DNA from: a virus
Direction: 5' to 3' (one strand)
Virus record (IMG/VR): IMGVR_UViG_3300031227_000019
Coordinates: 1 to 64,000 of that record
Length of the DNA: 64,000 nucleotides
Below the pieces are notes generated by a model. It was not told the DNA's origin and did not search any database. It worked only from the letters and a program-made list of their open reading frames with translations. Positions within the stretch are counted from its first letter, which is position 1. Each line of letters begins with the position of its first letter. The position numbers were made by a program, and so were the translations under genes. Below are positions 1 through 64,000 of the stretch, in pieces.

Positions 1-255
1 TTGGTCGCCGTCTGCACCTGCTGGACCTGTGTACCCAGTAGGTCCGGTCGGCCCAGGAGGGCCGCCACCAGATGGACCTGCGGGACCTGTAACGCCAGTG
101 GGTCCGGTAGCACCCGTGTGCCCTGTGCAGCACGGACCTGTCGGGCCGGTACCGCCAGTGGGGCCAGTGCCGCCCGCACCTGCGGGGCCAGTCCAACCTG
201 TCCAACCTGTTGGACCTCGTGGACCTGTGGGGCCCGTCCAACCTGTCGGTGATGG
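1..255 (-). repeat. Collagen-like Gly-X-Y coding segment
   Basis: Read on the minus strand the segment gives roughly 27 consecutive Gly-X-Y triplets, mostly GPT, GPA and GWT, and it continues past the window edge. Collagen-like trimeric stalks are common in phage fibres. Confidence 0.75.
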
Positions 256-1851
256 CACAAATGGCGGGAATTGGAAATCAAAGTCAAAGAAATACTCACA
301 ATCGGAATCCGCCCCGACTCGCGTGACAGTCACCTCAACCGCAGCTGCTTCCCCTTCCACAACAGTGAGTGCTGCACTGCCGCCAATGGACGGACAGCCA
401 GAATCAGGAAGTGTGAAGTCGAAGTCAAAGAAATATTCACATTCAGACTCAGTGCCGCCTCGCGTAATGACCAACTCCGCGAGTGGCGTAGCACCAGGAG
501 CTACCTCAACACGCGCACTTCCGTCAATGGACGGACACGGCGGGATAACGACGGGGATCGTGAAATCAAAACCGAAATCAAACTGGTATTCGCAGCTCGG
601 ATTACACGAGTCACCGCCGGTGACTGGTGTGATCGTCAAGTCCACATCAACCGCGGCCGATGGTGTCCCGCCGTAGCCATAGGCTTCGCGGAACTGTGTC
701 GAGACCGTGGCGATCGCAGAACCACCAATGCTTGGACACGGCACGATCGGCTTGGGGATCGTGAAATCGAAGTCGAAGTCGAACTGGTAGTCGCAACTCG
801 GGTTGCAGGAGTCGCCGCCGGTGGTTGGCGTGATTGTCAGGTTTACATCAACAGCTGGGTCGCCGCCGCACGGCACAGTAGAAGACCCGTCAAAGCCGGT
901 ATTCACAGTGGCCGAGGCTTGCCCGCTGATTGCCGGACACGGAACGAGCGGTGGTGGAATCGTGAAATCAAAGGTGAAGTCGAACTGGTATTCACAGCTG
1001 GGATTGCACGAGTCTTCTCCGATAACCGGGGTGATCGACAGATCTACGGTGACGGCTGCGGAGTCTTCGCACGTCGGCGCCCCGCCCTCGTCTTCGTTGA
1101 CATTGATCGTGGCGGTCGCTGAACCGTCAAGTGTGGGGCATGGGACGACCGGCGGCGGAATCGTAAAATCAAAATTGAAGTCGAACTGGTATTCACAGCT
1201 AGGATTACACGAGTCCTCGCCAAAGACCGGCGTGATCGACAGATCCACGGTGACAGCCGCAGAGTCTTCGCACGTTGGCTCCCCACCTTCATTGATATTG
1301 ATCGTGGCGGTGGCCGAACCTTCGAGCGTCGGACACGGTGGTGCGGGGATCGGGATGTAGAAGTCGAAGTCGAAATCAAACTGACATGAGTTGTCCGAGT
1401 TGCAGCTATCCGTGCCGGGTGTGGACGTGACTGTGATCGCAACCCGCGGCTCATCATTGCAGCCGGCGATCCCAGTGGCCACGGAAATGGTACCATCGGC
1501 CGAGATCTCGGGACACGGGATGATCGGTGGCGGGATCATCAGATTGAAGTCGAAATCAAGCAGGAAATCGCACGATCCGCATGATTCCATCTTCGTAACG
1601 GTAGCGTCAACCTCGAAACGTGGCTCTTCGCATGGGTTGGTTCCCATAGCAATAGACGCATCAATACTGATGGCTATTTCAGGGCAGGGAATGGGCGGAG
1701 GCGGTACGTCGAACGGGATGTCGATGTCCGGGCAATCGAATATAGGCGGTGGCGCAGGCAGAATGGTGCAATCGCTGATGAAGCGAAAGTCCAGCTTATC
1801 CACATGCGGTACATCGCATTTTTCTTGATCAAATAGTGGTGGCCACGCCAT
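1..1851 (-). CDS. Repeat-rich collagen-like tail fibre protein, 3' end outside window
   Basis: This frame is open from an ATG at 1851 to the left edge, at least 617 residues, with no stop in the window. After a short N-terminus ([12 protein letters not shown]) come eight imperfect repeats of about 50-67 residues. Each carries an acidic aromatic strand such as YQFDFDF followed by an IPPP and PCPxIxGSA segment, and the four central copies contain CNPSC. The last ~85 visible codons (about 255 down to 1) are Gly-X-Y collagen triplets, mostly GPT and GPA. The composition fits a phage fibre or adhesin in which a collagen-like stalk precedes a C-terminal tip, but the tip is not in the window. It is the last gene of the tail-fibre array. 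Regular Gly-X-Y is present only on this strand. Function is inferred from composition and position. Confidence 0.8.
270..1570 (-). repeat. Eight ~150-200 bp in-gene repeats of the fibre protein
   Basis: Related segments encoding the FDFDF strand begin near 270, 412, 560, 760, 961, 1162, 1356 and 1540. The four central copies, spaced about 200 bases apart, are closest in sequence. They probably arose by tandem duplication inside the fibre gene and could change number by recombination. Confidence 0.7.
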
Positions 1852-1899
1852 CCTGGTATTCCCTGGCCTAAGCGACTAATCATGAGCCGCGTGTTACAA

Positions 1900-2928
1900 T
1901 TATTCTGAATCCAACGACAATGAGCTGCTTACTGCTTCCTCGTCTCCGAGGCACAACGCGAAGTCATCCAATGCTTTGTCAATGACCAATGTTCCGTCGG
2001 TGTCCGAGTAGACCCGGAAACCTGACCCCGCTGTGAGCTGGACGTTCCTGCCGCCGATGCCGTTGATCGTCTTGACGATCTGGCTGCATCCGGGTCCGCC
2101 AGAGAGATGCGGGCTCCCGGCGGGCGGCGCTTCGCCTTCGTACACTGGCACTTCTTCACAGGGCTCTCCGTCTCCAGAACCGATGCCGGCTCCAATAATG
2201 ATCGCATTCTCGCGAGTGTCCTGGCGAATCGTGCAATTGTACCCTTCTTTCCACTCTATATCGCCGTCGATACACAGTGCGGTGATATATGGACCGTCTC
2301 TAGCGCCTTCGCTCGACGAGAAAGAGCACTCCGGTGGCGGCGTGGCCAGCGTTCGCTGGAAGTTGCCGAGGTTGCATGCTCGCAAGTAGGAGTCTTTTAG
2401 GCTCCGAATCCGACTCGGTTCGATCTGCCAGTAGCCTGCGGGGTACGTGAAGCTGTCACCGCTCGGTAGCAGGTCCGATAATGTCTCAAAATGCCCCGAA
2501 ATCATGAAAGCTGACCATCTGGCAGCCTCTTCACAGCTTAACGGGTCCACCGGCTCTCCGACAATAGCAGACGCGTCGGCGTACTCCACGAGGAATTCGG
2601 ATGCGGTGGCGGAGTCGCGGGTGAAAACCACCTCGTGATTGGCCCCGTAGGGTGCAGTTGTCCGAAAACGGAACGTAAAAACGGTCCCAACACGTGAAAT
2701 CTCGTATAAATAGACCGAATGGCCGTCGAATTCCGAATAATCCGAGTCAATTTCCATAATTGCACCGAAATCGACGATCGCGGCGTGCGGAACGTGATAA
2801 TCTGCCGACAAACTGAGCGACATGGACTCGCTACTGACCTCCACGACGGCGGGTTCCAGTGGAAGCACCTTCGTCGTGAACGGGTAGTCACGAAATTCGT
2901 TGTCGTTGTAAAATCCAGGGTTAGCCAT
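1900..2928 (-). CDS. Tail fibre/baseplate protein, YPF-NGI paralogue 1
   Basis: A 342-residue protein beginning MANPGFYNDNEFRDYPF. It shares two landmarks with the next four genes upstream: an N-terminal [RD]YP[FL] motif followed by a beta-rich region, and a later motif of the form hNG[IV]xxxxGNhxh, here TINGIGGRNVQL near residue 288. Such multi-copy families next to fibre genes usually form host-contact or baseplate-periphery structures. The C-terminus is the Ser-rich SSSLSLDSE, one of the recurrent serine tracts of this phage. No enzymatic motif is visible. The exact role is unknown. Confidence 0.75.
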   Translation of the reverse strand: MANPGFYNDNEFRDYPFTTKVLPLEPAVVEVSSESMSLSLSADYHVPHAAIVDFGAIMEIDSDYSEFDGHSVYLYEISRVGTVFTFRFRTTAPYGANHEVVFTRDSATASEFLVEYADASAIVGEPVDPLSCEEAARWSAFMISGHFETLSDLLPSGDSFTYPAGYWQIEPSRIRSLKDSYLRACNLGNFQRTLATPPPECSFSSSEGARDGPYITALCIDGDIEWKEGYNCTIRQDTRENAIIIGAGIGSGDGEPCEEVPVYEGEAPPAGSPHLSGGPGCSQIVKTINGIGGRNVQLTAGSGFRVYSDTDGTLVIDKALDDFALCLGDEEAVSSSLSLDSE

Positions 2929-2941
2929 TGCTCATTCTCAG

Positions 2942-3700
2942 TTAAACGGTTTTTCCGATAGCGTCAAACACGAGATTTCCGCCTTCGGCGAAGACTCGCA
3001 CGATCGTTTCTTCGTTATGCTGGTCTCCGACTGTGATATTGAAGTTGCCATGCTCGTCCGGCGGACAATTATTGATGCTTTTGATGAAATTTGGAGTGGT
3101 AAACAGGTCAACGACCTCACAATTCTCTCGCAAGAACAGCACATCGCCAACAATATCCACTCGGATGATGGAATCTCCGGCTTGGGACACTACCACGCCG
3201 TTATCGCCGACAATTAGTGCGTCTTTTGTCAAAACTTCGCCATTTTCTGTCACCAATCCGCGAACTCCGACTTCTGGCGTCGGAATCACGCAGGTAGCAG
3301 TAAAAGTCGTGGCTACCGGCTCGAACGGGTAGGTCCCAGCGTTCCACGAGCTGAGCCGCGATAGTCGGACGCTCTCGGAGACCAGCACACCGGCCGGCCG
3401 ATCCCAGGTGTCGACGAGGTACAAAACGTCTGGGGCGAACAACGGATCGAAGCGAACGGTGGCCTGGGCCCGTCGTGTTCGATCCGACACGGTAATTGTA
3501 ACATCGCGTGGCGAGATCACGTAGATCTCAGAAATGTAGAGATACCCGAGAGCCCCAATAGGGTAAAGGGACGCGTCGAGGAACAGGTCAAAATCAATAA
3601 GCTGCGTGCCACCGCTCGACAACGTCGCAGTGTCCTTGAATGGATACCGCGTCGGGGCGTACTGATCTCGAAATTCAGGAAATAAACGACGCTCAGGCAT
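2942..3700 (-). CDS. Tail fibre/baseplate protein, YPF-NGI paralogue 2
   Basis: The 252-residue product starts MPERRLFPEFRDQYAPTRYPF and carries the degenerate second motif SINNCPPDEHGNFNI near residue 210. It is the shortest member of the five-gene family and lacks a serine tract. Its start overlaps the stop of the upstream paralogue by eight bases (3693-3700), consistent with translational coupling. Composition is beta-rich and acidic. A structural role at the tail tip is inferred only from the family and from position. Confidence 0.75.
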   Translation of the reverse strand: MPERRLFPEFRDQYAPTRYPFKDTATLSSGGTQLIDFDLFLDASLYPIGALGYLYISEIYVISPRDVTITVSDRTRRAQATVRFDPLFAPDVLYLVDTWDRPAGVLVSESVRLSRLSSWNAGTYPFEPVATTFTATCVIPTPEVGVRGLVTENGEVLTKDALIVGDNGVVVSQAGDSIIRVDIVGDVLFLRENCEVVDLFTTPNFIKSINNCPPDEHGNFNITVGDQHNEETIVRVFAEGGNLVFDAIGKTV

Positions 3701-5354
3701 CTTCTAAGCTCCAAAATCCAAAAGTGGTAATGGCACGGTCTACTACGACTCCGTGCTTGCCGGATGGCGTACCATACCGGCTTGTCTGCAACGCCGTGGT
3801 CACAGCGGGCCAGCCAGGATTATCCAAGTTTCGCACGCTCACGGATATGACAACATCGCCGACAACCGTCGGGTGCTCAACCGCTGTCACGTCCAGCTCG
3901 TACCATGTGCCAAGGCTAAACGGCAAGCCGGGACTGACGGTGAACTCCAGGATCGTCATATTCCCATTATACCGTTTGATCTCGATTTTATTCGTAACGC
4001 GATTCAAAAATACCATGAAGTATTGCAACAGCGGGTTTGTCATCGGATCTTCAACATGGTAATTCAGCACGATGCCGCCATTGATGCGGCTCCGGCTATC
4101 GTTGGTCAATTGCAGATGCGTCCGCACGCGGTGATTGATTGCAGGGTCGCACCCGCAGTCGTCGAAGATCGCGAGATTTCGTTGCCAACCTTCAGTGGAC
4201 TGCCATGCGCTACCGGCATGCAAGGATGATGACGACGGCGGCTGCGCGAAAGAGGGAAGCGAGTCGGATGACGGCTCGTACGGGTCGAAACTATCGACCA
4301 ACACGAAGCCACCGGCCCGCACGTCCCAACTCAGGTGTTGATACGGCTCGAAGAACTCCAAGAACGGCAGATCCACGCACACTTCCGCCTCTGAGGATTC
4401 AGAAGGGGTAGGTTGTGGTGGTTCTTCGCTCTCGGAACTCAATGACTCGCTGTCAACACTTGCCGCCGACGACGCACTCATGCTGCTGCTCTCTATGCAG
4501 TAATCTTCACCCGGGAAGCGGTTTACCGTGCCGTCGCCACAAACATCATCGATCCCGAGGGATTGGTTGATTATCACGCCCGCGTCGTCTGCTCCGCATG
4601 ACTCGTACGGCGTGGCCTCAAGTTTGTTGAATATGATATTCAAATTGCCGTTGCAGTCAGGCCGCACCCCGTTGACAGTCTCCACACCCTCCTTGAGGCA
4701 ATTTCGGCTCTCCGGTCGCACGCCACACGGCCCGATGTAATCTTTCAGCACGCTGCGGCCGTCCAGAGCATTGATCAGACGAATGACGAGGGCTTCTCGC
4801 TCCTCGTCGTTCACGTTGACGAACTCTCGGACTATCTCGATGTCTGGGCCTGCTAGGATGCGTACGAGGCCCGTTAGGCCGTCGATCCGTCCCATCTTCC
4901 GCATAGTCGGAATCGGCAACGCATCGTAAGGACGGGCTACGTGGGGAGCGATGAGCCCTTGCTGTGGCGTCGCCAGCCGGATGCTGAAGTCCTCGGCCAC
5001 GTCACCGAACACGATGAACCCGCCGACACCTGGGTAAAGAGGCTCCACATTGTAGTAAACGTGGCGAGCTACCGGCTTTTGCAGCGTCACAGCAGCCAAC
5101 GGGGTGAACGCACTCGCTGCCGTGGGCGAGTCGGCACCCAGGATCACAGCGGTGACAAGGTTCTCCGTAACCGTCAGGCCGCCAAGAAACGCATACTGCC
5201 CAGCCGTGCTGGGGAATCGCAAGGAGAGGTCGACGACTATGTCATCACGCAGCCGTTTGATCGTATCGTCATCCGTACCGGTAGCCGTGTCGTCCAGCGG
5301 ATACCGTCGCGACATCTGTGCGTTGAACCAGTTTTGATTACGAAGGGTACTCAT
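3693..5354 (-). CDS. Tail fibre protein, YPF-NGI paralogue 3 with lectin-like C-terminus
   Basis: A 553-residue protein starting MSTLRNQNWFNAQMSRRYPL. The N-terminal third holds the shared beta module. The motif TVNGVRPDCNGNLNI lies near residue 227. A Ser/Glu tract (about residues 285-322, DNA 4390-4500) then links to a C-terminal ~200-residue beta-rich domain. Its pattern, with a long aromatic-rich strand, GTWYELDV and a final FGFW strand, resembles a concanavalin/LamG-type jelly roll, which could bind host-surface sugar. The lectin reading rests on pattern only. The gene lies between paralogues 2 and 4. Confidence 0.75.
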   Translation of the reverse strand: MSTLRNQNWFNAQMSRRYPLDDTATGTDDDTIKRLRDDIVVDLSLRFPSTAGQYAFLGGLTVTENLVTAVILGADSPTAASAFTPLAAVTLQKPVARHVYYNVEPLYPGVGGFIVFGDVAEDFSIRLATPQQGLIAPHVARPYDALPIPTMRKMGRIDGLTGLVRILAGPDIEIVREFVNVNDEEREALVIRLINALDGRSVLKDYIGPCGVRPESRNCLKEGVETVNGVRPDCNGNLNIIFNKLEATPYESCGADDAGVIINQSLGIDDVCGDGTVNRFPGEDYCIESSSMSASSAASVDSESLSSESEEPPQPTPSESSEAEVCVDLPFLEFFEPYQHLSWDVRAGGFVLVDSFDPYEPSSDSLPSFAQPPSSSSLHAGSAWQSTEGWQRNLAIFDDCGCDPAINHRVRTHLQLTNDSRSRINGGIVLNYHVEDPMTNPLLQYFMVFLNRVTNKIEIKRYNGNMTILEFTVSPGLPFSLGTWYELDVTAVEHPTVVGDVVISVSVRNLDNPGWPAVTTALQTSRYGTPSGKHGVVVDRAITTFGFWSLEDA

Positions 5355-11144
<5,790 letters not shown>

Positions 11145-11163
11145 TTGATATTCCCGATACCGC

Positions 11164-12114
11164 TTAACACTCGATACAACCCTGGTCGGACAGCCTGCTA
11201 CCGAGCACGACGTTACTCATCTGTGTCACCTCGGAACCGAGGGTGCTTGCAAAGTTCTGAAGTGTCAGCACGCCGTCAGCAAATCGTTCGATCTGCCGTG
11301 TCAATGCTTCCAGCTCTTCACAACCGCAGCACGGCTCTGAACACTTATCCTCAAACATTAGCCCGTTATCAATCGGGCTGAGCTCCATGCACTTGTTCCC
11401 GACCATGCGGAAATTACCGTTGGGTAGCGGCGGAATACCGTTGATGAAGCGGATGCAGTCGCCTTCACCTTCCTCTTCACATACGCAGTCTTCGTTAAGC
11501 CCTTCACCGTCGATAGCGGAGAACACAATGACGGGAGCCTCCGTGCCGACCTGACTTGCGGTGATCCGCATGTTGTCGCCGGCTATGAGTTCCACGTCAC
11601 CGTAGATCGGTTCGCTTCGGTCAGCACCATTGACTACCGTGAGCCCGGCGATCCCTCGCACCATCGGGTTGATAGCGTCAGACTCCAGCGTGGTGGCGGC
11701 CGGATCAAATATGTACTCACCGGGGGGCAGCATGTCCACAGTATCGAGCACGGCGATCGTGACATACCCGAACGTGTCGTAGAAGTCACCAGCACCGGGC
11801 AGCGCGTAGGTCATGCCTTCAACGTGGCCGAGACGTGTCACGCTCGTGCTGGCGACGATCGGCGGACTGGTTGTGCCGTCATCGTAGCCAAATACAAGCG
11901 TGTAACCCGTGGGATAGATCCCGAGCCGCTGAAGATAGAATTTCGTCGGTTCCACCGCCAATCCGGCATGGACTGGTAGATCTAAACCGATAATGAAGTC
12001 GTCTGGCAACTCAATCGTTTCAGTCTGGTCTTTGCCGCTCCCCTCGTCGAGGAACGGATAAGACCGTTGACTGTTATGATTGGGCCATTGTAAATTCCAG
12101 TGTGTCATACCCAT
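11164..12114 (-). CDS. Tail fibre/baseplate protein, YPF-NGI paralogue 5
   Basis: I choose the ATG at 12114, giving 316 residues starting MGMTHWNLQWPN. That ATG overlaps the stop of the GIY-YIG gene as TAATG. An in-frame start 18 bases upstream would lie within the endonuclease gene. The family motifs are RSYPFLDEG near the N-terminus and FINGIPPLPNGNF near residue 228. A Cys-rich segment (EPCCGCEE) precedes a helical stretch, and the protein ends CIEC, matching the end of the giant paralogue downstream. The paired Cys clusters in these two proteins suggest metal binding or disulfides at a shared interface. Confidence 0.75.
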   Translation of the reverse strand: MGMTHWNLQWPNHNSQRSYPFLDEGSGKDQTETIELPDDFIIGLDLPVHAGLAVEPTKFYLQRLGIYPTGYTLVFGYDDGTTSPPIVASTSVTRLGHVEGMTYALPGAGDFYDTFGYVTIAVLDTVDMLPPGEYIFDPAATTLESDAINPMVRGIAGLTVVNGADRSEPIYGDVELIAGDNMRITASQVGTEAPVIVFSAIDGEGLNEDCVCEEEGEGDCIRFINGIPPLPNGNFRMVGNKCMELSPIDNGLMFEDKCSEPCCGCEELEALTRQIERFADGVLTLQNFASTLGSEVTQMSNVVLGSRLSDQGCIEC

Positions 12115-12845
12115 TATGCCGACTCCTTGCATTTACTGTATTGTGCCTTTTTCCTATCGCAATTACAGCGACGACAATATGCAGCAAATCCTGCCGGTTG
12201 TTGTTTGTCTTTGTTAAAGTGCTGTCTATCTTTGTATTTACGACATTTTGAGCACCATATTTTATTATTTAAGACTTTTATCGGACGACTCGCCGGGGCG
12301 ATGATTGTAGCCTCCCACTCGGTACTGGTCTGACTGGCATACCGGCATAACCACCGTTTATGGTGTCGTGCTTTGCCACCCGCTACGCGGGACATCGCAT
12401 TATGCGTTAATTCATTGTCCCGACAAAAAGCGTACAAATTCGTAATGACTTGCGAGAAACCGTCTGGATTCGTAACGATATATGTTTTACTCTTTGCCGC
12501 TAATATCGCTGCTTTACACTTCGGAGACTGCGGCACACCCCGCGTGTTACCAGCAGTAGCGCAAATGTTGAAACCTGTGGCTGCGCAGTTCAAAGTGTCA
12601 ATCCAGTATTGTTCTTTTTCAAGCAACTGCTGCTGGTCACACAACTCAATCACCTCACACGTGAACGTGGACTCTCCGTATTTTACCCACGCAGCCTGTA
12701 AATGCGGATTAACATGGGAACCGCTACGTAACTGCGACAAATGCCGCGAGTACCAACGACGGTATATATTTGCACTGCTGCCAACGTAAATCTTCTCGTT
12801 TGCAGCACAACAAATTTTATAAATTCCAGCAAGTTTAGGTAACAT
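12114..12845 (-). CDS. Free-standing GIY-YIG homing endonuclease
   Basis: A 243-residue protein. The N-terminal GIY-YIG nuclease domain shows GIYKICC and the KIYVGSS second motif, with the expected Arg (NIYRRW) and a Glu (LLEKEQYWID) about 50 residues on. A middle segment (AFCRDNELTHNAMSRVA and the following KRWLCRY) resembles NUMOD-type DNA-binding modules. The C-terminus has four cysteines in a zinc-ribbon-like CSKC-x22-CRRC pattern. The gene is visibly AT-richer than its neighbours and sits three bases after one structural gene and overlapping the start of the next, as expected for a mobile endonuclease inserted between late genes. It probably promotes its own spread by cutting related phage genomes that lack it. 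Confidence 0.9.
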   Translation of the reverse strand: MLPKLAGIYKICCAANEKIYVGSSANIYRRWYSRHLSQLRSGSHVNPHLQAAWVKYGESTFTCEVIELCDQQQLLEKEQYWIDTLNCAATGFNICATAGNTRGVPQSPKCKAAILAAKSKTYIVTNPDGFSQVITNLYAFCRDNELTHNAMSRVAGGKARHHKRWLCRYASQTSTEWEATIIAPASRPIKVLNNKIWCSKCRKYKDRQHFNKDKQQPAGFAAYCRRCNCDRKKAQYSKCKESA

Positions 12846-12848
12846 AGC

Positions 12849-14783
12849 TTACGTCCCTGGTACTATGATTCCACCGATACGAATGACACCAATGTCTGCC
12901 GCGAACAGCGGAACGGCGCCCGAAGCTCGACTAAGTGTAACGTAGATCGTGTCGCCAGCCGCGACACTGAATTCTTCACTCTCTACCTCAATCACGTTGT
13001 CCAGCGGCAGATTCGTGCCGAGTCCGTCGTAATCGTCCGACGGCGTCACCACATCGAACGTGATTGCCGTATCGCCTTCAACGACCGGCGTTGGTACACC
13101 GTCCGTAGGTCGGGCAATTCGATAATAGCTCATGGTCATCGCGGAGAACGGGCCTTCAGCACGCCCCCAGACCAACGCACGGATCTTGATGTTCGGAGTT
13201 GTCGGGAGACCGCTCGGCGGTACGTTATACCGCATGCGGATAGCACTGTCTCGACCATCCGGGAAGCCGATGTATTCGACCTCCTTGTGCTCTCGCTCCA
13301 ACGCGTCACCGAGGCGTGTGATCTGCGGGTTCATTTCCCGCTCCGTCGGATCGAGCTGCAACGTGGCAGTGACAATCCCTTGATGCACTGCCGGGTTCGT
13401 CGCACTGATAGCCAGCGCGGGGTCCAGCCCACGCTGCCGTGTGCTGCTCAGGATCAACTCCTCTGAGCCAGCGATGATACCCTCGGTCATCCAGCCGACG
13501 CCGAACTTGAGCGTGCTGTCGACGATCTCCTTGAGGCACTGACCCCCGTAGTATTCGTTCGGGGCGATCATGGCCAGGATATTCAGTCGCGCGAACAGGT
13601 CGCCGGTTCGTGACACCTCACCGTCGCAATTCACGAACTCCAATGGTTCGTCGGTATCCGGCTGGAGGCTCGTCACCACCGTCTTATGCGTGGCGAACGT
13701 CATCTTGATGAAGGACAGCACGAGCCGCATGGTGCTCGCTGCCGGGCACTCCGACCCTAGCGACTCGGATGAGGCACTGACGGAGGAGGCACTGCTGCTG
13801 CTCAGCGACTCAGAGAGCGGTGTGGTATTGAGCTCAGTCGGCCACGGCACTTGGTCGTAGCAATCGCTCATCCACCAGATGCCGTCCTTGGTGAACTGCA
13901 CATAGGCATCATCCACCCGTACGGCGCCGTCTTCCCAGACGTTGGCAGTAGCGTAGCTCTTCTGCTTGAACATCTCCAGCAGCACTGCCGCGAGCGGGAT
14001 CGGCGGCCACGAACGACTCAGCGGACTGTCGGCCGCCAAGTTGTAGCCGAACTTCGCCCCAGTTGGGGCTGTCCCGTCGAAGCTCACGTCGTCGGCTGGT
14101 AGCCAACCCAGGGCTGTGACGTCCGCATCCGTGATCTCATGCACGCCGCCAACCTCCGGCGGCACGTGGACACCGGCGGGTGCCGGGGTCAGGTCGAACT
14201 GGAAATGGATATGATCTTCCAGGAAGTCCTGGAGCGACGGCATGATGAACATCCACGAGTCCGTCTCGCAGTCGTCCCGTGGGCCCAACAGATAGGCCAC
14301 CGGCACCGTGGCGGGCGGTCGCTGTCTCTTGAGCTTCCCAGCCGTCGTAGCGGACAGGTAGTACCGTCCGGGCGTCTGTTCGCCTTCGATAAGGTTGGTC
14401 AGCTGCTCCGGGGAGAGCTTCACCATGCCGGCCGTACCGATCGTACCACCGGTGGCTGAGTCCTTGTGGATGCACAACCCGATGGCATTCGAGGCCAGCG
14501 TCAATGCGAACGTACCGGTCTCCGGGTCGAGTGCAGCACCGGCAAGCGCCTTCTCGTACTGTTTCGTGGTATCGTTCCAGAACACGGCATTTGCCACCAA
14601 GACGTCCGATTTCAACGTCCGCTCCGTGTGAACTAACAGCCGGCCAGCCTCGACCGCCTCCACCACCTCTTTGAGATAATTGGTGCGGCTTTCGAGCTCA
14701 CGTGTAGCCGTACTGGTATTTCCGGCACTCACCGGAGACCGTGGCTGCACGTGTTGAACTCTGCTATTGAAATTTGTGGACAT
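12849..14783 (-). CDS. Tail/baseplate structural protein with Ser-Glu insert
   Basis: A 644-residue protein with no family I can name. The N-terminus has a short helical segment (about residues 25-50, TRELESRTNYLKEVVEAVEA), then beta-rich sequence with LSPEQLTNL and GRYYLSATTAGKL. A Ser/Glu tract (SESLSSSSASSVSASSES, DNA about 13753-13822) sits at about residues 321-345 between two folded-looking halves. The C-terminal half is beta-rich and ends GGIIVPGT. It lies between the baseplate wedge genes and the fibre array, so a baseplate-to-fibre connector is a reasonable inference. Confidence 0.7.
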   Translation of the reverse strand: MSTNFNSRVQHVQPRSPVSAGNTSTATRELESRTNYLKEVVEAVEAGRLLVHTERTLKSDVLVANAVFWNDTTKQYEKALAGAALDPETGTFALTLASNAIGLCIHKDSATGGTIGTAGMVKLSPEQLTNLIEGEQTPGRYYLSATTAGKLKRQRPPATVPVAYLLGPRDDCETDSWMFIMPSLQDFLEDHIHFQFDLTPAPAGVHVPPEVGGVHEITDADVTALGWLPADDVSFDGTAPTGAKFGYNLAADSPLSRSWPPIPLAAVLLEMFKQKSYATANVWEDGAVRVDDAYVQFTKDGIWWMSDCYDQVPWPTELNTTPLSESLSSSSASSVSASSESLGSECPAASTMRLVLSFIKMTFATHKTVVTSLQPDTDEPLEFVNCDGEVSRTGDLFARLNILAMIAPNEYYGGQCLKEIVDSTLKFGVGWMTEGIIAGSEELILSSTRQRGLDPALAISATNPAVHQGIVTATLQLDPTEREMNPQITRLGDALEREHKEVEYIGFPDGRDSAIRMRYNVPPSGLPTTPNIKIRALVWGRAEGPFSAMTMSYYRIARPTDGVPTPVVEGDTAITFDVVTPSDDYDGLGTNLPLDNVIEVESEEFSVAAGDTIYVTLSRASGAVPLFAADIGVIRIGGIIVPGT

Positions 14784-14795
14784 GGCCCAGCTCCT

Positions 14796-15440
14796 TTACT
14801 CGAATGCGACGTCCCAAGTTACGCCAAACTGCTTGGACGCCGACTTGACCTCTTGGTCTGCCGTCTCGAAATACGTCCTTGCGAAGACGACATCCTGAGT
14901 CTGATCTTCAAATACGGGTGTCGCCACCAACGCGGCTCCGAACACCGTGGAATTTGCGGCACTCGTAAACGGCTTCCCGTTGACGCCCGCTACTCCCTGC
15001 GTCTGCGCATAGAACGTCAGACGGTTACCCGTCACGCCGCTCGTGAACCAATCCTCGAAGCCTTGTTCGATACTGATCCCCGGCTCCACCAACAGTGGGA
15101 CTCGCAGGAAGTCCCGCGTGCCGCTGTAGGCTAAGTCCGTGTAATATTCCGCACCTTCATCTCGGCCGAACGTCGGAGCAGACACGATGTCGCCTGGGGA
15201 GGCTACGTTCTCATACTCGATATACAGCGAAGCGATACGAAAATCCCGGTCACCGAGTCCGATGGTCTTGGCAGCCACAAAGCCCCAAGAGTATTGAATC
15301 TGATTCGGTTTGATCGAAATCAGCTCCACACGGTTCGGCAGTTGCAACCCACGGCCTTCCGGCCCGGGTTCCGTGATACGCCATAAGCCAATTCGACCTT
15401 GGACGAGCGGATTGGCGATTCTGTCTTTTAGCTGATTCAT
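14796..15440 (-). CDS. Small tail/baseplate structural protein
   Basis: The 214-residue product starts MNQLKDRIANPLVQGRIGLW, preceded by GGGAGG. It is almost entirely beta-strand-like with no low-complexity or Cys motif. I recognise no family. Position directly after the gpI/gp7-like wedge gene points to a baseplate-peripheral or fibre-attachment role. Confidence 0.65.
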   Translation of the reverse strand: MNQLKDRIANPLVQGRIGLWRITEPGPEGRGLQLPNRVELISIKPNQIQYSWGFVAAKTIGLGDRDFRIASLYIEYENVASPGDIVSAPTFGRDEGAEYYTDLAYSGTRDFLRVPLLVEPGISIEQGFEDWFTSGVTGNRLTFYAQTQGVAGVNGKPFTSAANSTVFGAALVATPVFEDQTQDVVFARTYFETADQEVKSASKQFGVTWDVAFE

Positions 15441-15455
15441 GGCAACCTCCCTGCG

Positions 15456-17063
15456 TTAATAGCAAGTGCCGCTGATTACTCGGAGCGTTACGCGGCTATC
15501 ATTTACCATGCTGTCCGGCACGGTATCCGCTAGAGGCTCCAAACCATCAAAAAACGAAACTTCCTCGGTTAATTTATCCACATCCACTACGTCGGCCTGC
15601 GCTGAGATCTCCACCAGCAGAATCATAGCCGTGTTCGGCGGCACGATCTTTGTCAGCAGCCGGGCGTTGTGCAACCCGATCTGATCTGTTCCGGTCGTAG
15701 CTACCTTCACTTTGACCAAATACGCATTGTTTCGTAAGACGTTTTCAATCAAAAACTGGAGTGGGTTTATGGTCGTCGGTAATTGTGCCGCTGTTGGTTC
15801 CCCAATTTTCTCGTCTCGGGTATCTAGCAAGTGTGCCAGCGTCCCGCGTCTGGCGGACTGCATGGTCTCATCGCAATCGCTCGGCGGATACCAGACCTGT
15901 TCACACTCCTCACAATCATCGACAGGCCTCAAAGCCTCCTCCACGCCTCGGGCGTGCAGTAGATCGAAGAACGCATCTACGTCAAGCGGGAACCCTCCAA
16001 GCGGCCATGTCAGTTTGGTAAAGCCGCTCGGGTCATCAGTGATAACTGTGAGCGGTACGTCTTTGTTCTCAAACACCAGTTCCGAGTAAAAACAGCTCGC
16101 CAGCCAGCCGTCGCCCATAGCGAGAGCTGACAAATCGGACGGTGTCTCTCCACGATTGAATTCATAAAATGCCAACGTGTCCGTCAGCGTGTCGCCCCGC
16201 TGCACGACATCGCCGACCTCGACGATCGGTGTCGCGTTCAGGTGGAACGAGTACGAGTGCTGGTCAGTTATGATCAACCGGTGTCGCCGGTCGACCCTGA
16301 TGTCCACAACAGTCTCCGCGGTCTCTCGCACGAGCGGTACCCCAGTCATCGCGGAGAACGCTGTCATGATCTGCCGTTTCGCCGTGCCGCCTACCATCGC
16401 GTCATACAAGGCGTTCATGATCTCTCGATAGCCAAGGCTGCTCTGCATCCTCGCACCGATCGCGTAACCGAACTGCTTATACACCGTGTCCCAGTCGAAC
16501 TCTCCGCGGAATACCCACAGCAGTGCTTCTTCATCAACTGCGATACCGTCTTCGTAAACCGTGCGTTTCGCCACGCGGACGTCGTCGAACGGGTTTGTAT
16601 TGAAAATTATGGCGTTGTCACGCAACACGTAATCGACGCCGGCCTGCCACGTCAGTGTCGGATCAGTGAAGCGATTCAGGATCAACGGCACGGTGACAAG
16701 GTCAGCCGGTCGCGGGAACGCATGATCTGGGCGGTCCTGCGGGACATCGTAAAGGTCACCGTCCCCGTAATCTGCATCGTCACCATACCGCAGCAGCGAC
16801 GTGTCGACATTGTTCCTCTCGCTCTGCCGCACATACATCGCATACCAGTTGTCGGTATGGTAAATCGGTACGGTGTAACGGCTGAGCGCGGCAATGAGCG
16901 ACAGCACGTCCAACATTGTCTGTTGCTCTACCTGAGCCTTCCCCATCACCACTGCTTTGACTTGGTCATTGCCGTTATACGTGTCCGCCCACCAGCCGCC
17001 CAACAGGGCCAGCAGGTTATTTGGTTTATCATAAACATTTGCTGGGTATGTGTACTCTGCCAT
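15456..17063 (-). CDS. Baseplate wedge-type protein
   Basis: A 535-residue protein whose ATG at 17063 overlaps the stop of the baseplate-J gene as TAATG. The N-terminal ~90 residues are helical (NNLLALLGGWWADTYNG, AQVEQQTMLDVLSLIAAL), followed by beta-rich sequence. In P2-, Mu- and T4-like baseplates the gene after gpJ/gp6 encodes the partner wedge protein (gpI/gp7), and the same order is seen here. It probably forms the arm of the baseplate wedge. No sequence motif proves this, so synteny is the main evidence. Confidence 0.6.
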   Translation of the reverse strand: MAEYTYPANVYDKPNNLLALLGGWWADTYNGNDQVKAVVMGKAQVEQQTMLDVLSLIAALSRYTVPIYHTDNWYAMYVRQSERNNVDTSLLRYGDDADYGDGDLYDVPQDRPDHAFPRPADLVTVPLILNRFTDPTLTWQAGVDYVLRDNAIIFNTNPFDDVRVAKRTVYEDGIAVDEEALLWVFRGEFDWDTVYKQFGYAIGARMQSSLGYREIMNALYDAMVGGTAKRQIMTAFSAMTGVPLVRETAETVVDIRVDRRHRLIITDQHSYSFHLNATPIVEVGDVVQRGDTLTDTLAFYEFNRGETPSDLSALAMGDGWLASCFYSELVFENKDVPLTVITDDPSGFTKLTWPLGGFPLDVDAFFDLLHARGVEEALRPVDDCEECEQVWYPPSDCDETMQSARRGTLAHLLDTRDEKIGEPTAAQLPTTINPLQFLIENVLRNNAYLVKVKVATTGTDQIGLHNARLLTKIVPPNTAMILLVEISAQADVVDVDKLTEEVSFFDGLEPLADTVPDSMVNDSRVTLRVISGTCY

Positions 17064-18703
17064 TATGAGCCTCGGTTTACGACGTTCAGTCCAATATCCT
17101 CAGCGTACAATATGAACGTGGCGGTGTTTCCCGTCACAAGTGTACTCGGAGAATCGGGCAACCATAACTCGTGCTTGTCACGGATGACAGCGCGCGTCCC
17201 GTCCGGGCGGCGAATCATCCCGTGCATGTCGACCGCACTCACGGCCATCGACCCTTCCAGGTAGTCATGGATCAGGTCAGTGATCTGCGAGGCGTATAAC
17301 ACGCCTGGGAAATCCAGATTGTTTACCATCGACGCCAGGGCCTGCTTGATCGGATCGAGATCCGGTGCCGTCTCGCCAGTGTCTTTGATGACATCGCAGT
17401 TGATCGACAAGAAGCACGGGACGCACGCCTTCACCAGCACGTCCGCCATGATATTGGCATGGTCGGCATCGACAGCGAACGCCTGGAGCTCGGTGATAAG
17501 CGGCATGGCCTGCACCGCCACGCTGTAGTCCGCGGTGTCGCCGATCGCAAGATCAACAACCGACGTAGCTGTGTCCTGGAATCGGATTACCGCCGTCTGG
17601 TAGCGGGTGTAGGCAGCCTCCACGGCAGTCTTGATGTCTGGAATGAACGAGTCGCTGCCGAGATCGTAGCCACGGTCGTCGTAGACCACCTCGAAACCGG
17701 CGATGTCCGTCGGGTCGTCCGGCCGGCGGATTTGCGAAACTTGGTAGAAGCCAGCGGCGTCATCACGATTTAACGCGAACTGCCAGACCCCGCCACCACC
17801 GAGCTTCTGAACGAGCACGCACTCTTTTCGCAATGCCACGCTCTGTGGCGTCAGTGCTGGTCTCGCGTAGATGTCGACACGGCCGCCGCCGGATACCGGG
17901 AAGATCCAATGCTGGTCACGCTCCATCTCGGGATCACCATAACCGATGATCGAGTAGTGCAGCGTGTCCGCGAGTGCGGGCAGCGACTTGAAGAGTGCGA
18001 TAATGTTCTGTCGCCCTTGCATCACCTTGGCCGGGATGCCTTCGTCAAGGCGGTTGATCAGATTCTCATTGTCTTCCGTGGCCGTGCCGCCCTGGAAGTC
18101 ATTGGACGCGTAAGCCGTGGCGAAGCGAGACGGTATCGTCTCTGGCGTGAATTTGGTGTTCTGCCGGACATTGCCGGCCTCGCCTACGTCGTTGGCCGTG
18201 ATAGGCACGGTGAACTCGTATGACCCGTCACCGCGAGGTTCCAGCGTCCGCTGGTCGAAGCTGGAGGCCGGGGAGCCGGGCGGGTTGGCTACGATCGGAT
18301 AGTCCACCGTAAAGTTCTGCCCGTTCGCGGTATAGGTCGAGTTGGCAGAGATTACGACGCTCGTGCTGCCCTCGTATACCAGGGTCATCTCACCCTTCGC
18401 GCGGGTGCCGATCTTTCGCTCGATCATGAAGTTCGACAGCACGTCGTCGACAAGATCGTCGTCGGCCAGCGTGGGATTCTCATTGAGCACGAGCAAGCTA
18501 CGCGCATCCAGCACGTTGTTGACTTCCGTCTGATTGACGCCACCGGAGATGCCGCCAGCCATAAATGCGACAATATCGTGGATTACGCCACGAGACAGTT
18601 CGACTTCCGGGTAGCGCTCTTGAATGAGCTCAGAGAGCTCAGCTTGCGCCTGCGTAACAACGTCCGGGTCGAGTTGTGAAATGTCTGTTACTTTGAGACC
18701 CAT
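17063..18703 (-). CDS. Baseplate J-like wedge protein (gpJ/gp6 type)
   Basis: A 546-residue protein. I choose the ATG at 18703 (MGLKVTDISQLDP), which has GGAGGG about eight bases upstream, rather than a GTG at 18718. The N-terminus matches the baseplate-J pattern: a helical segment with ELIQERYPEVELSRG, then a beta region with KGEMTLVYEGSTSVVIS and ANSTYTANGQNFTV, followed by GEAGNVRQNTKF. In the family this protein dimerises to build the inner baseplate ring and contacts a gp25-like protein, whose probable gene lies immediately upstream. The C-terminal 150 residues are helix-rich with an HDYLEGSMAVSAVDMHG segment. Confidence 0.85.
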   Translation of the reverse strand: MGLKVTDISQLDPDVVTQAQAELSELIQERYPEVELSRGVIHDIVAFMAGGISGGVNQTEVNNVLDARSLLVLNENPTLADDDLVDDVLSNFMIERKIGTRAKGEMTLVYEGSTSVVISANSTYTANGQNFTVDYPIVANPPGSPASSFDQRTLEPRGDGSYEFTVPITANDVGEAGNVRQNTKFTPETIPSRFATAYASNDFQGGTATEDNENLINRLDEGIPAKVMQGRQNIIALFKSLPALADTLHYSIIGYGDPEMERDQHWIFPVSGGGRVDIYARPALTPQSVALRKECVLVQKLGGGGVWQFALNRDDAAGFYQVSQIRRPDDPTDIAGFEVVYDDRGYDLGSDSFIPDIKTAVEAAYTRYQTAVIRFQDTATSVVDLAIGDTADYSVAVQAMPLITELQAFAVDADHANIMADVLVKACVPCFLSINCDVIKDTGETAPDLDPIKQALASMVNNLDFPGVLYASQITDLIHDYLEGSMAVSAVDMHGMIRRPDGTRAVIRDKHELWLPDSPSTLVTGNTATFILYAEDIGLNVVNRGS

Positions 18704-18718
18704 CCCTGGTCCCTCCAC

Positions 18719-19201
18719 CTAGTTAAGCTCCACGGGTGTGATAGCAATTGGTAAGATCACCTCTCGCTGATCACCCGCCTGTGACGTAATGACAACATAC
18801 AACTGCAAAAACCCGTCCAGCAGTGCAATCTGGTCGAGCACGGCACTGGTAAACCGATCTTCGGGATTCCATGTGTCGTCCTCTTCGTTAATCAAATTCT
18901 GCCGCACTCGGACGGCGGCGAAGTTGAACTGCGCCCGCACGTCTGCTTCATGCCGCAGTCCACCGCGTTTCGCGACTGTCAGAAAATTACTGCCTCGCGT
19001 GGCCAGATGGTAACCCATCGAGCCGAGCGGGGTCATAAATTCCAGGAGCCAGCGTTGTGCCAGCTTCTGCACGCCCGTGCAAACCGCCCCGGCAATATCG
19101 GGGCCGAATAACGTCTGATCGAGTAACACCTCTCCGCTGCTGGTAGCGCCGCGGATGGCGATAACATCGAATTTTCGTCCAACATATTGACTTGCAGACA
19201 T
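18719..19201 (-). CDS. gp25-like baseplate wedge protein (probable)
   Basis: A 160-residue protein starting MSASQYVGRKFDVIAIRG. The stretch AVCTGVQKLAQRWLLEFMTPLGSMGYHL (quoted here in outline: GVQKLAQRWLLEF then TPLGSMGY) resembles the region of gp25-like proteins that positions a helix and a buried conserved loop in the wedge core. It is encoded immediately before the J-like protein, the standard order in contractile injection systems. The classical gp25 Glu-Pro-Arg core is not obvious, so the call rests on length, order and partial pattern. Its ATG follows the upstream TAA directly. Confidence 0.55.
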   Translation of the reverse strand: MSASQYVGRKFDVIAIRGATSSGEVLLDQTLFGPDIAGAVCTGVQKLAQRWLLEFMTPLGSMGYHLATRGSNFLTVAKRGGLRHEADVRAQFNFAAVRVRQNLINEEDDTWNPEDRFTSAVLDQIALLDGFLQLYVVITSQAGDQREVILPIAITPVELN

Positions 19202-19675
19202 TTATTGCTCCCCGCCAACAGCTCCTGTGGCGATGATGTCTCCGGCTTCTTTTCGAGTCGCCTCTAACGCCATGCCGTGGTGCTGCCCGTAACGCCTACC
19301 GTGTGCGTGACAAATACATCTGCAAATCGTAGCGTGCCGGTGTCGGAACGCTCGCTCCTCACCTGCATTGTAGTCCAACTGCATCTTAACACTGACCACG
19401 TCGCCTGTCGTCCCCGGCTCCGTGGCGGACTTCATGATTTCCTCATAAGCCGTATTGAGCTCTTCTCGCTCAAAACTCGGCTTGTGCAGCGATTCGATCT
19501 TGTGCAGATCCCCCGCGAAGTCTGACGGGATCTGCCACTGCCGCTGCTCCTCTGCCAACAATGCCTTGTAAAGGATGCCAGCCTGCGCCATGAGATCGTC
19601 GATCCGCTGATTGAACACGGGGGCAACGATGCCCTTTTTCTGACCCTTTCGGCCTCCAGCTGGTCTATTTGGCAT
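19202..19675 (-). CDS. Unknown 157-residue protein in baseplate cluster
   Basis: It starts MPNRPAGGRKGQKKGIVAPV, a basic N-terminus, followed by a helical region (residues about 25-75). The C-terminal part holds a Cys/His-rich stretch, RHRHATICRCICHAHGRRYG, which could bind a metal. I recognise no family. It is encoded two bases after the sigma-like gene and directly before the gp25-like gene. The basic tail and Cys/His cluster leave open a nucleic-acid-related role with the sigma-like protein as well as a baseplate role. Confidence 0.6.
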   Translation of the reverse strand: MPNRPAGGRKGQKKGIVAPVFNQRIDDLMAQAGILYKALLAEEQRQWQIPSDFAGDLHKIESLHKPSFEREELNTAYEEIMKSATEPGTTGDVVSVKMQLDYNAGEERAFRHRHATICRCICHAHGRRYGQHHGMALEATRKEAGDIIATGAVGGEQ

Positions 19676-19677
19676 GA

Positions 19678-20469
19678 TTACACCCCGTGCCGTTCATCGA
19701 GTTGCTCCTGAATCCGTGCTTTCCGCTGACTCACGGCTCCAGGTGAGATTCCGAGCCGCTCTGCGATTTCTCTGTTCTCCAGCACAGGGGAATTATGCTT
19801 ACCCAGTGTGAAATCCAAAACCGCTTGATCAACAGGTCCAAGGTCCTGGTATACCATTTCTTCCCACATAACTCCAGCCACATCTGTGCCAGGAACCGTA
19901 GAAGCCGGTGAGTAAGGGGCTCCGGTCTCGTCTGTCAGCGAGCCAGTATTGACCCCGGGCTGCGCCTGCCGAACGTAGCCGATACGCTTCAATGATAGCC
20001 CCGTACTGGCGGCAATCTCCGCGTCACTCGGGTCACGCCCCAGATCCTCGCGTAGTCGCTCCTCGTCATCGACCAAATGCTGCCGATCGAGTATGACACC
20101 CTCCGGGATGCCGATAATCTGCCTGGATTTCCCCTGAACTCGTTGCAATCCGCGGAGTTGCGACAGCAGATGCGTCTTCATCGTGCCCTGCTGTGGGTCA
20201 TACGAATCGAAGGCCCGCAATGCCATGAGTCTTGCTTGACTCTTCGCATGTGGGCCGCCGGTTGGGGCGTACGAGTGGACTGCGGTGCTCAGGATCGGAT
20301 CAACCGCTCGCAGCAACGCACCCCGCGTGGTGGCGTCTGGTTTCTTCTGCCACGCCGTAAATGCTTCCGTGTAGGGTTGTTCCATCCGCTGGTTCGCCGA
20401 AGCACCGCCACCGAACGGCATAGTGTCATCCAGCACGGATTTCGGCCTGTTTTTATATTCAGTCGGCAT
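19678..20469 (-). CDS. Sigma-70-family-like factor (phage-encoded)
   Basis: A 263-residue protein from the ATG at 20469 (MPTEYKNRPKSVLDD). Three segments match sigma architecture in order. A region-2-like part has FDSYDPQQGTMKTHLLSQLRG followed by a basic QRVQGKSR. A region-3-like helix bundle has RLREDLGRDPSDAEIAASTG. A C-terminal region-4-like helix-turn-helix has ENREIAERLGISPGAVSQR. This is the layout of group-3/4 sigma factors, which direct core polymerase to promoters. It lies between the hub-like gene and baseplate genes, an unusual site. It may program the phage polymerase at 61815-54228 or the host core for late promoters; the sequence does not say which. Region 2 is weaker than in bacterial sigmas, so a sigma-derived anti-sigma or structural protein is not excluded. 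Confidence 0.75.
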   Translation of the reverse strand: MPTEYKNRPKSVLDDTMPFGGGASANQRMEQPYTEAFTAWQKKPDATTRGALLRAVDPILSTAVHSYAPTGGPHAKSQARLMALRAFDSYDPQQGTMKTHLLSQLRGLQRVQGKSRQIIGIPEGVILDRQHLVDDEERLREDLGRDPSDAEIAASTGLSLKRIGYVRQAQPGVNTGSLTDETGAPYSPASTVPGTDVAGVMWEEMVYQDLGPVDQAVLDFTLGKHNSPVLENREIAERLGISPGAVSQRKARIQEQLDERHGV

Positions 20470-20470
20470 A

Positions 20471-22096
20471 TTAAGTCTCCTCCGGTGCCACTTGCGGTAC
20501 CATCGTACCACCTACCCACTTATTCACGTAAAGCGGCGGACCCGCCACGGACGTCTGCGGTTCTGTGTTTTCCTGCTCCGTTCGGATATGAGCAAGCGTG
20601 AAGGCCGTTCCAGCCTTCTGGCTCTCTGAGTTGATCAGATAGGATACTTGCATCACGGTGCCGTAGATGTCCTCTACGAGGTCGTCCTGCTGGATATTCC
20701 TGGCTCCCCCCGCTTTTACCAGCACATTGGAACCCGGGCAGATGTCGAATCGTAGTTTACCCGACAGCTCACCGATGCGTCCCTTCAATGATTCTAACAC
20801 AAACCACTGATGGGCGTAAGCGCTCATCACGCCCTTCTGCGCCACTTGATCGGCCAATATGTCATTGGCGGGGAATTGTGGCTTACCCGTGACCTCGTCA
20901 ACGCTGGTGCCGATCGGATCACCCTCAACCCCCTGCGACGTTGCTGAAAAGACGTAAGGTATGACAGAGTCAGCCAGCCACTTCGGTGCAGATTTAAGCA
21001 GCACGACGCCCTTTTTTTGTCCGTCTGGCTGATACCACCCAGCGCAGCCGCCACGATCCAGCTTCATCGCACCACGATTCATGTCCCAGCCAGACATTGA
21101 CATGACTGGATGCGTAATGCCAACCGCCCTGAGCACCTGATGCAGCTGGGCGTTCAAATCTGACTGCACGTAATCTTCAGTACCGATTACCGCCCACGGC
21201 TCACCTTGCAGGCCGCCGGCGAATGGGACGATCAGACAGTCCTCGACACGTGGAATCACCGAGAAAAAATATGACGGGGCATATTCGCCTACCAGTTTTC
21301 CCCAAAGCGTAGTATTGGTAAAATTCTGGTTAGTCTCATTGAGCAACGCTTGCGCCAGTCCATGCTGAATCACTGCACCGTTGGACCCATTGAGGTCCAC
21401 CGCCAGCGGGGCGTCGGGATCGACAATGATTCGTGTCAACGCATCTTTGCTATTATCGTCACCGCCGCCGGGCTGCCCGCCAAGCAGGCTCACCTCGAAC
21501 GGATCATCATCCGTTATGGCCATCATCCACGGCTTCAGCGTGTTTGTCCACAGATCATCCTGGAATGTTGCCACCAACGAATCGTCAACGATGGGAATCC
21601 AGGTTGGGTTACCGCCGGCGCCTTCGTCGTCGCCTCGCCCCAGTGCCCTATAGGCCGCGGGGTACGTGTAGTCAGATGGGTTACCAGGGTGTGACGATGC
21701 GGAGATCGCCGACGTGTAATTGAGGTCACCGAGCCAGTGAAGCATGTTGATCGTAAAGTGAGCACCTTCATAACCCCGCCGCCAGCCGGTTCCGACAATT
21801 TTACCTTCAAAGATCTTCATCCGCACCTGATCCGGTACCCCGGGCTCGGCACTCTCCACCTGCGTGACAGTTGCCGTCAGGAAAACCTCGATCTTCTGTT
21901 GTTGCTTCAGGCTACTGATAGCAGAATGAATCGTGGCTGGATTTCCCGTCGCCACGTTACGACCAACAGCAACCAGTAGCGACGCCGTCGGGATGCTGTT
22001 CATCGCCCACGAGGATGCGTACTGCACCACGTCGTCGAACAGAAAGCCCGCGACTTCGGCTTCAACCTTCAGTTTTATTACAGCAAAAGGTGGCAT
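20471..22096 (-). CDS. Baseplate hub-like protein
   Basis: A 541-residue protein. I choose the ATG at 22096 (MPPFAVIKLKVEAEVAGFLF), which overlaps the upstream stop as TAATG. The first 140 residues contain SWAMNSIPTASLLVAVGR, a segment QKIEVFLTATV and FEGKIVGTGWRRGYEGAHFTI. This order (strand, charged loop, then F-G-x-V-x-G-W-R and a THWL-like LHWLGDL) resembles gpD/gp27-type hub proteins, which form the ring above the spike. The remaining ~350 residues are unfamiliar. It lies downstream of the tape measure gene, where hub genes are usual. Confidence 0.6.
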   Translation of the reverse strand: MPPFAVIKLKVEAEVAGFLFDDVVQYASSWAMNSIPTASLLVAVGRNVATGNPATIHSAISSLKQQQKIEVFLTATVTQVESAEPGVPDQVRMKIFEGKIVGTGWRRGYEGAHFTINMLHWLGDLNYTSAISASSHPGNPSDYTYPAAYRALGRGDDEGAGGNPTWIPIVDDSLVATFQDDLWTNTLKPWMMAITDDDPFEVSLLGGQPGGGDDNSKDALTRIIVDPDAPLAVDLNGSNGAVIQHGLAQALLNETNQNFTNTTLWGKLVGEYAPSYFFSVIPRVEDCLIVPFAGGLQGEPWAVIGTEDYVQSDLNAQLHQVLRAVGITHPVMSMSGWDMNRGAMKLDRGGCAGWYQPDGQKKGVVLLKSAPKWLADSVIPYVFSATSQGVEGDPIGTSVDEVTGKPQFPANDILADQVAQKGVMSAYAHQWFVLESLKGRIGELSGKLRFDICPGSNVLVKAGGARNIQQDDLVEDIYGTVMQVSYLINSESQKAGTAFTLAHIRTEQENTEPQTSVAGPPLYVNKWVGGTMVPQVAPEET

Positions 22097-22890
22097 TACA
22101 CGTCCTGTGGCATTGTGTTGACACGGTCTACCAGTGCGAGTAGCAACGCACCGTAACGATAAGCGGCAAGCGGGTTGGACACCCACGTACGCTTCCACGT
22201 AGCAACAGGCTCCACGGCGTTCATCGGGAACAAGGCCTGAAGGCCGTCATCGCCCAAAACTGTTTCCACGCGGCCTAGCATCTGTCCAATGTCGTCAATA
22301 GGTTGGCCGATCGATTCGATGGTCCAACGCGTGGATACTGGGGCCTCCTTGATGCGAACACTGAGATTCGAGCCCGGCAACGCGTAACTCGGGGACATCC
22401 CGCCAGCATAAGTCAACGGATGCACCACGGAATCCGCGGCAGGCGTTCGCTTGTCTATCCGCAGCGTGTCGGCGGTCAGCACCGTGACGTCCCACAGTTG
22501 CCGGAGAATGTAGTTACCGGATGACACGATATGATTGCCAGTCACATAGATGGTCTCGCCAGTGCCGTTGATTTGTGATACGTCAGTCTTGAAAATATCA
22601 CTGAAGAACGTCTCGTCATCCACCAACGGTAAGTACGTCACACGAGGATCGTAATCCGTCACGAACTCTGCCATCTCGGTCGAATGGATTATGGACAGCA
22701 GTTGCCGCACACGGTAATTCAAGAACACGCGATCTGGCTGCGTGCCAAACAAATGCGAGTACACCTTCGATAATGACGAGTTGAGTCTGCGCGGAACGAA
22801 ATTCTCGGGTATGTACTCTTCACCGTAGTAATCAGGTGCATAACCGTCGCGTGTGCGATTCATCAAAAGTGTGCGAACATGATTGATCAT
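22096..22890 (-). CDS. Tail/baseplate protein of unknown role
   Basis: A 264-residue protein starting MINHVRTLLMNRTRDGYAPD. The first 90 residues are helical and the middle is beta-rich, with ETIYVTGNHIVSSGNYILR. It has no recognised family. Its position between the tube-like protein and the hub-like protein suggests a hub or distal-tail component. Its stop overlaps the hub gene start (TAATG). Confidence 0.6.
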   Translation of the reverse strand: MINHVRTLLMNRTRDGYAPDYYGEEYIPENFVPRRLNSSLSKVYSHLFGTQPDRVFLNYRVRQLLSIIHSTEMAEFVTDYDPRVTYLPLVDDETFFSDIFKTDVSQINGTGETIYVTGNHIVSSGNYILRQLWDVTVLTADTLRIDKRTPAADSVVHPLTYAGGMSPSYALPGSNLSVRIKEAPVSTRWTIESIGQPIDDIGQMLGRVETVLGDDGLQALFPMNAVEPVATWKRTWVSNPLAAYRYGALLLALVDRVNTMPQDV

Positions 22891-22910
22891 CTCAAATCTC
22901 CAAACGTATA

Positions 22911-23381
22911 TTAAGCCCCGGGGAACGAATTAAAGCGAAGCGCCCACTGTGCGAGCTGCCGCTCTGAATCGGCAACGTCGACATTCGTCCCAGTCAGGAA
23001 ACCACGATACGGGTCGTCTCCGAAGCTCACAGTGACAGGGCCACCCTTCTCGGATAGCCGGTTAGCCATATACGATTTCAAAATTGTATTGATTCCATTA
23101 TCGCCCACGCACGCGGTACCGAAGGCCACGCCGCTTATCCGCAGCTCGCCTATGCGATCTCCGAAAACGTAGACGTAGATTGTTTCATTCAGCGTGTGCA
23201 GGAACTGGAAGTTCCCTGACTCCACGATAGCGGCCTGCGTCACGATCAGGTTCGTTGATTCTCCGGGTTTAATACCCATGTCCTCAACTTGAATCGTAAA
23301 CGGCAGTGTGCCATCGACAGTATGCGACTGGCTCTGAATCCGCTTTACGCTGCCTCGTTTATGTGCAAAGAAAACAGCCAT
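22911..23381 (-). CDS. Tail-tube-like/baseplate adaptor protein
   Basis: A 156-residue beta-rich protein. Features include an N-terminal VDGTLPFTIQVEDMGIKPGE, the strand IYVYVFGDRIGELRISGVAFG, a helix ILKSYMANRLSEKG and a final WALRFNSFPG. The fold pattern (long beta hairpins, one helix, C-terminal strand) is typical of tail-tube and tube-initiator proteins. It is encoded immediately after the tape measure gene, where T4 gp48/gp54-like or P2-type tube adaptors are found. Assignment is by pattern and position. Confidence 0.55.
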   Translation of the reverse strand: MAVFFAHKRGSVKRIQSQSHTVDGTLPFTIQVEDMGIKPGESTNLIVTQAAIVESGNFQFLHTLNETIYVYVFGDRIGELRISGVAFGTACVGDNGINTILKSYMANRLSEKGGPVTVSFGDDPYRGFLTGTNVDVADSERQLAQWALRFNSFPGA

Positions 23382-23382
23382 G

Positions 23383-26300
23383 TTATCCGAGCCCTATTGC
23401 GTTATTTACCATGTTCATGACACCTTCGCCTACCGCTGTGAGCGACATCGTGTCGTCATCATGCACGGTAAGGTGCCCACCCTTTAACGTCACTGTCATC
23501 TTCTTCTCTTCTCCGCCTTCCGGCGTATCTACCATTCCCGGCATGTCTCGCAGTTGTCGAATAATGGTGTCGGTGATCGCATCAGCCCCGCGGCCTTGCA
23601 GCCCCACCCCGTCCAACACTGCGGCATCCCGTTGCATCCTCGCTAGGTCGCCTTGTTCATCTTCCGTGAGGTTCGCGTTACGTAACTTTTCCGCAGCTTG
23701 CTGCCGCTGGGCGTCGGTCAGTCTGCTGGCGTCCGTAACATCCTCACCGAAAAGACCCTTGGCAACAGCCAGCTCTTCAATACCTGCCCGTCCGCGGATG
23801 GCCCGATCTACGATCTCCATACGGGTGCGGCCACCGGCTGTCAACGCTTTGACAATCTCGGCACGGTTGCCTGCCCCACCCATACGGTCTTGCTGTGCGT
23901 CATCGCCGAGCCCGATCAATCGGTCGGCCACGTCGGCTGCTAACACGTCGGTGTCGCCAGAACGGCGTACAAATTTCTGACGATCCACGAGTGCTTCTCG
24001 CTCAAGGTCTGTCATCTCTTCATCAGAACCTGCCTTATGCACCCGCCCCGTGCTAGTCTTCGTCTGTATTTCCTTCCAATTGGAATCAAGCTGCTGTTTA
24101 GCGTCGCGAGCCTGCTCCGTGACTTTTGCATCCACGCCCTTAGCACCCGCCAATATGTCAGCTACAGAGACGGGAGCACCTAATCGCTTGCTTTCAGCAG
24201 CAGCCAGTCCTTGCAGCTCACGCGCGTCATCCAAGGTCGTCTGCACCAGCTCCAAGCCACCACGTCCCAGTTGCTCCATGCGGACTGTGTCATCCAATAA
24301 GGCCATTGACTGCGCGGATGCTCCGCCGACATAACGATCTGTGGCTTTGTTAATGTCCGCGGCGTCACCGCCTTCGTCGACTAATTTCGTAAGATTGGTA
24401 CCAGCATCCCCAATGGCCGCAATGTCATCATCACTGACCTTGGCTCCGACCATCACGCCGAGCTCATCACGTAAATAAGTACCGAATGTCTCGCCGGCTT
24501 CTGCTTTCTTGAGTTTTTCCTTGTATTCTGGCGTGCCGTAGGCTGAATCACCAAGCATTAAACCTTGTTCTTCCGCCAGCTTGAGTGCCTCTGCCGGATC
24601 TAAATCCCCAGCGCCCTGCATGAATTCCGCACGTTGCTGGTCGTGATATTGTCGTAATGCCACGGCGGCTTCTCTTTGTACTGCTTCTGATTGCAACCCT
24701 TCGGAAGACGTTACGCGACCATCAGCATCCCGTGTCTGAATACCAGTCGCCGTCAAGAAGCGGCCACCGCCGAGATCGATTTCGCCAGTCCTGGCCAACA
24801 CCGCACGCAACCGAGAACGCCCGGCCAGCTTTGCAGCATTGCGATCGACAGGATCGGCAGCAGTGGCTTGTGTTGTTACATTCCCTTCCAGTTCAGCAAT
24901 CTGCGTGTCCAGATTAGTTAATCCAGCGTCTTGTATCCGTCGATCCCGTGTGCGTTGATCGTTTACTTTTTGCATCGCTTCTTGCTTCTGCACGTCAGTG
25001 GCCTCTGCGGCCGTAATCTCCTCACGTGACGCCTCCATCCTTGCAAGCTCTTGCGTCGCAAAGATACCACCTTCTGTTAATGCCTTCAGTCCACGTGACG
25101 CCTGCTGGAGCTGTTTGAATTGTTCAGGATCGTTAGGATCTAAATTTCTTGATTTCTCTATCAATCCTAGTACCTCGGCGGCGGCACCTTGCGGATCAGC
25201 AGCAGCTATAGCGGCTAAATCCACACCACCTAAGGCTTTTTGCATTATTTCCGCCGCTGTGGTATCTGGCCCCGCTTGCTGAATGGCGTCTGAGATACGC
25301 TGGATAGGCCCAGCTGTTCCCAAGCTGGAAAACGCACTTTGCATCATAGTCGTGGCATCAGCTTGCCGATCCCGCCGACGCCGTTGTTCAAATGCCTCCG
25401 GCGAATGCGAATCCACATAACCGACAAACGACTTAGTTAGTGGATTCTCTCGCGCAATTGCATCCACGGTAGCGTAGATAGATTCACCGACGGTGGAAAG
25501 CTGATCTTCTCCACCCATCTGATCAACCGTCTCGTCAGTCATCTTGTCAATTTCAGCGTCTGATGCACCGGGCATACGCTTCTTGATTGATTCTCGTAAT
25601 CTAGCACGGAACGAGGCACCTAACGCGTCGCGGCGGGTGCCAGCTTCTCGTGCCTCCTCTGGTGTGAGGTTACGAACATCGTCGGACACACCTTGCCCGA
25701 CTTCAAGCATCATCTTACGGAAGCTCGCCGTGTCCGTGACTACGCCGCCCGCTTGCAGCATATCATCAACACCGCTCTCCATGAGGCGGCTACCAAACCG
25801 ATTGCCCAAAGCCGGTGCAAACAGCTGTCGCCCCATCTCTGTACCTTGCAGTTCACGCATTATCTGCCCGGTACCATACTGATCTGAAAACTCTTGATTG
25901 CCATAGCGGTCCATGAGAATCGACATCGAATCTGTACGAGTGACACCAACATTTGCTAGCAGGCCTTGCAGTCGATTACGATTGATTGCGACGTTTCTGG
26001 TCTGCGTCTCCCCCTGGGCGTCCGTGAAAGTGTATGACGTGTCTTTCCGCTCCACCGCTTGCATTAACATATCGAGCTCGCTGTCCTTGCGAGCTGTAAA
26101 CATGCCAGCATCCCGCATCCGCATCAACGCAGAGAGATTATTGGTAGCCGGAGACGCGTTGGCGTGCATGGTTAATTGCTGATCCGCCATTGTCAACTGC
26201 TCTTGAGTGAGTGCTCCCCATGCTGGAATGTCAAGCCCACGAGTATCTGCAACCGCAGCCCCGAAACCCACGGCGTGCTGCGTGGCCGTCACTGCAAACC

Positions 26301-27591
26301 GTCGATCAAGCCCAAGCTGGTCAGCCAACGGGGCAGCCTGCGACATCAAGGCCATCATGCCCTGCATGCCGACACCGGTTTGCTTCGCCAGGACGTGCGT
26401 CTTCCGTACCATGTCTTCCATCGCTGCCGGACTCATCGTAGCGAGCCCACCCTGCGTCAGCATGTCCAGGCCGTTAATGATTTCCCGCATCGGGGCGTTA
26501 GGGTTACCCATGTCCCCGAAAATATCCCGCATCGCCTTGACTGCCCCTGACAGGTTCTTCAGCTTATCACCAATACGTTGTGCATCAGCTGCCCGAATGA
26601 TCTCGCTACCGCCGGGCATGCCTTCCAGATCCTCCGTGGAGGTTATAGCTTCATCGGCGCCGTTGACGCCTCGCTTCAGTTGCGAGAACGTGGTACGCAC
26701 ATCATTCCTCGCTGCCTCCATCTCTGATTCAGATGGCCGTTTACCGTCACCAGCAAGCGCTCGGATACCCGGGCGTTGTCTCGCCAGTCGGTTGATCATC
26801 CGCTCCGACATCTGATCCGGTAATTCTTGCAGGCGCTCCTGTATGGACAGCATCCCGGCGGGTCGTCCAAGCAACCCACGAGATTGCATCTCGTTCGCGA
26901 AAATACCGGCTTGGCCAGCTGTCATCCCACGCATCTTCTGCACGTCCGCATCCTCGCCGTAGAGCTCGTCAAACAGCTCTGTAGTCACGCGGCCGGCTGA
27001 TGCCCCGGAATACCCGACGCGTCCGGTGATCGGGTCGATTCTCGTGCGTAATGCTTGATGCAGTTGTTGTGCCATGACCGTGGCAGAGCCGCGAGAGCCG
27101 TGCATGCGGTCAATCAGGTCGGGTCCCGCTATCTGTGCAATCAACGGAGTGTATTGATTGATACCCTCCGCGATTCTAAAATTGCGTGCTCTCGATCGAT
27201 CAGACAATGGTTTCCCTGTCATCATCTGCTGCATGCCGCCCAGCATGTTCTCAATAGACTCGATGTCTTGATTACCACCTATTGCCATAGCCTGCTGGCT
27301 ATCCATGTAGTATTTATTGGCCTCCATTTGATCATAGAAATTTTGTTCCGGGAAGAACTGCGCAGGCATTTTTCCCGGACCCATGAGTTGCTGTGCAATC
27401 ATTGGCATCGCCATCTGCATCATGGCACCGGTACCGCCAGACATGCCAGCATTAAAGTTGAACGGCCCAGTGTATCGTGGCCCCAGCCATCCGCCGTGCA
27501 TCGGGTTACGCCCAGCTGTCATCTGCGCAACTTGGTATTGCTGCGGGGCAGCGTATCCGCCTTGCATTCCGGGCCAACTCGTAATAACCAT
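23383..27591 (-). CDS. Tape measure protein (probable)
   Basis: A 1402-residue protein, the largest helix-rich gene product of the tail module. It is preceded by two chaperone-like genes and followed by tube and hub genes. The N-terminus is Met/Gly/Pro-rich (GAMMQMAMPMIAQQLMGPG). The rest is mostly charged helical sequence rich in Ala, Gln, Arg and Asp with few Cys or Trp, as in tape measures. At about 0.15 nm per residue it would set a tail near 210 nm. No lytic transglycosylase or peptidase motif is evident and no strong membrane segment is seen. The call rests on size, composition and order rather than on a motif. Confidence 0.75.
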   Translation of the reverse strand: MVITSWPGMQGGYAAPQQYQVAQMTAGRNPMHGGWLGPRYTGPFNFNAGMSGGTGAMMQMAMPMIAQQLMGPGKMPAQFFPEQNFYDQMEANKYYMDSQQAMAIGGNQDIESIENMLGGMQQMMTGKPLSDRSRARNFRIAEGINQYTPLIAQIAGPDLIDRMHGSRGSATVMAQQLHQALRTRIDPITGRVGYSGASAGRVTTELFDELYGEDADVQKMRGMTAGQAGIFANEMQSRGLLGRPAGMLSIQERLQELPDQMSERMINRLARQRPGIRALAGDGKRPSESEMEAARNDVRTTFSQLKRGVNGADEAITSTEDLEGMPGGSEIIRAADAQRIGDKLKNLSGAVKAMRDIFGDMGNPNAPMREIINGLDMLTQGGLATMSPAAMEDMVRKTHVLAKQTGVGMQGMMALMSQAAPLADQLGLDRRFAVTATQHAVGFGAAVADTRGLDIPAWGALTQEQLTMADQQLTMHANASPATNNLSALMRMRDAGMFTARKDSELDMLMQAVERKDTSYTFTDAQGETQTRNVAINRNRLQGLLANVGVTRTDSMSILMDRYGNQEFSDQYGTGQIMRELQGTEMGRQLFAPALGNRFGSRLMESGVDDMLQAGGVVTDTASFRKMMLEVGQGVSDDVRNLTPEEAREAGTRRDALGASFRARLRESIKKRMPGASDAEIDKMTDETVDQMGGEDQLSTVGESIYATVDAIARENPLTKSFVGYVDSHSPEAFEQRRRRDRQADATTMMQSAFSSLGTAGPIQRISDAIQQAGPDTTAAEIMQKALGGVDLAAIAAADPQGAAAEVLGLIEKSRNLDPNDPEQFKQLQQASRGLKALTEGGIFATQELARMEASREEITAAEATDVQKQEAMQKVNDQRTRDRRIQDAGLTNLDTQIAELEGNVTTQATAADPVDRNAAKLAGRSRLRAVLARTGEIDLGGGRFLTATGIQTRDADGRVTSSEGLQSEAVQREAAVALRQYHDQQRAEFMQGAGDLDPAEALKLAEEQGLMLGDSAYGTPEYKEKLKKAEAGETFGTYLRDELGVMVGAKVSDDDIAAIGDAGTNLTKLVDEGGDAADINKATDRYVGGASAQSMALLDDTVRMEQLGRGGLELVQTTLDDARELQGLAAAESKRLGAPVSVADILAGAKGVDAKVTEQARDAKQQLDSNWKEIQTKTSTGRVHKAGSDEEMTDLEREALVDRQKFVRRSGDTDVLAADVADRLIGLGDDAQQDRMGGAGNRAEIVKALTAGGRTRMEIVDRAIRGRAGIEELAVAKGLFGEDVTDASRLTDAQRQQAAEKLRNANLTEDEQGDLARMQRDAAVLDGVGLQGRGADAITDTIIRQLRDMPGMVDTPEGGEEKKMTVTLKGGHLTVHDDDTMSLTAVGEGVMNMVNNAIGLG

Positions 27592-27592
27592 A

Positions 27593-28108
27593 CTAAACTC
27601 CTTGCGCTTTCGCGGCTTCTTCTTCGCGTAATTCTTTCAGCCTCGCGTCCCTCGCCTCTTGGTGCCGGAGTCGCATCATCTTTCGATCGATCTGCTTCTG
27701 TCGCTGTGATCGTTTTGGTCCGGTCATTACCTTGTACATCCGATCGATCATCTCTTCGTATCGTGCTTCTCCAGGTTTACCGAAGACTTCGTGATGCTGT
27801 TCGACCATACGATCAAGGTTTGTCTGACTGCTGCTTTCAGTCATCTTATCCGCTAGCCACGGGTAGGAGAGCTTCAAAAATCGCTGAAGTGCCTCGTTCG
27901 CATTTATCTTTATCTGCTCAAACGACTCCTCTGTCAATCGACTGTGTGATGCCAACGTAATCCAGTGGTTGTGTTGCGTGCGTGTCACCTCCCGATTTTG
28001 TTCTGCTTCTACTTCGTCCAACACCCATCGCAACTTCTTCCACCACCAAGCATCCCAGGGATCGAATTGTGAGAAATCTATGACTCCTCGGGTGGCCGCT
28101 CTCGTCAT
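27593..28108 (-). CDS. Tail assembly chaperone-like protein (T-like)
   Basis: From the ATG at 28108 the product is 171 residues. The start overlaps the upstream stop as ATGA. The protein is very charged and helical, with FDPWDAWWWKKLRW near residue 15 and a C-terminal Lys/Arg/Glu-rich coil. Tail assembly chaperones occur as an overlapping pair just before the tape measure gene, often joined by a -1 frameshift. This gene is in the -1 frame relative to its partner and that frame is open for 36 bases upstream of the ATG. Frameshifted expression is possible but no canonical slippery heptamer is seen. Confidence 0.6.
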   Translation of the reverse strand: MTRAATRGVIDFSQFDPWDAWWWKKLRWVLDEVEAEQNREVTRTQHNHWITLASHSRLTEESFEQIKINANEALQRFLKLSYPWLADKMTESSSQTNLDRMVEQHHEVFGKPGEARYEEMIDRMYKVMTGPKRSQRQKQIDRKMMRLRHQEARDARLKELREEEAAKAQGV

Positions 28109-29469
28109 GAGGCGGGCATTTCGATCCCTTTCCAAAAAGACGAATCACTGGTCATGGCCTCCAAGGCCTCAGTGAGTCGCTGGAATTCCCGATGGTGGTC
28201 TCCCACGATACGCCGCATTGGCTCCTGCGGTACCACTTCTTTGTAGAACCATTCACGCATACGCGGTAGCGGTGTGGCGGCGAATTGCACCCCCGCCGCG
28301 AAAGCCGTGTAGGCTTCCGCGTTCTCTTCTGCGTCAGTATCCGCTACAGGTTGCGGAGATGTTGGCGGGTGCTCTTCCGCCCACTTTTCCAGTGGGGGGA
28401 TTAACATAAACGTGTTACCGCCTACGTCGATCTGACTCAAGCTAATTACCAGTCGATACTCCAGCAACCAGCCAATGTACTCTCCGTCGCCGTGGATGCT
28501 GCCGTTGCGGACGTCCTGACCGATCTGGAACTGAATAGCCGCTGTCTCTGCGGTGGTCAGGCTCCGAAAATACACCGCGATGTTACCGCCAAGGAGTTCC
28601 ACCTTCTTCTGGAACCGCGACACACCCAAGATGCTCGCGATGAACGCTTGCTTATCTGTGTTGGTCGGTTTAAGCGTAAACGGTTGGTCGAGGGGCCACG
28701 CACATCGCGGGCAGGAGTCCAGGTGCGACACCGCGCCGGTCTCCGCCGGAGCTTCAGGCGATGCTGGGGCTTCAGGTGCCGCAGCGGCCGCTTGCTCCGT
28801 TTGAATCTTAGCTTTTTCCATCTTCTCGGCAAGCGAGTTCGCCCTTCCAATATTCCCGCCGAACTCCTTCCCTTCTGGGACCACCGCACCCGCTGGCGGT
28901 GCCGCGGCTGCCACTGCTGCCCGATCGTCAATGACTTCGGACTGTGGGCCTGCCCCAGCTCGGCGAGCCATCGCAGCTTCACTCTCAAGCAGCTGCTTTC
29001 GCGTTTCATCCCGCACCGGGCCTTGCACGCTGGCGGGTATCCGTGATTCAACCTCCGCCTCCTGCTGCGTCCGCTGGGCAGCTGCCGCTACTTCTTGCTT
29101 GTGCTCCGCCAAGTAGGCCCTGAGTTCGTCCTGCTTCTCCTGCGGCAGCTCACCAATGTTTGCAAATTGAGCTTTCGGCGGTTTCCAGTCGGCTGCCAGT
29201 TCGCTATCTTCGAGCTTGGCGTCGCTACGCTCCGTGGTTATCTCGCGTTGAAGCTCTTGAATACGCAGACCGAGATCTCCAGGGATTGGGTCGCCGGGTT
29301 GCCACCCGACTTTTCCCAATTGCTCCCGCGTGTAAGCACTCACGACCACTACGCCAGTACGCATCGGCAGCCGGCCCTCTCCGGGAAGTTGGTCCTGTGG
29401 CAGTTGTCCAAGCCCGGGTGGGGGTGTCGGAACTGATTGTGGCTTCAAACTTCCGTCGTCACTGCTCAT
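28105..29469 (-). CDS. Tail assembly chaperone-like protein with long disordered N-terminus
   Basis: A 454-residue protein. Residues 1-245 are Gln/Glu/Ala/Pro-rich and mostly disordered or coiled coil, with AAAAPEAPASPEAPAETG at the end. A folded C-terminal part begins at HLDSCPRCAWPLDQPF and continues with DKQAFIASILGVSRF and YFRSLTTAETA, a pattern seen in phage tail-assembly-chaperone-like proteins that bind the tape measure. The gene precedes the tape measure gene and its small overlapping partner. The disordered extension is longer than in classical gpG-type proteins. Confidence 0.6.
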   Translation of the reverse strand: MSSDDGSLKPQSVPTPPPGLGQLPQDQLPGEGRLPMRTGVVVVSAYTREQLGKVGWQPGDPIPGDLGLRIQELQREITTERSDAKLEDSELAADWKPPKAQFANIGELPQEKQDELRAYLAEHKQEVAAAAQRTQQEAEVESRIPASVQGPVRDETRKQLLESEAAMARRAGAGPQSEVIDDRAAVAAAAPPAGAVVPEGKEFGGNIGRANSLAEKMEKAKIQTEQAAAAAPEAPASPEAPAETGAVSHLDSCPRCAWPLDQPFTLKPTNTDKQAFIASILGVSRFQKKVELLGGNIAVYFRSLTTAETAAIQFQIGQDVRNGSIHGDGEYIGWLLEYRLVISLSQIDVGGNTFMLIPPLEKWAEEHPPTSPQPVADTDAEENAEAYTAFAAGVQFAATPLPRMREWFYKEVVPQEPMRRIVGDHHREFQRLTEALEAMTSDSSFWKGIEMPAS

Positions 29470-29479
29470 CTCTGTCTCC

Positions 29480-32209
29480 TTACCTGATTACGAGATACTT
29501 GTTAAGTGGCACAGCTGTCTGCGCGCCGAACTTCGGATCGGCATATCGATCAGCCAACTCTGGCTGGTTGCCTCTGGACTTCGCACGCCCCTGTTGTACG
29601 TCGAACATCGTCAAAGGCTGCTGGTGCAACCGGTCACCCGTGAAGTTCTCCTTGCCTGGATACGGGTACGTGTCGTCGCCCTGGCATTTGACAGGCCGCT
29701 CTCGCCACGTCTGCGTTGCTGTCTTCGCGATACGCCCCATCTGCTGCCACCGGTCTTCGTAAATCTTGAAGTCCTCGGTGCGGTAGTCTACGAGCGTCCG
29801 CAAACTGAATTCTGCTTTCTCTATTGTATCATCATTGCCGGGCCGCTGCTCCGCGTAGAAGAGCGGATCGAGCACGTCGGTCCAATACTCCGTACCGGCC
29901 TCTGGCAATGTTTGTTCTGCAACTTCTTGGCACTGGGCCACTGCCTCGTAAACATCGGACAGTCCCGGATCGGTCAGCGGCAACACGAACATCGTCGTCT
30001 TCGCCCGCTCTGTGAAAATGTGACCCTTAGCCACGAGAATATTGCCCTTCATGATCACGTCCTTCGCCAAGATCATGTGGCCGTCGATGCAGGCGTTCGA
30101 GCATAGCACCGTGTTGCTTTTGCTCAGCATCGACGTCTTCTCCACTTCGCCCTCTTCCCCAGACATGAAGTGGAAGAACGCTGAACTCTTGATAAAGTTC
30201 ATCTGATTACGCTGTTGTGTGATAATATCACGTTCTCCCTTCGCGGAGTCGAGCATTATCACACCACGCTTCACATTACCACCGCCGGTACGCATGTAGA
30301 TATTCATGCCCCAGTTGACGATCTCGGAGTCAGGTGCTCGTAGCATAACGCCAGAGCTCACCACAAGCTGACCGCACTCATCGAACTCGTAAACCGCCCC
30401 CTTGGCCCGCGACTCGATCAAGACACCGCCGACCCCACCGTTGCCGGCCAGCACTTGCAGGTTACCCTCGGCCTTCAGTCGGCCGTCATGCTGGGTGGCT
30501 GTGATGTCCCAAGAGTTCTTCGCGCGGGCACAGAAGTCGTAACCGGCCCACACGTTCACGTTGCGACCACTCTTCAGCCATGTGTCGCCAGGGCTACTCA
30601 GGATAGCGTGGCCACCGGCCAACCGTAGCTCTTCACCCAGGCCGCCATAAAGCAGTACGCCGCCGTCATCTAGCAGTTCGAGGCCGCAGGACACGGTGTA
30701 GAAGTCTTGATCGCCGTAGCGGTGGTCGATATTGATCGTCTTCTTGAATTGATCCGGTGTGATATACATGGACCCAGCCAGCTCGGAGAACGACGGCGAC
30801 TCCTCACTCTTGCCGTCCGCCCAGTCTGCCTCAGCCTCCTGCCATACCTTATAATCCTTGTCATGGTAGAAAAACGGGTGCAAACCGGCATAGTTGAAGA
30901 AATACGCGTGCATATCAAGAATTCCCATTGCACGATTGAACTGGGAATTACCGTTCGTTTCGATGTCGCCGGTGATTTTATGCTCCGGCCCAGCACCCTG
31001 CTTGGAGCTGGCCATGTAGTTCGTCTCGGTATCGCCCGTTTTTGGCTGCTCAGGCCGTCGTAGCCGCGTCGGGGCGATGATTACGCATCTTTTGACGATG
31101 GAGATGCCCTTGGCCGAGGCGATGCACCTACGGCCGTCCTGCGTGGTGAAGTCGTCCGACAATCCTGGATGCTTTGCCCCAGCGATGCCATCACCGCCCT
31201 TGTAGCAGACATGGTCGCCCGAGTCTGTCGGCGGAGCCTGAGTGAGTCGCTTGCCGCCCTGGCCGAAATACCCGTGGAACTCCCGTTCCCGGTGCCAAGG
31301 CATGGTCCAGTCATCTTCCGGCTCGATCTTCCCGTACCACGGCTCCTGCACCTGCCACTCTTCCGGTGTCTTGATAACCGCCGGGTTGGTTCGATCCAGG
31401 CGGCCCATCTGCTCCCACGGGTATCCCGCGTAGCCGGTCCAGTCCTGGCACTCGTCTTGATCGTTGTAGGACTCGCACTCGCGAACGGCCGTCCACATTT
31501 GCATGTTGTAGGCAGCGATCCTCGCCAGCGAATCGTGGTAGAAGAATGAGATCCCGCACGACTCATCTACGCCCAGCAGTGTCATCCACTGGTCCTGGAA
31601 GAACTTCATACCGAGTTCGGAGATCCACCCCACCTCGCCACCGCACAACGCGTCGTACGGCCGTCCTGACAACAGGTCAGGAATACCGCCATTGACGTTG
31701 TTCGTGGTGGGCATCGAGAACGGTCGCTTGTGTGCGTCGTCCACGCGTGCCCGGGTAGATCCGGCAATGATACCCTGGACAGACTTCCGGGCGTCCGTGC
31801 CGGGCAGCGGGAGAGCGTTGAGAATAGCGGCCCACGGAAGCTGGTCATGCACCACGCAGACAACCGGCGTACCGACTTGCAACGTGGTCAACTCTTTGGG
31901 GCCCGTGCTGGCACAGCAAGATCGAGGAAGGAACGTGGCAACCATCGGCTGCACAGTCTTCTCGAACTGTACCCTGTAGACATGCGCCAGCGACGTGCAA
32001 TCGGTGATTTGTCCGATGAGCACGCGGGCGGTTGAATTGAAACTAAGCAGCGACGCGGCAGTCTGGTTTTGCGGGTCCTGATTCGGTCGCGATTGGTTGA
32101 TAGGACCTGGAGCCCCGTACTGGGCCTCCATCATCTTATTACCTTGCCGCCTGCCGACAGCACCCATATCCTGCTGAGCTACCGTGCGCTTGCCTGTGAG
32201 ATTAGGCAT
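29480..32209 (-). CDS. Large OB-fold spike-like/baseplate protein
   Basis: A 909-residue protein starting MPNLTGKRTVAQQDMG with GGTGGAG upstream. Residues about 60-135 (ARVLIGQITDCTSLAHVY then GTPVVCVVHDQLPWAAILN) look like the OB-fold found at the base of gp5/VgrG-type spikes. The middle is aromatic and acidic. From about residue 545, repeated short strands rich in Gly and Val (LQVLAGNGGVGGVLIESRA, ILVAKGHIFTERAK) suggest a beta-helix or stacked-strand shaft. Unlike the usual order, it lies between the tube gene and the chaperone genes, not after the hub. A membrane-piercing spike is the likeliest role, though a tube-associated protein cannot be excluded. Confidence 0.6.
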   Translation of the reverse strand: MPNLTGKRTVAQQDMGAVGRRQGNKMMEAQYGAPGPINQSRPNQDPQNQTAASLLSFNSTARVLIGQITDCTSLAHVYRVQFEKTVQPMVATFLPRSCCASTGPKELTTLQVGTPVVCVVHDQLPWAAILNALPLPGTDARKSVQGIIAGSTRARVDDAHKRPFSMPTTNNVNGGIPDLLSGRPYDALCGGEVGWISELGMKFFQDQWMTLLGVDESCGISFFYHDSLARIAAYNMQMWTAVRECESYNDQDECQDWTGYAGYPWEQMGRLDRTNPAVIKTPEEWQVQEPWYGKIEPEDDWTMPWHREREFHGYFGQGGKRLTQAPPTDSGDHVCYKGGDGIAGAKHPGLSDDFTTQDGRRCIASAKGISIVKRCVIIAPTRLRRPEQPKTGDTETNYMASSKQGAGPEHKITGDIETNGNSQFNRAMGILDMHAYFFNYAGLHPFFYHDKDYKVWQEAEADWADGKSEESPSFSELAGSMYITPDQFKKTINIDHRYGDQDFYTVSCGLELLDDGGVLLYGGLGEELRLAGGHAILSSPGDTWLKSGRNVNVWAGYDFCARAKNSWDITATQHDGRLKAEGNLQVLAGNGGVGGVLIESRAKGAVYEFDECGQLVVSSGVMLRAPDSEIVNWGMNIYMRTGGGNVKRGVIMLDSAKGERDIITQQRNQMNFIKSSAFFHFMSGEEGEVEKTSMLSKSNTVLCSNACIDGHMILAKDVIMKGNILVAKGHIFTERAKTTMFVLPLTDPGLSDVYEAVAQCQEVAEQTLPEAGTEYWTDVLDPLFYAEQRPGNDDTIEKAEFSLRTLVDYRTEDFKIYEDRWQQMGRIAKTATQTWRERPVKCQGDDTYPYPGKENFTGDRLHQQPLTMFDVQQGRAKSRGNQPELADRYADPKFGAQTAVPLNKYLVIR

Positions 32210-32252
32210 CGCTCCACCTTTCTAAGGTGCAAATGGGTCGCATAACGGCCCC

Positions 32253-32280
32253 GGGCGGCCCAGATTGCTCCGAGCCGCCC
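32253..32280 (-). terminator. GC-rich hairpin between tube and spike-like genes
   Basis: A perfect 7-bp inverted repeat (GGGCGGC / GCCGCCC) with a 14-base loop lies in the 124-base gap 32210-32333. There is no U-run after it, so it may be a processing or pausing hairpin rather than a terminator. Nothing else is recognised in this gap. Confidence 0.35.
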
Positions 32281-32333
32281 CATACCGACTCCGCCAAACG
32301 GAATCTCAAATAAACCGTATCACCGAACTGGAG

Positions 32334-32771
32334 TTAATTGGTTTCCAGATCGATGAAGATGAACTGCATTTGCTCGTTGATGACCACCTCCTGGGCGGTC
32401 ACAGACACGGAGATGGTAGTCAGCACCGCATCTTCGAGCAAGTAGAACATCGTTGTCGCCGCGCACCCGGTGGTGGCGTTGAACTTGATGTCTTGCGGGG
32501 AGCAGATGTCATTAAACGTCTTGAGAAATGCTCCGGCAAGTGGGGAGGGTCCGACGACGCGAGACAGCGTAGCCGTACCTTGGGTACGTCCGCCTACATA
32601 GTAGACGTATTCAGAACCAATTTCATAGAGCAGCGTAACTTGCTGCGTGTACGAGAACTGAATATTTTGTACCAGGAATCCTGAGATGTCCTGGTCGGCG
32701 ATCGAGATCGTCAACTGATCAGCGCGGAACCCGCCGTTGAGGGTTTGCCCGCCGGCAAATACAGATGCCAT
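32334..32771 (-). CDS. Tail tube protein
   Basis: A 145-residue beta-rich protein starting MASVFAGGQTLNGGFRADQL, with AGAGGTG seven bases before its ATG. It shows long alternating strands (DISGFLVQNIQFSYTQQVTL, YVYYVGGRTQGTATLSRVVG), a short central helix and a terminal QMQFIFIDL strand, the profile of contractile-tail tube proteins (gp19/Hcp type). It directly follows the sheath gene, the conserved order in myoviruses. It forms the inner tube through which DNA passes. Its separation by hairpins on both sides fits separate dosage control of an abundant protein. Confidence 0.85.
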   Translation of the reverse strand: MASVFAGGQTLNGGFRADQLTISIADQDISGFLVQNIQFSYTQQVTLLYEIGSEYVYYVGGRTQGTATLSRVVGPSPLAGAFLKTFNDICSPQDIKFNATTGCAATTMFYLLEDAVLTTISVSVTAQEVVINEQMQFIFIDLETN

Positions 32772-32792
32772 AATTTCACCTCTTGTGATTAT

Positions 32793-32818
32793 ACGGGGCC
32801 AAGGTCATTTGACCCCGT
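32793..32818 (-). terminator. Hairpin between sheath and tube genes
   Basis: The inverted repeat ACGGGG / CCCCGT encloses a second possible pairing, GGTCA / TGACC. On the minus strand it is followed directly by TATAAT and then the tube gene's ribosome-binding site. It may act as a partial terminator, an mRNA-processing site or a promoter-linked element for the highly expressed tube gene. Confidence 0.35.
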
Positions 32819-32853
32819 TGTGCTAATGACTAAACGCTACAAACCGAGCCGTC

Positions 32854-35799
32854 CTATACGACCAAGTGCAGCTCGATGTTGTTCAACGGGTACGGGACAA
32901 CGAGATCCACGATGATCACAACGCGATCCGCAGCAAGCGGATGGATGTAGATCATCGGTGCTTCCGTCTCCGGGTCCAAACGAATCGACCCGCTGACCAG
33001 CTGCGCACCAAGTTCGGTCGTCACACCGTTGCTCTTGAGGAACTTGATCGTCTGGTTGACATGATACTCCAACGCGCGGAGCATCGTCGGCGTTGCATTG
33101 CTGCGACCGATGTACGGGCGGAGACGTCGCAGGAACAGGTAGGACATCGAGTCCACGTTCCGGCGAACCATCTCTTCCTTTCGATTCAGGTCGAGCATGT
33201 TGGTGGTCAACGCGTGTCGCGTATGCGGCGTGCCGTCACGGTCTTCCGTGCCGATCCACACACCACCCGCAGCGAGTTCGTCCAGCTGGCTGTCGCTGAA
33301 GTAATCACGGGTGCGAGACGACAGATCATCGAAACCAGCGATTTCGACGTTCGTCAGGCCCTGCTGCGGTACGACACCGGACGCGAGTCCAGCGAGAGCA
33401 CAGCACAGGAAATAGCCATCTTGCGCGTTACCACCGGTACCGACAATGTCCGGCCACACCACACAGACGCGGCGATCCGCGAAGCTCTGGGCGATGTCGA
33501 CGATCGCTTCGACGAGTTCTCCCTTTTCCTGGGTATGCCAGATTTCGATCTTCTGGGCAACCGAGATCGGGCTGCTGTGGCCGCTGAGCAGCAACAGCGA
33601 ACTCTGGGAAAGCACGGTGTCCACGATAAACTCGCTGTACGACTGATTGCCGAACGCGTCAATCGTGTAGAGGAATCGCACAACATCACCAGCTTCCACA
33701 CCGTAGGTGATGAAACCAGCGTTGCTGTCCGGGACACTCAGCAGCGTGTACTGAATGGCCGTGGCATCCGGGTTGTCTTCCAACGTAGCCAGCACGACTT
33801 CGCCGTCGATGGACGTCGGAGTGAGAGCTTGCGTATCCGCATCGCTCTTTCCAACAACCATCTTCGTAGCAGGCGTCTTGGCGTTGACGAACATCGCCTT
33901 CCAGTTGCCCGACTCCGCCGAGCTCTCGCTCGTGACGTGGGCCTGGAAGAGATTGTGAACCTCACGGGTATACGTGAGAGGCACGAAGTTGTAAAGGTCA
34001 TCACGACCATCAACCCGTTCGAGCACGTCTTGCCAGCTGTCCAGATCGTCCGGGTCGGCGACGGCCGTGTAGGCCACCTTCGTACCGTTCGAGTTCTGGA
34101 GAGCACGGTAGACGCCCCACTTGAGCAGATTGAGCTCATCGAGCTGTCCGGGTATCTCGTCGATGTCGGCCACGTCGTCAATGAAATTGACTTCGTCAGC
34201 CAGATCCGACAGCCATTCCCGATACTCGATGTACTGGATGCCCCACGAGTTCGGATCGGTGGTGCTGGCCAGTCGGCCATCCCACACGGTCATCGGCTGT
34301 TCCACGCCGCTGTCCGTCCAATCGGCGTCGTAAGCCGTGATACCGGCCTTGACCGCCAACTGCGTCGATTCGATTTCGTAGTTGACCAGCGGGGGACTGC
34401 TGAGACGTGCTTCCGTGACTTCGATGGTCTTCGGAATGAAGAGTCGAAGATCCAGATCAGTTGCGCTCTGGATGGCGATCGGAAGATCGTCTTGCAGGGT
34501 CAGCGTGCGGATCGGCCCGTTGGCTCCGCTAACGACCGAGACATAGAACTTATCGCCGGTCCGTAGACCTGCGAGGGAGCCGTCGCCGAGCGACACGCTG
34601 CTGGCACTGTCGATCGATTGCACACTGGAACCCTGGCAATCAACGAACTGAGCCGTGAGACCCCACGCACCGACGGGGAAGGCCACACTGTCACTGGTGA
34701 CCGTCGTCGGACCAGAGCTGTCCAATCCCTTGACCGTCGTGACGGTAACTTCGGGAAGGTCAGCCCACAAGCCACCCTTGGTGACTTCGACGACGTAAGT
34801 GTCAATGTCGGGACCTGCATAGCTGTCGTCGACAACTTCGAGACAGCCACGCTCGAACGCCTGGGTGGCGTCGATTTCCCACTTTTGACCGACCACGAAT
34901 TGGTCGCTCTCAACCGACTCCGAAGAAGCCGATAGCGAACAATCACCAGTCGTGGTGTTGAACTGCACTTCCAGCCCGCGGGTACCGATCTCAACCCAGT
35001 CACCGAAGTCACCAGGATCAACCTCATCCACGTTGTCCGTGCCCGAGTCACTGACGATTCGCAGTCGCGCGGCTTGACAACCCGCGATGGACGAACGAAT
35101 GACTTCGACCTCGTACCGTTCGTTGACGTACCCGTCTTCCAGGCCGTCATAGTCGGCATTCGAGTTGGTGAGACCAACGCAGTTGACGACACCATCGATT
35201 TGATCCGACGTAACAACCGCGGCGGTAGAGAGTTGGTTGTTGTCATCAACCGTGGCCGGGAACACGGTGGCAGCAACGGTATCGGCGGCAAAGCCGGTAA
35301 CGGTGGTCCACAGGTCGTGCTCGTCACAGGCGCTGCCGACACCGGTCACGCCACGCACGTAGGCGACATCACCCACTTGCACGTCGCGGTCGAGGAACAG
35401 CCCGGAACGGGGCCATTGCGTGCCGTTAGCTTTGTAGCTGAGGGCCGAGGATCGAATCCAATTCTTCCGAGTGGAGACAGGCTGCACAAGCCCGCGACCT
35501 TCAGAAGCATCGCCGATCAGGTCCTCATGGTACAGGAGCAGGGCGTCCTCGATCATGAGACGCACACTGGCCTCATCAACGAGTGAGCCAGCTTGACGTT
35601 CGGGCCACGGATAGACCGCGTCGTCATCTTTATCATACGGTCCGACGTTGATCAGGATCTTCTCGTCGTCCTCGTCGTAACGATGGAGCAACGCGTTCGG
35701 TCCCGAGATATGTGCTCGGAGCGGATCGGTCACCTCGTTGGGGACGATGCTAAATTCCTGAAAAACGAGAACCTGCGGTTTCACATAAGTGACAGACAT
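32854..35799 (-). CDS. Contractile tail sheath protein
   Basis: A 981-residue protein starting MSVTYVKPQVLVFQEFSIVP, with AGGAGGG upstream. The C-terminal third carries the conserved sheath core: DRRVCVVWPDIV, ALAGLASGVVPQQGLTNVEI, then LNRKEEMVRRNVDSMSYLFL, RPYIGRSN and a final beta strand segment ending LNNIELHLVV. These are the inter-subunit mesh elements of sheath proteins. It is larger than T4 gp18 (659 residues) or phiKZ-type sheaths. The extra mass is in the N-terminal and middle domains, which would face outwards. Two Ser-rich tracts (DNA about 34578-34632 and 34912-34947) sit in that exposed part. Confidence in the sheath call is high. Confidence 0.92.
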   Translation of the reverse strand: MSVTYVKPQVLVFQEFSIVPNEVTDPLRAHISGPNALLHRYDEDDEKILINVGPYDKDDDAVYPWPERQAGSLVDEASVRLMIEDALLLYHEDLIGDASEGRGLVQPVSTRKNWIRSSALSYKANGTQWPRSGLFLDRDVQVGDVAYVRGVTGVGSACDEHDLWTTVTGFAADTVAATVFPATVDDNNQLSTAAVVTSDQIDGVVNCVGLTNSNADYDGLEDGYVNERYEVEVIRSSIAGCQAARLRIVSDSGTDNVDEVDPGDFGDWVEIGTRGLEVQFNTTTGDCSLSASSESVESDQFVVGQKWEIDATQAFERGCLEVVDDSYAGPDIDTYVVEVTKGGLWADLPEVTVTTVKGLDSSGPTTVTSDSVAFPVGAWGLTAQFVDCQGSSVQSIDSASSVSLGDGSLAGLRTGDKFYVSVVSGANGPIRTLTLQDDLPIAIQSATDLDLRLFIPKTIEVTEARLSSPPLVNYEIESTQLAVKAGITAYDADWTDSGVEQPMTVWDGRLASTTDPNSWGIQYIEYREWLSDLADEVNFIDDVADIDEIPGQLDELNLLKWGVYRALQNSNGTKVAYTAVADPDDLDSWQDVLERVDGRDDLYNFVPLTYTREVHNLFQAHVTSESSAESGNWKAMFVNAKTPATKMVVGKSDADTQALTPTSIDGEVVLATLEDNPDATAIQYTLLSVPDSNAGFITYGVEAGDVVRFLYTIDAFGNQSYSEFIVDTVLSQSSLLLLSGHSSPISVAQKIEIWHTQEKGELVEAIVDIAQSFADRRVCVVWPDIVGTGGNAQDGYFLCCALAGLASGVVPQQGLTNVEIAGFDDLSSRTRDYFSDSQLDELAAGGVWIGTEDRDGTPHTRHALTTNMLDLNRKEEMVRRNVDSMSYLFLRRLRPYIGRSNATPTMLRALEYHVNQTIKFLKSNGVTTELGAQLVSGSIRLDPETEAPMIYIHPLAADRVVIIVDLVVPYPLNNIELHLVV

Positions 35800-35857
35800 T
35801 GGTTATTCCCTCCTGGAAATGTACTGGTATAGGCGTTTAGTTTAACCTCTGCGCGTG

Positions 35858-36436
35858 TCAGTAATCTTCAAAAATCTCTGACGCCCTAAATACTATTCGC
35901 TTCAACCGCGGTGCCTCTACCTGGAGTGACCAAGTTTCAGCCGCGACATAAGCTACGCTAACCGGAACGACGTAATTCTCGGTAGCCTCCTTGAGTGCTG
36001 ACACTTTTCCAACGGCCACCGGTACAAACCGGTGCAGCTCCAATTTGTCCATAATTTCAGGACCAAACCAAAGCATAATCTTGGCGACCTCCCATGCTAG
36101 GAGTTGCGCCTCAGCGCCGCTATTCGCAACGGCAAAAAAAGTATGGGTGCCTTGCCAGAAGCCTCCGAAGAACCGCTTGCCTGAGCGGACCTCGTAACCT
36201 GTCTGATCTCCAATACCCATCCGCTGCCATTTCCAATCGCCCTCGGCGAGGATGATTGCTGGCCGCGATTCAGTGAGTTCGGGACGCCACTTGTGCAGGG
36301 ATTCAATGTAAATCCCAGTATTGGCCTCCTTACTCCAAACACCATCACGTTCAATTGACTTTCTCAATGTCCCGTTCAGGATGTTCCGTGCGTCTGCAAA
36401 ATGCTGTAGCAACACCTGACGTAACGCTCCTTGCAT
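35858..36436 (-). CDS. Tail terminator/completion-like protein (start uncertain)
   Basis: The product is about 192 residues from the ATG at 36436 (MQGALRQVLLQHFADARNI). The frame stays open to 36628, but a longer form would overlap the upstream gene by about 160 bases, and the ATG at 36436 has no clear ribosome-binding site. A GTG at 36415 has AAGGAG upstream and is a third option. The body alternates helices and strands (HTFFAVANSGAEAQLLAWEV, then a beta-rich C-terminus ending RASEIFEDY). It is the gene immediately before the sheath, where tail-terminator or sheath-stabiliser genes (T4 gp3/gp15 type) often lie. The function is inferred from synteny. Confidence 0.5.
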   Translation of the reverse strand: MQGALRQVLLQHFADARNILNGTLRKSIERDGVWSKEANTGIYIESLHKWRPELTESRPAIILAEGDWKWQRMGIGDQTGYEVRSGKRFFGGFWQGTHTFFAVANSGAEAQLLAWEVAKIMLWFGPEIMDKLELHRFVPVAVGKVSALKEATENYVVPVSVAYVAAETWSLQVEAPRLKRIVFRASEIFEDY

Positions 36437-36470
36437 GACCAAAGGTGATGGCCCATAGGAACATAGCGCA

Positions 36471-36722
36471 CTAAGTGTTGGTACCCGGACCTCCGGGGAA
36501 CTGCCCTCCGGGAAACGGGCTTCCGTTTCCGGGGGGTTGGAAGGGTCCGGGTTGCATTGTGGCATTTCCGACATTTCCAGCTCCATAAGCTGCGTCTTGC
36601 GTGTTACCAAGCGCCGTGTCAACGACATCCTGGTCTAGCTCGAAGGCGTACATGCTCAGAGTGTCAACCATCCCGGCCGCCGCTAAGTCGTGCGGTTTAG
36701 GGGTTTTGTCGTCTTCTGGCAT
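36471..36722 (-). CDS. Small protein with Gly/Pro-rich tail
   Basis: An 83-residue protein starting MPEDDKTPKPHDLAAAGMVD with GGAG upstream. The N-terminal half is helical and acidic. The C-terminal 30 residues are Gly/Pro/Phe-rich (PGNGSPFPGGQFPGGPG). I recognise no family. It lies in the neck region between a probable neck protein and the tail-completion gene. Confidence 0.55.
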   Translation of the reverse strand: MPEDDKTPKPHDLAAAGMVDTLSMYAFELDQDVVDTALGNTQDAAYGAGNVGNATMQPGPFQPPGNGSPFPGGQFPGGPGTNT

Positions 36723-36776
36723 GTGTAACTCCGATACCTACAGGATACGTTAGTCTGCGGTACAATTCAATAGCGC

Positions 36777-37994
36777 TTAGAACGCTCCGAACGATTCGGA
36801 GGTTTCGCTGCTCTCACTGACCGAGCTGCTCACCGAGGGTGGAGCACCGGGGTCTGGCGGCTGCACGGTTAAAGCTACGGCGTCAGGGCCGTACTCACCG
36901 GCTTTCTCGAATACGACAACGTATTCGCCTGGATCTAGCATTACTGCGTAAGCCCAGTGGCCGTTGGTCGTTGTGATCGACTCAGCGACCGCGTTGGCAG
37001 GAAGCCGGGCACCCGCATCCCAATCTTCTTTCGTGAAGACTCGAATGGTGGCCCCAGGAACCCCACAACAATCTATCTGATATGTCAAATTCTCGTCTAT
37101 CGGGTAGTCATGGTCAACCGGAACACAGCCATTTCCGACAGTTGGCTCGTAATTTGGATCGTCGTCTGCCGGGTCGTAGGCGTCCGGGCTCACGGGTATT
37201 CGGTAGATTATATCGTTGAACGGCGCCAAGGCTAGCTCCAGCTCGTTGACCAGCGGGACACCTCGCCAGCTTGCCAGCGGCTTGATCGAATGGATCACAT
37301 ACCGCTGGTCGGTGTCGCCGTCCACCCAGAAGTCCTCCTTGGCATGATCCGGGGACGCAATGACCCGCGCGATGAATCGATCGAGTCGCGAGCTGTGCTT
37401 GGTCGGATCGGCCCCACCACGCAGCTCAGTGCATTTCTCGCCGTCGATGTCCATCGCGAACGGGACAGGCGGGTGGTATCCGACCTTGAAGGCCGTCCCC
37501 CAGGAGGAGCGATTGCGGGAATCCACAACCTCGTCCGTGAGCGGGTCGGTGGCATTCGTGTCCTTCACGCCATAACGCATGCGGCGGACAAGGTAGCCAT
37601 CCATGCTCACGAGACCATGCCGTAATGTCTCTTTCCGCACGATCTCTCGGGCGATGACCCAGTCTCGTTGATTCAAGATGCCCCATATTGGAGCCCCGGC
37701 AGACACGTAGACGCCCAGCGACGTCGTGAGCTTCAGCCGATAATGCGACAAAAGACGCTTACCAGCGGGTTCTCGCGTGGTATCGTCTTCCAGATAGGAT
37801 GGATTGATGGCCGAATCGCCAATATCAACCCAGTCCAGGGCGGTATTGGTGCCTACGTAACTAGCTTGCAGCTGGAAAACATAGGGCGACGGATCAGTGA
37901 AACGACTATCCATCTCCCACCAAACACGGGAGATGCCGTAGAATAGGTGATTCACGTAGACACGCTGAAACGGATAGCTCTCAGTCGACGGCAT
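36777..37994 (-). CDS. Neck/connector-type structural protein with C-terminal Ig-like domain
   Basis: I choose the ATG at 37994 (MPSTESYPFQRVYVNHLFYG) because GGAG lies nine bases upstream. Two further ATGs lie just before it. The product is 405 residues. The first 280 residues are unfamiliar, with YGISRVWWEMDSRF near the start and HSIKPLASWRGVPLVNELEL later. A C-terminal ~85-residue domain (GVPGATIRVFTKEDW, then LDPGEYVVVFEKAGEYGPDA) resembles carboxypeptidase-regulatory or SpaA-type beta sandwiches, which are common virion surface decorations. The protein ends in a Ser/Glu tract (SVSSSVSESSETSES). Position suggests a head-tail connector component. Confidence 0.6.
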   Translation of the reverse strand: MPSTESYPFQRVYVNHLFYGISRVWWEMDSRFTDPSPYVFQLQASYVGTNTALDWVDIGDSAINPSYLEDDTTREPAGKRLLSHYRLKLTTSLGVYVSAGAPIWGILNQRDWVIAREIVRKETLRHGLVSMDGYLVRRMRYGVKDTNATDPLTDEVVDSRNRSSWGTAFKVGYHPPVPFAMDIDGEKCTELRGGADPTKHSSRLDRFIARVIASPDHAKEDFWVDGDTDQRYVIHSIKPLASWRGVPLVNELELALAPFNDIIYRIPVSPDAYDPADDDPNYEPTVGNGCVPVDHDYPIDENLTYQIDCCGVPGATIRVFTKEDWDAGARLPANAVAESITTTNGHWAYAVMLDPGEYVVVFEKAGEYGPDAVALTVQPPDPGAPPSVSSSVSESSETSESFGAF

Positions 37995-38157
37995 CGTCAT
38001 CGTCTCCGTGGGTCGCGTCATCTTCTGCTATGACCCGTTCCGCTTCCGGGCCAAAAAGTAACTTGCTGTCCTGCATCATCTTACTGATTTCGGCCTGCAC
38101 TGGCTTGATGGCTGGCCGCCGAGGCGTCGTGAAGTAAAGATCAACGATTTGAGTCAT
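37981..38157 (-). CDS. Small acidic-tailed protein
   Basis: From the ATG at 38157 (MTQIVDLYFTTPRR), with AGGAG ten bases upstream, the product is 58 residues. It ends in an acidic DDATHGDDDDAVD tail. It overlaps the upstream gene by 17 bases and the downstream gene by 14, so all three are probably coupled. The family is unknown. Confidence 0.5.
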   Translation of the reverse strand: MTQIVDLYFTTPRRPAIKPVQAEISKMMQDSKLLFGPEAERVIAEDDATHGDDDDAVD

Positions 38158-39187
38158 CCGATTGCTGCTCCTGCGGGTCCCATGATTCAAGACAACAGTG
38201 TAGCTGCCACCTAGTTATCATTCTACCCCAATTGAATTGCTCTAGCAAGCGTCTAACCGTCGCTCTAACCTTCCGACCCATCTGCACTTCAGGTGAGTAC
38301 CGCTCTCGAAGGCCCCGCAGCATCTCGCACGTCTCCACGTGTATTCGTGGGTCATCGCCGGCGATACCCATCGGCACCGAACCGATGTTGTTCGATGCTT
38401 CTATGTCTGCCCGTGGGAGGTTAGCGAGAGCTTGAGTGAGCTCACGGCTACGCTCCTCGGCGTCGATCTCCCGGACTGGTCGGTTGGTCTCAGTCGCTCG
38501 GTCACGATCCGGGTCGGCGACCAGCTCGCGATCGAGCTGTCCACTGTTCATCACGCGGTCCAGCTCGTCGTTCGAGATCTGCATCGGGGGCATGATGCGA
38601 CGGTAAAATCCCTCTTCCCGCATCCGTGAGTAAGTAAATTCGTTTACCGCGTCGATCGCTGCCCGGTTGTCGCTGGGAGTGTTCAGTTGGTCGAACAGAT
38701 GCTCATTGAGCGTCCGAGTGGTCAACCGCTCCTGTTCCTGCCTGCACGTGTGTGGAGCGGTGATGAACCGCATCCAATCTCGAACTGACAGTCGCATCCG
38801 CTGACGCTGCGTCGGGCCGGTCCATCCGTTTCTAAGTACCGCGCGTTGCTCTTCCTCCGGCGGGTCTTCTGCGCCCCACGCCCGGATCTCTTCTAGCAGT
38901 CTTTCCGGCAGCAGTATAGGCTCCGGCACCTGGAACGTCGGCAAGTCGTGGAGTGCTCGCTGCAAGGCCTCTCGGTTGATCCCGCCAGCGAACACGTCCC
39001 CATTGCGGTTCGGCACTTCGCCGTCCGCTGCAATCGCCAGGAGAAACCGTCGATCCTCTGCCAAGATTGTGTCGGTGATGAACTCAGGATGTCTGGCTGC
39101 CAGCGTGGCACGGTAGCTCACAAACGGGATACTAATATCCCGAGCGACTTGCTCCACGCTGCCCGTAATCACTACCGATGCCGCCAT
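38141..39187 (-). CDS. Capsid-protein-derived, rearranged paralogue
   Basis: A 348-residue protein. Residues 155-211 align closely with residues 8-62 of the major capsid protein encoded at 42809-41880 (about 36 of 52 positions identical by eye, including AIDAV and QISNDELDR). Residues about 5-85 resemble a later part of the same capsid protein: TILAEDRRF against DMLAEEDSKF, and GGINREALQ against GGITRETLQ. The order of the two pieces is therefore swapped relative to the capsid protein. The C-terminal 130 residues have no match. Its ATG has GGAG upstream and overlaps the preceding gene by 56 bases. It could be a minor capsid, vertex or connector subunit. Confidence 0.7.
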   Translation of the reverse strand: MAASVVITGSVEQVARDISIPFVSYRATLAARHPEFITDTILAEDRRFLLAIAADGEVPNRNGDVFAGGINREALQRALHDLPTFQVPEPILLPERLLEEIRAWGAEDPPEEEQRAVLRNGWTGPTQRQRMRLSVRDWMRFITAPHTCRQEQERLTTRTLNEHLFDQLNTPSDNRAAIDAVNEFTYSRMREEGFYRRIMPPMQISNDELDRVMNSGQLDRELVADPDRDRATETNRPVREIDAEERSRELTQALANLPRADIEASNNIGSVPMGIAGDDPRIHVETCEMLRGLRERYSPEVQMGRKVRATVRRLLEQFNWGRMITRWQLHCCLESWDPQEQQSDDSNR

Positions 39188-40196
39188 AACCCTGCTCCAG
39201 ATTCATGCTGCTTTTCTTCACGCGAATGAACTGCCGCCACTCTTGTAGCCGAATGGCCGCTGCTCTTTCGTAATTGTCTTCCTTCCCCTGGTCGTCGACC
39301 TGCACCCCGCCGGCAGACACCGGAAGGCGGTTCGATCGATACTGCTCTGCGGCCATGCGGAATAGGTACCCGCAGATGGCGTTGAGCCAGTTCATTCGGA
39401 AAGGGAAATTGATCGTGTTGTAAGTTTGGATCGGCGGCGGCGTCTCGTTCCACTCTTGGACAGGTAGTCGAATCGCCAGCACGATCTCGGAATCCGAGAA
39501 CTTCAGTGCGTCAAGCAACAAGTTCTCCACCGGAGCACTGTCTCGCAGGAACAGTCGCACTTCCGCAAATGACGGCGTGCCATTGAGCTGGTCCAGGGAG
39601 ATCTGCGGCTCCACGTAAATGTAAAATAGGTTCGAGTAATGTCGAACCGGGTTCAGTGCATCCGTTCGATCATAAATGCCGAACTCCCCAAAGTAAACCC
39701 CGGCCCGCTGTAAACAGGTCGCCGGCAGCTCCACTCGCACAATGCCATCAGTCACGCTCTCGACAGTCACCTCGGTGTCTAGCGTCGTCTTGGTGACCGA
39801 TAGTTGCTCCCGCATGGAGAACAGCACGTCAAAGTTGTCATTGCAGGTCCCTGGCATCGTGCCTTCCACCCAGGCCGCCGATTCCGACGACGCTGAGACC
39901 GACTCCGAGGATGACTCGCTGTCAACCGGCGGTTCCGTAAAGCACCCTGCCAACGATAGCGGATTGCCGGACTGATCCAACATCTGCCATCGAATCACAG
40001 CACTTTGGTTGGCCTGCACCGTGACGCTGGCTATCCGGCCACGAATATCCTGGCCCTGGAATGTCGGCATCGTCGGGAAGACTTCATTCTGCGTGCAGCA
40101 CGTCGTAACCGGGTTGGGTGCAACCGGATGCGTCGGATTGGCGGGCGGCGGACAGCTAACTGGGTCGCCGGCCACAGGAGTCGCTTGAACAGGCAT
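39132..40196 (-). CDS. Neck/connector structural protein, BppU-like N-terminus
   Basis: A 354-residue protein with GGGAGGG upstream of its ATG. After a Pro/Cys-rich leader, residues about 45-210 are beta-rich (GRIASVTVQANQSAVIRW, HYSNLFYIYVEP), like the N-terminal domains of BppU-type and other phage surface proteins. A Ser/Glu tract (SESSSESVSASSES, DNA about 39878-39925) interrupts this domain. The C-terminal 130 residues are helical, with the segment LNAICGYLFRMAAEQYRSNR, resembling head-tail connectors. The mixed architecture suggests a neck protein with an exposed decoration. The role is inferred. Confidence 0.6.
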   Translation of the reverse strand: MPVQATPVAGDPVSCPPPANPTHPVAPNPVTTCCTQNEVFPTMPTFQGQDIRGRIASVTVQANQSAVIRWQMLDQSGNPLSLAGCFTEPPVDSESSSESVSASSESAAWVEGTMPGTCNDNFDVLFSMREQLSVTKTTLDTEVTVESVTDGIVRVELPATCLQRAGVYFGEFGIYDRTDALNPVRHYSNLFYIYVEPQISLDQLNGTPSFAEVRLFLRDSAPVENLLLDALKFSDSEIVLAIRLPVQEWNETPPPIQTYNTINFPFRMNWLNAICGYLFRMAAEQYRSNRLPVSAGGVQVDDQGKEDNYERAAAIRLQEWRQFIRVKKSSMNLEQGYGGIGSDYGQRGASRSGY

Positions 40197-40235
40197 TTTA
40201 CCCTCCCTGGTGGAAAAAGTGACTGCGTTTCACGC

Positions 40236-40264
40236 ATTGTAGCATATTAGTCTGCGCATAGAAA
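40236..40264 (-). promoter_or_regulatory. Possible sigma70-type promoter
   Basis: On the minus strand TTTCTA and TACAAT are separated by 17 bases, just after the strong hairpin at 40303-40263 and about 40 bases before the ATG at 40196. The -10 matches the consensus at five of six bases, the -35 at three. It would restart transcription for the neck and tail genes. The phage may use its own promoter class, so this is tentative. Confidence 0.3.
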
Positions 40265-40303
40265 CGTGCCCTGCGGCCGATTTTAACCGACCGTGGGCAC
40301 GTT
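40263..40303 (-). terminator. Strong stem-loop in the largest intergenic gap
   Basis: AACGTGCCC pairs with GGGCACGTT, and inside it CGGTCG pairs with CGGCCG (one G-U), giving about 15 base pairs around an AT-rich loop. It lies about 45 bases after a stop codon and is followed by a short T-rich stretch. It is the best hairpin in the 151-base gap 40197-40347 and probably terminates or processes the upstream transcript. Confidence 0.5.
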
Positions 40304-40347
40304 GTATAGTCACACAGCGATTTGCATCGGCGTGGTACAATTTTTGA

Positions 40348-40845
40348 CTACGCAGACGACGATGACAAGCTCGCGCTTTCGCTTACGCTCGCGCTTTCGC
40401 TTACGCTCGCACTATCGCTTACGCTCGCACTGTCGCTTACGCTCGCACTGTCGCTTACGCTCGCACTGTCGCTTACGCTCGCACTGTCGCTTACGCTCGC
40501 ACTTTCGGACACAGGCACGTACGTCGGATCAACGACACCGAGAACACCCCCGACGATCTCAATCGACTTGGGTAGCTCATCGACCGTATCCCAAAGAATG
40601 GGGGCCGGTCGGCTGTTGATACGAAGACTGCCCGTTTTCAAGGCCCGCTCCAAAGCGTCGAACTTTCGGCGTCGCCCACCTTGCTGGTGTAGGATACCGA
40701 GCGAAGCAAGCAAGTCACCGGGAACTGCGGCAACCTCGCCAGCGTCCAGTCGCATACCGCGTGGGCCAAGAAAGCCGAAAACGCGGGCACCGCCAGAAAG
40801 ATTTTCGACGACGGTGTACAGCTCGTCTTGTGCTGGATTTGCCAT
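40348..40845 (-). CDS. Small virion-type protein with SASVSD repeat tail (copy 2)
   Basis: A 165-residue protein. Residues 1-111 form a compact domain (MANPAQDELYTVVENLSGG, then VFGFLGPRGMRL, GGRRRKFDALERALK, VLGVVDPTYVP) that is about 83 percent identical by eye to the gene immediately upstream. The remaining ~54 residues are SASVSD/SASVSE hexapeptides ending SSSSA, encoded by an 18-bp tandem repeat. The pair is a recent tandem duplication differing mainly in the tail. The domain family is unknown. Position between capsid and neck genes suggests a head surface or connector protein whose tail extends outwards. Confidence 0.75.
   Translation of the reverse strand: MANPAQDELYTVVENLSGGARVFGFLGPRGMRLDAGEVAAVPGDLLASLGILHQQGGRRRKFDALERALKTGSLRINSRPAPILWDTVDELPKSIEIVGGVLGVVDPTYVPVSESASVSDSASVSDSASVSDSASVSDSASVSDSASVSESASVSESASLSSSSA
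40383..40508 (-). repeat. 18-bp tandem repeat, seven copies
   Basis: Seven direct copies of an 18-base unit (plus strand TTACGCTCGCACTGTCGC, with variants in the outer copies) lie inside the 3' end of a gene and encode SASVSD hexapeptides. Four central copies are identical, which points to recent expansion by slippage or unequal crossing over. Confidence 0.9.
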
Positions 40846-40898
40846 CAGATTATTTCTCCCTCATTATGACATTGCAAACAGGAGCCGCAGTCTCAGTA

Positions 40899-41288
40899 TT
40901 AAATTTCCGCACCCTGTACAAGGGAGCTGCTACTGAGACTGAAGCTATAACTCTTCGGCACGTACGTTGGATCAACAACGCCGAGAGTACCGCCGACGAT
41001 CGCAATCGACTTCGGAACCTCGTCAACCGCGTCCCAGAGAACTGGGGCGGGGCGGCTATTGATTTGCAACGAGCCGGCCTTCAGGGACCGCTCCAGGGCG
41101 TCGAACTTCCGACGGCGCCCACCTTGCTGGCTTTGAGAGCCAAGCGAGGCGAGCAAATCACCGGGGATCGTAACGACCTCGGAGGCAGCCAAACGCATCC
41201 CTCGGGGACCGAGGAAACCGAACACTCGCTCGCCACCAGAGAGATTCTGGACGACTGTGTAGAGTTCGTCTTGGGATGGATTTGCCAT
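40899..41288 (-). CDS. Small virion-type protein, tandem paralogue (copy 1)
   Basis: A 129-residue protein starting MANPSQDELYTVVQNLSGG. Its first 111 residues match the downstream copy at about 83 percent by eye, and it ends in a short SYSFSLSSSSLVQGAEI instead of the SASVSD repeat. This shows what the tail looked like with few repeats, or after loss of repeats. The family is unknown. It is placed between the capsid gene and the neck genes. Confidence 0.75.
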   Translation of the reverse strand: MANPSQDELYTVVQNLSGGERVFGFLGPRGMRLAASEVVTIPGDLLASLGSQSQQGGRRRKFDALERSLKAGSLQINSRPAPVLWDAVDEVPKSIAIVGGTLGVVDPTYVPKSYSFSLSSSSLVQGAEI

Positions 41289-41351
41289 TGTTTATTTCTC
41301 CCACATTGGGGTTACGTGAACAGAGTGAACACAGCTCGGCGAGTCACGAGA

Positions 41352-41783
41352 CTACGCCGCGGGCTGTTGCTGCTGTTGTGCCGCGTGGGCATTGACAGCT
41401 TGCAGACTCAACACCGCGTGAGCGATAGTCGGGTCGAACGATGCTTGAGCGGCGGCCTGTTTGACCATTTGCGCGCTGGCGTCGAACTTGGGCGTATCAT
41501 AACCACGTGCTTGCAACTGCTGCTGGAGGTGGGCACTTGCACCAGCGAGCAACGGATTGCCGGCGGACGCTGTCTTTTCCACTTCCGTGTCGTGGGCCGA
41601 CCGCAACTGGGCCGCCATCGACATCATTTCCATCGCCTCAGTTTCGTTTTGAGGACGAATTCCGTAGTCTTGAGCGAGCTTCTCAAAGAACACCGGAGCG
41701 TAAACCCGCTGATGCACGACGGCATACGCGGTTTCCGGGTCCATAACTTGAGGAGCACCCGCGTTTGGATTGTCTTGCGACAT
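41352..41783 (-). CDS. Helical Ala/Gln-rich head-region protein
   Basis: A 143-residue protein starting MSQDNPNAGAPQVMDPETAY with GGAG upstream. It is mainly helical (VVHQRVYAPVFFEKLAQDYG) and ends AQQQQQPAA. It contains EKLA and EKTA, two copies of the E-K-x-A tetrapeptide recurrent in head-module proteins. It has no known family. It lies just after the capsid gene and its hairpin. Confidence 0.6.
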   Translation of the reverse strand: MSQDNPNAGAPQVMDPETAYAVVHQRVYAPVFFEKLAQDYGIRPQNETEAMEMMSMAAQLRSAHDTEVEKTASAGNPLLAGASAHLQQQLQARGYDTPKFDASAQMVKQAAAQASFDPTIAHAVLSLQAVNAHAAQQQQQPAA

Positions 41784-41824
41784 TGGGGAAATCTCCGTTA
41801 CTTACGGGTAGTATGCGAATGAAA

Positions 41825-41853
41825 CCGGCCCGGCCCCGAAGGGCCGTAGCCGG
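41825..41853 (-). terminator. Stem-loop after the major capsid gene
   Basis: CCGGC and CGGCCC pair with GGGCCG and GCCGG around a TTCG tetraloop, an 11-bp interrupted stem, 27 to 55 bases beyond the capsid stop codon, followed by TTTC. UUCG-capped stems are typical of intrinsic terminators and of RNA-stabilising 3' ends. The short T-run suggests partial termination or transcript protection. Confidence 0.6.
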
Positions 41854-41879
41854 ACAAAAATCTTCACTACCAACAACGC

Positions 41880-42809
41880 TTACGCGAAGTCGGCTCGGGC
41901 GATGCCACCGGCGTGTCCGATACTTCCACCCATCGTCTGATAGGCGAAGAATTCGAGCATGTACGCTTCACGACGAATGTACATGGTCGTATCTTCTAGC
42001 AGATACGACTTACCGATGAACTTGGGATCGGCGAACATGAACATCGAGTCGTCGGGGACCAGATCGCGCTTGATCGTGATGATCCAACGCATGTTCATGA
42101 AGTTGGCTTCAGCCCAACCGTTCTTGATGACGTCCTGGGAGAAATCTCCGCCCATTTCGTCACGTCCAAACTTCTCGATCTCCTTGATCGTCACGTTGTT
42201 GATCAGGCACGTATGCGATTCGAGATGACTCGGACCGCGCGGCATGATCTTACGGGCGTCTTGGAGGGTCTCACGGGTGATGCCACCTTCAATGGTTTCC
42301 CACTGAACGACATTGCCGTTGTACGGCACCGGGACGTCCGGGCCGATCATCAAAGCGTTGCACGCAGAGATGAATTTCGAGTCTTCTTCGGCTAGCATAT
42401 CTTTGATGCTATTATCCGAAAGGACCTGTCGAATGTCCATGACCCATGTGCGAAGCTCGTCCACGTCCTTGACGAATCGAGGCGTGACAATGCGGTCGAA
42501 CATTACGCGGTAACGAGGACCACGAATGTAGACATTGACAGGCAACGTCGCGAACGGAATCGAGATCGCAGCCGGGGAATCCGGCTCTTTGTCGACGACT
42601 TTGACAGGCTTGTCGGTGTCGACTTGCCGGTCCAACTCGTCGTTGGAAATCTGGAGGGGTGGAAGAATTCGGCGGAAGAAGCCGTCCTCACGCATCTTGG
42701 TTCGCGTGAAGTCGTTGACGGCGTCAATCGCTTGCTTCTCCATCCCGGGAGTTTGCAGTTGCTCAAACAGTGTCTCGTTGAGCAGCTGGGTATCAGTTTG
42801 GGTTGCCAT
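41880..42809 (-). CDS. Major capsid protein
   Basis: From the ATG at 42809 (MATQTDTQLLNETLFEQLQT), with GGAGGT nine bases upstream, the product is 309 residues. An N-terminal arm with MEKQAIDAVNDF and QISNDELD precedes an HK97-fold-like pattern: FDRIVTPRFVKDVDELRTW, an E-loop/P-domain-like middle with WETIEGGITRETLQDARKIM, and a C-terminal MYIRREAYMLEFFAYQTMGG ending in ARADF. It follows a probable decoration gene and is followed by a strong hairpin, as expected for the most abundant head protein. A frame upstream to 42845 exists but lacks a ribosome-binding site. A second gene (39187-38141) contains rearranged pieces of this protein. Confidence 0.8.
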   Translation of the reverse strand: MATQTDTQLLNETLFEQLQTPGMEKQAIDAVNDFTRTKMREDGFFRRILPPLQISNDELDRQVDTDKPVKVVDKEPDSPAAISIPFATLPVNVYIRGPRYRVMFDRIVTPRFVKDVDELRTWVMDIRQVLSDNSIKDMLAEEDSKFISACNALMIGPDVPVPYNGNVVQWETIEGGITRETLQDARKIMPRGPSHLESHTCLINNVTIKEIEKFGRDEMGGDFSQDVIKNGWAEANFMNMRWIITIKRDLVPDDSMFMFADPKFIGKSYLLEDTTMYIRREAYMLEFFAYQTMGGSIGHAGGIARADFA

Positions 42810-42894
42810 CGTAGCAAACCTCCGTGTTTTCGGGATGTCAGCCAATCATGGCCGATTGATTACAATGTACGCTCTGCTTTCGGAAGACCACCTG

Positions 42895-43479
42895 CTACTG
42901 CGCAGCAGCAGGAAGGTAAACCGGCCAGAACGCCAGCACGCTTACGCTATGCTCGTTCTGGAATTGACCACGGCTGACACAGCCACACGCGGGATCGGTG
43001 TACTGTCGTACGACACCAGTCGAACCACCAGCACCATCACGGTCGTTGCAAAGCACGCCGCCGGTAGCCTGGACAGTGTTGCTGGCGAGAGCCGTCAGCA
43101 ACTGGTTCGGAGCGTACGCCAAATTCGGCGCAGAATCGAACTCAGTCGATTCCAGCTCGTAGCCGCCAGTGGCGACTAGACCGGACATGTTACCCGCCGG
43201 CGAGATCGGTTGCTGCATGAAAGCACCAGCAGCGGTCGTCGAGGGGTTACTGACATCGAAGTCAGTGTCGGCCTGAAGAAGGAAGATCGGCATCTGAGCA
43301 CCGGCGATACCCATCTCAAACTCACCGCTGGCATTCACGTGAACCACGCGACCACCGAAGGCTTGAAGGGTAACGGCTGCGGCCAGTTTTGCCGAGAAAT
43401 CGAGAGCGCTCGGCTCGAACCATCCCTTGGGATGGCTGAGACAATGCTCGAACTGTAGGGAAGGGGATGCGCCTGGCAT
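42895..43479 (-). CDS. Probable capsid decoration/stabilising protein
   Basis: A 194-residue protein starting MPGASPSLQFEHCLSHPKGW, with GGAGGTG upstream. It is beta-rich with an early strand-loop-strand unit (GGRVVHVNASGEFEMGIAG, then MPIFLLQADTDFDV), a pattern seen in head decoration proteins encoded beside capsid genes. It contains several Cys (CNDRDG, CGC). It is transcribed just before the capsid gene in what looks like a two-gene unit bounded by hairpins. The exact fold is not proven. Confidence 0.6.
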   Translation of the reverse strand: MPGASPSLQFEHCLSHPKGWFEPSALDFSAKLAAAVTLQAFGGRVVHVNASGEFEMGIAGAQMPIFLLQADTDFDVSNPSTTAAGAFMQQPISPAGNMSGLVATGGYELESTEFDSAPNLAYAPNQLLTALASNTVQATGGVLCNDRDGAGGSTGVVRQYTDPACGCVSRGQFQNEHSVSVLAFWPVYLPAAAQ

Positions 43480-43500
43480 CTTAGCACCTCCGTATGCTTG

Positions 43501-43522
43501 AAAAATGACCTATCGTAGGTCG
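43501..43522 (-). terminator. Hairpin plus T-run before the decoration-capsid unit
   Basis: GACCTA / TAGGTC with a three-base loop is followed on the minus strand by ATTTTT. It lies 22 bases upstream of the decoration gene start in the 83-base gap 43480-43562. It looks like a short intrinsic terminator, or a 5'-leader hairpin of the capsid transcript. Confidence 0.45.
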
Positions 43523-43562
43523 TGATGTTACAAAAAACGCTGCGTCTCCTGCTTGTTGTCGC

Positions 43563-44018
43563 CTATTCCGCCGGTTGAGCCAAGCCCAATCCACTAAATA
43601 GTTTTGACGACGACTGCTTCACACGTGTCGTCCGAGCCCCAACATTGGGATCGGTCAACGAGTTGTACTGCGGCTGATTTGCACCAGCCGTTTTCGTCTG
43701 GGCATTCGGATCAACGCCGGAACCCAGTCGCGACAGCTCTTCAGGATTGCGGTGGCCGGCGACCTTCATCAACAGTTCAAGAACTTTGACGGGGTCTTGG
43801 CACATGGCCGCGAGCTTCTCGCGTTGAGTCGGCATGATTCGTTCATGCTCGACCATGACTTTGCAAACTTCGGGAATCATTTGATCCACCTGAGCTTGCT
43901 TCTCACTTCGAGCTACCTCAGCTGCCGCTGCCTTTTCCAGTGCCGCAGACGTCACTGTGACGTGCTGAATCACCTTCTCCGGGAGCGTCAGTTCGGGAGC
44001 TTGGTTAGTATCGCTCAT
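43563..44018 (-). CDS. Helical head-region protein, E-K-x-A rich
   Basis: I choose the ATG at 44018 (MSDTNQAPELTLPEKVIQHV), with GGAGGG upstream, rather than the in-frame GTG at 44033. The product is 151 residues. The first two-thirds are helical with LEKAAAAEVARSEKQAQ and REKLAAM. The end is disordered (TKTAGANQPQYNSLTDPN). Its composition resembles a scaffold or core protein. No family is recognised. It lies between the scaffold-like gene and the decoration gene. Confidence 0.6.
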   Translation of the reverse strand: MSDTNQAPELTLPEKVIQHVTVTSAALEKAAAAEVARSEKQAQVDQMIPEVCKVMVEHERIMPTQREKLAAMCQDPVKVLELLMKVAGHRNPEELSRLGSGVDPNAQTKTAGANQPQYNSLTDPNVGARTTRVKQSSSKLFSGLGLAQPAE

Positions 44019-44090
44019 TCTATAGCCCTCCACGACTATGGTTGCAGCTCCGAGCTGCTGGTTGGTGGTGAATAGAACGCACCTCGCTGC

Positions 44091-45644
44091 TTAGCCCTGA
44101 TAATTCATCAGTTCAAGCAAGTGTGCCTTCATTTTTTCGCGAAGTAGCCGCTCAGGCGAACCATCCGCGGCTTCCTTCTGACGATAACGACCGGACATCT
44201 GGAATGCCTTAGCCGCACTTGCGAGCTTCATACCTTCGCTCATGGGAGGCATGGCACCTTCGGGAGGCATTCCGCCGCCGGGAGGCATTCCGCCACCTTC
44301 GGGGGGCATTCCACCTTCGGGAGGCATGGCACCTTCGGGAGGCATTCCGCCACCGGGAGGCATTCCGCCACCTTCGGGAGGCAGCCCCATGCCCTCTTCG
44401 GGCGGAGGGCCAGCTTGCGCGAGGGCTTCGATCGGAATACCAAGCTCTTCAAGAGCTGCAATCAGCTCCATGATAGCTTCTTCTTCGGACGGACCACCGA
44501 GGCCTCCGCCACCCATCTCGCCGCCACCCATCTCGCCGCCGCCACCCATCATCGGGTCGCCGCCGCCACCTCCCATGATACCGCCGGGATCGCCGCCGCC
44601 ACCAAGGAGTTCGCCGAGACTTCCGCCACCTTCACCGCCACCCTCAGCGGGCATTGGTCCACCACCGCCATCGGCGCCTTCGGCATCCGACGCACCCGAA
44701 CCGCTGTCGCCAGGATTGTTATTATCCTCGGCGTCAGCCATATCGGCCGCTTGCTTCTGGTGGAAGGCAGTGAGATAGCTGCCGAACAGATCGGCATCGA
44801 CGTTGGCGTCAGCGATAGTGTCATTGAGACACTCAGCAACACTGGATTGTGCCGCCGTCTTTTCGACGCCTAGATGCGTGGCCAGCTCGTAGCCAGCCTG
44901 AAGATCGGGATTGCCAGCGGCCATCCCAGCAGTGTTACCGGCCTTCACGGCGTCGGCAGCTTGCTTGATCATGATGTCGAGCTCACTCGCTTGCTTCTCC
45001 CCAGCCGGGGCTTGGCCCGACATCTGGGTCGAAGGCGCTGCGGGTGTATTCTCGCCAGCGGCCGACGGATTCAGGTTAGCGCTGGTGGCCTGAGCCTCGG
45101 CCAGTGCTTCCTTCGTCAGTTGACCACCGAGACCGTTGGTGAGGTCAGCAAGAATGCCGTTGGCCAGACCGTCACTGAGCGTTTTCAGCTCACTGACACT
45201 GGCGTTGGCATATTTGTGACCATCGAGAGAACTGTTGTCGGTGGCCGCGGGATGTGAAGTCCCGGGGTCATCCTTACCGGCTTTGTAGTCGTTCTCCACC
45301 GAAGGGTCTTCCCCGGTAGCAGACTGGGACGTGCCGATATTCAATTGAGCGTCATCCTGACGACCGTCCGTGTTATCGGGGGTCTGGTCGACGCCGGGTG
45401 TACCTTGATCGGCTTTCACGTCAGAAGCATTTTCGCCGGAGCGAGCCCCTTCAGTGGCCGATTGGCCCCGGTTATCGACACTCGTGGTCGGATGCGTGGA
45501 CGAACCTTGGTAACCTCCCGGATCAGCAGGAGTAGGAGACTCGCCCTGCTTGACGCGGGCGGCCGCCTGCTTCTCCGTTTGGATTTCGTCCGCAAGCGAA
45601 TGGAGAGCCGAAAATAAACGGCCCTGCTGAGCGTTAGCGGTCAT
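44091..45644 (-). CDS. Low-complexity scaffold/core-like head protein
   Basis: A 517-residue, mostly disordered protein. The N-terminal 150 residues are polar, rich in Asp, Ser, Thr, Gly and Gln. The middle is helical with EKQASELDIMIKQAADAV and EKTAAQ. A Gly-rich section follows, then tandem GGMPPEG and GGMPPGG units (residues about 420-475). A charged helical C-terminus ends HLLELMNYQG. Its place directly after the protease gene and before the decoration and capsid genes is where prohead scaffolds and core proteins lie. A Shine-Dalgarno AGGAG sits in the loop of a GTCAA/TTGAC hairpin (45648-45662) before the ATG. Scaffold function is inferred. Confidence 0.55.
   Translation of the reverse strand: MTANAQQGRLFSALHSLADEIQTEKQAAARVKQGESPTPADPGGYQGSSTHPTTSVDNRGQSATEGARSGENASDVKADQGTPGVDQTPDNTDGRQDDAQLNIGTSQSATGEDPSVENDYKAGKDDPGTSHPAATDNSSLDGHKYANASVSELKTLSDGLANGILADLTNGLGGQLTKEALAEAQATSANLNPSAAGENTPAAPSTQMSGQAPAGEKQASELDIMIKQAADAVKAGNTAGMAAGNPDLQAGYELATHLGVEKTAAQSSVAECLNDTIADANVDADLFGSYLTAFHQKQAADMADAEDNNNPGDSGSGASDAEGADGGGGPMPAEGGGEGGGSLGELLGGGGDPGGIMGGGGGDPMMGGGGEMGGGEMGGGGLGGPSEEEAIMELIAALEELGIPIEALAQAGPPPEEGMGLPPEGGGMPPGGGMPPEGAMPPEGGMPPEGGGMPPGGGMPPEGAMPPMSEGMKLASAAKAFQMSGRYRQKEAADGSPERLLREKMKAHLLELMNYQG
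44244..44393 (-). repeat. 75-bp direct repeat encoding MPPEG/MPPGG units
   Basis: Two nearly identical ~75-bp units begin at 44244 and 44319 and encode Gly-Gly-Met-Pro-Pro-Glu-Gly arrays. Similar MPP-rich repeats occur in the gene at 57341-56373, although the two proteins are otherwise different. Confidence 0.8.
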
Positions 45645-45685
45645 AGTGTCAACTCCTTTGACGGTGAGGCGATCCCGTGTGTGAC

Positions 45686-47206
45686 CTAAACTGCATAATT
45701 TTGCAGGACGGCCAGGGACGCTGTCAACTCATAATTGGGATCTGCGTCTTGTACCGATCCGAGGAAGGCTAGCTTGTAGAGGCAATACTCTTGGGCTAAC
45801 TTTTCCGCTGGATCACAACGTGCTGAGGCAACCTTTTCACGTTCTACTGGGCTTCGTAAACTCGGTTGCTCCTGCGTCAACGCCGCCCGTGTAACTCTGT
45901 TATACACAGAATCGACACGTAACGACAAGTCCATTGCATGCTTCGCAGCCCAATTTGCGAAGATTGGCGGGGCAGCGGCCTCTGCTGGGACATACCCGCT
46001 GGACTGGATACGGTCTGGTAAATCACCGTTCTCCAGTAATCGAGTATACGCTCCTGGGAGCTCCCTGACTACCACCCCTGCTAATTCTGCTGCTTTTTCA
46101 TGCCCGTGATCCGTAGCCACTTCAATGAAGCGATGCAGCGGAAGGCAGATTCTCTGGTCAGCCAGCGCTCGAAGCGCCAATGCAAATTTCTCCCGGAACA
46201 GCGGGGGAAGCTCCAAAGCAGTGTCACCACCTTGGACGCTGGGCTCGAACGCTAAAACATTCGCAGTTTGACAACTGCAACGTCCATTTGCAATGTCAGA
46301 CTCAATGTCTGATAGCTCGTAGGCCAGCTTAATCATCTGCTGGACATTTGCCGGCTGACCGGCGTCCACCATCAACTCGTAGGGCACTGTAATGCCCATT
46401 TGCTTCGCCAATTCAGCACTCTTGATGACCCCACAACCACGGGCTGCGGCAGCCTTCTCCAGTACCCCTGTGACGTACGCGATTCGATCGGCCGGGCGAA
46501 AAACATGGCTAATATCAAAAAATACCGGACGCGGGTTATCCGCGTGCAGCTGATGGATACCGCCGCCGATTTCAACCAAAGCACCGATATTACTCTTCAG
46601 GCCACCGGCTTTGCACATGCCACCTTCTTGTGGGCTGGCACAGTAATCCTCGACCCTGGGAGCCTTATTGCCGCAGTACGAACAGACGTCGTGTGCGACC
46701 TTACAAGCCATCGAGACAGGAATTTCCCGTCCTGAGGCCAGTTTCTCCATCTCGCGATCGGCGATAAGTCCGCCGTTTCGCTTCGCAGCCGCATCGGTAC
46801 TATACAACGCTGCCACAAGTTCAATACGCTTCATGGGCTCATGAAACGCTGACTTGACCAGCCGACCGTACGACTTCTTCTTGTCTTTGTTTTTGTGGTT
46901 TCGGAAGAAACAAGCGTGCTTCACGAACGACGGATGATGATTTCGACACGTTTCGCGCCTGAAGCCGTCTCCGTTGCGGTTCGCCCCGTAGTCTTCCGTG
47001 GCCCCAACTGCTAGGAGATGCACCAGAACCTCGTCCTGAGCCGCCTTCTCCAGCAATTGATCTATTTCCTGCAACACCACAGACGACGCCCGCTTTACGA
47101 GATCCGCCCTGTCCGCCCCGATGAGGCCGCGACTGGATCGCTTGATCATCGTGACGATTGGCTCATCAAACGTGAGTGAGTCTGGTGTTATTACTTTTAC
47201 GTGCAT
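45686..47206 (-). CDS. Prohead protease (serine-type, probable)
   Basis: A 506-residue protein. The N-terminal 200 residues match a phage head-maturation protease pattern: YGANRNGDGF (residues 73-82), KHACFFRNHKNKDKKK with candidate catalytic His97, YGRLVKSAFHEPMKRIEL, then EIPVSMACKV with candidate Ser165, followed by CSYCGN (175-180) and DYC/GGMC (189, 198), probably a metal-binding cluster. The rest is helical and holds six E-K-x-A tetrapeptides, so it may be a core or self-processed tail. It is placed before the scaffold-like and capsid genes, as usual for proteases that mature the head. Catalytic residues are proposed from pattern, not proven. Confidence 0.7.
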   Translation of the reverse strand: MHVKVITPDSLTFDEPIVTMIKRSSRGLIGADRADLVKRASSVVLQEIDQLLEKAAQDEVLVHLLAVGATEDYGANRNGDGFRRETCRNHHPSFVKHACFFRNHKNKDKKKSYGRLVKSAFHEPMKRIELVAALYSTDAAAKRNGGLIADREMEKLASGREIPVSMACKVAHDVCSYCGNKAPRVEDYCASPQEGGMCKAGGLKSNIGALVEIGGGIHQLHADNPRPVFFDISHVFRPADRIAYVTGVLEKAAAARGCGVIKSAELAKQMGITVPYELMVDAGQPANVQQMIKLAYELSDIESDIANGRCSCQTANVLAFEPSVQGGDTALELPPLFREKFALALRALADQRICLPLHRFIEVATDHGHEKAAELAGVVVRELPGAYTRLLENGDLPDRIQSSGYVPAEAAAPPIFANWAAKHAMDLSLRVDSVYNRVTRAALTQEQPSLRSPVEREKVASARCDPAEKLAQEYCLYKLAFLGSVQDADPNYELTASLAVLQNYAV

Positions 47207-47207
47207 A

Positions 47208-48485
47208 TTACGGGCCTCCGCCAGGGGGTGTGCCGTTGAGCGATTGAATACCTTGAGCTGGGCTTGGATTTGGCCGCCCCCACTGTGTCAGTGTCGAGCC
47301 AATAAGTCCAAGAACGCTACCGGTCCGTTTACCGGCTTTCCCCGGCGTATGCGGCACTGGTGCAGGCGTATTTCGCTTACGTGACTGCGTTACCTGCTCC
47401 TGCAACAGTTTCATCTGTGGCTCAGTGAGTTTCTCTCCTTTGAACATATCATGCTTACCGGTGCGCGGATGCGTAATTGTCTTCGTACCACCAAACTCTT
47501 TGCCGCCCACCCACGGAATATTCTGCGGTACCGTGACCGTTTTGCCACCCACCTTGGGAACCCACTGAGGTACTGTAAACGATTTTCCGCCCAACGGCAT
47601 CTTATTCGGCATCGTGAATCGCGGACCTGTGGTGGTTTTAGCGGGTAAAGGTGCCTTCTTTACCCATTGCTCTCTGAGTTTTTTGTCGATGACACTTTGA
47701 GAGCCTTCCTCCAACAACACGTCACGAGCCTCGGCTGGCCCCATCGGTGCATCCATACGCGCATTGTGGGCTTTTGCCGCACGCCAATTCCTGATCTTGG
47801 CGATTGGCTTGTCTATGCCAAAATGCCCGGCAGCTCCGCCAGCCCCCGTCATGCCGGCACCTCGCACAAGCGTGTTCAGGTTCGTGGCATCCTGAAAAGT
47901 GTAGGTACCAAACTGTTTACCCATGTCAATCACATCACCACGCTCAAACGCATCATTGAACAAAGCCTGCCGGGCCCCGGCGTTATGATGCTTCTGCGTA
48001 GCTTGACCCGAACCCTGTAGGCCAAGTACCTGCGATAAACGCCCAGTCTCCGCAATGTCCTTCTGCGTTGTAGCATCCGTGAATGGTAGGCCGGTAAGGG
48101 GATCTGGTTGCCCATCAGCCGATAGCTGAACCCTACCCAGCCTATAATGGTAATCCGCCACGTTTTTATTAAGCGGAGTGTCCGTCGGTGCTTTCATATT
48201 AGCGATCGCACCACCCGCGGCGCCGAGACCGCCACCAAGCGTCGCACCCATCAGTGCATTACGCAACCATCGCTTCTTCTTCCGCTTGCTCATGATGGTG
48301 GCCAGCAGCCCGCCGCCAAGGCCTACACCTGCACCCATCATTGCCATATTTGGCGTGCTGGTCCAGTCGATCGCTGCTTTGGTCATGTCCGCCGCAGGCT
48401 TACACGCGCCAAGCTGCGCACGGACAGCTACCAATTCGGCAGCTTTCTCCAGCGTCAGCTCCGCAGGATTAAATGACTGATCCAT
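47208..48485 (-). CDS. Glycine-zipper membrane-like head protein
   Basis: A 425-residue protein starting MDQSFNPAELTLEKAAELVA. Two Gly-rich hydrophobic segments (MAMMGAGVGLGGGLLATIM, about residues 47-65, and ALMGATLGGGLGAAGGAIA, about 77-95) flank a basic KRKKKRW loop. That arrangement suits a helical hairpin in a membrane. The second half has repeated short units (GGKSFTVPQWVPKVGGK and GGKTVTVPQNIPWVGGK). It may be an internal virion protein that enters the host envelope on infection. The start overlaps the upstream gene by 17 bases. Confidence 0.6.
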   Translation of the reverse strand: MDQSFNPAELTLEKAAELVAVRAQLGACKPAADMTKAAIDWTSTPNMAMMGAGVGLGGGLLATIMSKRKKKRWLRNALMGATLGGGLGAAGGAIANMKAPTDTPLNKNVADYHYRLGRVQLSADGQPDPLTGLPFTDATTQKDIAETGRLSQVLGLQGSGQATQKHHNAGARQALFNDAFERGDVIDMGKQFGTYTFQDATNLNTLVRGAGMTGAGGAAGHFGIDKPIAKIRNWRAAKAHNARMDAPMGPAEARDVLLEEGSQSVIDKKLREQWVKKAPLPAKTTTGPRFTMPNKMPLGGKSFTVPQWVPKVGGKTVTVPQNIPWVGGKEFGGTKTITHPRTGKHDMFKGEKLTEPQMKLLQEQVTQSRKRNTPAPVPHTPGKAGKRTGSVLGLIGSTLTQWGRPNPSPAQGIQSLNGTPPGGGP

Positions 48486-49872
48486 CTGGCGACACTCCGT
48501 TTATTTGCGGTTGTGGGCGAGCCTGTTGTCGCATCTTGCCTTCCATGTCGACAAGCTGATCGACCTCGAACTGATCGAACTGTCCTTGTTGCAACTGCTT
48601 TCGCAGCAACGCCTGAATGGTCAGCCGCTTATCCGCGGCCGACGGCGTCAACTGCACGATGTTGTTGTAAGCCGTTGATACTTCCTCGGGTTCATACCCG
48701 CTGATCACCGGATCATTCAAGATCATGTCTTGCAACATGGCCTGACTGTTGATACGACGAAGCTGGTCCTCATGGCCTGGATCAGATAACTGATCCAGCG
48801 TCCGCTGCACCATTTTATCTTCTTCCGGGCCTTTCAACCCTTTCACCGTATCACCTGCCAACCCTTTTATCAAGGCCATTGACCCCATGAGTCCTAACGG
48901 TCCCGCCGAAACCTTGTCCATCATGTCAGTCGAGGATAGTTCCAAGACTGAAGGACTTACGGCGGTACGTACGAAAGGGCGGAGCAGGACCCCGGCCTGT
49001 TTCTCTGCATCTGCATGCTTCTCTTGCCACTGATGCTTGAGCTCGTTGTACGTTGCTGCTTGTGACAGCAGCAGAGCGATCTGCGGGAACGGCTCTTCCG
49101 TGGCATCCAGCTCGGTCACCGCCGCGAACTTCGCACGTCCAGTGGTGCCGAGAAGTGACTTGCCAATTCGGTGATTGGCCAGCTTCGACAACGAAGGTGT
49201 GACCTTCACGATCTCGTCCATAATGTGCTCACCATAATCGCCGTGAAGCAGCATAACCGCTTCCTTCACTACCGGGATCGGCTTGGCATCCGGTCGACGG
49301 AAATAATCGGTCAACCCGACGAACGTCCCGGACATATCGTCGAAAGCACTGGCCTGCTTCCGGCGGGCTTCGGCAACATCGCGATTCAGCCGATCCACGT
49401 CGGATGCAGCCTTGCGTATCGCAGTCGCGGGGTCTTGTGGGTAGGCGTCCGGCTTCGTGATTGGCTGGCCGGCAAGCGTGCCCCAGTCCTCCACACCGCT
49501 ACGCTTCTCTCGCGAACCCAGCCTATCGAGCATGGGCCGTGGCGAGAAACTGTACTCCGGCGAGACTTCCGTGCTGATGGCCGCAGCCGTCTTCACGTTG
49601 TCCGGGTACATCAGATCGAGCACGGCAGCCAGATCCGCCAACTCAAACTCCGCCGATTTCTCGAACGCGCCTTCGCCTTCGGTACGCTGTCGCGACGTTT
49701 GGCCGGTATTGTACGCGTGGACGACGAGCTTGACCTCGCCAGGGGCCACACCAGTCGCCTGGGCTGCTTTCACGATAGCGTCGTTGGGGCACAAACCATT
49801 ATTGACATTGTCACTTGTCTGGTTGATGCAATCCATCAGCTTTCGCTCAGTTTTTGGAGTTAGCTTTTTCAT
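48469..49872 (-). CDS. Head-module structural protein of unknown role
   Basis: A 467-residue protein starting MKKLTPKTERKLMDCINQTS. It is mostly helical and includes FEKSAEFELADLAAVLDLMY, AEKQAGVL and a short hydrophobic segment GPLGLMGSMALIKGLAGD. It could be an internal head protein or a diverged portal-type subunit, but no portal motif is visible. It overlaps the upstream gene as ATGA. Family unknown. Confidence 0.6.
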   Translation of the reverse strand: MKKLTPKTERKLMDCINQTSDNVNNGLCPNDAIVKAAQATGVAPGEVKLVVHAYNTGQTSRQRTEGEGAFEKSAEFELADLAAVLDLMYPDNVKTAAAISTEVSPEYSFSPRPMLDRLGSREKRSGVEDWGTLAGQPITKPDAYPQDPATAIRKAASDVDRLNRDVAEARRKQASAFDDMSGTFVGLTDYFRRPDAKPIPVVKEAVMLLHGDYGEHIMDEIVKVTPSLSKLANHRIGKSLLGTTGRAKFAAVTELDATEEPFPQIALLLSQAATYNELKHQWQEKHADAEKQAGVLLRPFVRTAVSPSVLELSSTDMMDKVSAGPLGLMGSMALIKGLAGDTVKGLKGPEEDKMVQRTLDQLSDPGHEDQLRRINSQAMLQDMILNDPVISGYEPEEVSTAYNNIVQLTPSAADKRLTIQALLRKQLQQGQFDQFEVDQLVDMEGKMRQQARPQPQINGVSPDGSVI

Positions 49873-50852
49873 TTATCCGCCTCGATCAGTTGAGTTGCCT
49901 CGGTGACTGGGAACGACAGAGCAACAAGCGTTGCCGCGTTTGCGATAGGCTGCCGCACGGAGACTCGCATTGTCTCCTCATACGTCAGCTCGATCGCGCT
50001 CTGTTCGTAAGCTGCCAACGGTCCACGGTCGAGTGCCACTTGATCGTTACGTGGATCGCGACCGCCGATGTTAAACGGCAGGCATGTCATCATCGCTTGA
50101 ATATGGTCCAGGACAGCAGCTTGCGCCTTTCCGGCGGTATCCGTGTTCCGTTCCACCTCTACGAATTTCGTAAACTGTTCCATGATAGCCAGTTGCGTGT
50201 GCTGGTTCACTGGAACAGTCTTGGCTGCTATGGACGCTTTCAACTTCAACGTCCCTACGGCGTCATCGAGCACGGTGGACCCAACAGCGTCTGGCGTGTT
50301 GCACCATGTCGGAGACGAGAACTTGCTTTCCATCGCGTCAAGCATGCACGGGCCCAGGAAGTATCCATAGAGTTTCCAAAGCAGGTCGAACTCCCGCTCT
50401 GATAATCCCCGATGAATGGCTGGGCCCATGATGCAGTTCAACACGTATTTCGGATGCACGAGCTTCTCCCGTGCATTGAAGAACACTGATTCGTATGCCT
50501 CAACAACCGTCGGCGGCAACCCGCAACGATAACCAATTTCAAAATCAGTTTCGCGAGCCAGGATATGTGCCTCGATCGAGAACTTCTGCGGGTTGACAGC
50601 ACTGTCGTAAGCCCAGTGGGCCCAGAAGATGTCTGGTGTCGACTCCGCCAGCAGCATCTTCTGCCGATCGTTGCGGCACGCGTCGAACTGCTCCAGGTAC
50701 CGCACTGCCCGACTGATCCATTTGTACCCCATGATGCCATCACGTCGCCGCGTGGCATTCAGTCCCATCCCATCCACGATCTCGCGAGCGCGTTGCCACC
50801 GCCAGTCAGCAGGGCGGAATGGGTTGTCAGCACAAATATGAATCGACGACAT
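49869..50852 (-). CDS. Protein with HTH-like region (small-terminase/regulator-like)
   Basis: A 327-residue protein with the N-terminus NPFRPADWRWQRA and a central helix-turn-helix-like unit (ILARETDFEIGYRCGLPPTV then VVEAYESVFFNAREKL). The turn positions and spacing fit HTH adaptors such as small terminases or site-specific regulators. The C-terminal half is helical with a long polar tail. No terminase large subunit lies beside it in this window, so a packaging role is unproven. It could be a DNA-binding head protein. Confidence 0.5.
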   Translation of the reverse strand: MSSIHICADNPFRPADWRWQRAREIVDGMGLNATRRRDGIMGYKWISRAVRYLEQFDACRNDRQKMLLAESTPDIFWAHWAYDSAVNPQKFSIEAHILARETDFEIGYRCGLPPTVVEAYESVFFNAREKLVHPKYVLNCIMGPAIHRGLSEREFDLLWKLYGYFLGPCMLDAMESKFSSPTWCNTPDAVGSTVLDDAVGTLKLKASIAAKTVPVNQHTQLAIMEQFTKFVEVERNTDTAGKAQAAVLDHIQAMMTCLPFNIGGRDPRNDQVALDRGPLAAYEQSAIELTYEETMRVSVRQPIANAATLVALSFPVTEATQLIEADK

Positions 50853-51110
50853 CTATTGCTCCGGTCCATCTATATCAATTGATCGCTGCCGTGACGGGAA
50901 CACCGGATAGTCACCCTCGGGGACACCCGCACCGTCAACATCCACCTGTGACGCAAAACACGTAAGCGTCATTTTCGGTGACATGTCTCCTGCGTTCATA
51001 GTGATCTGGACTGCCGTAACCATCTCGACGACTTGTCCAGTCTCTATGTCGAAGACAGCAACATCTACGTCGCCATCCTTCAGCTGCTTAAAGCGAAAAC
51101 CCAACTTCAT
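50853..51110 (-). CDS. Small beta-rich protein
   Basis: An 85-residue protein starting MKLGFRFKQLKDGDVDVAVF. Its ATG overlaps the upstream stop as TAATG, and its own stop abuts the next ATG. It is beta-rich with an acidic C-terminus. Family and role are unknown. The tight coupling suggests it functions with its 144-residue neighbour. Confidence 0.6.
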   Translation of the reverse strand: MKLGFRFKQLKDGDVDVAVFDIETGQVVEMVTAVQITMNAGDMSPKMTLTCFASQVDVDGAGVPEGDYPVFPSRQRSIDIDGPEQ

Positions 51111-51544
51111 TACGAGTTCAATTCTGCCATTTCGATGGTCATGCCGATCGAATAGGCTTTATCCCCCGACCCTGCTGGCGTAATGGCTAACCACAGACGA
51201 CGCACCGGGTTAGTGCTCGTGCCATCGCCGTTGCGGAATATGGTGTCCATTTCATAGTCGGCGAACTTGCCGGCGACTACGCTCTTGACACCGAAGAGCG
51301 AATGGAGCCCGGGCTCTTGGCCCGCCACTGCGCTCGACTCACTGGAAATGCTGTCATCATCGGCCATAGCATAGGCCGCTTTTCGTGCCGAAAACAGTTG
51401 GAACGTGGCATCAACGACCCCGCCCACCTGCTCCAGCACAAGACGTCGAATGGTGCCGCGGTGCGGCACCTTCAATTCGACAACAGACGTTTTACCGGCC
51501 TCGACGTCAAACTCCAACGGGCCGTAGTTCCAAGGAACTCCCAT
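51110..51544 (-). CDS. Small beta-rich virion protein with SSES tract
   Basis: A 144-residue protein starting MGVPWNYGPLEFDVEAGKTS. It reads as a beta sandwich (VVELKVPHRGTIRRLVLEQV, ending YSIGMTIEMAELNS). A short Ser/Glu-containing insertion (DDDSISSESSAVAG, DNA about 51329-51365) lies in a probable surface loop. It resembles head-fibre or decoration domains in outline only. It follows the 849-residue protein gene. Confidence 0.6.
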   Translation of the reverse strand: MGVPWNYGPLEFDVEAGKTSVVELKVPHRGTIRRLVLEQVGGVVDATFQLFSARKAAYAMADDDSISSESSAVAGQEPGLHSLFGVKSVVAGKFADYEMDTIFRNGDGTSTNPVRRLWLAITPAGSGDKAYSIGMTIEMAELNS

Positions 51545-51557
51545 AATTCATATCTCC

Positions 51558-54107
51558 TTAGATGTCCGCGGAGTCACCGAGATCAATGTCTCTGGCGGAC
51601 TCTTCGGGGTACGGTTCAATTGTCTTCTGCTTCAGGAAGAGCACGACGTCACCGACCATCTCGAACGCGTTGCGTAACGAGTCTTCGAGTTCGGGGAGGT
51701 CCTGCTTGCCGAAGCGGTCAGCGAACTGGTCGCTGTGCCAATAGAACATGAACAGGATACGGCCGAGTCGATCCATCCCCTTCACGAGGTCGGGAATATA
51801 CCGATCGATCATTGTGTCGTCACGAACCGCTCTCAGCATGCTGCTGATCATGGCCGTGTCGAAGATCTCCTTCTGGCCGGTATCTGCCGCCTGCTGGACA
51901 GCATTGATGTCCATCGGGTCGGGCATGTTGTTCGGGTTCACGTTGTAGATGTTCGGGTCGGTCGCAGCCCCTTCCAATCCGGGCACCCCGACTTCTTCTT
52001 GATACGACGGCATCGTCGGGCCATCAAAGCCCATCGGATTGTAACCACCGCGATCCGGTTCTTGCATCGGCGGAGCGGTCGGGCCACCACTGTCAGTCAG
52101 GTACGGATCAGCATACTTGATCCGGCAACGGAACGGTCCCGGTCGCAAGCTGCGGCACTCAACCTCCGCCTGCTTGAGCAGATGGCGGCTAATGTCTTCG
52201 CGGAGTCCGTGATCCCGCACCAGCTGAACCAACGCACCGACTTCGTTCTGGCCGGCACTCTTGTTGATATGAAACTGAGTTCCGTCGTGCCGAATCTCCA
52301 GAGCCGCTGTCTTGCGCATGATCAGGTTCTGGGCGTCCAGCAGGCTGCCCGGCTGGATCGGTTCGTTGTCGCTGTGGTCGTCGCTGCCGCCCACGGCGCA
52401 AGGCTGGGCACAGCAATCGTCATTGTCATCACGATGCTTTCGCTCCCAGCGATCCGAGGACGTCTCTTTGATCTTGAGGATCTTGTAGCCATCAGGGATG
52501 TAGAGATCGCCCATATTCGAGCGGAGCTGCGTACCCTTCTTCGCGTCGAAGTGGATACGGGCTCCATGATCCCAGCTGCAATACTTATCGTAGCTGATGC
52601 CAATCTCGTGAGACTGCGAGTGATACTTGTCCAAACCCGTGGACAAGTAACCATGCTTATCCGCGTTCTCGGAGAAGGCCACATCGTACGAGTCGTCCCC
52701 GATCTCCTTGTGGAGTGCGAACGTCGTCGTCGCGTTGCGCCGCGGCCCGACAGCGATATAGCGGTGCTTGTCGCTCATGGAGACGGAGCCCTCGGGAATG
52801 CCGTCAAACCATTCCATCCAGCTCTCTTCGCCGCCCAGGAGCCCTTCGTCGAGCTGGCCAGCGACCCAGACCGCGTCACGATCGGCGCTGGTCCAGTCCT
52901 TGGTGTCGAGATCGACAATCACGCAATGTGGTAGCCGCCCATCCGGGCCGTGCGGCTTCATCACGATCAGGCACTTCTTGAAGTCGTTCGGCTTCGCTAG
53001 GACCATGTAGATCCCGGTCTCGCTCGGATTGCTCAGCTTTTGTTCGACCTGGACGTTGTACGGTACCGATACTTCGTCGCCCGTCCGCTTGTCTTCGATC
53101 AGCACGTGTTCCTTGAGCAGCTTCTCGGCATCCTCTTCGTCCAGTCCTTCGGGAACGCCCTCTACCCAGGACGCGTCCATCGTGATGATCACGACTTTGC
53201 CCTTAGCATCAGGCCCCTTGTCCCCGTCCGCCGCCTCTTTCTCCAACAGATCCATGACGGACCCGTTGCACGGCTGCGTTCGCGGTTCGGGCTGACGGTA
53301 CGGGTCATCCAGGATCGAGCTGCGTCGCATTCGCACGCCCGCTTCCTTGACGGCTGCCTGGAGTTCGCCGACCCCGTGCCAGCGATCGAAAGCGGCCGCC
53401 AGGACGGGTTTACGTTGCAGCGTGTCCGCAAGGACCTGCAACATGGGCAGTCCGGCCTGCTTGATGAAATGCCCGAGATCGAGCCGCTCATGGCAGTGAG
53501 CCTCGAAATCTTCGATCGCCGAACCGAAGTCACTTACGCACATGTGGGCATACTTCGGCAAGAACGGCTGGACAGACGACGCGTACTTGTAGGGTGATTG
53601 GCTGAGCCGCGTCAGATCCGGCTGCATCACACCCAGTTCGGACGTGTTCTTGTCGACGCCGGAGCCGAGAATGTTTGGCCGCCGGTTGAGAATGTAGTTG
53701 AGCCAGTTTTCCTTCATGGGCACGAACATGTCTTGATTGCTGATATACAGCAATTCGTGGCCCTTGAGATCGCCCGATAGGAAGAACACCGGCGCGAACA
53801 GCTGGTGGGAACCGACCTTGAAGGCCATGACACCCACTGCTTTGGTGTTCTCCTCATTCCGGTCGAGCAGCTGGAACCCAAGCTCGTGATCGAGCAACGT
53901 GGGAGCCTTGTCACGCAAAAACGCATGCGCGAGATTGCTAAATGCTTGCTCGAATGGAACATCTTGACCATCACCACCAAGCTCCGCGACTTTGATCATG
54001 ACACCTTGGTCGATCATAGCCTGTTGGCATTGACCGAGCCAATGTGCCGCTTCCGCGGGCATGGGTGTAGATTGATTAAGATTAACAGCAGGTTGTGCAG
54101 TCGTCAT
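51558..54107 (-). CDS. Large virion-type protein next to the RNA polymerase genes
   Basis: An 849-residue protein with no family I can name. The N-terminal third is globular, with VGVMAFKVGSHQLFAPVFFL, GHELLYISNQDMFVPMKENW and LNYILNRRPN. The middle has KVVIITMDASWVEG and a beta-rich region with GDLYIPDGYKILKI. Cys-rich (DDCCAQPC) and disordered segments follow, and the last 130 residues are helical, ending DIDLGDSADI. Its size and place between beta-prime C and head genes fit a large internal or portal-associated protein. A portal role was considered, but no clip, stem or crown pattern is evident. Confidence 0.6.
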   Translation of the reverse strand: MTTAQPAVNLNQSTPMPAEAAHWLGQCQQAMIDQGVMIKVAELGGDGQDVPFEQAFSNLAHAFLRDKAPTLLDHELGFQLLDRNEENTKAVGVMAFKVGSHQLFAPVFFLSGDLKGHELLYISNQDMFVPMKENWLNYILNRRPNILGSGVDKNTSELGVMQPDLTRLSQSPYKYASSVQPFLPKYAHMCVSDFGSAIEDFEAHCHERLDLGHFIKQAGLPMLQVLADTLQRKPVLAAAFDRWHGVGELQAAVKEAGVRMRRSSILDDPYRQPEPRTQPCNGSVMDLLEKEAADGDKGPDAKGKVVIITMDASWVEGVPEGLDEEDAEKLLKEHVLIEDKRTGDEVSVPYNVQVEQKLSNPSETGIYMVLAKPNDFKKCLIVMKPHGPDGRLPHCVIVDLDTKDWTSADRDAVWVAGQLDEGLLGGEESWMEWFDGIPEGSVSMSDKHRYIAVGPRRNATTTFALHKEIGDDSYDVAFSENADKHGYLSTGLDKYHSQSHEIGISYDKYCSWDHGARIHFDAKKGTQLRSNMGDLYIPDGYKILKIKETSSDRWERKHRDDNDDCCAQPCAVGGSDDHSDNEPIQPGSLLDAQNLIMRKTAALEIRHDGTQFHINKSAGQNEVGALVQLVRDHGLREDISRHLLKQAEVECRSLRPGPFRCRIKYADPYLTDSGGPTAPPMQEPDRGGYNPMGFDGPTMPSYQEEVGVPGLEGAATDPNIYNVNPNNMPDPMDINAVQQAADTGQKEIFDTAMISSMLRAVRDDTMIDRYIPDLVKGMDRLGRILFMFYWHSDQFADRFGKQDLPELEDSLRNAFEMVGDVVLFLKQKTIEPYPEESARDIDLGDSADI

Positions 54108-54227
54108 GACAGCGCTCCGTCCCTGGTACGCGGGGTGATCGTTTCACTACATTCTATCCTATCAGGAAGCGTAGCGGAATACGATATAGCCCTACCCTGT
54201 TATTTTAGCTTCTTCCGGTTATATCTG
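54108..54227 (-). promoter_or_regulatory. 120-base gap upstream of the 849-residue protein gene
   Basis: The minus strand is AT-rich in its first half. It holds a -10-like TAGAAT about 60 bases before the ATG, but no convincing -35. A weak promoter or a phage-specific promoter is possible. No strong hairpin is seen. A GGAG ribosome-binding site precedes the ATG at 54107. Confidence 0.25.
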
Positions 54228-56129
54228 CTACTGCGTTGATTTACTGGTTGAATTATCTTGCCAACCCTGTGTCAAACCTTCTCGTCCGAAGCTCTCCCCA
54301 CGTGCCAACGCTGGCACGTAACTACTGCCCGCTTCGTCTGAAACTGCCCCTCGTCGAGCACCTTCAAGCAGGCTATTCTTCTGGTAGCTTCCGAGCATCC
54401 GTGTCATCCAGTCCGGGTCGTGGGCGGCGTTGGCCATGCCCCTGATCATCTCTGGCTGGAATGGCGGCTGCTCATTATGCACCGTAACACTCTTGACCCC
54501 GTAATTGGTCAAATCTGCTAGCATTGAAGGGCGAATCTGTGTACCGATGGAGTGATGCAGGATCGGCTGCTCCAGGTATTTACCCACTGCCTGACCCGGC
54601 GGCAGCACCTGAAAACCATTCCGTGACTTCCAGTTGGATTCGACCAGCTGGTACGGCACCACATCATCCTGCACCCAGTCTCCCACCTCCTCGGTCAGCC
54701 GCACATGGTTGATTAACCCACGGGCCAACAGCTCAATGTTTCGTCGATCTCCGCTTGTCCCTGAGTCCTGCAAAACTTGTCGAAACGCGGACATGAGGTA
54801 TCGACGACCCTCGCCAATCCCCTTGTGCTTCACGATTTCGCTCGGATTTGGTGTACCCTCGGAGAGCACGTCGCCGGCCTCCACGGTATCACCGCGTTTC
54901 ACCTTCAGCGGGAAACCACGAGCCACATAATGCTGCTCACTGCCGACATCTACGTAAGATCCACCCTGTGGGGCTTCGCGAATATCCGTGACTTTGCCAT
55001 CATGTTGCGAGTGGGCTGCCCCACCTTGGAACGTCTTCGGGACCTGCACGAGCTGATTGATGTACTTGAACCCGGAAATTGCCCCGGCGCCAGCGGCTCC
55101 AGCGATCCCGCCGGTGTGCTTTGAGCTGATTTGGGCCTGCGTGATCGGTTCGGCAAGTGCCTGGGCGGCTGCGATACCCACATAGTCGCCGATCGGGGAC
55201 AAACCGCCTCGTTCCCGGTGCCCGACGTCTCTTGCGTAGACACCGCCGTCTTTCGGGCCACCCACGATCGGGCTGCGTACCAGGATATTCTCAACCCCTT
55301 CATCCTTCAACTCCCGCAGGATTTTCGGACTCAGTACGGTATTTCTGGCATACGGGCCGACAGGATGAGCCAATAAGGCCCCTTCATTATCCATGTCGTC
55401 GGTGGATACTGCCAGCCCCCGTGGCTGCTCAATGTCATATTCGTCGTCGCTGTCGACACGAGACACGAGCAATCGATGGGCTGCCTGCACAAGCTGCTTT
55501 GCGAAGAAACCTGCGTCCTGCGTGGCCGATTTGACGTCAATTACGCCTTTTCTGGCCCCAAACGCTCCCGCGAAGTATTCGTGGGGTTTCAGCCCCATCG
55601 AATAGCTGCGGGTCACAGGGATCGGCAACACCCGCCCTCTGTGATCCGTGTATAACAAATCGGCTCCACGAAGGCTATTAAGATTAAATTTGTTCCCTCG
55701 GGAGCCTGATATGGCTTGCTGGGCAAGCGGGTTTTGTTCTGCTTGGCTCTCTTCAAACACGTCATCTACGAGTCGCGTCTGATGTTCGCCAGTCACTTCT
55801 ATGATTCGTTGCTCTTTTTGTTCCGTCGACAGCTTAGGGTCTGCATAAATAGTACGCAATTCCTTCCCAAGTTGCAACCGCATCTTACGAGCTGCAAGAC
55901 TTTGCCGCAAGGCCGATAGCCCAAATGAGTAGCCGCCTGTGGTAAAAGCAGCGTCTCGGCCGACGTCGGAAAGCTGCTTAGCGATGACCCGATATTTGTC
56001 AGGATGATTCTTTGCGACCTCGGTCAGCAGGGCCTTTATACCCTTCTTATCAAGCACACGCTCATCATCCCGCAGTTCTGCGGGAAGCGAGCGATTGATC
56101 ATGATTTGGCCGACAGTGGTCTTACGCAT
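54228..56129 (-). CDS. RNA polymerase beta-prime, C-terminal part
   Basis: A 633-residue protein that continues beta-prime where the 61815-57370 gene stops. It opens TTVGQIMINRSLP, the conserved start of this half. The bridge helix is GARKGVIDVKSATQDAGFF (from about residue 190). The trigger-loop region is PIGDYVGIAAAQALAEPITQ then AQISSKHTGG (residues 313-341). The trigger-loop His is kept (about residue 338), but E. coli Met932 and Arg933 correspond to Ile and Ser. Later segments (GDTVEAGDVLSEG, then RRNIELLARGLINHV) match the beta-prime C-terminal domain. The split position is like that of cyanobacterial/plastid RpoC1-RpoC2. It must assemble with the beta/beta-prime-N fusion to be active. 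Confidence 0.93.
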   Translation of the reverse strand: MRKTTVGQIMINRSLPAELRDDERVLDKKGIKALLTEVAKNHPDKYRVIAKQLSDVGRDAAFTTGGYSFGLSALRQSLAARKMRLQLGKELRTIYADPKLSTEQKEQRIIEVTGEHQTRLVDDVFEESQAEQNPLAQQAISGSRGNKFNLNSLRGADLLYTDHRGRVLPIPVTRSYSMGLKPHEYFAGAFGARKGVIDVKSATQDAGFFAKQLVQAAHRLLVSRVDSDDEYDIEQPRGLAVSTDDMDNEGALLAHPVGPYARNTVLSPKILRELKDEGVENILVRSPIVGGPKDGGVYARDVGHRERGGLSPIGDYVGIAAAQALAEPITQAQISSKHTGGIAGAAGAGAISGFKYINQLVQVPKTFQGGAAHSQHDGKVTDIREAPQGGSYVDVGSEQHYVARGFPLKVKRGDTVEAGDVLSEGTPNPSEIVKHKGIGEGRRYLMSAFRQVLQDSGTSGDRRNIELLARGLINHVRLTEEVGDWVQDDVVPYQLVESNWKSRNGFQVLPPGQAVGKYLEQPILHHSIGTQIRPSMLADLTNYGVKSVTVHNEQPPFQPEMIRGMANAAHDPDWMTRMLGSYQKNSLLEGARRGAVSDEAGSSYVPALARGESFGREGLTQGWQDNSTSKSTQ

Positions 56130-56376
56130 TAAATCTTACATCCGGTAACGGTACTTGCCCGATCGATTGCACCATAACAGTCTTGTGCAGTCCCAGGCCA
56201 TGCAAAAGCGACTGAAACTCCTGTTCCCGCCCCTCTTCCAAAGCTGAGGCTACTATCGTCCCTGGTTCCACCTCCACAGCAGCAACGATCGGGTTGTCGT
56301 ATCGATCATACACGACAACCCGCGTTACCTCAATACGCTGGGGATTACCCAGCTTGGTGTGAAACTCAACTATCAT
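56122..56376 (-). CDS. Small protein between polymerase genes
   Basis: An 84-residue protein starting MIVEFHTKLGNPQRIEVTRV. It is beta-rich at first (VVVYDRYDNPIVAAVEVEPG), then helical. It overlaps both neighbours by four to eight bases, so it is translated with beta-prime C. The family is unknown. A polymerase accessory role is possible from position alone. Confidence 0.6.
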   Translation of the reverse strand: MIVEFHTKLGNPQRIEVTRVVVYDRYDNPIVAAVEVEPGTIVASALEEGREQEFQSLLHGLGLHKTVMVQSIGQVPLPDVRFNA

Positions 56377-57341
56377 TGTCGTCCTGCTGCTGTGCGACTG
56401 CGAAGCAAGGCGGCCACGGCGGTTGCACCTTGCATCGTCGTATGTCCTCGCATACCTTCCTCGAACGGCGTGCCGAGGGCCTGGGCGGTCTTGTTGACTG
56501 CACCCAGATCATCACCCGCCTCGGTTCGAGACAGCGGATCTTTTGAGCCGCCGGCCGAGATTGACTGCGTGGCAGGTCGACGTCCGGGATGCCCGCCAGG
56601 AAGCGGAGCCGGCGTCGAGCTCTCAGGTGGCACGCTGGCCATCTTGTCAATGAACTCGGAGAAAGAGTCTACTGCGGCACCCATCTTCTCGACAGGTGCT
56701 CCACCACCCCCGCCGCCAGCCGCCAATTCAGGCGACGCAGCTTGCATCGGATCAATGGCACCGATCGCACTACCGCCACCGCCGCCACCGGCTGGGGCAG
56801 CGCCGCCAGCTTGTGATGGATCTTGTGGGCCGCCTTGCATCGCCGCTTCCGGCGCTGGTGTTGGCTGCCCTGGAGGCATGACGAGCACGCCCGGGTCCAG
56901 CTTGATGTCCATCGCGTTCATCAGCGTGGTCATCTGTTGCTGCATGTTGTACATGCGGGTGTCGAGCATCTGCATGTACTGCTCTGGCTTCATCTTAGGA
57001 GGAACGCCACCGGCAGCCGCAGCAGGGTCAGTCGGGGGCATCCCGGGCGCCGGAGGCATGCCCGGAGGCATCCCACCCATCATCGCCGGGTCCATCCCAG
57101 GTGGCGGCATTCCGCCCATCATTGCCGGGTCCATCGGAGGAGCACCACCAGGAGGCATGCCGCCCATCATCGCCGGGTCCATCGGAGGAGCACCACCAGG
57201 AGGCATACCACCCATCATAGGATCGCCACCCGGCGGCATCGCGCCTTCAGGTGGAACCACGGCGGCCTTTTCCATCGGCGGCCCGCCAGCCTGCTCCCAG
57301 ACCTTCTGCTGAGCCATTTTTAGTAGTACAGGATTCAACAT
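56373..57341 (-). CDS. Met/Pro/Gly-rich low-complexity protein between polymerase genes
   Basis: I choose the ATG at 57341 (MLNPVLLKMAQQKVWEQAGG), with AAGGAGG upstream. A longer frame overlaps the polymerase gene. The product is 322 residues. Residues 30-110 are MMGGMPPGG and APPMDPA repeats. Then comes a short helical unit (QYMQMLDTRMYNMQQQMTTL) and a Gly/Ala-rich half with EKMGAAVDSFSEFIDKMAS. It resembles the scaffold-like protein at 45644-44091 in composition, including MPP repeats and E-K-x-A. It may be a disordered virion or core protein. Function unknown. Confidence 0.65.
   Translation of the reverse strand: MLNPVLLKMAQQKVWEQAGGPPMEKAAVVPPEGAMPPGGDPMMGGMPPGGAPPMDPAMMGGMPPGGAPPMDPAMMGGMPPPGMDPAMMGGMPPGMPPAPGMPPTDPAAAAGGVPPKMKPEQYMQMLDTRMYNMQQQMTTLMNAMDIKLDPGVLVMPPGQPTPAPEAAMQGGPQDPSQAGGAAPAGGGGGGSAIGAIDPMQAASPELAAGGGGGGAPVEKMGAAVDSFSEFIDKMASVPPESSTPAPLPGGHPGRRPATQSISAGGSKDPLSRTEAGDDLGAVNKTAQALGTPFEEGMRGHTTMQGATAVAALLRSRTAAGRQ
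57076..57220 (-). repeat. 39/48-bp direct repeats encoding MMGGMPPGG units
   Basis: Units begin at 57076 (39 bp), 57115 and 57163 (48 bp each, nearly identical), with a partial copy at 57211. They encode 13- or 16-residue Met/Pro/Gly/Asp repeats. Confidence 0.85.
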
Positions 57342-57369
57342 CTTGTCCTCCTTAACGGTGTCTTGGCCG

Positions 57370-60300
57370 TTATTTGTCATCTTCGACGATTTCGACCCTG
57401 CGGCCGACACCGATCTTACCTTGTTTATACGCTCTGATTGCGTCAGCCGTCGTGGCAAACACCGCAGCCGGCTTGTCTTCATCCACCCGTGCCGACGCTT
57501 CGTAGAGCCCGCCGACGTATTCCTGAGATGGCATATAGTGTACCCCGAAGTCCGCGGCAGACAATAGGTTTCTGGACGGGAGCATCTTTTCGAGGGCTTC
57601 ATGTGCCTCTGCTTCCGTGGCCGGCACGTGATATTGCATCGCATCACCGTCAAAGTCAGCGTTGAAACCACTGACCACCAACGGACTTACCTTCAGCACG
57701 TCACCTTTCACCAGCTTCGGCCTAGCTGCCATCATACCATATCTGTGCAGCGTTGGCGCCCGATTGATTACGACGACGCCGTCTTGCATCTCTTTGAGGA
57801 GCGCTTCCCGAGCGACCGGCGATCTCTCTTCAGCGGCACGGATGGCCTCACGACGGGACCATCCTTTGCGAACGAGCCGTCTGGTGACGATGGGTTTGTA
57901 GATGCTCCAGGCTTGCTCTTCAGGAAGCCCAACTTGATCCATATCGAGGTCAGGGTCCGGCGCAATAACCGACCGCCCGACCATGTCGACGGCGCTGCCG
58001 AGCAATCGTCGCTGCACCATTCCGAGTTTTGGGGAAGTACCAAAGACATGTCGAAGAATTCCCTTAACCTTGCGTTCTTGGTTCTTCGGATGCGTCGGGT
58101 CGCCAAGGCCAGTCACCGCTCGAAACGCTTGATACAGCGCCAGCCGTTCATCGCCTATGTCCTCGTCATTGAGTAGCCCAGCCGCTTCCTTTAGGTTTTT
58201 GTTTGCATCCCATACTTCCTTGTATAGATAATTTGGATCAGCCACCAACGGCAGCTTTCTCTTACCCATCGTCGACACCGGGCGGAAGGCCGGCGGCAGC
58301 ACGGGCACCTTCGACAGCAGCCAATCACGTGGGTGCATGCCAAGACGTTTCGCATCTTTCAGGTAGCCAAGCCGGCGAACCGCAGCATCACGGGATGTGC
58401 GTTTGCCACTCTTGATCTCTTCTCGGGCTCTGGCCAGCTCGCCGTCGAGGTTCATGTTATCCAGGGCGGAGCCGACAGCCTTCGGACCCGTGGCCCCGTT
58501 CAGCCGCTCTTTCCCGCTGAGCACGTCCTCAAACTTCTGTTTCGTTAGCCCCAACACTCGTCGAATCGGCTCTTCCATTACCGGGTTGGGTAACGGCTCA
58601 TGCAGCCGAATGAAGCTCCACCGATTACCACCGCCTTCCGGCGTCATGTGGCCACCGGTGAGTGCTTGATCAAACAACCCGCCGCGAACCGGCTCCATCG
58701 TCTTCCAGTCAACGGTTCCCACGTTCTGGAGCTCCCGGTTACCCGCGAGCTTGTCAATGTCGTCGTTGCGAAGTGCCATTATATGCGTCTGCGACCCATC
58801 GCGCACGACGTTGATACCGGCTGCCTTCAAATGCGACACATACTTCTGATACATGTGTGGCACCTTCGGCGTCGGCGGATTGTAGCCCGACATGTACTGA
58901 GCCCAATATTCAGGGCTGGCCTGTCCACGAATCATGTTACCGCTGCGTAGGAACTCTGTCGCTCCGTGGGACAGCAACGCTCCGACTTCCAGCATGCCGA
59001 TTCGCTTGGCCCCTTCCGGGCCACCCTTGGCTGGTGTCTGATCCGCCGTGTAAGCTCCGAGTCCGCGACCCTGTCCTTTGGATTCGGCGGTATGGTGCAG
59101 CTTCATGAACCAGCGATTGCCGGTAAACACATCAGGTATCTTGCGACCAGTCTCCGAGTCCATGATCGTCTCGGTGTCCGCTATGCCGGCCTTCTTCAGC
59201 TCGGCCAACGCGTACTCCACGAGATCGTCTTCATCCTGGAAGTCAGGAACCTTGAACGCTTCGCCGCGGGCTGCCGCGATCTTCCCGAGAGCTGCCTCCA
59301 CGATCTGGGCGGGATTGGTTCGACTGATCACACCGAGTGGGTTGAGCAGCACCTCGTACGGTTGCCCATCCTGATCCGACGGCATGTCGGCATCCGGGAC
59401 GATGCGAGAGATGATACCCTTGTCGCCATACCGCCCGGACAGCTTGTCGCCGACCTCCATCGGGGCAATGGACTTCACCACCACAGCTGATCCGCCATCG
59501 TCATCCACGACGTCCGTAACCATGCCTGGAGTGTGATGATCCCACGTGACAGTCTGATTAAGGTAACCGGGTGAACGGCCACGCAGCATTGATTTACGAT
59601 TTCGTTCTCGTTCCCTCGCCACGAGGATCAGCGGATCACCGCTCTTTACCTCTGTGCCGGGGCGAATGAATCCGTTATCGTCGAAGTTCTCCAGCATGGC
59701 TTTGTCATAGGCGGCGGGGAATACCGAAATGAATGCGTTCTTTCCGCGTTGATCCTTGCCGTCCCACTCGTACCCATGCTGGTACATGTGCTCCGAGCTC
59801 ATCTTTTTGGCGAATGACTCTGAGATGACGTTGGCGTCCTCGAAGTTGAGCCCTCCGAAGGGGACGTACGCGACGCGGGCGTTCCGGCCGAGCGCTGACA
59901 CGCCTTGCATGTCCGTGAAGTTCGACCGAGCGAGCAACTGCCCTTCTTCGACAGTTTCACCAACCTGGACCGTTGGCGTGTTGTGGATGAAGGTTTTTCG
60001 ATTGTAGGGGAAGTTGTCGTAGAGAGGGATTTCTTCCGTGCCGCCGCCCTCTTTCGTAACCGTGATACTATCTCGATCGACAGCGGCAACACGACCACGA
60101 CCAGGACTGTCCCACCTAACAGCACCCATGTGCTTAGAGTATTCATCTTCAAAACTCCGACCGGGTTGTCCGGGGACGCCACTCTGCACCAGCGGGGCTT
60201 CTGCACCTACGACGGGCAATGCCTGCGTCAACATGCGAGCGGCCATCACCGCGCGTTGTCCCTTGACCATTGATTTCAACGGGATCATATTACCGAGCGG

Positions 60301-61815
60301 GGAGAACGTGCTCTCCATGTCGGGAATCTCATAATCCACCGTGTTGCGTGGCACCATGCGGACCTTGCCACTCTTCAACACCGGCACCAACGCCTTGGGG
60401 TCGCGTTTCCCGCCACCTGGAAATGCTATCACGGCATCTGCCAAGTCCTGAGGACTTCGATATACGGTCTCACCAGTCTTAGTATCCACCACTGGGGTGT
60501 AGACACGTCCGTCGTCACCCTTTCGCGCGGCACTTGCCATCCTCGCATCGACGCCTACCTTCCCGCTCTCTGGCGTGCGTAGAAAATCCACAAAGCCAAA
60601 CTGCGTTGGCTGCACTGCCCGAGCTTCGTCTGGTACTGCGTCCAAACTTGGGATACCACCTTCACCCATCCGCGTTACGCGGGAGTGCTGGTCGAAAATG
60701 TCTGCCGGATTGATCTCTTCCAGGGGGATACCCAGGCCGCTGCTCATGAGTGCGGCTTGAATCACGTCGTTGTAGGCTCCAGTCGGCATCCGCTCAAGAT
60801 CACCACGCCCCGAGGCCTTCCACAACAGCCTCTGCGTGACGCTACGCGCCTTGCCGAGCCGTTCCGCGAACAAGTCCTCCGGTCCCATCATGGACTGGTA
60901 GGCCATCGAATCACGATCGTCAGGCTCTGCTTCGCCGCGAGACACGGCCAACAGCTTGCGAGTGACCGCCAGCAGCGTATCCGGCCCGACGTTCTCGAAC
61001 GGTTCGCCGAGTGTCCGCTTCGTCACCTCGGGGTCCAGCGACATGGCCATGAAGGCCTCGGCAACGCGAGCCTTCTGCTCTATGGAGCTGCCTTCGCCGT
61101 CCTTGAACAGCTTGGAGTGTAGCTTGCGGATGACGGCGGGGTCATCCTTCTGGGCGTTCGTGTAAGTGAGATCATTGCCCCAGGCTTCCCGCAGCTGCGT
61201 GTCCGTCACCCCTTGGGCCCGCAAGAGCGGGAGGAGCGGCATCCTTGCCTGCCCCATTTGAATGCGGAATATCCCGCTCTGTGGGTCAAGGAATATTCGG
61301 TGACTGAAGCCCTTCTTCACGTTGACGTGGCTTTCCAGTTCACCATTGTCTTTCATGCGAGTGAACACACCCGGACGCAGTCGCATCTGGTGTGCCATCG
61401 TGTATTCGTTCCCGTTGACAACAAAAGTCCCGCGATCAGTCATCCACGGGATCTTGGCAACCGTGGCCTTCTTCCGCCCCAGTTCTGCTCCTTCCGCATC
61501 AGACAGCACCCACGTGCCACGCAGCGGCCGCGATAGACTTTTTCGCGATAGAATAGCCTTCTTTTGTTCGGCGATGGAGAAGCTCTCGGGGCCGTGGTAC
61601 GCCACGTCCGTCAACGCGAGAGTATGCCGGGGGTTGGACACGGGTTCGATAGCTTGGGCGGCCGCCAACGCGTTGGCAAACAGACGTTTGCGAGTACCCG
61701 GTGTGTCACCGAACTTGCGATACGCGGGCGTAGCTTCCTCTTTGTCAGCCACGGGAGGAGCGAGGCTGGCATCAGGACCAAGTACCGACTGAGAAATTAA
61801 ACTGTCGTTAGCCAT
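57370..61815 (-). CDS. RNA polymerase beta/beta-prime-N fusion subunit
   Basis: A 1481-residue protein from the ATG at 61815 (MANDSLISQSVLGPD). Beta landmarks in order are DRGTFVVNGNEY (about residue 126), GRNARVAYVPFGGLNFEDAN, VGDKLSGRYGDKGIIS, VLLNPLGVISRTNPAQIVEA, and LKLHHTAESKGQGRGLGAYT-type sequence (here FMKLHHTAESKGQGRGLGAY) followed by MLEVGALLSHGA. With no obvious linker the chain runs into beta-prime: TVDWKTMEPVRGGLFD (about 1045), SKVPVLPPAFRPV, MVGRSVIAPDP, INRAPTLHRYG and NADFDGDAMQYH (1385-1396) with all three catalytic Asp. The beta-prime N-terminal zinc-binding cysteines are absent. The product ends about 75 residues beyond the active site, and the rest of beta-prime is at 56129-54228. 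It would form the catalytic body of a phage RNA polymerase. Its location in the virion-gene array suggests late synthesis or packaging. Confidence 0.95.
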   Translation of the reverse strand: MANDSLISQSVLGPDASLAPPVADKEEATPAYRKFGDTPGTRKRLFANALAAAQAIEPVSNPRHTLALTDVAYHGPESFSIAEQKKAILSRKSLSRPLRGTWVLSDAEGAELGRKKATVAKIPWMTDRGTFVVNGNEYTMAHQMRLRPGVFTRMKDNGELESHVNVKKGFSHRIFLDPQSGIFRIQMGQARMPLLPLLRAQGVTDTQLREAWGNDLTYTNAQKDDPAVIRKLHSKLFKDGEGSSIEQKARVAEAFMAMSLDPEVTKRTLGEPFENVGPDTLLAVTRKLLAVSRGEAEPDDRDSMAYQSMMGPEDLFAERLGKARSVTQRLLWKASGRGDLERMPTGAYNDVIQAALMSSGLGIPLEEINPADIFDQHSRVTRMGEGGIPSLDAVPDEARAVQPTQFGFVDFLRTPESGKVGVDARMASAARKGDDGRVYTPVVDTKTGETVYRSPQDLADAVIAFPGGGKRDPKALVPVLKSGKVRMVPRNTVDYEIPDMESTFSPLGNMIPLKSMVKGQRAVMAARMLTQALPVVGAEAPLVQSGVPGQPGRSFEDEYSKHMGAVRWDSPGRGRVAAVDRDSITVTKEGGGTEEIPLYDNFPYNRKTFIHNTPTVQVGETVEEGQLLARSNFTDMQGVSALGRNARVAYVPFGGLNFEDANVISESFAKKMSSEHMYQHGYEWDGKDQRGKNAFISVFPAAYDKAMLENFDDNGFIRPGTEVKSGDPLILVARERERNRKSMLRGRSPGYLNQTVTWDHHTPGMVTDVVDDDGGSAVVVKSIAPMEVGDKLSGRYGDKGIISRIVPDADMPSDQDGQPYEVLLNPLGVISRTNPAQIVEAALGKIAAARGEAFKVPDFQDEDDLVEYALAELKKAGIADTETIMDSETGRKIPDVFTGNRWFMKLHHTAESKGQGRGLGAYTADQTPAKGGPEGAKRIGMLEVGALLSHGATEFLRSGNMIRGQASPEYWAQYMSGYNPPTPKVPHMYQKYVSHLKAAGINVVRDGSQTHIMALRNDDIDKLAGNRELQNVGTVDWKTMEPVRGGLFDQALTGGHMTPEGGGNRWSFIRLHEPLPNPVMEEPIRRVLGLTKQKFEDVLSGKERLNGATGPKAVGSALDNMNLDGELARAREEIKSGKRTSRDAAVRRLGYLKDAKRLGMHPRDWLLSKVPVLPPAFRPVSTMGKRKLPLVADPNYLYKEVWDANKNLKEAAGLLNDEDIGDERLALYQAFRAVTGLGDPTHPKNQERKVKGILRHVFGTSPKLGMVQRRLLGSAVDMVGRSVIAPDPDLDMDQVGLPEEQAWSIYKPIVTRRLVRKGWSRREAIRAAEERSPVAREALLKEMQDGVVVINRAPTLHRYGMMAARPKLVKGDVLKVSPLVVSGFNADFDGDAMQYHVPATEAEAHEALEKMLPSRNLLSAADFGVHYMPSQEYVGGLYEASARVDEDKPAAVFATTADAIRAYKQGKIGVGRRVEIVEDDK

Positions 61816-62797
61816 ATTGCAGTTCGTCCGCCTCATCGTCTTTGCTGGTCGGGGCATGCGTCACGGTTGTGTAGATCGGTGCTGGAGCCTTAGCAGCCCG
61901 CTGCCGTTCGCGTAACCGCATCGCCCGGTTCATTATCTCCTGCTTACTCCGGCCTGTCGTGTAGTTGTACGTGGCCAGTCCTGTGCCGCCGGCAAGTAAT
62001 GCCATCGCAGCCACTAACGCACCCTTACTGCCTTGCACGTTGTCATGCCCAAACGGCGAATACATCGTGTTGAAAATATCATTAAGACCATAAGCGAGCT
62101 TTTCACGCATGTCGCCGCCTTCCATAGCGGCAACCCGGTCATAGAGGTCATCGATACCTAATGCGTCTCCCGCGTGCTTCGCCTGCATGGCCTGTCGATA
62201 CTGCGACGCCAACGCCTTCTGGTAGTCGGCTTTCGCGTCTGTTACCTCACCTTCCTCAGTGGACTCTCGCTCGCGATCGAGCAGCCAGTCAGTGAGCTTC
62301 CAGCCGCCGTACAGACCGCCACCAGCCATGCCGATACCTGCCGTAGTTCCCCACCAATCACCCAACGGTGATGCCGTCGAGATGTTGGGCAGCATTTGCG
62401 CGAGAGAGTTCCACCACGGGGGTTTCGCGGCAGGTCCGGCGGAGCGTTTCTCACGCTCTTCATCCCTTCCGTGGATCGTGACGGGCGGCGGGGCAACATG
62501 ATGAGATACCGGCGACTGGGTGTCATGTACTAGATCATTAACGCCCACCAACGCACGAGCGCCGCCGCCGAATGCTGCACCTAGACCAGCCAACCGCATG
62601 AGCTGCTTGAAGGCTTCACGTTTTGCATTTTGCTGTGCCACATGCGACGTATAAGACGGCCCAGTCAGATCAACGAAAGCCGTTTTCTCCTGCAAAGCCG
62701 CGGGCTCTTGCGAAGCCGTCTTCGCCTTCGTAGCTTGGGCGTACAGCCCCGAAAGTCCCTTCGGTGACCGCTGCTGTTGCTGTCGTTGCTTGACCAT
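61808..62797 (-). CDS. Glycine-zipper membrane-like protein upstream of polymerase
   Basis: I choose the ATG at 62797 (MVKQRQQQQRSPKGLSGLYA), with GGAGGGGG upstream. The product is 329 residues. Three Gly/Ala-rich hydrophobic segments are visible: LAGLGAAFGGGARALVGV, TTAGIGMAGGGLYGGWKL and GALVAAMALLAGGTGLA. It also has QEKTAFVDL and REKLAYGL, two E-K-x-A tetrapeptides. It resembles the 425-residue head protein at 48485 in style. It may be an internal virion protein. Its start lies inside the preceding gene (128-base overlap), and its stop overlaps the polymerase start. Confidence 0.6.
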   Translation of the reverse strand: MVKQRQQQQRSPKGLSGLYAQATKAKTASQEPAALQEKTAFVDLTGPSYTSHVAQQNAKREAFKQLMRLAGLGAAFGGGARALVGVNDLVHDTQSPVSHHVAPPPVTIHGRDEEREKRSAGPAAKPPWWNSLAQMLPNISTASPLGDWWGTTAGIGMAGGGLYGGWKLTDWLLDRERESTEEGEVTDAKADYQKALASQYRQAMQAKHAGDALGIDDLYDRVAAMEGGDMREKLAYGLNDIFNTMYSPFGHDNVQGSKGALVAAMALLAGGTGLATYNYTTGRSKQEIMNRAMRLRERQRAAKAPAPIYTTVTHAPTSKDDEADELQYG

Positions 62798-63170
62798 AAC
62801 CCCCTCCTGGGTGTTTACCGCTAGGCGTCTCTCCGTAGATCTGGACCCATTCCAGCCATACGAGCAGCCCGCACTGTGCATCTGCCCAACGATCGATACG
62901 CTTATGCAGCATGTACCAACCGTTTACAATACGATCCATGATCTCTTCAAATTCGGTCTTCTCGTCGGGAACCCACAACTTGAATTGCTTGGAATGGTAA
63001 TCGAGAGCAAGTTTCACCTGCTCTTCGTATTCATCCTGTCGCAAATCAGGAACGACGGGGCCCCGGTGTGGGAACCCCTCTGCTGTTCCTGGCCAATGCA
63101 AGGAGCCGCCGTGGCCTGTAGACTCGCCACCGCGCTCCTCAAAAAACTTCGCCATGCTGCCGTTGGGCAT
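62670..63170 (-). CDS. Unknown protein with aromatic core
   Basis: A 166-residue protein starting MPNGSMAKFFEERGGESTGH, with AGAGG upstream. The core (residues 60-110) reads FKLWVPDEKTEFEEIMDRIV, NGWYMLHKRIDRW and GLLVWLEWVQIYGE, a compact helical domain. The last 45 residues are Gly-rich and overlap the next gene. No family is known to me. Confidence 0.55.
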   Translation of the reverse strand: MPNGSMAKFFEERGGESTGHGGSLHWPGTAEGFPHRGPVVPDLRQDEYEEQVKLALDYHSKQFKLWVPDEKTEFEEIMDRIVNGWYMLHKRIDRWADAQCGLLVWLEWVQIYGETPSGKHPGGGYGQATTATAAVTEGTFGAVRPSYEGEDGFARARGFAGENGFR

Positions 63171-63196
63171 ATCTCAACCTCTGCTTTGGTGCGTTA

Positions 63197-63400
63197 TCAA
63201 CAACGCGAGTAATCAATCGGCGCCGTTCGGGCATCCGCTTTGAGTTGTCCGACATCAAACAACTGTGTCGAACCACACGCGTGGCCGTCAAGACGGACGC
63301 TATTGTCGTCGCCGTCTACCGCCATCACTGTACCGCTCAAGCCTCGCCATTGCGAGCCTTCGTCGGCAACTGCTACTCGATCTGTCACGATGAAAGCCAT
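63197..63400 (-). CDS. Small KOW-like protein (copy 2)
   Basis: From the ATG at 63400 (MAFIVTDRVAVADEGSQWRG), with GGGAGGG upstream, the product is 67 residues. The pattern DRVxVxD, QWRGLSGTV, AVDGDDN and VRLDG matches the KOW fold (ribosomal L24/NusG type), which binds RNA or protein. It is a tandem paralogue of the next gene upstream. Its position before the polymerase genes is suggestive, but KOW-like barrels also occur in structural proteins. Confidence 0.6.
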   Translation of the reverse strand: MAFIVTDRVAVADEGSQWRGLSGTVMAVDGDDNSVRLDGHACGSTQLFDVGQLKADARTAPIDYSRC

Positions 63401-63452
63401 CTGAATTACCCTCCCTGGGTTAGTTGGCTGCGAGAAAACCACACGCCACTGA

Positions 63453-63650
63453 TTACGGATACGTAATCGGCGGCGCGATCGTGGTCGTGGTGAGTTCAGC
63501 GTCCAGCAACAGCACGGACTGGGTCGGCTGCTGGCCGTCCAATCGTACATGGTTGCCGTCGCTATCGACGGAGAGAACGGTACCGCTCTTGCCTCGCCAT
63601 TGCGAGCTCTGGTCGGTAACGATAACGCGATCATCAGCAGTAAAGGCCAT
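63453..63650 (-). CDS. Small KOW-like protein (copy 1)
   Basis: From the ATG at 63650 (MAFTADDRVIVTDQSSQWRG), with GAGGTGA upstream, the product is 65 residues. It shares DRVxVxD, SQWRG, SGTV, VRLDG with copy 2, so the two arose by duplication. The second half differs (QPTQSVLLLDAELTTTT). A KOW-type small beta barrel is likely. Substrate or partner unknown. Confidence 0.6.
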   Translation of the reverse strand: MAFTADDRVIVTDQSSQWRGKSGTVLSVDSDGNHVRLDGQQPTQSVLLLDAELTTTTIAPPITYP

Positions 63651-63668
63651 TTGGGTCACCTCATGTGT

Positions 63669-63971
63669 TTAGCCGTTAAAGAGTTTTGGTGCGGCAGGGG
63701 CCTGTCCCCGGTACCGCCGCTGCTTCATAGACCGACGGATCTTGTCAGCCTGTTGTGAATATGTGGCGATCAGCTCTTGACGCTTCGCCTCGTCTGGGTC
63801 CGCGTCGTCTTGTTGCATCTTTGCCATCGAGTAACCGACAGCGGGACCAGCGATTGCTGCGGCACCTAAACCGACAGCCCCTAGCTGGAATGGGAGCGTC
63901 AGGTAAGCCCGCGCGGCGTTCGCCAACGCAGGCAATCCAAAAGCTGCTCCCGTGACGCCGACGAGGGCCAT
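63669..63971 (-). CDS. Small Gly/Ala-rich membrane-like protein
   Basis: A 100-residue protein starting MALVGVTGAAFGLPALANAA, with GAGGG upstream. A second hydrophobic stretch, FQLGAVGLGAAAIAGPAVGY, is followed by a charged helical tail ending APKLFNG. The reading frame is open to the right edge, so a longer product starting outside the window is possible. It shares the Gly/Ala-zipper style of the two larger proteins in the head and polymerase modules. Confidence 0.55.
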   Translation of the reverse strand: MALVGVTGAAFGLPALANAARAYLTLPFQLGAVGLGAAAIAGPAVGYSMAKMQQDDADPDEAKRQELIATYSQQADKIRRSMKQRRYRGQAPAAPKLFNG

Positions 63972-64000
63972 CTTTACGCGTCCCTCTATCTCATCGCCGC

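Follow-up and report, generated by a model that had tools for sequence, protein, structure and literature searches.

The stretch of DNA analysed in this study (the window) is 64 kb long and belongs to a virus record of 104,371 bases in which nearly all genes lie on the minus strand. A gene for a protein of the sigma70 family was located among the baseplate genes of the window (Table 1). Its reading frame starts with an ATG at 20469, with an GGAGGAGA ribosome site just 5′ of it, and its stop ends at 19678; the GTG start of a longer version, at 20511, falls within the hub-like gene. The ATG is one base past the stop of the hub-like gene and the stop is two bases ahead of the start of the next gene, indicating that the sigma gene is a member of a tight operon.

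The product of the upstream gene shows 35% identity to L004:8313-9983, a protein of the closest relative. It gave no profile match itself and is designated as putatively hub-like from its position; in Arash, the equivalent place is taken by a gene annotated as a cell wall hydrolase. The small protein encoded directly downstream of the sigma gene has an L004 homologue in the matching place (E 2e-24), and gp11 fills this slot in Arash. For the gp25-like protein, the family profile matched the baseplate wedge subunit 9euf (E 2e-4). The identification of the tail-sheath protein in the window's record was also supported. The slot originally predicted for the sigma gene, between a hub-like gene and gp25/J-like genes, was recovered, with the J-like protein confirmed, the gp25-like protein assigned by family profile and the hub-like protein by position. 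A GIY-YIG homing endonuclease gene is present inside the baseplate array (12114-12845, minus strand; Pfam 6e-13), and a homologue was seen at L008 (11581-12420), where it separates the gp25-like from the J-like gene and is encoded on the opposite strand.

Table 1. Coordinates of the features described in the window
Feature	Position	Strand	Basis or remark
Baseplate J-like protein	17063-18718	-	Pfam PF04865 5e-10; PHROG 6 1e-16
gp25-like baseplate wedge protein	18719-19201	-	Family profile only
Small conserved baseplate-operon protein, no assigned function	19202-19675	-	Directly downstream of sigma
Sigma70-family protein, 263 aa	19678-20469	-	Pfam, family profile, PHROGs, structure match
Sigma region 4 helix-turn-helix	about 19699-19782	-	
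Sigma region 3	19957-20061	-	
Sigma region 2 core SYDPQQGTMKTHLLSQLRGL	about 20143-20205	-	
Hub-like baseplate gene	20471-22120	-	Directly upstream of sigma; start uncertain, between 22198 and 22120
GTTAAACTA	35838-35846	-	Gap upstream of tail sheath gene; same motif class as GCTAAAATA
GCTAAAATA	54201-54209	-	Gap downstream of beta′C, upstream of 51558-54107; like Arash/D69 structural-strand motif
RNA polymerase beta′C, 633 aa	54228-56129	-	
RNA polymerase beta + beta′N fusion, 1495 aa	57370-61857	-	NADFDGD, clamp coiled coil; putative sigma partner

Assignment to the sigma70 family

When the window sigma was searched against Pfam as a single sequence, Sigma70_r3 (E 1e-7) and HTH_24 exceeded the cut-off, Sigma70_r4 and r4_2 (E 1e-4) were slightly below it, and Sigma70_r2 was not found. 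The HMM search suggested along with the original prediction was thus positive for region 3, just short of the cut-off for region 4 and negative for region 2. PHROGs gave weak matches to two phage sigma families. A family profile was built from the window sigma and 11 relatives (12 sequences); Sigma70_r3 was detected in all 12 members and Sigma70_r2, weakly, in four. Among the PDB matches listed for this profile there were sigma factors only, the best being SigA in 8h3v (E 5.6e-17), aligned over regions 2.1-4.2. The AlphaFold model of the window sigma was of moderate quality (pLDDT 68, pTM 0.36). All 50 PDB matches listed by Foldseek for this model were sigma factors, with E values down to 2e-8; their TM scores were low (about 0.3), as the model does not fix how the domains are placed relative to each other. 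Judged by sequence homology across regions 2, 3, and 4, membership of the sigma70 family is confirmed, and the sigma-like segments claimed in the original prediction hold, given the profile match over 2.1-4.2 and Sigma70_r3 above the cut-off. The 12-sequence profile result rules out a chance likeness of some helix-turn-helix protein. The Arash homologue, Gp10, carries the annotation RpoS. A recent capture of a host RpoS is not supported, as the SigA sequences in the PDB outscore RpoS, and is also disfavoured by the fact that the family is highly diverged, yet has kept its baseplate slot.

Region 2 of the window sigma is unusual. Where bacterial sigmas have the core FSTYATWWIRQ, the window sigma has MKTHLLSQLRG and the Arash sigma has LSTHVYNWTRK. 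Across the baseplate-sigma family, an invariant His takes the place of Tyr430 of sigma70, a residue that stacks on the flipped −11 base. The aromatic residues that melt the −10 element in sigma70 (Tyr430, Trp433, and Trp434) are missing from the window sigma, which has His followed by Ser/Gln and has lost the Trp dyad of region 2.3; Arash Gp10 has His, Asn, and Trp at these positions. The second sigmas carried by Arash-like relatives retain the Y and the WW. The region 2.3 aromatics are not essential for membership of the sigma70 family, and ECF sigmas differ there too. From the altered region 2.3, promoter opening by the baseplate-sigma family would be expected to differ from that by sigma70.

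Relatives of the sigma and the phage RNA polymerase

A single-sequence search of IMG/VR with the window sigma gave no relative, whereas alignment-based searches did retrieve relatives: profile scans of IMG/VR yielded 16 loci, and a metagenome bin supplied a further one. Among annotated phage records, only that of Salmonella phage Arash (Gp10) was matched directly, and from it the Vibrio phages D69, D181, and D148 were reached. Gp10 is 26% identical to the window sigma across half of the protein, and the polymerases are 31% identical. In the closest relative (L004, on the 194-kb contig G001), 16 homologues of window genes surround the sigma gene in conserved order. Wherever the neighbours were readable, the sigma gene was flanked by hub/hydrolase homologues on one side and gp25/J homologues on the other, with identities as low as 20-25% (Arash, D69, L004-L006, L008, L014-L017, and L072-L074); the sigma neighbourhood of L007 is not clear.

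The two polymerase genes of the window lie 34-42 kb from the sigma gene, on the same strand and among structural genes, in agreement with the original description of a sigma gene distant from the polymerase genes yet in the same array. The Pfam scores (Rpb2_6 2e-52, Rpb1_2 2e-26, and Rpb1_5 4e-23) identify a multisubunit polymerase with an intact catalytic motif, in which beta′ is split after the first double-psi barrel. Alignment with Salmonella RpoB/RpoC revealed a retained beta′ clamp coiled coil and no N-terminal zinc ribbon. The flap tip is short in the polymerases of the window and of its closest relative but not in those of Arash and D69. In bacteria, the beta′ clamp coiled coil is the docking surface for sigma region 2 and the beta flap tip is the usual dock for region 4. 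With the window polymerase as query, by which a very divergent set could be missed, no second polymerase set was seen in G000 (104-kb fragment), G001, Arash, or D69. In G001 (65071-69435), GADNDGD replaces NADFDGD, with the three aspartates kept. In G004 (42547-48069), the contig of L007, the polymerase matches fall in a single open frame of 2493 residues, perhaps a full beta/beta′ fusion.

A homologue of the window polymerase, of the fused type, is present in 12 of the 18 records with a baseplate sigma; the remaining six gave no polymerase match and are all fragments (10 to 117 kb). Conversely, no baseplate sigma was found in six phages outside the group that have related polymerases (Rhizobium RHph_Y65, Vibrio 1.031.O, Vibrio Va2, Yersinia YerA41, Cobetia Carin-5, and Escherichia EP_H11). 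We define here an Arash-type baseplate sigma group by homology to Gp10, the slot between hub/hydrolase and gp25/J genes, and a fused beta/beta′N polymerase, all of which are found in the window phage. Eight baseplate-sigma records carry a second, canonical sigma, which lies about 8-10 kb from the polymerase in all seven of them where the polymerase was also found. Searches with PF04542, PF04545, PF04539, and a second-sigma profile found no second sigma in the window's record or in G001, and none was found in the contig of L007. Arash Gp196, a second sigma of this kind, was rejected as the counterpart of the window sigma.

Virion content of Arash and the proposed use of the sigma

The Arash virion was reported to contain 116 proteins, among which the beta fusion Gp206 has the highest number of spectra (3516), the beta′ protein Gp216 has 1210, and the sigma Gp10 has 467 with 100% coverage, while the second canonical sigma Gp196 is absent from the list (PMC10585845). 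The authors list sigma and polymerase in the particles and name two possible reasons, one of which is early transcription (PMC10585845). For the 105 proteins that could be assigned to GenBank numbers up to gp239, we normalized the published counts to gene length. Among these, Gp10 ranks first in unique peptides per residue (10.3 per 100 residues), and its spectra per residue (2.00) are level with those of Gp206 (2.31) and Gp216 (2.00) and above the values for Gp8 and Gp11-Gp14, which are encoded next to it among the baseplate genes (0.7-1.5). The list also includes cytoplasmic enzymes such as ribonucleotide reductase and primase (PMC10585845), indicating some carry-over. These data suggest that sigma and polymerase share the Arash virion at a similar level, as a stoichiometric holoenzyme, which is suggested rather than proven since spectral counts are a rough measure and cytoplasmic enzymes were present in the preparation. 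By analogy, the window phage probably packs its sigma together with its polymerase. The original prediction of a holoenzyme specific to the phage that is produced late and might be packaged gains support from the place of Gp10 and both polymerase subunits among the best-covered Arash virion proteins, from the same-strand sigma and polymerase genes among structural genes, and from the retained beta′ clamp coiled coil. Neither a lack of significant matches to sigma profiles nor an absence of polymerase and sigma peptides from virions together with early expression, the two outcomes named as speaking against that prediction, was encountered.

Taking position, conservation, co-occurrence, and virion content together, the simplest fit is that the window protein is a divergent sigma70-family initiation factor that serves the multisubunit RNA polymerase encoded by the phage. 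The sigma would be expressed late with the baseplate operon, the polymerase genes lying on that same strand amid structural genes, and may bind the polymerase via the beta′ coiled coil. Both would enter the virion at similar abundance and be injected along with the DNA, so that early transcription in the next cell could start at early promoters without host sigma. We regard such a virion-packaged, sigma-dependent polymerase, with a sigma dedicated to it, as the best reading and hold it with moderate confidence. Counting against it are the shortened beta flap tip of the window polymerase, the carry-over of cytoplasmic enzymes into the Arash preparation and the roughness of spectral counts, the failure to establish an early promoter motif in the window phage (see below), and the distance between the window sigma and Gp10, given that the virion data are those of Arash and would apply to the window phage by analogy.

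Three other uses of the sigma were considered, here in descending order of likelihood. The sigma may pair with the phage polymerase but act in the same infection as a late-gene factor, its presence in virions reflecting carry-over or tight binding to the polymerase with no function once injected. The late-side operon, the other cytoplasmic enzymes in the Arash particle list, and the separate motif class of the structural strand (CTAAAATA, see below) are consistent with this; nevertheless, Gp10 has the top unique-peptide density of the 105 proteins, level with the polymerase, the second sigma went undetected in the particle, and a late-only factor would need no linkage to the baseplate operon over such divergence, so that we consider this rather unlikely. 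Redirection of the host core polymerase to phage promoters, the alternative raised in the original prediction, is how most characterized phage sigmas act (PMC7824862), T4 gp55 and the sigmas of group 2 jumbo phages among them, and the window sigma retains core-binding-like regions 2 and 3. Yet the sigma is found together with the polymerase of the phage itself and is lacking in phages of other groups, in Arash its virion level tracks the phage polymerase, and packaging gains no support from host polymerase data. Host redirection is therefore less likely than a phage holoenzyme, and we think it improbable. A sigma fold exapted for a baseplate function (structural, in assembly, or as a pilot protein), with no role in initiation, would suit the slot that is constant across great divergence as well as the loss of the DNA-melting aromatics of region 2.3, but region 3 can still be recognized in every member, as can region 4 in the window sigma, and the level in Arash goes with that of the polymerase and not with that of the baseplate neighbours; we regard this as very unlikely.

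Comparison with known systems places the proposed packaged holoenzyme closest to Arash, which, like the window phage, has the homologous sigma in the same slot (Gp10), a beta/beta′N fusion (Gp206), and a separate beta′C (Gp216). Arash, in whose virions sigma and polymerase peptides were seen, is distant from the window phage and differs in having the second canonical sigma Gp196, which was not found in the window's record; the Arash paper lists the proteins without a holoenzyme model (PMC10585845). As is proposed here, the phiKZ-like and AR9-like jumbo phages pack beta/beta′ homologues in the virion and use them for early genes; like the window phage, they have beta′ split after the first double-psi barrel. 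However, their virion enzyme consists of five or more polypeptides without sigma and is complemented by a second, non-virion set (PMC7598289, PMC7824862), whereas the window phage has a beta/beta′N fusion, one polymerase set found, and a sigma70-family factor. AR9 gp226 and phiKZ gp68 are promoter-specificity subunits that bind the polymerase in a sigma-like manner, but both are sigma-like in structure alone and belong to non-virion enzymes, gp226 having 9.6% identity and no helix-turn-helix (PMC9209446), while sigma regions 2-4 of the window protein are recognizable at the sequence level. Group 2 jumbo phages, T4 (gp55), and cyanophages encode a sigma-family factor, as does the window phage, but have no RNA polymerase of their own and use the host core; in the literature examined, no virion packaging of their sigmas is described.

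According to reviews, jumbo phages that encode a polymerase have no sigma, and those that encode a sigma have no polymerase (PMC7824862, PMC7598289). The group described here has both, with sigma homology at the sequence level, and we found no published description, in the open-access literature, of a virion holoenzyme with a sigma70-family subunit. These data suggest a novel form of the virion-polymerase strategy. The proteomic data already published indicate that the Arash particle carries sigma and polymerase jointly; if our reading is true, a complete bacterial-type holoenzyme is injected. Start-site recognition by a virion polymerase becomes directly testable in Arash, and the result bears on the relation between sigma-dependent and sigma-free viral polymerases.

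Promoter-like motifs

The gaps before minus-strand (non-structural) genes of Arash carry TGGTATAAGtAAagTGTAA, and those before the non-structural genes of D69 carry TGtTATAAGtAAnaTGtAA. The two phages, from different host genera, share before these genes a phage-specific, strongly strand-biased TGkTATAAGtAAnnTGtAA, for which a model-based scan gave 42 sites in Arash (41 minus) and 32 in D69 (30 minus). The element resembles an extended −10 with a last base G instead of T, plus a downstream TGTAA, and is accompanied in D69 by a weak upstream element. That two phages of different host genera share it speaks in favour of the packaged holoenzyme. A TG-extended −10 could be read by host sigma70 too, which counts against the packaged holoenzyme. 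A second motif class, CTAAAATA, favours the structural strand. At several divergent gaps in Arash, both classes stand back to back on opposite strands.

It is possible that one core enzyme is used with a switch of sigma, in which the packaged baseplate sigma would read the early TGkTATAAG promoters of Arash and D69, the second, canonical sigma, produced inside the cell, would take the late CTAAAATA-type promoters, and the window clade, in which no second sigma was found, would be a one-sigma version. We put this forward only tentatively. If true, it would be an alternative to the two-polymerase strategy of phiKZ.

In the window's record, which holds mostly structural genes, no convincing early promoter motif was found: neither the TGkTATAAG motif nor that of G001 occurs in its gaps, and a sigma70 scan of the window at 50-64 kb was at chance level. 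The sites GCTAAAATA and GTTAAACTA give weak support for a structural-strand motif because the pattern was fixed partly after seeing them.

Several further motifs were observed. At about 109,247, 137,629, and 139,405 of the Arash genome, a minus-strand GGTATAAG overlaps a plus-strand CTAAAATA back to back (CTTATACCCTAAAATA), as if the two promoter classes were mutually exclusive. The only intergenic plus-strand GGTATAAG of Arash, at 11588, is immediately before gp9 and the sigma gene gp10; it may be accidental, about three such octamers being expected by chance per strand. The plus strand of G001 has an intergenic motif of its own, AGCTAAATt-N12-GCGTCATATATAGTG, in about nine copies (e.g., near 48407-48473), which often directly follows a terminator-like sequence. 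In the window's record, a repeat GGTTTCTAAGTACC (reverse GGTACTTAGAAACC) occurs on both strands, at 38829, 64669, 80207, 96240, and 103227, in three cases within the gap ahead of a gene.
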